Part shown: positions 1 through 38,214 of the stretch, piece by piece
Layout: each line of letters starts with the position of its first letter
Position numbering within the stretch: the first letter of the stretch is position 1
Source of the DNA: Chthoniobacterales bacterium
GTDB taxonomy: Bacteria > Verrucomicrobiota > Verrucomicrobiia > Chthoniobacterales > JACTMZ01
NCBI GenBank assembly: GCA_014879535.1
Contig: JACSRX010000010.1
Span: 1 to 38,214, forward strand
Length of the DNA stretch: 38,214 bases
Reading direction: 5' to 3'
Translations under genes and position numbers: made by a program
Notes under the pieces: model-generated
What the model was told of the DNA's origin: nothing
Seen by the model: the letters and a program-made list of their open reading frames with translations, nothing else
Databases searched by the model: none

Positions 1-825
1 CCGCAGCCGCCCTCCTCGGGCACGGATTGCGTGGCCTCCTGCGCCCTCGACCAAGATTGGGGCGGAGCCGGTGACGCCCACTTCTTCATCAATGCGGGCG
101 CCATCTCGGCCAACGCTTCATGGTGGGGGTCGTCGATCATCTGGGATGACAATACACCCGACGAGGACGAGACACTCTACGTCGGCTCAGCCGTGGAGAC
201 CGGCGACAAGGCCGAGGTTTGGTATGCGCAGAAGCCGTTCCCGCCCGTGCCCGGAGGCATGGTGACCACCCGACTGCGGCTCATCGATGCCGAGGGCGAA
301 ATCCTCTACGTAGCCGATAGCGATGGCTGGCGTGTGACCCGCTACGGGGTGGAAGTCGAACTCGCCCTCAATGAGTTCACCTCCGAGATGGTTCTCATCC
401 CCACCTCGCCGCTCATGCCGGGACCGGACAACGGCGCTTACCGGGTCGGCGTCATGCCCCGCGAGCATGAGGGCCTGCGCTTCTTCGATTGGACCGGCAT
501 GCCGCAGTCGCCCTGCCAGATCCGCAACATCTACGGTGGACTCGGCGGTGTCTGCGCCCGGCTCGTCCAGAATTCCTCGCCCGACTTCTTCAACCAGCTC
601 GGCACCTCGCTCACCGGCCCCGGCGTGGACGGCTGGGGCATCCTTCTTGCGTCATTTGGCATGTCGCGAGCCAGCCTCAAGGCCCCCTACTCCGGTCGCC
701 TCTGGACCATGAGCCCTTTGTCGTGGTTGCAGATTTGCAACAACCTCGCCCGCATCCCCCGCCGCACCATCAACCTGCCGTGGGACGTTCTCATGCCCCC
801 GCAAGGTGGTGGAGGCATGACCTGA
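1..825 (+). CDS. Phage structural-type protein, 5' truncated, function unknown
   Basis: The frame is open from base 1, so the true start probably lies upstream. A GTG at 31 is the first possible internal start. About 275 residues are visible. They are rich in Gly, Trp and aromatic residues, have no transmembrane segment, and end in a Gly-rich tail. No family is recognised with confidence. The stop codon overlaps the next start as TGATG (823-827), so it belongs to the same translationally coupled tail-type operon. By position, directly before a fibre-like gene, a tail tip or baseplate component is plausible, but this rests on context only. Confidence 0.6.
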   Translation, partial: PQPPSSGTDCVASCALDQDWGGAGDAHFFINAGAISANASWWGSSIIWDDNTPDEDETLYVGSAVETGDKAEVWYAQKPFPPVPGGMVTTRLRLIDAEGEILYVADSDGWRVTRYGVEVELALNEFTSEMVLIPTSPLMPGPDNGAYRVGVMPREHEGLRFFDWTGMPQSPCQIRNIYGGLGGVCARLVQNSSPDFFNQLGTSLTGPGVDGWGILLASFGMSRASLKAPYSGRLWTMSPLSWLQICNNLARIPRRTINLPWDVLMPPQGGGGMT

Positions 826-1496
826 TGCTGGCCGTCCAATCCCTCTGGCTGGCCGACACCGGCAAGCCGCAAGACGCCGCCAAGTGGCAGGCTTCCAACG
901 CGGCCCTGCGCAAGCACTACCGCCGCACCGCCTTCTTCGGAAACCCCGCCGCTCTGGCTTGGGCGGAGGACATCGGCCTCGCCTACGACGAGACGCACCC
1001 GCTGCCCGAATACCACGAGGACATGGCGCGGGCCTGGAGCATCGGCAAGCTCCACGCGGCTTCGTGCATGACCCGCCCTTTCATCCATGTGGACGGAGAT
1101 GTGATCCTCCACCGCCCGCTCGCCGTGAAGGGCGTCCCGTTCTTCGTCCAAGGCCGCGAGCCGTGGATCTACGCCCCGGATTGGTGGCGGCGCTTCGGCG
1201 TGGCCCCACTGCCCCTGCCCTCCCCGATCCCGTGGAGCTACAACTTCGGCGTGTTCGGTGGCGAAGCATGGCAGGACATCGCCCGCGCGTGCCATACGGC
1301 CCACGACTTCGCTTTGTCGAGCCGCTTTGCCATCGCCACGGCCTGCCCGCGAATCATGCCCGCCGTGATTATCGAGCAAATCTGGGTGCCCGCCCTTCTT
1401 GCCCGCGAGGGCATCAGCCCCTTGGAGTTGCTCCGCCCCAACCGCTGGCGCGAAGACTTCGCCTCCGCCGGCTTCGAGCACTGGCTGCCACGTTGA
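825..1496 (+). CDS. DUF6734-like glycosyltransferase-type protein (copy 1)
   Basis: This 223-residue protein has the hallmarks of the DUF6734-like group: an early W-S-I-G-K-L segment, then PFIHVDGDVILH with a DxD-like acidic pair, then an S-Y-N-F-G-V-F-G-G segment and an EQIWVPALL segment. The acidic HVDGD motif resembles the nucleotide-sugar/metal site of GT-A glycosyltransferases, so sugar transfer is a reasonable but unproven role. It starts at ATG 825, inside the stop of the previous gene. A clear paralogue lies at 3240-3980, on the other side of the fibre-like gene. Possible roles are decoration of the tail fibre, the virion or the host surface. Confidence 0.65.
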   Translation: MLAVQSLWLADTGKPQDAAKWQASNAALRKHYRRTAFFGNPAALAWAEDIGLAYDETHPLPEYHEDMARAWSIGKLHAASCMTRPFIHVDGDVILHRPLAVKGVPFFVQGREPWIYAPDWWRRFGVAPLPLPSPIPWSYNFGVFGGEAWQDIARACHTAHDFALSSRFAIATACPRIMPAVIIEQIWVPALLAREGISPLELLRPNRWREDFASAGFEHWLPR

Positions 1497-1512
1497 CACC
1501 CGCCTCACGGGC

Positions 1513-3243
1513 GTGACCGTCTTCGACCTCGACGAGTTGGTGCTCAAGAACCGCCGCCTCACCGCCCTCACCAACCTCCGCTACCGCAAGAGCGACCGCC
1601 TCCAATGGCCGCTGCGCTTCCTCCAAGACGAATCCTTCGTGGAACTACCCGTCGGGGCCTCCCTGTCCGTGGGCGTCAAACGCACGCGCAACTCGAACTC
1701 CTATCTCGCCCTGGCCACCTCTCCCGCCAAGACCGGCACCGGCAGCACGACCATCTACACCTTCGACCTCAACCTCAACACCGAGCCCGTCTCCTACGAG
1801 CTTTCCGACAAGGAAACCATCGACTGCGTGCTGGAGGTGGAGATCGTCACGCCCACGCAGCGCCTCACCTCGCAGTCGGTCCCGCTCGTCATCGAGCGTG
1901 ATGTGATTGCCAACGATCCGGCCCCGGTAGCCATCCCCGACCTCAAGGCCACCCAAGCCGAGGCCGAAGCCGGCACCGACAACGGTAAGTGGATGACGCC
2001 CTTCCTCACCGCCCAAGCCATCGCAGCCCTCGCCGGTGGCGGCTCCTTCATCCTCAAACAGGCCAGCTTCCAAGCGGAATCCGGCAAGAGGTATCTCGTC
2101 GGGGTTTCACCAGACGGCGGTGGCACATCTGGCGGCGATGCCTCAGGGGGCAGCAGCGATGGCAGTGGCGGCAGCGTGGGTTCCGCGGAAACCGAAGTCA
2201 TCATCACGCTTCCGGCCAACCCGCAGCCAGCCGACGCCATCGTCATCCTCGATGCCTTCGGCAACTGGAGCCAGACGCGCTTCGGCCAGAGCACAATCCC
2301 CGCCGTCCTCCAGCTCAACGGCCACAGGCTCGATGGAAGCGTAGGGCTTTACAACGGGCTATGGGGCTTGATGGCCTTGCCATGCTCCTGCATCCTCACC
2401 TTCGCGGGCAGATCAGTCGGCTGGCACATCACGCGCATCGAAACGGGACGGGAACTCGACCTCGGCTACGGCTCACGGCTCGACCTGTGCAAATCGTATC
2501 CTGACGGCGTGATACTGACGAACACGAGCTCGGGCTATCCGCGATTCATCGTCTGGGGATACAATGGTCAGCACGTTTCCATCGGCGTTGCCAACGACAA
2601 ACCCGTCATCGAGGCGAGCGGCAACGCTCCGCTGCGCATCGGCCAACAGCCGCAACTCCTGCGAGCCCGGGGCTTCGTGACACTGGATGGGTCGAAGATC
2701 GAAGTGCCGTTCTACGGCACTCAGGACTGCAAGCTGGCCACCTACGCGGGGGCGACGACCGGCGGCAACGGTCTTGAGGAAGGCGCCCTGCGCTACAACA
2801 CAGTCCACGGCCGCCCGGAAATTCTGGTGAAAAACGCCAGGCCGTTGACCCTCACGCTGACCGGAACCACGCACCACCTCTACGCCAATACATTCACGCT
2901 CAACGGCACCTACATTTGGAACGTGGCTGAGAACAGGTGGAACGGAAACCCACTCCCCACCCCCTATGCCACGAAGGATGCCCCCGTTTACCAGAACTGG
3001 TCAGGCGTGCTCCCGGCGCAGATCCGATACGTCAACTGGACCAAGTGGGCCATCTTCGTCAACAACGTCGAATACGCCTATCTCCTCTGGCCGGGCAACG
3101 CCGTGTATCCGCCGCTTGCCGAGCAATTCCCTTACAGCAATCTCACCTGGAAGCTCACGGCTACAAATGAGGAAACCGACTTCCTTCTCAGCTACGACAC
3201 GAGCTTGGCGCGGTGGATTCCCTTGGACGGCTCCGGCGTATGA
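1513..3243 (+). CDS. Tail fibre or baseplate-type structural protein
   Basis: About 576 residues. The N-terminal ~180 residues resemble a baseplate-attachment beta domain (repeated short beta strands, phrases such as FVELPVGASLSVGV). A Gly/Ser-rich linker sits near residues 200-225, and a long beta-rich, aromatic C-terminal half follows, typical of receptor-binding fibres. No catalytic motif is seen. The frame is open through the end of the previous gene. GTG 1513 is chosen as the first plausible start after the upstream stop at 1496, but no good ribosome-binding site supports it, and an overlapping start further upstream is possible. The stop overlaps the next ATG (ATGA at 3240). The fibre role is inferred from architecture and position. 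Confidence 0.6.
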   Translation: MTVFDLDELVLKNRRLTALTNLRYRKSDRLQWPLRFLQDESFVELPVGASLSVGVKRTRNSNSYLALATSPAKTGTGSTTIYTFDLNLNTEPVSYELSDKETIDCVLEVEIVTPTQRLTSQSVPLVIERDVIANDPAPVAIPDLKATQAEAEAGTDNGKWMTPFLTAQAIAALAGGGSFILKQASFQAESGKRYLVGVSPDGGGTSGGDASGGSSDGSGGSVGSAETEVIITLPANPQPADAIVILDAFGNWSQTRFGQSTIPAVLQLNGHRLDGSVGLYNGLWGLMALPCSCILTFAGRSVGWHITRIETGRELDLGYGSRLDLCKSYPDGVILTNTSSGYPRFIVWGYNGQHVSIGVANDKPVIEASGNAPLRIGQQPQLLRARGFVTLDGSKIEVPFYGTQDCKLATYAGATTGGNGLEEGALRYNTVHGRPEILVKNARPLTLTLTGTTHHLYANTFTLNGTYIWNVAENRWNGNPLPTPYATKDAPVYQNWSGVLPAQIRYVNWTKWAIFVNNVEYAYLLWPGNAVYPPLAEQFPYSNLTWKLTATNEETDFLLSYDTSLARWIPLDGSGV

Positions 3244-3980
3244 AGGCCATCCAAACATTGTGGGGCGCGGCAACGGGAGGGCACACGCAACCCCCGCTCA
3301 TGTGGCAGTTGTCGCTCCACTTCCTGCGGCGCACATTCGGGCGCGTCGAGCTTTACGCGGATGCGCAAGGGCGGGCGTTCGCCAAGGGCGCCGGGCTGGT
3401 CTACGACACCGTGCATGAGCTGCCGCCGCCCCGCACGGGTCTGGAGCGGGTGTGGTCGGTGGGCAAGTTGCTGGCTGCCGCACAGCAGTCCGAACCCTTC
3501 CTCCATGTCGATGGCGATGCCTTCGTCCGCAAAGCCCCCGAAGCCGCCGCCTTCATCGTTCAGAACGAGGAGCATTGGCATCACGGGGGCGACTTCTACC
3601 AGTGGTGGGACGCCGTGCCGTTCCGCCCCGTTCAGGGCGCACCAATCGTCTCCTACTGCTTCGGCATCTTCGGCGGCATGGCCGCCACGGAAATCGCCAC
3701 CGCCTGCCGTCAAGCGGTTGACTTCATGGAAGCTCACGCCGCCAAAATGATCGCCTTGCTCGACACCCATCCTTGCGCCCCGCTCTTGGCCACCTGCCTG
3801 GTCGAGCAGATCTGGGTGCCCATGCTGCTCAAGGAAGCCGGCATCACGCCCACACCCTACCTCCGCAGTGGCCGCCTCTGGGATGACGCGGTTTCCAAGA
3901 AGTTCTTCCACGCCATGGACGGAAAACGATCCGCCCTCGTCCAAGATCAAGTCCAAGCCCTCGCCCAACACACCTTATGA
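3240..3980 (+). CDS. DUF6734-like glycosyltransferase-type protein (copy 2)
   Basis: 246 residues, paralogous to the protein at 825-1496. Shared landmarks in order are W-S-V-G-K-L-L-A-A, PFLHVDGDAFVRK, an E-H-W-H segment, S-Y-C-F-G-I-F-G-G, a run of conserved A-C-x-x-A-x-D-F, and EQIWVPMLLKEAGI. Unlike copy 1 it keeps the family N-terminus (MKAIQTLWG...). The HVDGD motif suggests a GT-A-like nucleotide-sugar site. It starts at ATG 3240, overlapping the fibre gene stop by 4 bases, and its stop overlaps the next gene by 4 bases. The two copies are clearly diverged, so the duplication is old or the copies were acquired separately. Confidence 0.65.
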   Translation: MKAIQTLWGAATGGHTQPPLMWQLSLHFLRRTFGRVELYADAQGRAFAKGAGLVYDTVHELPPPRTGLERVWSVGKLLAAAQQSEPFLHVDGDAFVRKAPEAAAFIVQNEEHWHHGGDFYQWWDAVPFRPVQGAPIVSYCFGIFGGMAATEIATACRQAVDFMEAHAAKMIALLDTHPCAPLLATCLVEQIWVPMLLKEAGITPTPYLRSGRLWDDAVSKKFFHAMDGKRSALVQDQVQALAQHTL

Positions 3981-4306
3981 ACATGACCCTCCTCACCGAA
4001 ACCGAAAGCGATGCCGCCCGCTTCGCCAACACCATCAACGCCACCGTGGACTGCGCTGAGCACCTCGCACGTTGCCTCAACACCGCAATGGCCGTGTTCG
4101 ATCTCCCAGACGAACGACTCGAAGCCCTGCTCAACCGCGTGGGGGCGCAGAACGTGCAAGGCTTGCTCGCGCTGGTCTCCGGCCTCGGGACCGCGCTCAA
4201 CGCAGGACTGCCGCTCATGGGCCGCAGCACCAAGGCGGCCACCGAGCCCAAGCGCCAGTTCACCGTGGACGACACGGGCCACATCACCGTCACCCCGGCC
4301 TCATGA
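3977..4306 (+). CDS. Small phage protein of unknown function
   Basis: 109 residues, mostly helical by composition (Ala/Leu/Glu-rich over residues 5-80), with a short polar C-terminal tail (QFTVDDTGHITVTPAS). No transmembrane segment, signal peptide or recognised domain is seen. The start ATG 3977 overlaps the previous stop (ATGA), and an alternative ATG two codons later (3983) is equally possible. The stop overlaps the next start by 4 bases. Coupled overlaps on both sides make it a real gene of the tail/lysis module, but no role can be assigned. Confidence 0.6.
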   Translation: MNMTLLTETESDAARFANTINATVDCAEHLARCLNTAMAVFDLPDERLEALLNRVGAQNVQGLLALVSGLGTALNAGLPLMGRSTKAATEPKRQFTVDDTGHITVTPAS

Positions 4307-4584
4307 GCGAGGAACCCGCCATCTCCGACCTTTCGCGCCGCTGCGACCTCTGCCGCGAGGACGTGCGCTCCAAGCTCACGGCTTTCGACCGGCGTCTGCT
4401 CGCCCTCGAAATCATTGTCCGCGGCGAGGACGGCCGCAACGGCATGAAGGCCCAACTCAATTCACTCTGCGTGAAGTTTGACGCCTTCGAGAAGAAGGCC
4501 ATCCGCTGGATCGCCATCGGCACTTCGCTTCCGGGCGTCGTGGTGGCTGTGGTCGGCGTGCTGAGGTTCTTGGGGCGGGTCTAA
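4303..4584 (+). CDS. Small coiled-coil protein with one C-terminal membrane segment
   Basis: 93 residues. The first ~65 are charged and helical, probably coiled coil, with a CDLC pair near residues 14-17. Residues ~68-88 form one hydrophobic segment followed by a basic end (FLGRV). This layout resembles XhlA-type phage lysis accessory proteins or other tail-anchored small phage proteins, but sequence identity to them is not established. The ATG at 4303 overlaps the previous stop. It is the last gene of the + strand operon before the gene-free region. Confidence 0.55.
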   Translation: MSEEPAISDLSRRCDLCREDVRSKLTAFDRRLLALEIIVRGEDGRNGMKAQLNSLCVKFDAFEKKAIRWIAIGTSLPGVVVAVVGVLRFLGRV

Positions 4585-4694
4585 GAACTGCCGTCAGCGA
4601 TTGAAAAATTCCAACATTTCCACTTGCGCTGATGTCTGCGGTGGCGTAGGAGCTTCATTGTCTTCAATGCAAACGAAAGCTTATCGCCATCAGA

Positions 4695-4850
4695 TGTTGG
4701 GCACCGATTCGATTCGGTGCCGTGCTCTCGTGCCCGCGTGGTTTTCACTCAAGACCAACGAAACACCGAGCACGGAGGCCAGGACCTCGTAGAACCTTTC
4801 ACCAAGGATCTTTCCACGAACCCGGCCTCGAAAAGGAGCCGGGTTTTTTA
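4695..4850 (+). ncRNA. Candidate structured RNA ending in a terminator
   Basis: Seen: a hairpin with an 8-bp stem (GGCACCGA 4700-4707 with TCGGTGCC 4714-4721, loop TTCGAT), then an 8-bp longer-range helix (CCGTGCTC 4720-4727 with GAGCACGG 4768-4775), then an intrinsic terminator at 4819-4849. The first and second helices share two bases, so they are alternative or stacked. No protein gene fits here. The 5' end and promoter are not defined. It could be the structured 3' end of the tail operon mRNA or a separate small RNA. A related hairpin with one compensatory pair change recurs at 5156-5177. Confidence 0.35.
4819..4849 (+). terminator. Intrinsic terminator after the tail-type operon
   Basis: Perfect 8-bp stem AACCCGGC (4819-4826) with GCCGGGTT (4838-4845), an 11-base loop, and a T-rich run continuing to 4849. 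It points rightward and would end transcription of the tail operon or of the candidate RNA before it. Confidence 0.75.
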
Positions 4851-4896
4851 TTTGCCGATGAACTGACCAAGAATTTCCTGAACAAGACATAGAACG

Positions 4897-4933
4897 AAAA
4901 AGGGCCGGGACCAGTTGACGCTGATCCCGACCC
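4897..4933 (-). terminator. Intrinsic terminator for leftward transcription
   Basis: Read on the minus strand, GGGTCGGGA pairs with TCCCGGCCC over 9 bp. One of these pairs is a G-U that becomes a C-A mismatch on the plus strand, which fixes the strand. An inner CAG/CTG extends the stem, and TTTTT follows. No minus-strand protein gene is credible to its right, so it may end an antisense or non-coding transcript that starts in the region before the tRNA array. Confidence 0.6.
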
Positions 4934-4934
4934 C

Positions 4935-5022
4935 GAGGCGGACCTTGCAGGGTCCTGTAGCCGCGGAAAAGTTACCGCAACAAGCTACCCTGTCAATGAC
5001 CGCCTCTCGCTCACCGAGAGGC
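4935..5022. ncRNA. Nested stem-loop region, possible structured RNA
   Basis: Three nested helices are seen: GAGGCGG 4935-4941 with CCGCCTC 5000-5006, CAGG 4948-4951 with CCTG 4989-4992, and GTAGC 4957-4961 with GCTAC 4984-4988, capped by GCGG/CCGC (4963-4966 with 4975-4978). A second hairpin, GCCTCTCG 5002-5009 with CGAGAGGC 5015-5022, competes with the outermost helix, so a switch is conceivable. Because the leftward terminator lies directly beyond 4935, the transcript may be on the minus strand. It matches no RNA family I know. Confidence 0.3.
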
Positions 5023-5234
5023 CCCAAGCGCGCCGGAAGCGCCCGAAGAACCGCCGTGAAATGCCTGCGGTTGCCGTCCTAACGGACTGCAAAGGTGTGT
5101 GTTCTTTATGCGTTGTCCGGGAGCAAGCCGTCTGAAAGCGGCGTCCTTCCGGCAGGGCACGGACTCGGTTCCGTGCCAGACGCGCTCAACCGGCGTGCCG
5201 TGGCTCCCTTGTTCCCGCGGCACGCCCCAGTTTC
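5023..5234. other. Gene-free leader of the tRNA array with strong hairpins
   Basis: No credible protein gene. Hairpins seen: AACCGC/GCGGTT around 5050-5071; GCCG/CGGC (5127-5130 with 5139-5142); an 8-bp stem GGCACGGA/TCCGTGCC (5156-5163 with 5170-5177); and a 12-bp stem GGCGTGCCGTGG 5192-5203 with CCGCGGCACGCC 5215-5226, whose single T-G pair indicates the plus strand. The 12-bp hairpin ends 9 bases before the first tRNA. It may shape processing of the array transcript. No promoter could be placed with confidence. Confidence 0.4.
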
Positions 5235-5304
5235 TGCAGGAAGGATTGGCATCCCGCCGAGTCTCATAAGCTTGGCTCCCGTGGTTCGATTCCACGTCCT
5301 GCAA
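5235..5304 (+). tRNA. tRNA with CAT anticodon (Met), canonical elbow
   Basis: Acceptor TGCAGGA/TCCTGCA, D-stem GGAT/ATCC with a 4-base loop TGGC, anticodon loop CTCATAA (anticodon 5265-5267), T-arm CGTGG-TTCGATT-CCACG, A73, no encoded CCA. It is the only array member with a normal TTC T-loop and GG in the D-loop. It lacks the three G-C anticodon-stem pairs of an initiator, so elongator Met or Ile(CAU) is likelier. The D-loop is unusually short. Confidence 0.85.
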
Positions 5305-5318
5305 CTTTTCCAAACGAT

Positions 5319-5391
5319 ACGGAGGGCACCAGCTGTGCAGCCGGGTCTCCAAAACCCAGCCTGCCCGGGGCAGCACCGGGACTCCGTGCCA
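5319..5391 (+). tRNA. tRNA-Trp (CCA anticodon)
   Basis: Acceptor ACGGAGG/ACTCCGT (last pair mismatched), D-stem GCAC/GTGC with loop CAGCT, anticodon loop CTCCAAA (anticodon 5349-5351), T-arm CCCGG-GGCAGCA-CCGGG, G73, CCA encoded. G73 is the bacterial Trp discriminator. The T-loop begins GGC, shared only with the Asp gene. The anticodon stem has four good pairs and a C-A at its base. Confidence 0.85.
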
Positions 5392-5399
5392 TTTCCGAT

Positions 5400-5472
5400 G
5401 GGGAACGTGGTGTATCAGTCAGCATTCAGGTTTGTGGAACCTGCGGAGCGGGTGCGAATCCCGTCGTTCCCC
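5400..5472 (+). tRNA. tRNA-His (GTG anticodon)
   Basis: Acceptor GGGAACG/CGTTCCC plus an extra G at 5400 opposite C73 at 5472, the G-1:C73 identity pair of His tRNAs. D-stem GTGT/GCAT with loop ATCAGTCA, anticodon arm CAGGT-TTGTGGA-ACCTG (anticodon 5434-5436), T-arm GCGGG-TGCGAAT-CCCGT. No encoded CCA. Confidence 0.9.
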
Positions 5473-5480
5473 CGTCTTTC

Positions 5481-5552
5481 GGGCCGCTAGATTAGTCAGT
5501 AAATCAGCCGGTTTGCACCCGGCAGTGCGGGGAGCGTAGCCCCGGCGGTCCA
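5481..5552 (+). tRNA. tRNA-Ala (TGC anticodon)
   Basis: Acceptor GGGCCGC/GCGGTCC carries the G3:T70 wobble that identifies Ala tRNAs, with A73. D-stem GATT/AATC and loop AGTCAGTA differ from the textbook AGTYGGTA only by A at position 18. Anticodon arm GCCGG-TTTGCAC-CCGGC (anticodon 5514-5516), T-arm CGGGG-AGCGTAG-CCCCG of the AGC class. No encoded CCA. Confidence 0.9.
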
Positions 5553-5560
5553 GTCTTTAA

Positions 5561-5638
5561 CCCTGCGTAGCCCAACCAAGCAGAGGCACGGCGTCGAGAG
5601 CGCCGCCAGTGCGGGTGCGAATCCTGCCGCAGGGACCA
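5561..5638 (+). tRNA. tRNA-Leu (GAG anticodon), short variable loop
   Basis: Acceptor CCCTGCG/CGCAGGG, A73, CCA encoded. D-stem GCC/GGC with loop CAACCAAGCAGA, anticodon arm CGGCG-TCGAGAG-CGCCG (anticodon 5596-5598) with C rather than T at position 33, variable loop only CCAGT, T-arm GCGGG-TGCGAAT-CCTGC. Bacterial Leu tRNAs normally have a long variable arm, which is missing here and in the other two Leu genes of the array. Confidence 0.85.
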
Positions 5639-5639
5639 T

Positions 5640-5713
5640 GAACCCGAAGCCACAGCAGACCGGCACCGGACTTTTAATCCGGCATGGTGAGGTTGCGACT
5701 ACCTCCGGGTTCA
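5640..5713 (+). tRNA. tRNA-Lys (TTT anticodon)
   Basis: Acceptor GAACCCG/CGGGTTC, A73, no encoded CCA. D-stem GCC/GGC with loop ACAGCAGACC, anticodon arm CCGGA-CTTTTAA-TCCGG (anticodon 5673-5675), T-arm GAGGT-TGCGACT-ACCTC. One base separates it from the CCA of the preceding Leu gene. Lys(UUU) is a frequent target of anticodon nucleases, which makes this member relevant to any protective role. Confidence 0.9.
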
Positions 5714-5722
5714 CGTTTTCCG

Positions 5723-5798
5723 GGACGCGAGTGACAACAGCATGTCTGCCTGCCTGTCGAGCAGGAGCGAGCGGGGGCAGCACCCGTCGCGTCCGCCA
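5723..5798 (+). tRNA. tRNA-Asp (GTC anticodon)
   Basis: Acceptor GGACGCG/CGCGTCC, G73 as expected for Asp, CCA encoded. D-stem GAC/GTC with loop AACAGCAT, anticodon arm CCTGC-CTGTCGA-GCAGG (anticodon 5756-5758), T-arm GCGGG-GGCAGCA-CCCGT, the same unusual T-loop as the Trp gene. Confidence 0.9.
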
Positions 5799-5805
5799 TT
5801 TCCCT

Positions 5806-5880
5806 CGGGCACGAGGAAGAAAGCAATCCGCCTCGCTTGGGACGAGGAGACACTCGGAGCGTTACCGAGGTGCCCGACCA
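5806..5880 (+). tRNA. tRNA-Pro (TGG anticodon)
   Basis: Acceptor CGGGCAC/GTGCCCG with C1-G72 and A73, both typical of bacterial Pro, CCA encoded. D-stem GGA/TCC with loop AGAAAGCAA, anticodon arm CCTCG-CTTGGGA-CGAGG (anticodon 5838-5840), T-arm CTCGG-AGCGTTA-CCGAG of the AGC class. Confidence 0.9.
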
Positions 5881-5888
5881 TTTCCACC

Positions 5889-5965
5889 GCGCCAGTGATG
5901 TTCAACAGCAAGCATGCCGCTCTTCCAAAGCGGTCGTCCGGGTGCAACTCCCGGTTGGTGCACCA
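5889..5965 (+). tRNA. tRNA-Gly (TCC anticodon) with an Ala-type G3:T70
   Basis: Acceptor GCGCCAG/TTGGTGC, A73, CCA encoded. Position 3-70 is a G-T wobble (5891 with 5959), the main AlaRS recognition element, and A73 also suits AlaRS; bacterial Gly tRNAs usually have U73. D-stem ATGT/GCAT, AG in the D-loop, anticodon arm CCGCT-CTTCCAA-AGCGG (anticodon 5924-5926), T-arm CCGGG-TGCAACT-CCCGG. Confidence 0.88.
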
Positions 5966-5966
5966 C

Positions 5967-6043
5967 GCCCCCGTGGCTCGAACAGATCAGGCAGCCGTCT
6001 TCTAAGCGGCGCGATGCGGGTGCAAATCCTGCCGGGGGTGCCA
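5967..6043 (+). tRNA. tRNA-Arg (TCT anticodon)
   Basis: Acceptor GCCCCCG/CGGGGGT with a G1-T72 wobble, G73, CCA encoded. D-stem GCT/GGC with an AACAGATCA-type loop, anticodon arm GCCGT-CTTCTAA-GCGGC (anticodon 6001-6003), T-arm GCGGG-TGCAAAT-CCTGC. One base after the Gly gene. It reads AGA/AGG codons, which are usually rare in high-GC hosts. Confidence 0.88.
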
Positions 6044-6051
6044 TTTCCAAA

Positions 6052-6128
6052 GCGCCGCATGCCGAAGCCGTCGAGGCGGCTGTTTGCAAAACAGCTCTTA
6101 CCCGGTGCGAGTCCGGGGCGGCGCTCCA
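6052..6128 (+). tRNA. tRNA-Cys (GCA anticodon)
   Basis: Acceptor GCGCCGC/GCGGCGC, T73 (the Cys identity base), CCA encoded. D-stem GCC/GGC with loop GAAGCCGTCGA, anticodon arm GCTGT-TTGCAAA-ACAGC (anticodon 6086-6088), T-arm CCCGG-TGCGAGT-CCGGG. The match of discriminator to anticodon argues that charging specificity is maintained. Confidence 0.9.
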
Positions 6129-6133
6129 TCTTA

Positions 6134-6205
6134 CTCCGCGTGATGTAACAGACAGCATGCGAGGCTTCGAACCTCGTCGTCAGGGTGCAATTCCTTGCGC
6201 GGAGA
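6134..6205 (+). tRNA. tRNA-Arg (TCG anticodon)
   Basis: Acceptor CTCCGCG/CGCGGAG, A73, no encoded CCA. D-stem ATGT/GCAT with AACAGACA-type loop, anticodon arm CGAGG-CTTCGAA-CCTCG (anticodon 6167-6169), T-arm CAGGG-TGCAATT-CCTTG. Confidence 0.88.
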
Positions 6206-6213
6206 TCTTTGAT

Positions 6214-6305
6214 GGAAGGTGAACCGGACTAGCGTGCCGGGACTCAGTGCTAATGAGATCGAGCTCCTCAGGGGGCTTGGGGAGCATGCCCTCCACCATC
6301 CGCCA
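6214..6305 (+). tRNA. tRNA-Ser (GCT anticodon), long variable arm
   Basis: Acceptor GGAAGGT/ACCATCC with one A-A mismatch, G73 as usual for Ser, CCA encoded. D-stem CCGG/CCGG with loop ACTAGCGTG, anticodon loop GTGCTAA (anticodon 6249-6251) on a four-pair stem, a long variable arm, then a T-arm whose loop AGCATGC belongs to the AGC class. The class II shape shows that long arms are kept for Ser although lost for Leu. Confidence 0.85.
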
Positions 6306-6306
6306 T

Positions 6307-6380
6307 CCCCGCATAGCTCAATAGCAGAGCATCCGGTCGATAACCGGCAGACCGAGGAGCGTTACCTCGTGCGGGGACCA
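6307..6380 (+). tRNA. tRNA-Ile (GAT anticodon)
   Basis: Acceptor CCCCGCA/TGCGGGG, A73, CCA encoded. D-stem GCTC/GAGC with loop AATAGCA, anticodon loop TCGATAA (anticodon 6339-6341) on a CCGG stem, with C at position 33. T-arm CGAGG-AGCGTTA-CCTCG. One base after the Ser gene. An alternative 5-bp stem would leave a 5-base loop, so the anticodon arm is unusual either way. Confidence 0.82.
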
Positions 6381-6393
6381 ATCTTCCGACCTC

Positions 6394-6468
6394 GCCGCGC
6401 AAGCATAGACAGCGATGCAGTCGCTTCGTAAGCGACAGAGCAGGGCGCAAGTCCCTGGCGCGGCTCCA
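6394..6468 (+). tRNA. tRNA-Thr (CGT anticodon)
   Basis: Acceptor GCCGCGC/GCGCGGC, T73, CCA encoded. D-stem GCAT/ATGC with loop AGACAGCG, anticodon arm GTCGC-TTCGTAA-GCGAC (anticodon 6427-6429), T-arm CAGGG-CGCAAGT-CCCTG. The CGC T-loop and T73 are shared with the Thr(GGT) gene, so the two are sister genes. Confidence 0.88.
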
Positions 6469-6475
6469 GTCTTTA

Positions 6476-6548
6476 CCCTGCCTAGCCCAATAGCAGAGGC
6501 ATCGGTCTTAGGAACCGACCAGTGCGGGTGCAACTCCTGCCGCAGGGA
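6476..6548 (+). tRNA. tRNA-Leu (TAG anticodon), short variable loop
   Basis: Acceptor CCCTGCC/CGCAGGG with the innermost pair C-C, A73, no encoded CCA. D-stem GCC/GGC with loop CAATAGCAGA, anticodon arm TCGGT-CTTAGGA-ACCGA (anticodon 6509-6511), variable loop CCAGT, T-arm GCGGG-TGCAACT-CCTGC. Closely related to the Leu(GAG) and Leu(TAA) genes. Confidence 0.87.
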
Positions 6549-6554
6549 CTTTAT

Positions 6555-6647
6555 GCGTGCGAGGCGACTGACAGCTGTGTCGCTCCGGTCTGTAAAACCG
6601 GACCCATGTGGTGAACACCGGAGGTGCAACTCCTCCCGCACGCACCA
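6555..6647 (+). tRNA. tRNA-Tyr (GTA anticodon), long variable arm
   Basis: Acceptor GCGTGCG/CGCACGC, A73, CCA encoded. D-stem GCGA/TCGC with ACAG in the loop, anticodon arm CCGGT-CTGTAAA-ACCGG (anticodon 6592-6594), a long variable arm containing GTG/CAC, T-arm GGAGG-TGCAACT-CCTCC. Class II shape as in normal bacterial Tyr. Confidence 0.9.
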
Positions 6648-6652
6648 CTTTT

Positions 6653-6727
6653 CGCTGGATGGCATAGAGAGATGTGCGCGGGCCTGAAGAGCCCCAGAGG
6701 TTGGTGCGATCCCAACTCCAGCGGCCA
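6653..6727 (+). tRNA. tRNA-Phe (GAA anticodon)
   Basis: Acceptor CGCTGGA/TCCAGCG, G73 instead of the usual bacterial A73, and C1-G72 instead of G1-C72. CCA encoded. D-stem GCAT/ATGT with loop AGAGAG, anticodon loop CTGAAGA (anticodon 6686-6688) on a GGGC/GCCC stem, T-arm GTTGG-TGCGATC-CCAAC. The acceptor end is unlike typical Phe, so charging is less certain than for its neighbours. Confidence 0.82.
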
Positions 6728-6737
6728 TTTGTCATGT

Positions 6738-6812
6738 CCCCGTGTAGCCCAAGGCAGAGGCAGCGGTCTTAAAAACCGCCCAGTGCGGGTGCGAATCCCG
6801 CCGCGGGGACCA
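6738..6812 (+). tRNA. tRNA-Leu (TAA anticodon), short variable loop
   Basis: Acceptor CCCCGTG/CGCGGGG, A73, CCA encoded. D-stem GCC/GGC with loop CAAGGCAGA, anticodon arm GCGGT-CTTAAAA-ACCGC (anticodon 6770-6772), variable loop CCAGT, T-arm GCGGG-TGCGAAT-CCCGC. Its D-loop could be read as GG or AG depending on alignment, the only ambiguous case among the G55 genes. Confidence 0.88.
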
Positions 6813-6820
6813 CATTCAAT

Positions 6821-6894
6821 CCGGCGGTGATGTAACAGGAGCATGGCTGGCCTACACCCAGCTCGCGGGGGTGCAAATCCCTCCCGCCGGACCA
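6821..6894 (+). tRNA. tRNA-Val (TAC anticodon)
   Basis: Acceptor CCGGCGG/CCGCCGG, A73, CCA encoded. D-stem ATGT/GCAT type with loop containing ACAGGA, anticodon arm GCTGG-CCTACAC-CCAGC (anticodon 6853-6855) with C at position 33, T-arm GGGGG-TGCAAAT-CCCTC. The anticodon stem is almost the same as in the Ile(TAT) gene at 7464. Confidence 0.83.
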
Positions 6895-6897
6895 TTC

Positions 6898-6968
6898 GCG
6901 GCATTCGTCTAAGAGCAGGACGCCACGTTGCCGACGTGGAGGAACCGGAGCGTCACCGGTATGCCGCA
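6898..6968 (+). tRNA. tRNA-Gly (GCC anticodon)
   Basis: Acceptor GCGGCAT/ATGCCGC with normal G3-C70, A73, no encoded CCA. D-stem GTC/GAC with loop TAAGAGCAG, anticodon arm CCACG-TTGCCGA-CGTGG (anticodon 6930-6932), T-arm ACCGG-AGCGTCA-CCGGT of the AGC class. It belongs to a different T-loop class from the Gly(TCC) gene. Confidence 0.87.
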
Positions 6969-6973
6969 TTTCT

Positions 6974-7048
6974 GTCGCCGAAGCATAGAAAGCGATGCAC
7001 GCCCCTGGTATGGGCGAGAGCAGGGCGCAAATCCCTGCGGCGGCTCCA
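6974..7048 (+). tRNA. tRNA-Thr (GGT anticodon)
   Basis: Acceptor GTCGCCG/CGGCGGC with T2-G71, T73, CCA encoded. D-stem GCAT/ATGC with loop AGAAAGCG, anticodon arm CGCCC-CTGGTAT-GGGCG (anticodon 7007-7009), T-arm CAGGG-CGCAAAT-CCCTG. Shares the CGC T-loop and T73 with Thr(CGT). Confidence 0.88.
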
Positions 7049-7054
7049 CTTTTC

Positions 7055-7127
7055 GTCCCCGTAGTTCAGCAGACAGAACGCAAGGTTGCGGACCTTGAGG
7101 TCGCAGGTGCGATTCCTGCCGGGGACA
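7055..7127 (+). tRNA. tRNA-Arg (GCG anticodon)
   Basis: Acceptor GTCCCCG/CGGGGAC, A73, no encoded CCA. D-stem GTTC/GAAC with loop AGCAGACA, anticodon arm CAAGG-TTGCGGA-CCTTG (anticodon 7088-7090), T-arm GCAGG-TGCGATT-CCTGC. G34 is unusual for the Arg CGN box, where bacteria normally use A34/inosine. Confidence 0.88.
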
Positions 7128-7131
7128 CTTC

Positions 7132-7205
7132 AGCCGTGTCGTCTAACAGTAGGACTCCGGACTTTGAATCCGGCAATGATGGTGCGAGTCCATCTGCGGC
7201 TGCCA
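7132..7205 (+). tRNA. tRNA-Gln (TTG anticodon)
   Basis: Acceptor AGCCGTG/TGCGGCT, G73 as expected for Gln, CCA encoded. D-stem GTC/GAC with loop TAACAGTAG, anticodon arm CCGGA-CTTTGAA-TCCGG (anticodon 7164-7166), T-arm GATGG-TGCGAGT-CCATC. The T-arm is identical to that of the Asn gene. Confidence 0.9.
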
Positions 7206-7211
7206 CTCTCG

Positions 7212-7301
7212 GGAAGATGAACCGGACAAGCGCGCCGGGCGCGCCTCGAAAGCGCAGCGGGCTGGCAACGGCCTGGGGAGCATGCCCTCCGTCTTCCGCC
7301 A
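7212..7301 (+). tRNA. tRNA-Ser (CGA anticodon), long variable arm
   Basis: Acceptor GGAAGAT/GTCTTCC, G73, CCA encoded. D-stem CCGG/CCGG with loop ACAAGCGCG, anticodon arm GCGC-CTCGAAA-GCGC (anticodon 7247-7249), long variable arm with GGC/GCC, T-loop AGCATGC. Sister of the Ser(GCT) gene. CGA reads only TCG codons, so TCT/TCC/TCA have no matching gene in the array. Confidence 0.87.
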
Positions 7302-7302
7302 C

Positions 7303-7377
7303 ACCAGCGTGGGATAACAGTAGTCCACCCGCCTGTTAAGCGGGACGGTGATGGTGCGAGTCCATCCGCTGGTGCCA
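7303..7377 (+). tRNA. tRNA-Asn (GTT anticodon)
   Basis: Acceptor ACCAGCG/CGCTGGT, G73 as expected for Asn, CCA encoded. D-stem GGA/TCC with loop TAACAGTAG, anticodon arm CCCGC-CTGTTAA-GCGGG (anticodon 7335-7337), T-arm GATGG-TGCGAGT-CCATC. Its D- and T-loops equal those of Gln, suggesting duplication and anticodon divergence within the array. One base after Ser(CGA). Confidence 0.9.
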
Positions 7378-7383
7378 CTTTCC

Positions 7384-7456
7384 GCCGCGAAAGCATGACG
7401 AAGTGATGCGCCCGCCTTGTAAGCGGGAGAACCGGGTGCAACTCCCTGTCGCGGCC
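7384..7456 (+). tRNA. tRNA-Thr (TGT anticodon)
   Basis: Acceptor GCCGCGA/TCGCGGC, C at position 73, no proper CCA (CCCC follows). D-stem GCAT/ATGC with loop GACGAAGTG, anticodon arm CCCGC-CTTGTAA-GCGGG (anticodon 7418-7420), T-arm CCGGG-TGCAACT-CCCTG with one mismatch. Its T-loop is TGC rather than the CGC of the other two Thr genes. Confidence 0.83.
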
Positions 7457-7463
7457 CCCTATC

Positions 7464-7551
7464 CCTCCCGTGGTGTAAAGTAGCACGGCTGGCTTATACC
7501 CAGTGAGCCCTGGATGAGGGCGCGGACCAGGTGCGAGTCCTGGCGGGAGGA
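7464..7551 (+). tRNA. tRNA with TAT anticodon (Ile, AUA) and a long variable arm
   Basis: Acceptor CCTCCCG/CGGGAGG, A73, no encoded CCA. D-stem GTG/CAC with loop TAAAGTAG, anticodon arm GCTGG-CTTATAC-CCAGT (anticodon 7495-7497), T-arm CCAGG-TGCGAGT-CCTGG. Between anticodon and T-arm sits a 5-bp hairpin GCCCT/AGGGC (7507-7521), a class II variable arm not expected for Ile. LeuRS, SerRS or TyrRS might see this arm, so the amino acid is uncertain. Confidence 0.8.
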
Positions 7552-7559
7552 CACCTTCG

Positions 7560-7633
7560 CGCTCCGTATTTCAGCCAAGCAGAACGCCGGTTTCATACGC
7601 CGGATGCCGCAGGTGCGAATCCTGCCGGAGCGA
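7560..7633 (+). tRNA. Second tRNA with CAT anticodon (Met or Ile-CAU)
   Basis: Acceptor CGCTCCG/CGGAGCG, A73, followed by CCC rather than CCA. D-stem TTC/GAA with loop AGCCAAGCA, anticodon arm CCGGT-TTCATAC-GCCGG (anticodon 7594-7596), T-arm GCAGG-TGCGAAT-CCTGC. Unlike the first CAT gene it has the altered elbow. It has no initiator-type anticodon stem. Confidence 0.85.
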
Positions 7634-7642
7634 CCCATTTCG

Positions 7643-7718
7643 ACCCGCGAATGCAAAGAGTCGAGCACCTCGCCTTTCAAGCGAGTCCTAACCGGTGCGA
7701 GTCCGGCCGCGGGGGCCA
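7643..7718 (+). tRNA. tRNA-Glu (TTC anticodon)
   Basis: Acceptor ACCCGCG/CGCGGGG with the first pair A-G mismatched, G73 as expected for Glu, CCA encoded. D-stem TGC/GCA with loop AAAGAGTCGA, anticodon arm CTCGC-CTTTCAA-GCGAG (anticodon 7676-7678), T-arm with four pairs and loop TGCGAGT. Last gene of the array, 49 bases before the HNH start. Confidence 0.87.
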
Positions 7719-7767
7719 ATCCAACGAGCGCGAACCAACGCATGAAGAGCACACGACAGTTTCCAAC

Positions 7768-8352
7768 ATGAAAGACAAACTCACATCACCAAGCGTGCTG
7801 GCGCTCAACGCGAACTGGCAGGCCATCGACGTTTACACGCCGCAGAAGGCATTTTGCATGATGGCCTCCGGCGCGGCGGCCGGCATCGATACCTCGGGCG
7901 GATCCATGGTGCCGGTGCGATGGGACCAATGGATCGTGCTACCGGGCGAGCCCGGCGCGGAAGCGGCCATGACCGCCAAGGGTCCAATCCGCATCCCTCG
8001 CGTGATCATCGCGGTCAACTACAAGCGTCTTCGCATCAAGACCGAAACGCTGACCCACGAGGTGATCGCCCGGCGGCAAGACTTCCGTTGCGCCTACACC
8101 GGCCGTCCCGTGCGGCGGCGAAACTGGTCCCTCGACCACGTCATTCCGAAGAGCCGCGGAGGCTCCTCGTCGTGGGACAACCTCGTGATCGCCGACCGCG
8201 ACGTGAACAGCCGCAAGGGCGACCGCACGCCGGCCGAGGCTGGGCTGCAACTTTTGCACAAACCACGGCCCCCGCGCCGTCTGGTGCCGAGCGACGACAT
8301 CCGGCAACGGTTCGGGGTTCTCTTCCGGGAATGGGAGCCGTTCGTCAAATAG
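7768..8352 (+). CDS. HNH endonuclease-type protein
   Basis: 194 residues. The N-terminal half (VLALNANWQAIDVYTPQKA) matches the usual lead-in of stand-alone HNH proteins. The HNH core lies at residues ~108-160: C108-AYTG, S-L-D-H124-V, the S-R-G-G turn, W-D-N138 and V-N147-S-R-K-G-D-R-T-P. The catalytic His and Asn are present, but three of the four zinc-ligand Cys of common HNH proteins are replaced (T, D, V), so the fold must hold without that zinc knuckle. ATG 7768 is the start consistent with the family N-terminus and with the end of the last tRNA. Its position between a tRNA array and RtcB suggests homing near tRNA genes, genome packaging, or RNA/tRNA cleavage. None of these is proven. 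Confidence 0.85.
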   Translation: MKDKLTSPSVLALNANWQAIDVYTPQKAFCMMASGAAAGIDTSGGSMVPVRWDQWIVLPGEPGAEAAMTAKGPIRIPRVIIAVNYKRLRIKTETLTHEVIARRQDFRCAYTGRPVRRRNWSLDHVIPKSRGGSSSWDNLVIADRDVNSRKGDRTPAEAGLQLLHKPRPPRRLVPSDDIRQRFGVLFREWEPFVK

Positions 8353-8399
8353 CTGGGCCGAAGCTGGCCACCACCAACTGTGAATCACAAACTGACACC

Positions 8400-9785
8400 A
8401 TGAAATCCAAAGACCTTCTGCAACTTGGCGTTCCCTTGGGCGGCCCGATGGGCGAGGCCTTCAAGTTCATCTCCGCTTTCTGCACGCAAGGCGGCTCCAA
8501 GGACCAACTCGAAGCTGAGATTGCCGCAGTCGTCGCCAACCCGGCGGCGTTCACGGATGACCCGCTGCGAGGTCCCCTCGCCTCATCACTGCAACAGCCG
8601 GGCCTTTACAAGCCAGGACGCCAGCCCGCGCCTTGGAAGCAATGGGGCACGGACATCGACGAAACCGCGCTCAAGCAAATCGAAATGGCCAGCCTGTTGC
8701 CCGTGTCCGTGGCGGCGGCTCTCATGCCCGACGCCCATGTCGGCTACGGGCTGCCCATTGGAGGCGTGCTGGCCACGGAGAATGCAGTCATTCCGTATGC
8801 CGTGGGCGTGGACATCGCCTGTCGCATGAAGATGACGGTGCTCGACCTGCCACTGTCGTGGCTCAAGGACCGCCATCACCGCCTCAAGGACGCCATCGAA
8901 ACCGAGACGAAGTTCGGCGTGGGGGCATCGTTCAAGCAACGCCGCCACCACGACGTGATGGACGATGACTGGTCGGCCAGCCCGATCACCGCCCGAAACA
9001 AGGACAAAGCCTGGTCCCAACTCGGCACGAGCGGCAGCGGCAACCACTTCGTTGAGTTCGGCGTGCTCACAGTTTCCGACCCGGCCGCGGGCCTGGCCGT
9101 CGGCAAATACCTCGCATTGCTCTCGCACAGTGGCAGCCGCGGCACGGGTGCCGGCGTGTGCGAGCACTACAGCAAACTTGCCATGAAGCTCCATCCCGAG
9201 CTGCCGAAGGAACTCGCGCGGCTCGCTTGGCTGACACTCGATTCGGAGGAAGGCCGCGAATACTGGGATGCCATGAACCTCATGGGCCGCTATGCAGCAG
9301 CTAACCACGCGCTCATCCATCACCACATCGCTGCCAACCTCGGCGTCGAGGTGATGCTCGACATCGAGAATCACCACAACTTCGCGTGGAAGGAGACCCA
9401 CTTTGGCAAGGAGGTCATCGTTCACCGCAAGGGCGCCACACCCGCGGCGGACGGTACCATCGGCATCATCCCCGGATCGATGGCGTCTCCCGGCTTCATC
9501 GTCCGCGGCAAAGGCCATCCCGACTCACTGGATTCTGCCGCCCACGGTGCCGGCCGATGCATGAGCCGAACCCGCGCAAACGAAACACTTTCGTGGCAGG
9601 ATGCCAACGCACTGCTGCGCGAACGTGGCGTCACTCTCATCTCGGCCGGCCTCGACGAAGTTCCCGCCTGCTACAAAGACATCACAAGCGTCATGGCTGC
9701 CCAAGCCGACCTCGTGGACATCCTCGCCCGCTTCGATCCAAAGCTCGTCAAGATGTGTCCCAGCGGCGAGAGACCCGAAGATTGA
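8400..9785 (+). CDS. rtcB: RtcB RNA ligase
   Basis: 461 residues, the normal length. RtcB joins a 2',3'-cyclic phosphate (or 3'-phosphate) end to a 5'-OH end using GTP and Mn2+, repairing or splicing tRNA. Hallmarks in order: PDAHVGYGLPIGG near residue 111; GVDIAC with Asp138/Cys141; GSGNHF with His216; LLSHSGSRG with His243; D-I-E-N-H-H-N near 325; VHRKGATPA at 341; PGSM at 358; and AHGAGRCMSR with His382, the guanylylated His. All metal and nucleotide ligands appear intact. It lies 47 bases after the HNH gene on the same strand as the array. This strongly suggests repair of cleaved tRNAs, host or element-encoded, after attack by tRNA nucleases. No archease or RtcA neighbour is seen. Confidence 0.95.
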   Translation: MKSKDLLQLGVPLGGPMGEAFKFISAFCTQGGSKDQLEAEIAAVVANPAAFTDDPLRGPLASSLQQPGLYKPGRQPAPWKQWGTDIDETALKQIEMASLLPVSVAAALMPDAHVGYGLPIGGVLATENAVIPYAVGVDIACRMKMTVLDLPLSWLKDRHHRLKDAIETETKFGVGASFKQRRHHDVMDDDWSASPITARNKDKAWSQLGTSGSGNHFVEFGVLTVSDPAAGLAVGKYLALLSHSGSRGTGAGVCEHYSKLAMKLHPELPKELARLAWLTLDSEEGREYWDAMNLMGRYAAANHALIHHHIAANLGVEVMLDIENHHNFAWKETHFGKEVIVHRKGATPAADGTIGIIPGSMASPGFIVRGKGHPDSLDSAAHGAGRCMSRTRANETLSWQDANALLRERGVTLISAGLDEVPACYKDITSVMAAQADLVDILARFDPKLVKMCPSGERPED

Positions 9786-9797
9786 CGCGGGCTATCC

Positions 9798-9878
9798 ATG
9801 CCTCACATCCTCCTCTGGACAGATTTGCGTGAGGGCCTCGTGGAGACCGTGGATTGGTTGGCTATCGACGGTCGTTGA
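9798..9878 (+). CDS. Possible 26-residue peptide
   Basis: A short reading frame between rtcB and the holin-like gene, beginning MPHILLWTDLREG and ending WLAIDGR. It fills most of the 108-base gap, but there is no clear ribosome-binding site and no family evidence. It may be chance. Confidence 0.2.
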   Translation: MPHILLWTDLREGLVETVDWLAIDGR

Positions 9879-9893
9879 CACGCCTCGCAGGGC

Positions 9894-10091
9894 ATGACCT
9901 CCATCCTGCGCATAGCCCTCGGCCCCCTCATCCGCCACTCCCTCACCGTCCTCAGCGGCGTGCTTGTCGCCCGCGGTCTTCCCGCACTCGACGGCGGCAC
10001 CGTGGCCAACCTCTCCGACCTCGCCCTGGCCGGCGTCACCGCGCTCACGGCCGTTGGTTGGTCTATCGGGGAGAAGAAGGCCAGGAAGTGA
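9894..10091 (+). CDS. Small holin-like membrane protein
   Basis: 65 residues with two hydrophobic segments (about residues 6-27 and 40-57), a short polar turn between them and a basic end EKKARK. This is the size and topology of small phage holins or other phage membrane proteins. No catalytic motif. It is the last + strand gene of the element and converges with the excisionase gene. Lysis timing is a reasonable guess, though no endolysin is visible in the window. Confidence 0.5.
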   Translation: MTSILRIALGPLIRHSLTVLSGVLVARGLPALDGGTVANLSDLALAGVTALTAVGWSIGEKKARK

Positions 10092-10102
10092 ACTGCGCCC
10101 GA

Positions 10103-10122
10103 AGGTTGTTGCGCAACAACCT
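10103..10122. repeat. 20-base perfect palindrome between convergent genes
   Basis: AGGTTGTTGC (10103-10112) is followed directly by GCAACAACCT (10113-10122). It sits between the end of the holin-like gene and the excisionase stop. It could act as a two-way terminator hairpin, although neither side has a clear T-run, or as a protein-binding dyad. Confidence 0.6.
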
Positions 10123-10319
10123 CAGCGCACGCGTGAATTCAAGAACCGGTCCAAGTCGGACTGCCTGATGCGGTAGTTGCGCCGGGAGAGCCGGATGTGC
10201 GGCAGCTTTCCGCTGCGGCACCATGCGTAGATCGTGGAGAGCTTCTGATCGAGAATCTGCGCCACTTGCGGGCACTTGAGCAGTTCGCCGGGAGTTGTTG
10301 AGGTGGGTTGTGTTTGCAT
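10122..10319 (-). CDS. Excisionase-type helix-turn-helix DNA-binding protein
   Basis: 65 residues with a MerR/excisionase-like winged HTH (LKCPQVAQILDQKLSTIYAW, then a recognition segment and a basic YRIRQSDLDRFL end). Such proteins direct integrase toward excision and also serve as repressors. It lies 18 bases downstream of the integrase stop on the same strand, so the two are probably co-transcribed, with int first. The start at 10319 gives the expected full HTH. Confidence 0.8.
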   Translation of the reverse strand: MQTQPTSTTPGELLKCPQVAQILDQKLSTIYAWCRSGKLPHIRLSRRNYRIRQSDLDRFLNSRVR

Positions 10320-10337
10320 GACGCCAGTGGCGTCTTG

Positions 10338-11615
10338 TCAACGCTTCGTGCCTTTGCGTGGGCGTGGACCTACCGGTCGGATCGCGAACCAAGCCTTGGC
10401 GGCATCAGCGGTGGCCAGCTCGCGATAGTTGGTGAAAAGCACCTTGGGACTGTTGCCCGCCTCTAGTGCAACTTGGGCGGCACTCTTGATGTCAGCCAAC
10501 CGGTAGGTGCAGAAGCTGTGGCGCAGGCCGTTGACGACCGGCGTGACACCCGCATCGGAAACGCTCGCCTGCATGAAGGCGCAGAAATGGGAGATATTAC
10601 CCTGCGAGAAAACGGTCCCGCTGCCCCGCTCGGTGAGGTCCAGAACCGCCTTGAGCGGCGGCAAGACCGGAACGAGGCGCCGCGCCGCAGTCTTCGCCTT
10701 GTGCGCCGCAATCGTGATGTATTGCTCGCCGATGTCCTCCCACTCCAACCGGTGAATCTCCGCGCTGCGCAGACCGGCGAATGCCCCTAAAGCCAAGGCC
10801 AACCGGGCAAGCCCGCTGGTTCCAACGATGACTTTGGTCATCTGCTCGGGGCTGTAGATGCCGGGAGCGGTTGCTGGGGCCTTGATGCGGTCCACATGCT
10901 CGGCTTCGGTGCTACGGTCGCGAGCCAAGTAGCCCCTACGCTTGGCATGAGCGAAGAGCGTCCTGATCGTCATGCGAACGTTCTCCTTGCTGCGGGGCCC
11001 AAGCTTGAGCTTGTCGAGATACTGCTGCAGGTCTTTGGTGCGGATAGTGGAAAGGTTGCAGCGGAAGACCTTCTTGAAGCGGTCCAGAATGAGGTCGCAC
11101 TCCGTGACGTAACGCGCCGAGAGTCCCGCCCGCCTCTTGGATTCGAGGAAGTCATCAACCAGATCGGCAATCGAAATCTCCGGCATCGTCTCCTCATCCT
11201 GCCGCTTGGCGTATTGCTCGGCCGCGGTGAGAAGACTACCTCCGCGCATGACGGTTCGCGCGCGTCCCCACTCCGCCGCAACAGACGCCAAAGTGACTCC
11301 GTCAAACTGACGCAGGATCTGCTGGGCCGCCATGAAATCCGCCAGCTCCTCCGGTGTCAGCGCCGCCAAGGTCCGACCCTCGCCCTCCGTCAGTTGTCTC
11401 GCCGCCGAGCGGGCAATCTCCCGGGCCTTCTCGATCGTGGGGGCACGACGCTGCAGGCGCCGCCCGCCGACGTAGTAGGAAACCAGATAGCTCTCGTAGC
11501 CGCCCACCGGCTTGCGGTAGATCGGGATCGCCATGTCCCGAAAGCCGACAACTTCCACGGGAGCCCGTTGCTTTCGGGCGGCAACCCGCCCCCTTGTTTT
11601 TGACCGCGTTTTCAT
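10338..11615 (-). CDS. Tyrosine-type site-specific integrase
   Basis: 425 residues. The N-terminal part includes an arm-type DNA-binding region and a SAM-like core-binding domain (about 145-230). The catalytic domain has Arg283 in AGLRSAEIHRLEW, a Lys in the beta-hairpin near 308, box II as N362-G-L-R365-H-S with Asn where most family members have His, N388 in E-A-G-N-S-P where His/Trp is usual, and the nucleophile Tyr397 in T-N-Y-R-E-L. The substitutions are common among distant members, so activity is plausible. It marks the right end of the element and is transcribed inward. Confidence 0.92.
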   Translation of the reverse strand: MKTRSKTRGRVAARKQRAPVEVVGFRDMAIPIYRKPVGGYESYLVSYYVGGRRLQRRAPTIEKAREIARSAARQLTEGEGRTLAALTPEELADFMAAQQILRQFDGVTLASVAAEWGRARTVMRGGSLLTAAEQYAKRQDEETMPEISIADLVDDFLESKRRAGLSARYVTECDLILDRFKKVFRCNLSTIRTKDLQQYLDKLKLGPRSKENVRMTIRTLFAHAKRRGYLARDRSTEAEHVDRIKAPATAPGIYSPEQMTKVIVGTSGLARLALALGAFAGLRSAEIHRLEWEDIGEQYITIAAHKAKTAARRLVPVLPPLKAVLDLTERGSGTVFSQGNISHFCAFMQASVSDAGVTPVVNGLRHSFCTYRLADIKSAAQVALEAGNSPKVLFTNYRELATADAAKAWFAIRPVGPRPRKGTKR

Positions 11616-11625
11616 GGTTCCGTTT

Positions 11626-11645
11626 GTGGCAAAACTGTGGCAAAA
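11626..11645. repeat. Two direct repeats of GTGGCAAAA upstream of the integrase
   Basis: GTGGCAAAA occurs at 11626-11634 and again at 11637-11645, 11 bases apart, a helical-turn spacing expected for integrase arm-type sites. A dyad CGATACA (11685-11691) / TGTATCG (11703-11709) follows outside. The attachment core is probably nearby, but it cannot be defined without the left end of the element. Confidence 0.4.
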
Positions 11646-11744
11646 GTCAACTGCCGCACGCGAACCCGCTTAAATACTCAATCCCGATACATTTTCGAAC
11701 CCTGTATCGCGCAGGATTCCCCCCATCTGCAGCCGGAGCGACGC

Positions 11745-12299
11745 TCAGACGAGCCCGAGTTTCATCCGCCCCGCCTCGCTGATCATGCCTTGGTTCCAGG
11801 GCGGGGACCAAACCAACTCGACTTCCGCGGACTCCACGCCCGGCACGGTGAGGATGCGGCTGCGGGCGTCGGCGGCGATTGTCGGACCCATGCCGCAACC
11901 CGGCGCGGTGAGGGTCATTTTGACGGTCACGGTGGTCGCCCCCGACTCGCTCTTGCCGAGGGCAAGATCGTAAACAAGGCCGAGGTCCACGATGTTCACC
12001 GGAATCTCGGGGTCGTAAACATTCTTCAACTGGGCCCAGACGTCGTCCTCTGCCACGTCGCCTCCGGTTCCTGCGGCGGCTGCCGCGGCGGGGGCGGGTT
12101 TGGCCTCCGGCTCGATGCCCAAGGCGTCAGCATCGGCCTCGGCGATGCGTGCCAAGCCGGTCTGGGTGGCCACAGTGTAGGTGCCGCCGAGCGATTGCGT
12201 GATGATGACCGGACTTCCGGCGGGCAGGACGGACTCGTCGCCGCTGGGAATCAGGATCACTTTGCACTCCCGGGAGAGGGTGATTTCACGATGGGTCAT
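11745..12299 (-). CDS. sufT: SufT-type Fe-S assembly protein (DUF59/MIP18)
   Basis: 184 residues. The N-terminal ~70 residues are the SufT-specific extension. The DUF59 domain starts near residue 85 with V-Y-D-P-E-I-P-V-N-I-V-D-L-G-L-V-Y, has the conserved Cys in TAPGCGMGP, and ends in the W-x-P-P-W-N segment. SufT helps maturation of Fe-S proteins. It is the first backbone gene outside the element and ends 130 bases from the integrase start. An Ala-rich linker separates the two parts. No other suf gene is in the window. Confidence 0.88.
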   Translation of the reverse strand: MTHREITLSRECKVILIPSGDESVLPAGSPVIITQSLGGTYTVATQTGLARIAEADADALGIEPEAKPAPAAAAAAGTGGDVAEDDVWAQLKNVYDPEIPVNIVDLGLVYDLALGKSESGATTVTVKMTLTAPGCGMGPTIAADARSRILTVPGVESAEVELVWSPPWNQGMISEAGRMKLGLV

Positions 12300-12382
12300 C
12301 GCGGAAAACTAACGCCAGCCTCCCCGCCAATCCAATCAAATGGTTTCGCCGCGCCGATCGCCCGGTGTAGGATGCGGGCCGC

Positions 12383-13063
12383 ATGCGCTGGCAAACCCTG
12401 TCCCAAGCCAAATGGATCCTGCTCGTCCTCGCCGTCCTGACCGTCGCGGCATGGATGCTGTCCGGCTGGGCGGCGCTGGTGCCGGCCGCGATGATCGTCT
12501 TCACGCTCTACTTCTTCCGCGACCCCGACAGGACGATCCCCGGCGAGCTTGGCCTGCTCGTCTCCCCGGCCGACGGTCTCGTGACGGACATCGGGGAAAT
12601 GGAGGAGAAGGAGGTGACGGGCGAGCGCATGCTCCGTGTCGGGATTTTCCTCTCGGTGTTCGACGTGCATGTGAACCGAGCCCCGGCCACCGGGCGCGTT
12701 GTCTATACGGCGGAGCACCCCGGCAACTACCATGACGCCCGCAGCCCGATGGCTTCGACCCACAATGCCGCCCGCACATGGGCGTTCGATTGCGACGGGA
12801 CGATCCTCGTCGTGCGCCAGATCACGGGCGCAATCGCCCGCCGCATCGTGCCGTGGGCCCTTCTCGGCGACCGGCTGGCTCGGGGCGAGCATTTTGGAAT
12901 GATACGCTTCGGATCACGCACGGAAATTTTCGTCCCGCCCGGGACCGAGATCAGCGTGAAAATCGGACAGCACGTCAAGGGCGGTTCCACGGTGCTGGGG
13001 CGCTTGGCAGCCGGGGGCGGAAGCGGCAACCAAGAACGGGCCAAGGAGACCGTGGTGGCATGA
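12383..13063 (+). CDS. psd: Phosphatidylserine decarboxylase proenzyme
   Basis: 226 residues, the short Psd type. Makes phosphatidylethanolamine from phosphatidylserine at the membrane. Seen: two hydrophobic segments near the N-terminus (about 8-45), the SPADG block, FLSVFDVHVNRAP with the Asp-x-His pair, and a C-terminal K-G-G-S-T motif where self-cleavage leaves a pyruvoyl group on Ser. The stop overlaps the start of pssA by 4 bases (ATGA at 13060), so the two consecutive pathway enzymes are translationally coupled, with psd unusually first. Confidence 0.93.
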   Translation: MRWQTLSQAKWILLVLAVLTVAAWMLSGWAALVPAAMIVFTLYFFRDPDRTIPGELGLLVSPADGLVTDIGEMEEKEVTGERMLRVGIFLSVFDVHVNRAPATGRVVYTAEHPGNYHDARSPMASTHNAARTWAFDCDGTILVVRQITGAIARRIVPWALLGDRLARGEHFGMIRFGSRTEIFVPPGTEISVKIGQHVKGGSTVLGRLAAGGGSGNQERAKETVVA

Positions 13064-13890
13064 GCAAGGACAACGACGGCGTAAAAATCTACCTGCTGCC
13101 GAATCTGATGACGGCCGGCAACCTCTTCTGCGGCTTTGCCGCGGTGCTCAGCATCCTCGAGGCCGTCATCCAGATGAACACCGGCCTCAACCCGGCCGGC
13201 CACATCCACACGGCCATCTGGTTCATCCTCGGGGCGTGCATTTTCGACCTGCTCGACGGACGCCTGGCCCGCCTCGGCGGCAATGAGAGCGCCTTCGGAC
13301 GGGAGTTCGATTCGCTCGCCGACATCGTGTCGTTCGGCGTGGCCCCGGCACTGCTCGTCTTCCAGATCGTGCTGCGGGATTTCGACCGCTACGGCTGGCT
13401 CATCGCCTTCGTCTATCTTGCCTGCGGGGCCCTGCGGCTCGCGCGGTTCAACTGCGTGGCCGCCCAGCAGAAGGCGGGCGAGACCTCGAAGGATTTTGCG
13501 GGCTTCCCCATCCCCGCCGCCGCCGGGTTGATCGCGTCGCTGACGCTCTTCATGCTCTGGCTGGACGCGGGGCAGAAGACGATCGGGCCGTGGAAGTTCG
13601 CCATGCCGCCCCTCATGCTCTTCCTGTCGTTCATGATGTTCAGCAAGGTCCGCTACCCGAGCTTCAAGGCCGTGAATTGGCGGACACGCCGCTCGATCCC
13701 GAAGTTCATCTTCATCCTCTTCGTGCTCTTCTTCACCGCGACGAACTTCGAGTGGATGCCGGCGATGATCTTCATCGCCTACCTGCTCTACGGCATCGTC
13801 CGTCCGCTCATCTCGCACGCATGGCGCCGCGAAATCGAAGCGGAGATCGAGGAGGAAGAGGAAGCGCCGGAGAACGAGCGGATTTCCTGA
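13060..13890 (+). CDS. pssA: CDP-diacylglycerol-serine O-phosphatidyltransferase
   Basis: 276 residues, integral membrane. Makes phosphatidylserine from CDP-diacylglycerol and serine, the step before Psd. The CDP-alcohol phosphotransferase signature DLLDGRLARLGGNES... with its later G-x3-D-x3-D (GREFDSLAD) is complete at about residues 64-89. Several membrane segments follow. The C-terminus is an acidic tail (EAEIEEEEEAPENE). ATG 13060 overlaps psd. The stop at 13890 abuts the convergent ssb stop at 13891 with no gap, so there is no room for a terminator between them. Confidence 0.94.
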   Translation: MSKDNDGVKIYLLPNLMTAGNLFCGFAAVLSILEAVIQMNTGLNPAGHIHTAIWFILGACIFDLLDGRLARLGGNESAFGREFDSLADIVSFGVAPALLVFQIVLRDFDRYGWLIAFVYLACGALRLARFNCVAAQQKAGETSKDFAGFPIPAAAGLIASLTLFMLWLDAGQKTIGPWKFAMPPLMLFLSFMMFSKVRYPSFKAVNWRTRRSIPKFIFILFVLFFTATNFEWMPAMIFIAYLLYGIVRPLISHAWRREIEAEIEEEEEAPENERIS

Positions 13891-14337
13891 TCAGAACGGA
13901 ATGTCGTCGTCGGCCGGCTCGGAGTCGCCGGATGCCGGCGCGCTCTTGGGCGGACGCGATCCGCCCGAGGAACGGGAACCGCCTCCGCCCTCCCCGCCCC
14001 CGTCACGAGAGCCGAGCAGCTGGAAGTTCTCGCAGACCACACGAAGCTTGGACCGCTTCTGGCCGGTCTGCTTGTCATCCCAAGTGTCGAGTTGCAGGCG
14101 TCCCTCGATGAAGACCGGTCGCCCCTTCTTGAGGTATTCCCCAGCAACCTCAGCCTGCCGTCCCCACATGGTCACATCGACGAAAGTTGTCTCCTCCCGC
14201 TTCTCCCCGTTGTCCGCGGTGTAAACGCGATTGACCGCCAGACCAAGATCGGTGACGGCGGTGCCTTTGGGCGTGTATTTGACCTCGGGATCGCGGGTGC
14301 AGTTGCCGAGGAGCATGACTTTGTTGTAGGAGGCCAT
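13891..14337 (-). CDS. ssb: Single-stranded DNA-binding protein
   Basis: 148 residues. OB fold in residues 1-105 beginning MASYNKVMLLGNCTRDPEVKY, then a Gly/Ser-rich linker (GGGEGGGGSRSSGG) and the acidic tip DDDIPF that recruits partner proteins. Last gene of the prs-rplY-pth-rpsF-ssb operon, 21 bases after rpsF. The rpsF-ssb pairing is widely conserved. Confidence 0.96.
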   Translation of the reverse strand: MASYNKVMLLGNCTRDPEVKYTPKGTAVTDLGLAVNRVYTADNGEKREETTFVDVTMWGRQAEVAGEYLKKGRPVFIEGRLQLDTWDDKQTGQKRSKLRVVCENFQLLGSRDGGGEGGGGSRSSGGSRPPKSAPASGDSEPADDDIPF

Positions 14338-14358
14338 GGCGGGGAGGTGTGGGGGGGG

Positions 14359-14667
14359 TTAGGCGGCCTGTGCGACCGGTTTGAGTTTCTGGCAATGCTG
14401 GAGATGCACCACCGGGTCAAGTTTCCACTTGGCCTGGAGCTCGGCGACGGCCGTCGGCGCGGCATGCACGACGAAATTCACGTAGTAACCCGAGGTCCGC
14501 TTCTGGCTCGCATACGCGAATTGGCGGTTCTCGAGGCGTTGCACCTGCTCAATTTCGATCTTGGCGGACTTGATCTGCTTCTCAAGCGATTCAATGAGGT
14601 CGTTGGCGGATTCTTCTTTGCCCTTCGTGTTCAGCACGAGCAGGAGTTCGTAGCGTCTGGTAGTCAT
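14359..14667 (-). CDS. rpsF: Ribosomal protein S6
   Basis: 102 residues, beginning MTTRRYELLLVLNTKGKEE, with the S6 ferredoxin-like pattern and the typical K-R-x-x-G-Y-Y-V-N-F strand (KRTSGYYVNFVV). Part of the 30S platform. The ATG overlaps the pth stop by 4 bases (14664-14667). The protein is of usual length, without the acidic C-terminal tail seen in some bacteria. Confidence 0.95.
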   Translation of the reverse strand: MTTRRYELLLVLNTKGKEESANDLIESLEKQIKSAKIEIEQVQRLENRQFAYASQKRTSGYYVNFVVHAAPTAVAELQAKWKLDPVVHLQHCQKLKPVAQAA

Positions 14668-15242
14668 AATCCTTCTTTATTGAATCCATTCATGGCGGCA
14701 GCAAGCCCGTTTTTCAAAATCGCGCGAATCGCCTCTGCAGCCCGCGTCAAAACTCCCGGCAATTCCGCCTCTTCCCCCGGGGGGAAGGCCCCGAGGACAT
14801 GGTCATGGAGCGTCATTGGCGGCACCGGGGACCCCACCCCGATGCGGAGGCGCGGAACCGCCTCGGAGGAAAAATGCGCGAGCACGGATTCGAGACCATT
14901 GTGGCTCCCTGCACTGCCTGCGGGACGGATGCGCAGGCGGCCGAATGGCAGCGCCGCGTCATCAAGCACGACAAGCACCTGCTCGCGCGGGATTTTGTAG
15001 AAGTCCGCCAGCGCCCGAACGGCAACGCCGCTCAAATTCATGAAGGTTGACGGCTTCAGCAGCCAGGCGTCGTCTACGCGGGCCACCGCACCCTCGAATT
15101 TCGCCTCCTCTCGGAAAGGTTCCCCGCCGGCGAGCGCATCAAGCGCGAGCCAGCCGATGTTGTGACGCGTGCGCGCGTAGCGCGGCCCGGGATTTCCCAG
15201 CCCGGCGATCAGCCAATGCGAAGAAGCGGAGCCCACAGCCAC
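14664..15242 (-). CDS. pth: Peptidyl-tRNA hydrolase
   Basis: 192 residues. Frees tRNA from peptidyl-tRNA that falls off the ribosome. Seen: GLGNPGPRYARTRHNIG with the catalytic His, F-M-N-L-S-G with the substrate-binding Asn, L-D-D-x-x-L-P-F-G with the assisting Asp, and G-S-H-N-G-L. The start is a GTG at 15242; a second GTG two codons later is also possible, and no ATG fits. It sits between rplY and rpsF as in many bacteria. Confidence 0.95.
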   Translation of the reverse strand: MAVGSASSHWLIAGLGNPGPRYARTRHNIGWLALDALAGGEPFREEAKFEGAVARVDDAWLLKPSTFMNLSGVAVRALADFYKIPREQVLVVLDDAALPFGRLRIRPAGSAGSHNGLESVLAHFSSEAVPRLRIGVGSPVPPMTLHDHVLGAFPPGEEAELPGVLTRAAEAIRAILKNGLAAAMNGFNKEGL

Positions 15243-15260
15243 GGATTCCGCGGGGGCGGC

Positions 15261-15947
15261 CTATTCCTTGCCGCCGTCCTTCGCGTCGCCCGAGCCTTCC
15301 TCGGTCTTCTTCTCGCGGAGAACCTCCGGCTCGGTCGGGCCACCCTCGGCCGCAGCACCGGCGGTCTCGTCGGCCACCTTGGGCTCGGAAACGAGGAACA
15401 CCGTGACTTCAGCATCGGCAACGTATTTGACGCCGGGCAGGGCGGGCAAGCCGCTCACATGCAGCGCGTCGCCGAGGTTCAAGTCGCTCACGTCCACGCG
15501 GATGAGTTCCGGAAGGTCCTTGGGCAGACACTCGACTTCGATGGAACGCAGGCTCTGCTCGAGCAAGCCGCCGAAGTTCTTGACGCCGTTGGCCTCGCCG
15601 ACGGGCTCGATGACAACCTCGGCCACCAGCGTCTCGGTGAGCGAAACCGCGTGGAAGTCGACGTGGAGCACCGACCGGCTGACCGGGTGGTGCTGCACCT
15701 CGTTGATCAACGCAAGACGGCTGCCGCTCTTTCCGCCGTCCTCGATCTCGAGGTTCACGAGGATATTTTCGCCGACGGCATGGGACAAAAGAGTGTCAAT
15801 GGCGCGGCGCTCGACCTGCAGGGGCTGGGGCTCGATCCCGCTGCCATAAAGAATGGCGGGCACCGCCTGTGCGGCTTTCACTTTTTTCACCGCATTGCGG
15901 CCGATGGCGGAACGGCGCGAAGCTTTCAGACTGACTTGATTCGACAT
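15261..15947 (-). CDS. rplY: Ribosomal protein L25, long CTC form
   Basis: 228 residues from ATG 15947 (MSNQVSLKASRRSAIGR). Residues 1-95 are the 5S rRNA-binding L25 domain with the E-V-Q-H-H-P-V motif, followed by the TL5/CTC C-terminal beta domain (about 98-185) and an acidic, Lys/Glu/Gly-rich tail. The frame is open 13 codons further upstream, but the family N-terminus starts at 15947. It lies 13 bases after prs in the same operon. Confidence 0.93.
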   Translation of the reverse strand: MSNQVSLKASRRSAIGRNAVKKVKAAQAVPAILYGSGIEPQPLQVERRAIDTLLSHAVGENILVNLEIEDGGKSGSRLALINEVQHHPVSRSVLHVDFHAVSLTETLVAEVVIEPVGEANGVKNFGGLLEQSLRSIEVECLPKDLPELIRVDVSDLNLGDALHVSGLPALPGVKYVADAEVTVFLVSEPKVADETAGAAAEGGPTEPEVLREKKTEEGSGDAKDGGKE

Positions 15948-15960
15948 AGAACCGGGCAGA

Positions 15961-16923
15961 CTAAGCGGGATGACCGTTGATTTCAAACAAAGAAGTCACG
16001 GATTCGTCGTCGTGGATGCGCTTGATCCCCTCGCCCAGCAGTTCCGCCACCGAGCATGTCGTGATGTGGCACCCCTCCAAGCGGGGCACCGGAACACTGT
16101 CCGTAGCCACCAACTCCTTGATTTCGGAATTCCGGAGACGCTCCCCTGCCATGGGCGTGAGAACCGCGTGGGAAACCATGGCATAAATGTCCCTGGCCCC
16201 CGCGGCACGCAGCATCTTGGCCGCCCCGGCAAGCGTTCCGGCCGTCTCGGTGAGATCGTCCACCAAGAGCACATTCCTGCCTTCGACCTCGCCGATCACA
16301 TGTTGGGCTTCCGTCTCGGTTGCGCTGATGCGGCGTTTGACGACGATGGCCAACCCGGCGCGCAGCACCTGCGCGTAGGCTGACGCCATCTTGACGCCTC
16401 CGACGTCGGGCGAAACCACGACGAGATCGCTGATGTTCTTCGCCCGCACATAACGGAGGAGCACCGGCAACGCATAGAGATGATCCACGGGAATGTCGAA
16501 AAACCCCTGCAACTGCTGGGCATGGAGATCCATGGTGAGCAGGCGGTTCACGCCCGCCGCCACAAGCAGGTTGGCCACGAGCTTCGCGGTGATCGGCACC
16601 CGCGGCTGATCCTTGCGGTCCTGGCGCGCGTAGCCGAAGAACGGGATCACCGCGGTGATGCGCGCCGCGCTGGCCCGGCGCGCCGCATCCACCAGGATGA
16701 GGAGTTCCATCAGGTTCTGGTTCGTCGGGGGACAGGTTGGCTGGATGATGAAGACATCGCGGCCGCGGATGTTCTCGTTGATTTTGACGAACGTCTCACC
16801 ATCCGGGAACGTGCTGACCGTGGCGTCACCCAAAGGCACGCCGATGTAATCGGCGATCGCCCTCGCCAATTGAGGGTGGGCGGTGCCTGTGAGAAGACGC
16901 ATCTCTGCGTTGCCGCGATACAT
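15961..16923 (-). CDS. prs: Ribose-phosphate pyrophosphokinase
   Basis: 320 residues. Makes PRPP from ribose 5-phosphate and ATP for purine, pyrimidine, His and Trp synthesis. Seen: FPDGET near residue 40, the flexible-loop P-F-F-G-Y-A-R-Q-D-R-K region, DLHAQQLQGFFDIPVDH, and the PRPP-binding loop V-D-D-L-x-E-T-A-G-T. First gene of the five-gene operon. It is divergent from thiH with a 75-base shared upstream region. An internal ATG at codon 8 is an alternative start. Confidence 0.95.
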   Translation of the reverse strand: MYRGNAEMRLLTGTAHPQLARAIADYIGVPLGDATVSTFPDGETFVKINENIRGRDVFIIQPTCPPTNQNLMELLILVDAARRASAARITAVIPFFGYARQDRKDQPRVPITAKLVANLLVAAGVNRLLTMDLHAQQLQGFFDIPVDHLYALPVLLRYVRAKNISDLVVVSPDVGGVKMASAYAQVLRAGLAIVVKRRISATETEAQHVIGEVEGRNVLLVDDLTETAGTLAGAAKMLRAAGARDIYAMVSHAVLTPMAGERLRNSEIKELVATDSVPVPRLEGCHITTCSVAELLGEGIKRIHDDESVTSLFEINGHPA

Positions 16924-16998
16924 AAGCCCAGAGATTCGATGACGGGGGGCCGGTCTTGCAATTGCAAAACACGTCCCACCGGGGAACTATGGCGGGCG

Positions 16999-18141
16999 AT
17001 GCATGCACCACTGACAGCATTGCCCCATCCCGCGGAGGTTCTCGCCCCGATCGGGCTGCCACTCACGCGCACCGTGGCCGCGTTCGCGCGTGACTTGGCG
17101 CCCGCGGATGACGCGCGGCTCGAGGAGATGGCCCGCCATTCGCAGGCCCTCACCCGCCGCCACTTCGGGCGTGCCGTGCGCATCTTCGCGCCGCTTTATC
17201 TCTCGAACGAATGCATCAACAGCTGCACCTATTGCGGCTTTTCCCGTGAAAACGGCATCCTGCGCGTGACGCTCAGTCCCGCCCAGGTCCAAGCCGAAGC
17301 GCGCCACCTCGCCGCGCAGGGATTCCGCAACATCCTCCTCGTGGCGGGGGAGCACCCGAAATTCGTATCGACCGGTTATCTCGGGCAAATTCTACGCCTC
17401 CTCGCGCCGGATGTCCCGGCCCTTTCGATCGAGGTCGCCCCGATGGAAACCCGGGACTACGCGCCCTTGGTCGAAGCTGGCGCCGAGGGCCTCGTCGTTT
17501 ACCAGGAAACCTACCACCGCCCGACCTACACCACCCTGCACACGGCCGGACCGAAGAAGGATTACGACTGGCGTCTTGCCTGCCCCGAGCGCGGGCATGC
17601 CGCGGGATTCCGCCGCATCGGGATCGGCGTCCTCTTCGGCCTGTGGGATTGGCGCGAGGAGGCCATCGCCCTGGCCGCCCACCTTGACCATCTGCTGCGC
17701 ACCTGCTGGAAATCCCACATCACTGTCAGCCTTCCACGCCTCCGCCCCGCCGCGGGCGGATTCCAGCCGTCCTTCCCGCTCGGAGACCGTGATTTTGTCC
17801 AGCTCCTCTGCGCCTTCCGCATCCACTTCCCTCGCGTGGGACTCGTGCTCAGCACAAGGGAACCCGCCGCGATGCGCGATGCCGTGGCTCCTCTCGCCAT
17901 CACGCTCATGAGCGCCGGAAGCCACACCGAACCCGGAGGCTACACCGGCCTCGGGCGCGACGGCCTCCACCTCACCGTCCGCGGCAAGGCAATGCCGTGC
18001 GACACCGCACCGGACTCCCTCGCCACGGAGCAATTTTCCACTTCCGACCAGCGCTCGCCGCAACAGGTGGCAGCAAAACTGAAGGACCTCGGACTCGACC
18101 CCGTCTGGAAAGATTGGGACCGCGCCATCCTCGGGTCATGA
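16999..18141 (+). CDS. thiH: 2-iminoacetate synthase ThiH (tyrosine lyase)
   Basis: 380 residues, radical SAM enzyme that cleaves Tyr to dehydroglycine for the thiazole part of thiamine. The Cx3Cx2C cluster motif is in NECINSCTYCGFS near residue 75, followed by the radical SAM barrel (G-E-H-P, V-E-V-A-P-M) and the ThiH C-terminal region with S-A-G-S-H-T-E-P-G-G-Y. Start ATG 16999. It overlaps thiS by 4 bases. thiG and thiF are not adjacent, which differs from the common thiSGH order. No TPP riboswitch could be recognised in the 75-base upstream region. Confidence 0.9.
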   Translation: MHAPLTALPHPAEVLAPIGLPLTRTVAAFARDLAPADDARLEEMARHSQALTRRHFGRAVRIFAPLYLSNECINSCTYCGFSRENGILRVTLSPAQVQAEARHLAAQGFRNILLVAGEHPKFVSTGYLGQILRLLAPDVPALSIEVAPMETRDYAPLVEAGAEGLVVYQETYHRPTYTTLHTAGPKKDYDWRLACPERGHAAGFRRIGIGVLFGLWDWREEAIALAAHLDHLLRTCWKSHITVSLPRLRPAAGGFQPSFPLGDRDFVQLLCAFRIHFPRVGLVLSTREPAAMRDAVAPLAITLMSAGSHTEPGGYTGLGRDGLHLTVRGKAMPCDTAPDSLATEQFSTSDQRSPQQVAAKLKDLGLDPVWKDWDRAILGS

Positions 18142-18335
18142 AGCTCATCCTCAACGGAACCGAGCGCGATGTCCGCGCGACGCATGTCGAGGATTTGGTG
18201 GCGGAACTCGGCCTTCCCCTGGCCGCCGTGCTCGTCGAGCACAACGGCACGGCGCTCCTGCGCTCGGAATGGGCCGGCACGGGACTCAAGGACTCCGACC
18301 GGCTTGAAATCATCCGCATGGTCGCCGGAGGCTGA
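18138..18335 (+). CDS. thiS: Sulfur carrier protein ThiS
   Basis: 65 residues, ubiquitin-like fold, ending in the required Gly-Gly (MVAGG). The C-terminal Gly is adenylated and thiocarboxylated to deliver sulfur for the thiazole ring. Its start overlaps the thiH stop. It converges with nfeD, with only 10 bases between stops. Confidence 0.9.
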   Translation: MKLILNGTERDVRATHVEDLVAELGLPLAAVLVEHNGTALLRSEWAGTGLKDSDRLEIIRMVAGG

Positions 18336-18345
18336 TCCGAACCGG

Positions 18346-19785
18346 TCAGGCCTTCGCACGTTCGACCACCACCTCGCTGCCCTCGATCCGCAGCACCACA
18401 ACCTCCTCCCCCGGCGGCAAAAATTCGCCCGCGGCCCGCGCATCAAAAATCCCGCCGCCGAATTCGGCGCGCCCGACCGGACGCAGCATGGACACCGACC
18501 TGCCTCGGTCCCCCGCACGCACCGGCAGACCGATCAGCCCCGGGCCGCCCTCGGGAAACGACTCACCGGCAGGCTGGCTCGCAGACAACACCAGCCTCCG
18601 CAGCCCCGGAATTTTCGGGAAGAACTGTGCGAGGAAGAAAATCGCGACGGCGGAGAGCAGCATCGCGATCCCGAGGTTGGCCAGCGGCTGCACAAACATC
18701 CCGAAGTCGGGCCACTGCGGCGCATTCGGGTAATAATCCACCATCGCCCACAACATCGAGCCGAGCATGAGCGCCGTGCCGCTGAGTGCCAGCACCACCA
18801 CGCCGGGCATGAATATCAGTTCGAGAAGGACAAGAATCGCCCCGAGAACGAAAAACGCCACCACCTCCATCCCCGTCAGCCCGGCGATGTAGTGCCCCGC
18901 GAAAAACAGCAGGAAACAAATGCCCGCGATCACCCCCGGCACGCCGAACCCGGGGGACTTGAACTCGATGTAGGTGCCGATGATCCCTCCCAGCAGGAAA
19001 ATCGGGGCGAACATGGTGATGACCAACGCGGCGCGCTCGAACCCGCTGGGCTCAGCCTCCACCACGGGTCCCTTCAAACCTGCATCCCTCACCAGCGCTG
19101 CCACGGAGGGCGCAATGCCGTCGGCCAACAGCGGCTTGCCGCCGAATTTCTCAACCGCCTCCTGGGCGCTCAGCGTGAGCAACTCGTCCTTGTCGCAGAT
19201 GACTTTGTCGCCGATCTTCACCTCCTTGTCCTTGTTGATGAAGGCCTCGGCGATTTCCGGATTGTGTCCGTTGCTCTCCGCCGCACTCCGGAAGTAGCCG
19301 GAGTAGTAGGAGACGATCTTGGCATTGAGGGTCTCCGGGATTTCCTGCCCTGCGCTCATCACAGGCGCCGCGGCCCCGATCGCACTCACCGGGGCCATCC
19401 AGATATGCTTCGTGCCAAGCGCGATGAGCGCCCCGGCCGAGCCCGCATTCGGATTCACATAGGTGAAGGTCGGAGCATCCACCTTCTGCAATGCCTGCAG
19501 GATTTCCACCCCGGCCCCGAGTTCGCCTCCCGGGGTATCCATATCGAGGATGAAGGCCGATGCCTTGGCCGCTTCGCCCATCTTGATGATGCGCCGCAGG
19601 AAGAAAAACTGCGCTTGGGAAACCTCCCCCTTCAACGGGATCACCACCACCGCCCCCTCGGGCATCGCCCCGGAGAGTGGACTGACCACCGGCAAAGGCG
19701 CACCCCCAGCCGTCTCCTCATCCTCCGCCCGAAGGGAATTCCAGCCGGCGGCAACCAGCAGCAGCAAGGCAATGGCACGTCTCAT
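18346..19785 (-). CDS. NfeD-family membrane serine protease
   Basis: 479 residues from ATG 19785, with a signal peptide (MRRAIALLLLVAAGWNSLRAED). Residues ~40-240 are a ClpP-class protease domain: D-M-D-T-P-G-G, N-A-G-S-A-G-A with the nucleophile Ser, and a Lys in N-A-K-I-V-S-Y-Y. Four or five membrane segments follow (about 255-400), then a C-terminal NfeD OB-fold domain. This long form (1510-N type) is usually linked to membrane quality control or raft proteins, but no SPFH/stomatin gene is adjacent. It is divergent from dnaG across 97 bases. Confidence 0.88.
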   Translation of the reverse strand: MRRAIALLLLVAAGWNSLRAEDEETAGGAPLPVVSPLSGAMPEGAVVVIPLKGEVSQAQFFFLRRIIKMGEAAKASAFILDMDTPGGELGAGVEILQALQKVDAPTFTYVNPNAGSAGALIALGTKHIWMAPVSAIGAAAPVMSAGQEIPETLNAKIVSYYSGYFRSAAESNGHNPEIAEAFINKDKEVKIGDKVICDKDELLTLSAQEAVEKFGGKPLLADGIAPSVAALVRDAGLKGPVVEAEPSGFERAALVITMFAPIFLLGGIIGTYIEFKSPGFGVPGVIAGICFLLFFAGHYIAGLTGMEVVAFFVLGAILVLLELIFMPGVVVLALSGTALMLGSMLWAMVDYYPNAPQWPDFGMFVQPLANLGIAMLLSAVAIFFLAQFFPKIPGLRRLVLSASQPAGESFPEGGPGLIGLPVRAGDRGRSVSMLRPVGRAEFGGGIFDARAAGEFLPPGEEVVVLRIEGSEVVVERAKA

Positions 19786-19882
19786 CCTGTCCAATCTCCC
19801 CCGCACCCCGCACTCCCTCAAGCGGATTCGCGCCGCAAGAAATCCCGGGCACCGGTTTGCGCCCTCGGCTACACTCCGTCCC

Positions 19883-21664
19883 ATGCCCCGCATCGCCGAG
19901 GAAAGCATCGAGCAGGTCGCCGCCGCGAACGACATCGTCGAGGTGATCGGCAGCTACTTTCCGCTCAAAAGGGCGGGCACGAGCTGGCGCGCCCTGTGCC
20001 CGTTCCACCGCGAGAAAAGCCCGTCCTTCCACGTCAGCCCGCAGAAGCAGGCCTACTACTGCTTCGGCTGCGGGGCCGGCGGCAGCATGTTCAAGTTCGT
20101 GATGGAATACGAACGCGTGGACTTCGTCACCGCCGTGCAGCGCCTCGCCCAGCGGGCCGGCATCACGATCATCGAGGAGGCATCGTCGCCCGAGGACGGA
20201 CGCCGCCGCCAGTTGCGCGATCGCCTGCTCGATCTCCACCGCCTCGCCGCTGCGTGGTTCGCGCAGAATCTCCTCCGCTCCCCGGGCGGCTCGGGCGCAC
20301 GGGACTACCTCAAGTCCCGCGCGATTTCCTCCGAGATCGCCCGCGAATGGCAGCTCGGATACGCCCCCGACAGCTGGGACGCATTCCTCGGCCACGCGCG
20401 TCAATCCGGCTTCCGCGACGAGGAGCTGCGGTCCAGCGGGCTCTTCTCCGGCGGTGGGGACGGACCGCTCCGGGATCGCTTCCGCCAGCGCCTGATGTTC
20501 CCCATCTGCAACGACTACGGCGAGGTCATCGCCTTCAGCGGACGCGTTCTTCCGCCCTCCGAGGATCCGGCAAAATACGTCAACTCGCCGGAAACCCCTC
20601 TCTTCACCAAGGGCCGCGCGCTCTTCGGCCTCCACAAGGCACGACGCCCGTTGGCGGAGGCCGGTGTGGCCATCGTGTGCGAGGGCCAGCTCGACCTGAT
20701 CCGCATCTTCGAAAGCGGCATGCAAAATGTGGTCGCGCCGCAAGGCACCGCATTCACCCCGGCCCAAGCGCGCCTGCTCCGGCGCTACGCCGAAACTGCC
20801 ATCCTCTGCTTCGACTCGGACCGCGCCGGGCGCACCGCCGTGGAGCGCTCGCTCCCCATCCTCCTCGCCGCCGGCTTCGGTGTCCGCGTCGCCGCCTTGG
20901 CGCCCGGCGACGACCCCGACTCGCTCATCCGTCGGGATGGAGCGGAAAGCTTCCGGACGATTGTCGACAAGGCCCCGGACTATTTCGATTTTGCCGTGGA
21001 TGAGGCGAGCACTTCCGGCGCCATCGAGAGCGCGGCCGCCAAGACCGTGCTTGTGCGGAAGCTTGCCGGTTTCGCCGCCTCGCTCCCCGATGCCGTGGCC
21101 CGCGAATCCCTTGCGGCCCGGTTGGGGCCTCGATTCGCCATTTCCCCCCAAGCCTTTCTTGCCGCCGTCCCCAAGAAAGCCCCGGCAGAAACAGAACCTG
21201 TCGATGAACTTCCCGCATCCGAGCCGAGGACCAAAGAGCCAGACCCCGACGTTCTGCTTCTCATCCACACGGCGCTGGTTTCCTTGGAGGCACGGCAATG
21301 GCTGGCCGCACAGGACACAGCCGATGTCCTTGCCAACCTTCCCGGGCTGCCCCTGCTGCAACAGTGCCTAGCCTCCTCCTTTGACCCTTCCGACACAACA
21401 GCCACTCAGACTTTCATTGCGACCTTGGACCCCAGGGGGCAATCCGTGTTCGCCTCCCTTCTCATGGGGCGCCCACCAACCAACCCTGTAACCATCGCCC
21501 GAGAGACCATCCAAACCCTGCGCTGCCGTCCGCTCGAGGCCGAAAGGAAAGCCCTCACCGCGCAAATCCACCAAGCCGGACTCCTCCCCGAAACCATCGA
21601 GCGGCTCCAATCCCAAGTTATTGACATTAACCGCAGGATCGCGGAGATTGCCGGGTCGCAGTGA
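19883..21664 (+). CDS. dnaG: DNA primase DnaG
   Basis: 593 residues. The N-terminal CHC2 zinc finger ([11 protein letters not shown]...CFGCGAGG at about 38-66), the RNA polymerase core with G-R-V-L, and the TOPRIM motifs (V-C-E-G-Q-L-D and C-F-D-S-D-R-A-G at about 265-315) are all present. The C-terminal ~180 residues should be the helicase-interacting domain. ATG 19883 gives the usual N-terminus [12 protein letters not shown]. It lies 94 bases upstream of rpoD, the classical macromolecular synthesis arrangement without rpsU. Confidence 0.95.
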
Positions 21665-21758
21665 TTTGACCGAAAACACGGGGGGCGCCCCCGCGTTCGG
21701 GCACCATTGCAGGGAAGCCGGCCCAGCACCCCGGCAACCAGACCGCACCCACCCTTGT

Positions 21759-23684
<1,926 letters not shown>

Positions 23685-23733
23685 CCGGACTCCTGCGTCG
23701 CAACCCGGGCCACCCACCGGGGTTCAACCTTTC

Positions 23734-24072
23734 ATGTCGGACGATCAAAAGCTCTGGGATCTTCTGGGTCGCTCACCCCGGCCGGCTGCCCCGCCCTTTT
23801 TCGCATCGCGCGTGATGCGTGCCATCGGACCCCGCCGCCAGGAGGAACCGGTTTGGTTCCCGGCCCTGCTGCGATGGCTTGCTCCCGCCACCATCGCAGC
23901 CCTGCTCATCCTCGCCATCGCACCGCAGTCGGCGCAGGAGGACAACTCCGCTGTCGCCGACTCCGATCTCACCACGCTCGACCTTGTCGAAATGCTCAGC
24001 CCCGAGGACTACCAGATTCTGACCTCCGCCGGGTGGCCCTACGACAACACGCTTCTGACGGGCACCTTTTGA
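23734..24072 (+). CDS. Small single-pass membrane protein of unknown function
   Basis: 112 residues. N-terminal cytoplasmic segment with SPRPAAPPFFASRVMRAI, one transmembrane helix (about 47-66), then an acidic outer segment ending T-G-T-F. It follows rpoD by 49 bases and is followed by a strong terminator, so it is the last gene of the dnaG-rpoD unit. The layout recalls small anchored partners of sigma factors or anti-sigma proteins, but no such domain can be recognised. Confidence 0.65.
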   Translation: MSDDQKLWDLLGRSPRPAAPPFFASRVMRAIGPRRQEEPVWFPALLRWLAPATIAALLILAIAPQSAQEDNSAVADSDLTTLDLVEMLSPEDYQILTSAGWPYDNTLLTGTF

Positions 24073-24079
24073 CATGAAG

Positions 24080-24105
24080 AAAGCGCCGGGTTTGCCCGGC
24101 GCTTT
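24080..24105 (+). terminator. Intrinsic terminator after the dnaG-rpoD unit
   Basis: Perfect 11-bp stem AAAGCGCCGGG (24080-24090) with CCCGGCGCTTT (24095-24105) around the loop TTTG. Because the stem has A-run and T-run ends it can work in both directions and may also end the leftward surface-protein transcript whose stop lies at 24139. Confidence 0.8.
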
Positions 24106-24138
24106 GCATTCAAATCTGTCGAAAAGGCGATCCCGAAT

Positions 24139-25614
24139 CTACGAGTGGCGGTAGCTCTCGAAACGATCCCGTGCGGGCGGACGAAGCCCCAGCACGCTCT
24201 TTGCGTCACGAAGCAGGCGTCGTCGAGCCGGCCACAGGAACATCCCCGCCAAGCCCAACGCCGCCACCATCGTCGAAGTCTCGGGGATCGCCGTGATCGT
24301 GAAAGTGCTTGAACCTCCGTCCCAGTTGTAGCTGAAAGCATTGCTGATGCTGAACAGGCTTCCGTTGTTGATCGTCGAGGTCAGGTCCGACTTGAAGGTG
24401 AGAACGTTGCCTTCCAGGAAATTGCTCACCGTCAGCAGGCTGCTGGGCGTATACGTCCCGAAGGACAGTGTTCCTGTGGAACCCGTGCCGAAGTCCAGCG
24501 TGGATGCCGTGGTGAGCGTCAGGTTCCCCATGGTCTCGGAAACGCCCGACCCGCGGCGGATCGTGCCGCCGGAAAGCGTGACATCGGCCGCATTGTTGAT
24601 CTGCTCGTTTTGCGAAATGATCAAAGTGGCCCCGCTGTGAACTGCAACAGACGTGGTGGCCCCCGCCGCCGCCCCGCCTCCGGTCGTGTTGAGATTGAGC
24701 ACGCCATTGCTGATCGTGGTGGCACCTCCATAGGTGTTGTTGGCACTGAAAGTCACAGTGCCAGCGCCGTTTTTCACCACGGCGTTTGTCGTTGCCCCGT
24801 TGTTGCCCACAACACCCGTGATGTCCTTGAATTCCGCGGTGTTGTTGCTGAAGTTCAGGTAGGAAGCGTTCGAAACCACGATGGGACCGAACAGTGCATC
24901 CATGTTCGCCCCGAGATTGTAGACAGCGAGACGCTGGATGGTGCCCCCCGAGCCGGCAAGGTCGCTCATGTTGTAGGTGAACTCGGTTGTCGAACTGGAA
25001 TCCCCGTAGGAAATCGTGAACTGTTTGTCCGAAAGGATCGTGACGCGGTAATACTCCCCGTCCTTGAAGTCGGCAAAATCCGGGCCACCGAATGTGGATC
25101 CCCCAACAATCGCTGTGTTGGCGCCCCCTCCGACATACTCGACACGCAGCAAGCTGTCGCTCGTTACCCGGCCGAGTGCGTTGCTCGACCCGCCATTGTA
25201 GATGTCAGTTCCGCTGTAAAGGGCGAACCCGACGCGCCCGCCCGTCGTGATACCCGAGCGTCCACCCCCGGTCTGCCCGCCCATGTTGATGAGAAGCACC
25301 TGACCAACATTCAACGACTGTGCAGTGCCTCCCAAGGAGCCATCCGTCGTCAGCAAACGTCCATCCACTTGCCCGTTGTTCGTCGAACCGCCAAAACTGT
25401 ATTCGGCAAAATTGTAGGGAGAAGCCGGCGTGAACGACCCGGAATCCTGGCTCCAGACATTGCTGTAACTTCCGCTGTAGGTCACTTGGGCGTGGGTGAA
25501 GCTCGGACAAAGCGCCGCAGCAACCGCGAACACAGCCATGGTCGATGTTTTCCAACCGTGAAAAATTCCAGGACAACCGCGCCGCGCGGAAAGCAATAAC
25601 GTGTGTGCACTCAT
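24139..25614 (-). CDS. PEP-CTERM surface protein with autotransporter-type beta repeats
   Basis: 491 residues from ATG 25614; ATG 25539 (MAVFAVAAALCPSFTHA) is an alternative that starts right at the signal peptide. After the signal come a ~200-residue beta-rich domain, then an autotransporter-associated repeat (NGAGTVTFSANNTYGG, then I-S-N-G-V-L-N-L), then the PEP-CTERM sorting signal A-I-P-E-T-S followed by a hydrophobic stretch and RRR. The protein is expected to be processed by exosortase and exposed or secreted. Oddly, about 22 residues (ending FESYRHS) follow the Arg cluster, where these proteins normally end. No exosortase gene is in the window. Confidence 0.85.
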   Translation of the reverse strand: MSAHTLLLSARRGCPGIFHGWKTSTMAVFAVAAALCPSFTHAQVTYSGSYSNVWSQDSGSFTPASPYNFAEYSFGGSTNNGQVDGRLLTTDGSLGGTAQSLNVGQVLLINMGGQTGGGRSGITTGGRVGFALYSGTDIYNGGSSNALGRVTSDSLLRVEYVGGGANTAIVGGSTFGGPDFADFKDGEYYRVTILSDKQFTISYGDSSSTTEFTYNMSDLAGSGGTIQRLAVYNLGANMDALFGPIVVSNASYLNFSNNTAEFKDITGVVGNNGATTNAVVKNGAGTVTFSANNTYGGATTISNGVLNLNTTGGGAAAGATTSVAVHSGATLIISQNEQINNAADVTLSGGTIRRGSGVSETMGNLTLTTASTLDFGTGSTGTLSFGTYTPSSLLTVSNFLEGNVLTFKSDLTSTINNGSLFSISNAFSYNWDGGSSTFTITAIPETSTMVAALGLAGMFLWPARRRLLRDAKSVLGLRPPARDRFESYRHS

Positions 25615-25863
25615 AATGATTACCAGCTTAGTTAATGTTAAATCAGCCTTCATCTCAACCAAAAAAAGCCGCGTCGTCAAGTTCAAAGGCGTATGGTTTT
25701 CATTGAGGCGTCTTGATTTTTGAGTCCATAACCCAATCCTCTCTTTATAAATAATATTACATCATCATTTCCCAATACATAGGCGACATTTCCTTGAAAT
25801 CCAGTGAAGACCATCACCGGATTTTCTTTTTTCTCCATCGTGCTTCCGCCAACCTCCCGGCCC
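25615..25863. promoter_or_regulatory. AT-rich divergent region between the surface protein and purS
   Basis: 249 bases with far lower GC than the surroundings, including AT runs near 25740-25765 (ttataaataatatta). It must hold the promoters for the PEP-CTERM gene (leftward) and the purine genes (rightward). No operator or riboswitch is recognised, and no credible gene is seen. Confidence 0.5.
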
Positions 25864-26100
25864 ATGAAAGCCCGCGTCACCGTGCTGCCGAAGCCGTCTG
25901 TGTTGGATCCCCAGGGCGTTGCGACTGCCGATGCCATGAAGCACCTCGGCTGGGATCAGGCGGGACGCGTGCGGGTGGGAAAAATCATTGAAATCGATTT
26001 GCCCGGGGGACGTCCGGACGAGGAAAAGCTGCACGCCATCTGTCGCGATCTCCTCTCGAACCCCGTCATCGAGGACTACACTTTCGACATCGCCGAGTGA
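25864..26100 (+). CDS. purS: FGAM synthase subunit PurS
   Basis: 78 residues, starting [18 protein letters not shown], the usual PurS opening. It bridges PurQ and PurL in the small-subunit type of phosphoribosylformylglycinamidine synthase (purine pathway step 4). The upstream frame is open, but ATG 25864 matches the family start. The stop overlaps the purQ ATG at 26100. Confidence 0.92.
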
Positions 26101-26797
26101 TGAAGTTTGCCGTCCTGCGCTTCCCCGGCTCCAACTGCGACCAAGACTGCCTCCGCACCCTGCGCGACAACTTCGGCCAGGCGGCCGATCCTGTCTGGCA
26201 CAAGGAAACCTCGGTCACCGGCTACGACGTCATCATCATCCCCGGCGGCTTTTCCTACGGGGATTACCTGCGCTGCGGTGCGTTCGCACGGTATTCACCC
26301 GTCATGGCTGCCGTCCGCGAAGCGGCCGGCCGCGGAACCCCGGTTCTCGGCATCTGCAACGGCTTCCAGATCCTGTGCGAGGCCGGAATGCTGCCCGGTG
26401 CCCTCGTTCGCAACCGCGGGCTGCACTTCATCTGCCGCCATGTGCATCTGCGCCTCGGACTGACAGCGTCGCCTTTCACCTCCTCGGGAACCGTCGGTCA
26501 GGTGCTCCGCATACCCATCGCCCACGGCGAAGGATGCTACTTCGCAGCACCGGATACCCTCGATCAACTTGAGGGCGACGGACGCATCGCCTTCCGCTAT
26601 TGCACCCCCGACGGGGAAGTCTCCGCCGAAGCGAATCCGAACGGCTCGCTCGCCAACATCGCGGGCATTCTCAACAAACGCGGGAACGTCCTCGGCCTCA
26701 TGCCGCACCCCGAGCGCGCCTGCGAACAACGGCTGGGAAGCACGGACGGGCGCCTTGTTTTTGACAGCATCATCCAGTCCGCCCTTTCCGCCGTGAA

Positions 26798-26801
<4 letters not shown>
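26100..26801 (+). CDS. purQ: FGAM synthase glutaminase subunit PurQ
   Basis: 233 residues. Class I glutamine amidotransferase: nucleophile Cys in G-I-C-N-G-F-Q-I-L (about residue 87), oxyanion segment P-G-G-F-S-Y-G-D, and the catalytic His and Glu in M-P-H-P-E-R-A near the C-terminus. It supplies ammonia to PurL. ATG 26100 overlaps purS, and the stop overlaps purL (ATGA at 26798). Confidence 0.95.
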
Positions 26802-29050
<2,249 letters not shown>

Positions 29051-29062
29051 CTTGGCCTCGTC

Positions 29063-29620
29063 ATGAAGCGTCTGCCCACCGCGGGGGATCTTTCCGGATC
29101 GCTGCTCGTCGCACACCCCATGATGCCCGACCCCAACTTCCGCCGCTCCATCCTCTATCTCTCGCACCACAGTGCGGAGGACGGCGCCTTGGGCTTCATC
29201 CTCAACCGCCCGCTCGGGCAGAAATTGGGGGATCTGGAAATCGGGACGCCTCTCGATCAGGTCGCCCATGTGCCGATCTTCGAGGGCGGCCCGGTGCAGA
29301 AAAACCAGGTGATCGTTGCGAGCCTCGAATGGGATGCCGCCGCCGGAACCTGCCGCTTCGAACCCATCGAGCGCCCCGAGGGCGACCTCTCACTCCCCTC
29401 GGACAAGGGCGACAAACTCCGCGTCTTTCTCGGCTACGCCGGCTGGTCGAAAAACCAGCTCGAGCGCGAGATCGCGCTCAACTCGTGGCTTGTCCTCCGC
29501 CCACATCCGGAACTGCTCCGGTCGGATGCCGATGACACGACATGGCGCCTCATCATGAACGGTCTCGGCCCGATGTATCGCGTCCTCGCCGACGCCCCCA
29601 CGGATGCCACGCAAAATTGA
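29063..29620 (+). CDS. yqgE: YqgE/AlgH family protein (UPF0301)
   Basis: 185 residues: G-S-L-L-V-A-H-P-M-M-P-D-P-N-F near the start, G-F-I-L-N-R-P-L and G-G-P-V in the middle, F-L-G-Y-A-G-W near residue 125, all family hallmarks. Biochemical function is unknown. It lies 12 bases after purL on the same strand and overlaps the next gene by 17 bases. Confidence 0.9.
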   Translation: MKRLPTAGDLSGSLLVAHPMMPDPNFRRSILYLSHHSAEDGALGFILNRPLGQKLGDLEIGTPLDQVAHVPIFEGGPVQKNQVIVASLEWDAAAGTCRFEPIERPEGDLSLPSDKGDKLRVFLGYAGWSKNQLEREIALNSWLVLRPHPELLRSDADDTTWRLIMNGLGPMYRVLADAPTDATQN

Positions 29621-29951
29621 GCCGGGGGAGGCATCCCCGCAGATTTCGCCGTTCGCGCGCCGCGTTTACGCGGCACTGATGAAGGTTCCCCCGGGACGCG
29701 TCATCACCTACGCCGCCCTCGGGCGGCGCATCGGCTGCCGCTCGCCCCGCGCGATCGGGCAGGCCCTCCGCTCCAACCCTTTCGCCCCGCGCGTCCCCTG
29801 TCACCGCGTCATCGCCTCCGACCTCGGCCCCGGCGGCTTTTCCGGACATACGTCCGGCCCCGAACTCGCCCGCAAACTCCGGCTCCTCGCCGCCGAGGGC
29901 GTGCATTTCAAAAAAGGACGCCTCGCCGACGAGCGCCAAGCGGTCCGTTAG
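29604..29951 (+). CDS. Stand-alone Ogt/MGMT-type alkyltransferase domain
   Basis: 115 residues, only the C-terminal DNA-binding and active-site domain of O6-alkylguanine-DNA alkyltransferases: V-P-P-G-R-V-I-T-Y, an Arg-finger-like S-P-R-A-I-G-Q-A-L, the acceptor Cys in P-C-H-R-V, then G-G-F-S-G. Atl proteins of this size usually have Trp in place of Cys; here Cys is kept, so direct repair remains possible. It converges with the ECF sigma gene (stops at 29951 and 29953). Confidence 0.85.
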   Translation: MPRKIEPGEASPQISPFARRVYAALMKVPPGRVITYAALGRRIGCRSPRAIGQALRSNPFAPRVPCHRVIASDLGPGGFSGHTSGPELARKLRLLAAEGVHFKKGRLADERQAVR

Positions 29952-29952
29952 T

Positions 29953-30555
29953 TCACAACCACCCCGCCAGCTTCTCCCGCAAATTTTGCCTGGCACGGAA
30001 AAGCAGGCTCTTGACCGCAGGAACCGTCGTTCCAAGGACCTCCGCGATGTCCTCGTAGGGCATCTCCTCGTAACGCCGGAGCACCACCGCCATCCGCTGA
30101 TCCTCCGGCAATTCCGCCAGCGCCTGCTCGATCTCCCGGGCCAGTTCCGCCGCCGCGGCATCCAACGCCGGCGAATCCGCCGACACCGGTTCCCTCACAT
30201 GTTCCTCGGGTGCCGGATCGTGGAACACGGCGCCTCGCCGCGAGCGTCCGCGCCGCTCGTTGAGCACCAGCCGGCGCGTGATGGAGAACATCCATGTCGT
30301 GAATTTTGCGGATGGCACATAGCGCTCCCTCGCCTGCCAGATCCGCAGATAAACCCTCTGCGCCAGATCCTCCGCGCCCTCGATTCCCCCGAGCATCTTC
30401 GCGATGGTGCCGAAAACGCGGTCCTCCGTCGCCTCGACCAATTCACGGAACGCCGTCTCGTCACCACGCTTCACCTCGAGCATCAGCGCGACGAGTTTGG
30501 CATCCTCCTCCGTGTCCGGCCCCACCGTGCCGAATCCCTCGTCCGGCGGTCTCAT
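29953..30555 (-). CDS. ECF-type RNA polymerase sigma factor
   Basis: 200 residues from ATG 30555. Region 2 (about 35-100: F-R-E-L-V, then D-L-A-Q-R-V-Y-L-R-I-W and K-F-T-T-W-M-F-S-I-T-R-R) and region 4 (about 135-195: L-P-E-D-Q-R, then Y-E-D-I-A-E-V-L-G and V-K-S-L-L-F-R-A-R) are joined by an acidic linker. No anti-sigma gene is adjacent in the window. The start overlaps the trmB stop by 4 bases, so it is translated with the tig-clpP-clpX-trmB unit. That suggests a link to protein-folding stress, an inference from position only. Confidence 0.9.
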   Translation of the reverse strand: MRPPDEGFGTVGPDTEEDAKLVALMLEVKRGDETAFRELVEATEDRVFGTIAKMLGGIEGAEDLAQRVYLRIWQARERYVPSAKFTTWMFSITRRLVLNERRGRSRRGAVFHDPAPEEHVREPVSADSPALDAAAAELAREIEQALAELPEDQRMAVVLRRYEEMPYEDIAEVLGTTVPAVKSLLFRARQNLREKLAGWL

Positions 30556-31127
30556 GTGTTGCCTCCGCGCACCGCCTTGAAACGCCACAACGGCAATCCC
30601 GCCTGCCGGAAGCGCTCCTCGAATTCCGTCCGCGGCCAATCCTCCGGCGTCTCCCAGCTCCCCGTGCTCCACTCCCCGCGGGACGCAAATGTCCTCCGCG
30701 CCGAGGCGCAATACTCCTCCGCGTCCGAGGCGAAGAAAAACTCCCCGCCCTGCTCCACCACGCGTTCCAGCACCGAGGCGAAATCCTCCTGCACCAACCG
30801 GCGCACGGAATGCCTCCGCTTCGGCCACGGATCGCTGAAGAGCAGATACACCCGCGCCGCGCACCCCGCCGGGAAGGAGCGCAGCAGTTCCGTGACCTCC
30901 CCGTGCAGCACCCGGGCGTTGCAAAGTTCCCGGACCCGACGCGCCGTTTGCGCCACACGATAGGCCTTTTTCTCGATGCCGAGGCAATTCGACTCCGCCT
31001 CGCGCGCGGCCAGTGCGGCCAGGAAGACACCGTTCCCGCACCCCAGATCGAGAACCAGCGGGGCAACCCGGCCGAAAAGCTCCCCGGGGTCGTTCAACGA
31101 CGGGACGGCACAAGTCCCCGGTCCCAT
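30552..31127 (-). CDS. trmB: tRNA (guanine-N7-)-methyltransferase TrmB
   Basis: 191 residues. SAM-dependent methylation of G46 in tRNA variable loops. Seen: L-D-L-G-C-G-N-G (motif I), G-I-E-K-K-A-Y-R (binding the SAM ribose), S-D-P-W-P-K-R-R-H (TrmB signature) and T-E-F-E-E-R-F at the end. It is short at the N-terminus compared with the E. coli protein. It sits 4 bases after clpX. Confidence 0.9.
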   Translation of the reverse strand: MGPGTCAVPSLNDPGELFGRVAPLVLDLGCGNGVFLAALAAREAESNCLGIEKKAYRVAQTARRVRELCNARVLHGEVTELLRSFPAGCAARVYLLFSDPWPKRRHSVRRLVQEDFASVLERVVEQGGEFFFASDAEEYCASARRTFASRGEWSTGSWETPEDWPRTEFEERFRQAGLPLWRFKAVRGGNT

Positions 31128-31131
31128 AAAC

Positions 31132-32409
<1,278 letters not shown>

Positions 32410-32413
32410 GGCG

Positions 32414-33064
<651 letters not shown>

Positions 33065-33089
33065 AAAAAATCGGCCGTGGCGCCGGGCT

Positions 33090-34406
33090 TCATGCCTTGG
33101 CCTCAGGCTGTTTGACCTTAACTTTGGAGGCAAGGAAATCAAGTGCCTTGTCCCTGAGGACGTCGCCCTCGACCGACCCCAGCGCCTCGCGCTTGATCAG
33201 CTGTTTCACGAGCTTGTCCATCGGCATGTTGAGCCTCTGTGCCAGCCGCGCAATGTGCTCGGCGAGCTCCTCGCGGGTCACCTCGATCTTCTCCCCGCGG
33301 GCCACCCGCGTGAGGATGAAGTCGGCCTTGACCCGGAACTGCGCGCCCATCTGCGCATGGCCGAAGATTTCGTCCTTCTTGCTCAGCAGTTCCTCGTCGC
33401 TCAGGCCGCGCATCTGCTCGGCCTCGACAATTTCCTTCACCACGCGCCGGGCTTCGCCCATGACCATCGACGCGGGCACCTCGAACTCCACGGTCTTGAC
33501 CAGGTGCTCCATGATCGCCGCGCGTTTCTTGCGCTCGGTCTGCTCGGCGGCCGAGGCCACCAGGCGCTCGCGCAGGGTGTCGCGCAGCTCCTGCGCGCTG
33601 CGGCCAGCCACCTTCTGCGCCACTTCCTCGGTCAGCTCGGGGAGTTGCTTGGCCTTGATCCCCCTGACCTTCACGTTGTGGAGGATCTTCCTGCCGCGCA
33701 GCGCCTCGACTCCGAAATCTTCCGGCGCGGTCACCTCGACCACGCGCTCGTCGCCCTCCGCCGCTCCGGCCAACCCGGCGCAGAAACCGGGCCAGAGGCT
33801 GTCCTCGGCCATCACGAGCCACAATCCCTCTCCGCCCTTCATGGTCGAGGGCACCTCGGGACAGACTTCACCCAACGGGCGACCGTCCACCGCGGCGTCG
33901 TAGTCGAGCACCGCGTAGTCCCCCATCTGCAGCGGACGATCCTTGATGTCGGAAAACTCAGCCAGGCGCTCGAGGAGCATCTTGATGTTCCCCTCCACAT
34001 GGCTGTCTGTCACCACCTCTTCCGGCACCTCAAGATCGAGGGCGTTGATGTCGGGCAACGTGAACTCCGGTTCCAGCGTCAATTGCACGGCCAGATCAAG
34101 ATCGGCCGACCCGCTCACCTCGCCGTGCTTGAGGTCGAACGCATTGAGCACCGAGAGGTTGTTGTCCTTGGCCGCCTTGTCCACCGCCTCGCGCAGCAGG
34201 GTCTTGGCCGCCTCCTCCGCGATGGAATCCTTGTATTTGCGGGCGACCACGGCGAGCGGCGCCTTGCCCGGACGGAAGCCCGGGAGCTTCGCGGCCTTGC
34301 GGTATTCCCCGGCCAGTTTCTCCAGTTTTCCCTTCACCACTTCCGACGGCACGGTCGCGCGCAGGGTGGCCAGACAATTCGGCTGCTTTTCGACGAAGAT
34401 TTCCAT
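33090..34406 (-). CDS. tig: Trigger factor
   Basis: 438 residues from ATG 34406. Ribosome-binding N-domain with the signature G-F-R-P-G-K-A-P (about 49-56), a degenerate FKBP-type peptidyl-prolyl isomerase domain (about 165-250), and a helical C-terminal chaperone domain. First gene of the tig-clpP-clpX-trmB-sigma operon. Upstream, 34407-34480 holds a 6-bp hairpin (CCGCCG/CGGCGG, 34433-34450) and probably the promoter. Confidence 0.95.
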
Positions 34407-34480
34407 GATTGAAAAAAGAGCGGACAACTTAACCGCCGGTGCAGCGGCGGACAAACACAATCAAGCCGGCAAGGCTCGGA

Positions 34481-35221
34481 TCAGGGTTTGTTGCGGTCGG
34501 GATGCCCCCACCAACTGTTCTTGCCCTGTCCGTCGTAGTGCTCTTCGAAGGCGCGCACGGCATCCTCCATGGTGCCGTCGGCCCTCGCCCATTTTTCCAC
34601 ATCGGGGAAATCCGTGCACACATTGCGGTTCTTGCACTCCTCGCAGAACCGGATCGGGCACCAGAATGACTCGACATTGCGCAGCATCTCGCTGCCCAGC
34701 GCCCACACCCCCGTCATCCAGTCGCAATACCAGCACCACACGAGGTCGTGTCCGACGAGGCCGTCGTATTTGTGACGCGAGAGGTTCACCCACTCCGAGG
34801 ACCGGTAACGCGGCATCTTCGCCATCCATGCCATCGGCGGGTAGAAGATGATTTCCGCAAAACGGACGAGGAAGAACACCACCACCGCCGGCGTGGTCAG
34901 CAGCAGCGCCGCCTCGTTGCGCCACCAGCCCAGCATCTTCGCGTGCGCCGCCGCGAGCGTGCGCCCCTTCTTGCCGCGCAGCAGGCGGTCGTAGGCGCAG
35001 AAGGCGTGAAGGAAAACAAACTGTGCCAGGAGCGCCGAAAGCACCCCGCACCACCCCCCGAGCCACGCGCCGGCCACCCACGGCACCCATGTGAACAGGC
35101 TCACGAACAAATCAAGCAGAGGAGCGAACGTGACCCTCGCCGTCACGGCGTAGGCAAGACGCGTGAAAACGGCCGCCACCACCAACCCCGCAAAAACAAT
35201 GCCGGCATGTTGCAGAAACAT
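34481..35221 (-). CDS. Cys-rich membrane protein of unknown function
   Basis: 246 residues from ATG 35221. GGGAGG just upstream fits this start, though ATG 35224 and 35242 are in frame. Three or four membrane segments lie in the first ~125 residues, then a soluble end with a Cys cluster: C-W-Y-C, W-C-P-I-R-F-C-E-E-C and N-V-C near residues 165-215. Six Cys in that order could bind zinc or an Fe-S cluster. No family is recognised. It stands alone between tig and the peptidase gene. Confidence 0.75.
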   Translation of the reverse strand: MFLQHAGIVFAGLVVAAVFTRLAYAVTARVTFAPLLDLFVSLFTWVPWVAGAWLGGWCGVLSALLAQFVFLHAFCAYDRLLRGKKGRTLAAAHAKMLGWWRNEAALLLTTPAVVVFFLVRFAEIIFYPPMAWMAKMPRYRSSEWVNLSRHKYDGLVGHDLVWCWYCDWMTGVWALGSEMLRNVESFWCPIRFCEECKNRNVCTDFPDVEKWARADGTMEDAVRAFEEHYDGQGKNSWWGHPDRNKP

Positions 35222-35275
35222 CATTCCTCCCTTTTCCCACACGCGGTGCGGGACAGGAATGCATTTTTGCGGGAC

Positions 35276-36049
35276 TCAGCCGCGCGTCGCCAGCTTCAAC
35301 AGTTCATCGAGTACCGCATCGTGCGCACGCACACGGGCCGTGAGGGAAAACTCCGACGGGGTCTCGAAGGTCAGGCTGCGCCGCGAGGGCCCGAAGGCGA
35401 CGAAGAATGCCTCCGGATGCTCCGGCATCTCCCCGGGCGTGATCCGTGTGCGGATGAGACCCTTCCGGCAGGTGCGCCCCTCCACCTTTGCCCGCGGCTC
35501 GCATGGCACATGGCGCGCCCCGGCCGCCAGCAGCCTCTCGCCCCAGAACGGTTTCACGCTCGGCAGTTCGTAAAGATAGATCCCGTGGGCATCATAATCC
35601 TCATGCAGCATCAGCGCCGCGTCGAACGTGCGGCCCGCAACCAGGGCCTTCTGTGCCGTGATCACCGGAACATCCTCGCGCAGATACCCGCGGTTGAGAT
35701 CGATGCCGACCGCATTGCGACGATTGTTGTTGAGCAGGCCCCACGGGTTCAGGCACGGGAAGATCAGGAACCTCACCCGCGCCAGCGCACGCGCCCGGCG
35801 CGCCGCCCAGCTGACGAGCGCCTCGGTGGCCGCCGGCTCGTCGCCGTGGATGCCCGCCGACAAATACAGGGCCGGGGCGTCATTCGCGGGGAGCCGCCGC
35901 GGTTCGACCGCATAGACCGGAAGGCCGTCGGCCTCGGCGAATTCCCCCATCTTCCACCGCTCGCGAGCCGCCAGTTTTTTCCACCGCGCCACCAGCCATG
36001 CATAGTCGTGCGCACGCAGGTGCGCGGAAGTTTCGGTTTGCCTTGTCAC
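35276..36049 (-). CDS. M14-type zinc carboxypeptidase / deacylase-like protein
   Basis: 257 residues. Zinc site H-G-D-E in [11 protein letters not shown], a substrate-binding block N-P-W-G, then N-N-R-R-N...G-I-D-L-N-R-G-Y, and the third zinc ligand in M-L-H-E-D-Y-D. This is the succinylglutamate desuccinylase/aspartoacylase branch of M14. There is no signal peptide, so it is probably cytoplasmic. The exact substrate cannot be told; peptidoglycan peptides or N-acyl amino acids are possible. Confidence 0.82.
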
Positions 36050-36075
36050 GGAACGTGGATATCGGAAAATGCCGC

Positions 36076-36654
<579 letters not shown>

Positions 36655-36708
36655 GATCGGCGCCCGCCTCCGGACGACCTTGCGTCCGCACCTGAAGAAT
36701 TGAACAAT

Positions 36709-36738
36709 GCGCCCCGCCCCCTCCGGCGGGGCGCAGTC
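36709..36738 (+). terminator. Intrinsic terminator after the cyclophilin gene
   Basis: Perfect 10-bp stem GCGCCCCGCC (36709-36718) with GGCGGGGCGC (36725-36734), loop CCCTCC, then AGTCTTTT. It lies just before the start of the LuxR-type gene at 36749, so that gene must have its own promoter within or overlapping the terminator, or rely on readthrough. Confidence 0.8.
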
Positions 36739-36748
36739 TTTTCCCACC

Positions 36749-37528
36749 ATGAAGCCCTCCCCCCTCGTTGACGCGGACGTCCGCGCCGTGGTGCGCCTGC
36801 TCGGGGAAATCGCCACCTCACGCGACGACCTCACGGTGCGGAAGCGCCGCTTGATGGAAGGCCTTTGCGAACTCACAGGGGCCGATGCCTGGGCGTGGAG
36901 CCTCGGCTGCGGACTGGAGCCCGGACGGCAGCCCACTTACGTGTCGATGGCCCACGGCGGCTTCGACGAAGACCGCTTCGCCAAGCTGATCTGCGCGGCC
37001 GGGCACCCCGACATGGCGCGTCAGTCGGCATTTCTCCTCGGAGAAATGCAGCAGCGCAAATCCCACCTCACCCGGCGCCACCAGCAGTTCCTCGACAACA
37101 CCGAGTATCGGGCCTCCGGCATCTATCCGCTCATGTGCGCGGCGGACCTCGGGCCGTTTCTCGCGTCCTTGCGCCCCATCGACGGGGATTCCTTCAGCAC
37201 CATCGTCCTTTACCGCCGATGCGAAGCGCCGGACTTCACCGAGCGCGAGACCCGCATCGCCCATGTCGTTCTCACCGAGGTTCCCGGACTGCACGAACAC
37301 GGCTGGCCCGAGGATCGCGGCGCCACCGTGCCGAGCCTCGCCCCGCGCGCCCGCGTGGTTTTGAACATGCTCCTCGACGGCCGCGCCCGCAAGGAAATCG
37401 CCCGGCACCTCGGCATCCGCGAGAGCACGGTCGCCGGATACCAGAAGAACATCTACCGCCACTTCGGGGTGAACTCCCACGCCGCCCTCATGCGCCGTTT
37501 CCAGATGGGCGACGGCGGGGACCGGTAG
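36749..37528 (+). CDS. LuxR-type transcription regulator with GAF-like sensor part
   Basis: 259 residues from ATG 36749. The first ~185 residues look like a GAF/PAS-like sensor (no ligand predicted). Residues ~195-255 are the LuxR HTH: L-A-P-R-A-R-V-V-L, then K-E-I-A-R-H-L-G-I-R-E-S-T-V-A-G-Y, and a closing I-Y-R-H-F-G-V-N-S-H-A-A-L. No receiver domain and no partner kinase are present. It precedes a large surface protein gene on the same strand and may control it. Confidence 0.85.
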   Translation: MKPSPLVDADVRAVVRLLGEIATSRDDLTVRKRRLMEGLCELTGADAWAWSLGCGLEPGRQPTYVSMAHGGFDEDRFAKLICAAGHPDMARQSAFLLGEMQQRKSHLTRRHQQFLDNTEYRASGIYPLMCAADLGPFLASLRPIDGDSFSTIVLYRRCEAPDFTERETRIAHVVLTEVPGLHEHGWPEDRGATVPSLAPRARVVLNMLLDGRARKEIARHLGIRESTVAGYQKNIYRHFGVNSHAALMRRFQMGDGGDR

Positions 37529-37585
37529 GATTTCGCCCGCCGGGGCACGATCAAGCGACCGTTGGATCTTTGAGGGAGGCTGCCA

Positions 37586-37599
37586 CCCACAATTGTGGG
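37586..37599. promoter_or_regulatory. 14-bp palindrome, candidate operator
   Basis: CCCACAATTGTGGG is a perfect dyad 58 bases after the LuxR-type gene and 78 bases before the surface protein start. Its size and symmetry fit a dimeric regulator, perhaps the neighbouring LuxR protein. No -10/-35 pair is assigned. Confidence 0.4.
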
Positions 37600-37676
37600 G
37601 GTAGGCGCGAGGGGCGCCCGCTGATAAATGAACCGCTTCGATGGGTTTTATCCCGAACCACTCCGCCACAATCCGA

Positions 37677-38214
37677 TGAAACCACCTCTTTTCCTTCCCC
37701 TCGCCTGCCTGCTGACCCTCACCGGTCCGCTCGCACACGCCGCGACCTACACCGTCACAAACCCTGCCGACGACGGCTCGGCGAACACCCTGCGCTGGGC
37801 CATCGAATGGGCCAACTCCAATCCCGGCAGCACAATCAACATCACGAACAACCTCGGCACAATCGTCTTCACAAACCAAACCCCGTTGATCACGGCCGCG
37901 GTGACGATCAACGGCGGCGTGGGCAACACGGTGAGCGGCAACGACGCCCACCGCATTTTCTTCATCGACACACCGAACGCCGGGGATGCGGTCGTCATCA
38001 ACAACCTCACGCTAGCCGACGGCCGCGCCAAGGGCGGTGATGGAGGTCTCTATGGGGGCGGCGCGGGCCTTGGCGCGGGCGGAGCGATCTTTGTGAATCG
38101 TGGCGCGGTGACCGTCCAAAATGTCACCTTCACCAGCAACGTGGCGCAGGGCGGCAATGGCGGAAACGGTGCCAGCATCGCCAATGGTTTCGGCGGCGGC
38201 GGCGGTGGAGGATT
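37677..38214 (+). CDS. Large beta-helix surface protein, 3' truncated by the window
   Basis: The frame opens with a signal peptide (MKPPLFLPLACLLTLTG...HAA) and stays open to the window end, 179 residues. After the signal comes T-Y-T-V-T-N-P-A-D-D-G-S-A-N-T-L-R-W-A-I, the usual start of right-handed beta-helix (Pbl/pectin-lyase-like) surface proteins, then I-T-N-N rungs and very Gly-rich turns (GGGAGLGAGGAIFVN). These proteins often end in PEP-CTERM or autotransporter domains, but the end is not visible. The Gly-rich stretches are real coding repeats and not an assembly fault as far as can be seen. Confidence 0.8.

Follow-up and report, generated by a model that had tools for sequence, protein, structure and literature searches.

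A short reading frame in a contig of a Chthoniobacterales bacterium ends at position 4584, and the 650 bases that separate it from a tRNA array contain no plausible gene. The DNA analysed here (the window, 38,214 nt) is contig C90 of a genome of 3.17 Mb in 97 contigs, and its left part looks like a mobile element. The array (5235-7716, plus strand; the end is approximate and was set by eye from the sequence) contains 16 tRNAs detected by ARAGORN, to which Rfam adds three (6307-6377, 6821-6891 and 7384-7456). A tRNA-Trp-like sequence at 5318-5395 (anticodon CCA by eye) was missed by ARAGORN and has matches of 75-96% identity, some of them partial, in ten other genomes of the order. The array is followed on the same strand by genes for an HNH endonuclease (7768-8352; Pfam HNH_4, HNH_5 and HNH) and an RtcB RNA ligase (8400-9785, start set by eye; Pfam RtcB E 2e-84 and PHROG 1075, both obtained with the longer frame 7854-9785), and on the opposite strand by an integrase gene (10338-11615, minus). 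Chromosomal-type genes lie to the right of the integrase, for example an rpoD-like sigma factor at 21621-23684. Two frames of the element, 1399-3243 and 3213-3980, belong to no clear family except for DUF6734 in the second (Pfam E 1e-16), and a 614-aa frame from the left end of the window has no relative in IMG/VR.

Hairpins Upstream of the tRNA Array

A first-pass annotation had described the region before the array as free of genes and dense in hairpins, and proposed one or more undescribed RNAs there. All five features that it listed are present where it placed them: two hairpins of 8 bp with loops of 6 nt (4700-4721 and 5156-5177), a three-layer nested stem (4935-5006), a competing hairpin of 8 bp (5002-5022) and a hairpin of 12 bp with one mismatch just before the first tRNA (5192-5226). 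The hairpin density is real as well, far above dinucleotide shuffles and above the window right of 8400. Positions 4585-5234 contain four perfect stems of at least 8 bp with loops of 3-12 nt; 500 dinucleotide shuffles of the same sequence gave a mean of 0.11 such stems and a maximum of two, and among 45 other 650-nt stretches from 8400 onwards 36 had none, eight had one and one had two. Predicted folding of the 649-nt stretch is 6.4 sd below 20 shuffles, and that of 4895-5228 is 3.7 sd below 100 shuffles.

The 4700 and 5156 hairpins had additionally been interpreted as a duplicated, covarying pair. Both exist, but they are not a conserved pair: three relatives from the subfamily of the window (L034, L072 and L079, the last two nearly identical) carry hairpins of other sequence at both places, so the likeness is not a conserved duplication and was rejected as a conserved feature. 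Two near-identical hairpins occurred in none of the 500 shuffles, a result that says little because shuffles seldom contained two hairpins at all. The list also omitted two elements, namely the most conserved part of the RNA (5023-5107) and the fourth perfect 8-bp stem. The latter, at 4819-4845, is followed by TTTTTTATTT, so that the whole element (AACCCGGC...GCCGGGTT TTTTATTT; 4819-4850, plus strand) resembles a terminator upstream of the RNA. It is retained in all three relatives, and a simple terminator scan with loops of 3-8 nt missed it because its loop measures 11 nt.

The RNA itself probably begins near 4898, where a purine-rich AAAAAGG precedes a hairpin at 4904-4934. The segment 4898-4934 (plus strand) is strongly conserved in four sequences, with one G-C to A-T exchange in the stem, and elsewhere in the RNA family the start consists of a conserved purine run followed by GGC(T/C)T. 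A promoter search before RGGC showed no -35 element and, at -13 to -7, no more than a weak bias toward T/A/C. The nested stem and the hairpin that overlaps it (4935-5022, plus strand) are specific to the subfamily and show little covariation, as their stems are mostly unchanged in the three relatives. Between the end of the conserved core and the array, three further hairpins (5118-5153, 5156-5177 and 5192-5226; plus strand) are retained with altered sequence in relatives; for the last two this was seen in the three nearest ones, and nine T follow the last hairpin in L034. Stable folds directly 3' of the end of the conserved core are found in 43 of 62 copies (z below -2; the first tRNA contributes in some).

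A Conserved RNA Core in Verrucomicrobiota

A search of relatives, where the first-pass annotation had called for a covariance search, identified a conserved core at 5023-5107 (plus strand). The initial search compared 4586-5420 with 213 genomes of the order and found one close relative (G026, 76% identity over 4661-5227), together with a short stretch, about 5030-5080, that recurs in several families, suitably spaced ahead of a conserved tRNA-Trp. Alignment of these stretches gave a core of about 90 nt. Matches in five other stretches from this search (L046-L050) were judged by eye to be coding or chance. An exact pattern from the 5' half of the core, applied to 84,980 bacterial and archaeal species genomes, returned 47 loci, the titles of which all name Verrucomicrobiota or groups within it. 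With a covariance model, 14 of the 213 genomes yielded 17 places scoring at least 56.8 bits, against 25.6 for the next match, and a second model found ten genomes besides that of the window among 387 genomes of the phylum (one of them, G422, is the source of L173). The core of the window scores 82.6 bits with model R1 and 71.9 with R2, both of which were built with the window sequence among others. From IMG/VR, five of 55 matches were kept (L060, L072, L078, L079 and L087), and the other 50 were dropped for want of the rest of the core and of tRNAs within 4 kb; a later search reported 88 stretches, and those listed comprised the same five and 75 new ones (L247-L321), none of the new ones above 19.5 bits. 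With blastn, only the tRNA-Met part of the region matched phages (five records), and the core of L045 had four plasmid matches and one phage match (H6) that was judged chance on inspection.

The final alignment comprises 66 sequences, 63 of them distinct, in 29 clusters at 80% identity; the 63 distinct sequences come from Verrucomicrobiota genomes and three IMG/VR viral contigs. They share three stems, located in the window at 5028-5031/5039-5042 (P1), 5051-5054/5067-5070 (P2) and 5072-5079/5084-5091 (P3), followed by a conserved box. In the 63 distinct sequences, 12 of the 17 pairs have changes on both sides, 96.3% of cells in the final alignment pair, and the covariation score is 0.42 compared to 0.13 for shuffled and at most 0.10 for slid alignments; these figures are favoured by the fact that the underlying alignment was fitted to the structure model. 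Predicted folding energies do not set the core apart (z about 0 in four cores) and were dropped as evidence.

A further interaction involves the loop of P1, which starts with GCC and pairs with the GGC of the conserved RGGC(T/C)T located 8-46 nt upstream, forming a pseudoknot. The fourth position covaries: GCCT occurs with A in 32 sequences and with G in five, and GCCC occurs with G in 12 and with A in none (Fisher test of the two classes, 7e-8). This fourth pair fails in seven sequences (GCCA in five, GCCC with C in two), and in seven more, the window included, the pattern used recognised no partner. In the window, AGGC at 5019-5022, in the 3' arm of the competing hairpin, could serve as the partner.

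At gathering score, Rfam (release 15) reports only tRNA in the window, and with relaxed thresholds the segment 4400-5400 and 12 other stretches likewise gave only tRNA above gathering score. None of the Rfam matches listed overlaps the core, and the remaining weak ones were taken for chance. Two weak YrlA (Y RNA-like) matches below gathering score, at 6349-6416 of L035 (E 7e-4) and 5087-5154 of L043 (E 1e-3), lie downstream in array loci that bear RtcB and are probably odd tRNAs. The idea of an undescribed RNA was thus borne out by a conserved and covarying RNA without an Rfam match, which in other Verrucomicrobiota genomes and in viral contigs likewise lies ahead of tRNA arrays, although its conserved core is not among the hairpins originally listed. 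That this conserved RNA is real is virtually certain, and it represents a conserved class ahead of phage tRNA arrays that has no match in Rfam release 15.

Association With tRNA Arrays and Mobile Elements

The RNA and the tRNAs follow a consistent order. Around 66 copies, ARAGORN places 412 tRNAs downstream on the same strand, five upstream and three on the other strand, and 54 of the 66 are followed by same-strand tRNAs within 6 kb, or within the shorter distance that a stretch covers. The two copies that have diverged furthest, at 36 and 29 bits, still precede 25 and 22 tRNAs. Nine of the ten copies from the search of 387 genomes are followed by 2-25 tRNAs and the tenth by one Rfam tRNA. Among the 47 genome loci, 38 have downstream tRNAs on the same strand; for L188 they are visible in a longer stretch (L042), L165 and L174 have a tRNA-Trp-like sequence by eye, and the stretch of L175 ends 69 nt after the core. 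Two LW23 loci (L170 and L178) have neither tRNAs nor a recombinase. In three loci (L153, L166 and L183) the core lies directly upstream of a serine recombinase gene and then RepB/ParB-like genes, without tRNAs; the first two were read as L143 (2126-5628) and L140 (2199-5705), and the third spans 2913-6442. Two carriers are tailed phages, as they possess portal and head protease genes (L079) or terminase and endolysin genes (L087). Additionally, a unit of about 610 nt at 1697-2400 of L142, bounded by the core and the inverted copy of its tail, lies between host-type genes; it contains tandem TTTCGGCTTTCACGCCGATAGCATTCTGG-type repeats, no tRNAs were found in it, and it is possibly a small mobile or stand-alone RNA unit.

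A Probable Long-Range Helix Between Leader and Trailer

The 3' end of the RNA, GGUGUxxGUUCUUU, has its complement beyond the array, which would allow one very long hairpin with the tRNA genes in its loop. In the window, the leader strand of this helix (P4) is located at 5096-5115 and the trailer strand at 7736-7755, 12 nt upstream of the HNH start codon (both plus strand), and the array falls inside the loop. All 20 consecutive positions can pair (17 Watson-Crick and three G.U), and the minimum-energy duplex, which leaves the outermost G.U open, has -31 kcal/mol. The trailer is the best plus-strand partner of the leader strand, with a score of 45 compared to 31 for the next. An inverted copy of the 18-nt tail (at most three mismatches) lies downstream in 28 of 77 places, and a direct copy in none. 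In 34 of 64 loci (a few places occur twice) the site beats all 12 shuffled tails; the trailer complement is therefore present in about half of the loci tested. No site was found within 13-19 kb in the arrays L330 (C. flavus), L331 (G045) and L334 (G046) or in the recombinase locus L333, and no trailer was detected in the recombinase loci L143, L140 and L183. Spartobacteria bacterium LR76 (L167) carries the RNA together with tRNAs and a trailer, and Chthoniobacter flavus Ellin428 contains, beside its array copy lacking a detected trailer, a recombinase copy. Since these recombinase loci and some arrays without a detected trailer carry the leader domain, the distribution suggests that it can work alone as a cis element. 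As a separate observation, the box of L155 (minus strand, below 7116) is directly followed by a perfect 30-bp hairpin, and additional copies, both direct and inverted, occur about 1.3 kb on.

A placement of the trailer just after the last tRNA is no general rule, given that its distance from the last ARAGORN tRNA stays within 250 nt in only 14 of 32 duplex loci (among them the window). The site lies 0.7-5.2 kb past that tRNA in 16 others and precedes it in L233, and L142 has no tRNA. An Rfam scan of 12 of the 16 long gaps revealed one extra tRNA only (L234), and P4 therefore encloses other sequence there too. With respect to the genes that follow, 26 of 32 distinct loci bearing HNH or rtcB have the site about 33-87 nt upstream of where one of these genes is estimated to start, counting sites equalled or outscored by at most one of 200 shuffled tails. 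L155, missed at first because of a stray match, has its site 66 nt before rtcB and raises the number to 27. In L043 and L162 a strong site stands ahead of other reading frames, the site of L035 lies 4.7 kb on (in the longer stretch L332), and L150 and L161 have none. This placement, which holds even where the last tRNA is kilobases away, is what would be expected if P4 regulated the downstream message, the leader pairing with the HNH or rtcB 5' UTR and masking its start region until the tRNAs are excised or the leader binds otherwise. The identity of the gene behind the site argues against such a regulator, as it varies between HNH and RtcB from locus to locus. Where both genes are present, the site stands before only one of them, namely the first gene in the window and in L040, L041, L042, L148, L173, L179, L186, L235 and L237, and HNH despite an earlier RtcB without a site in L159, L172, L190, L231 and L234; moreover, the sites of L043 and L162 precede other frames, and the L142 stretch has no HNH or RtcB gene. 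Regulation of the downstream message is considered unlikely, at roughly one chance in four.

Tails and trailers vary together across loci, as illustrated by GGGTGATCATTCCCGAA in L236, GGGGTGTTCATCCATT in L038 and TTTGAGCGGCG in L142, and a compensatory change distinguishes ATGCGTTG/CAACGCAT in the window from ATGCGTTC/GAACGCAT in L079. At index 12 of P4 the pair is T-A in 18 duplexes, C-G in 12 and A-T in one. The lineage-specific letters pair with their own partner (0.96) more often than with crossed ones (0.80), also at index 20-27 (0.54 compared to 0.36). At index 6-19 of 31 distinct duplexes, 401 cells are Watson-Crick, 16 G.U, 3 A.C and 14 other, which gives an excess of G.U over A.C (p 0.002; 11 versus 3 at index 6-18, p 0.03) for sites that were chosen by a score favouring G.U over A.C; at index 8-27, with unpaired ends included, both amount to 25. 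As the alignment was fitted to the structure and the site score favours G.U, the covariation and G.U tests lean toward our reading. Complementarity and covariation in the 32 duplex loci together delineate a putative long-range helix around stable-RNA genes. The leader-trailer pairing is very probably real, and it is likely, with somewhat less assurance, to occur in RNA rather than in DNA.

The inverted copies on either side of the array could alternatively be the DNA ends of a movable tRNA cassette used by a recombinase, with covariation arising from folding of single-stranded DNA or from shared ends. The unit of L142, with host-type genes on both sides and no tRNAs, and the three RNAs ahead of a serine recombinase would be compatible with this. 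The inverted repeat covers the box region, in part of the loci. Yet among the loci listed P1-P3 are missing from the trailer end, except for a piece in L235, and 19 kb of one recombinase locus contain no second end. The complementarity also continues into letters specific to a lineage, and at index 6-19, where the site score favours G.U, this pair is more frequent than A.C. DNA ends are therefore an improbable explanation. Still less is to be said for a free small RNA that acts in trans and has the tRNA island as an incidental neighbour, in the habit of GOLLD and ROOL, which adjoin phage tRNA islands according to the part of the literature on them that was consulted (PMC12286853). The terminator-like hairpin with nine T after the RNA in L034 would suit such a molecule, but no Rfam match to GOLLD or ROOL was obtained, the order from RNA to array is fixed on one strand and the complementary site lies downstream on that same strand, all of which makes a trans-acting RNA quite improbable. 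Finally, the RNA might be a riboswitch or an attenuator, with ACACC, an arm of P1, alternating between P1 and the 3' GGUGU (P0). RNAalifold prefers P0, but such a switch was rejected as very improbable, since none of the five P0 pairs has both sides changed whereas P1 covaries, and P0 by eye is unable to form in L227 and L228.

A BoxA-Like Box in the Leader Strand

The leader strand of P4 includes the conserved box that ends the core (TGTTCTTT, 5100-5107, plus strand). The form YG(T/C/A)TCTTT is present in 38 of 63 distinct cores and a looser form in 51; the tails of 25 miss the strict boxA form. In gamma-proteobacteria boxA is given as GYTCTTTAANA in the portion of the source consulted (PMC5725501). 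The pattern [CT]G[CTA]TCTTT occurs in 12 of 21 rrn (16S) leaders of relatives, where 2.3 would be expected, and in none of the 21 in antisense. A second rrn set, three of its ten members shared with the first, contains five strict matches, and the rest are looser by eye, for example TTTTTTGATAG or AGATCTTT. Letters 3' of the box show no conservation. Host-matched variants were also considered, and by eye the phage box follows the rrn variant of its host in two of six lineages only. As the box resembles boxA, antitermination would be possible, but on these sequence comparisons we regard it as doubtful, with somewhat less than one chance in three. The box cannot be bound by NusB and paired in P4 simultaneously.

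A Possible Mechanism for tRNA Array Expression

The preferred reading is that the RNA forms the structured leader of a long tRNA-array transcript, from which a leader-trailer helix would loop out the array as in rRNA operons; judged from the sequences, this falls a little short of an even chance. An untranslated array would need protection from Rho, and its RNA would have to be set apart from the next message. The box might act first, while the RNA is still being transcribed, possibly in the manner of a boxA that enables RNA polymerase to read through the untranslated array. In rrn operons NusB keeps boxA near the polymerase, which is proposed to aid leader-trailer pairing, according to the excerpt available (PMC10250234). 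Upon emergence of the trailer, P4 (about 14-25 bp) would form between box and trailer, ending the box-dependent state and leaving the complete array in the loop, joined by other genes in some loci. The helix could then offer a double-stranded site of the RNase III type that parts the tRNA section from the next message, mostly HNH or rtcB; for this processing role the prospects are nearly, though not fully, balanced. The strands and their covariation are seen directly, and from them we infer tethering, antitermination and cutting. The early proposal of an undescribed RNA that perhaps controls or processes the array is in line with the trailer complement past the array in many loci; the action of the RNA would be putative.

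RtcB is encoded nearby in many loci, and the scheme may be carried further: Verrucomicrobiota phages would carry a dedicated RNA device in which the pseudoknotted leader loads an antitermination complex via boxA, the emerging trailer captures the box, thereby switching the complex off, closing the array loop and marking it for release, and nearby RtcB may reseal or circularise the released RNA. As a whole, this extended scheme is improbable. The more general proposal of a leader-trailer helix around the array is plausible as a mechanism and points to a novel, experimentally accessible means by which a phage could produce and trim its own tRNAs. A literature search of titles and abstract openings returned no paper describing this RNA or a pairing around phage tRNA arrays, and the literature consulted in this form likewise contains no description of how long untranslated phage tRNA arrays are expressed and trimmed. 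The RNA represents a mutable handle, as two strands of 14-20 nt, often kilobases apart, would form a pairing that can be broken and restored, and the class can serve as a marker in searches for Verrucomicrobiota phages and their tRNA islands.

Comparison With Known Systems

Structured nascent RNAs that help polymerase along an operon include the put RNA of HK022 and the EAR element. The put RNA, which acts directly on RNA polymerase according to the part of the source consulted (PMC9378689), resembles the leader in that a similar aid along a phage operon is suggested here; the leader differs by its boxA-like box and long-range pairing. Arrays of tRNAs on mobile elements, with an HNH gene as here, are described for Mycobacterium, where the section consulted mentions no such leader or trailer (PMC12803027), the comparison being one of descriptions. 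Another study reportedly covers tRNA array units of Mycobacterium as well.

The GOLLD (RF01998) and ROOL (RF03087) models gave no covariance-model match to the core, which measures about 90 nt and not hundreds. Both are, like the present RNA, phage or prophage RNAs found beside tRNA islands, and the GOLLD linker can contain tRNAs, as far as the excerpt consulted describes them (PMC12286853). Here, in contrast, the RNA precedes the array and a complementary strand lies past it in many loci. The closest likeness is to rrn operons, which in the portion of the account consulted (PMC10250234) share a structured leader and a long untranslated operon of stable RNA with the system described here, and whose boxA-type box and leader-trailer helix have putative counterparts in it. 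The comparison of rrn leaders covered the box, and a boxA function would be putative here. In the phage system the cargo is a tRNA array rather than rRNA genes, the leader has a pseudoknotted domain of its own, and the box itself would form a strand of the helix.
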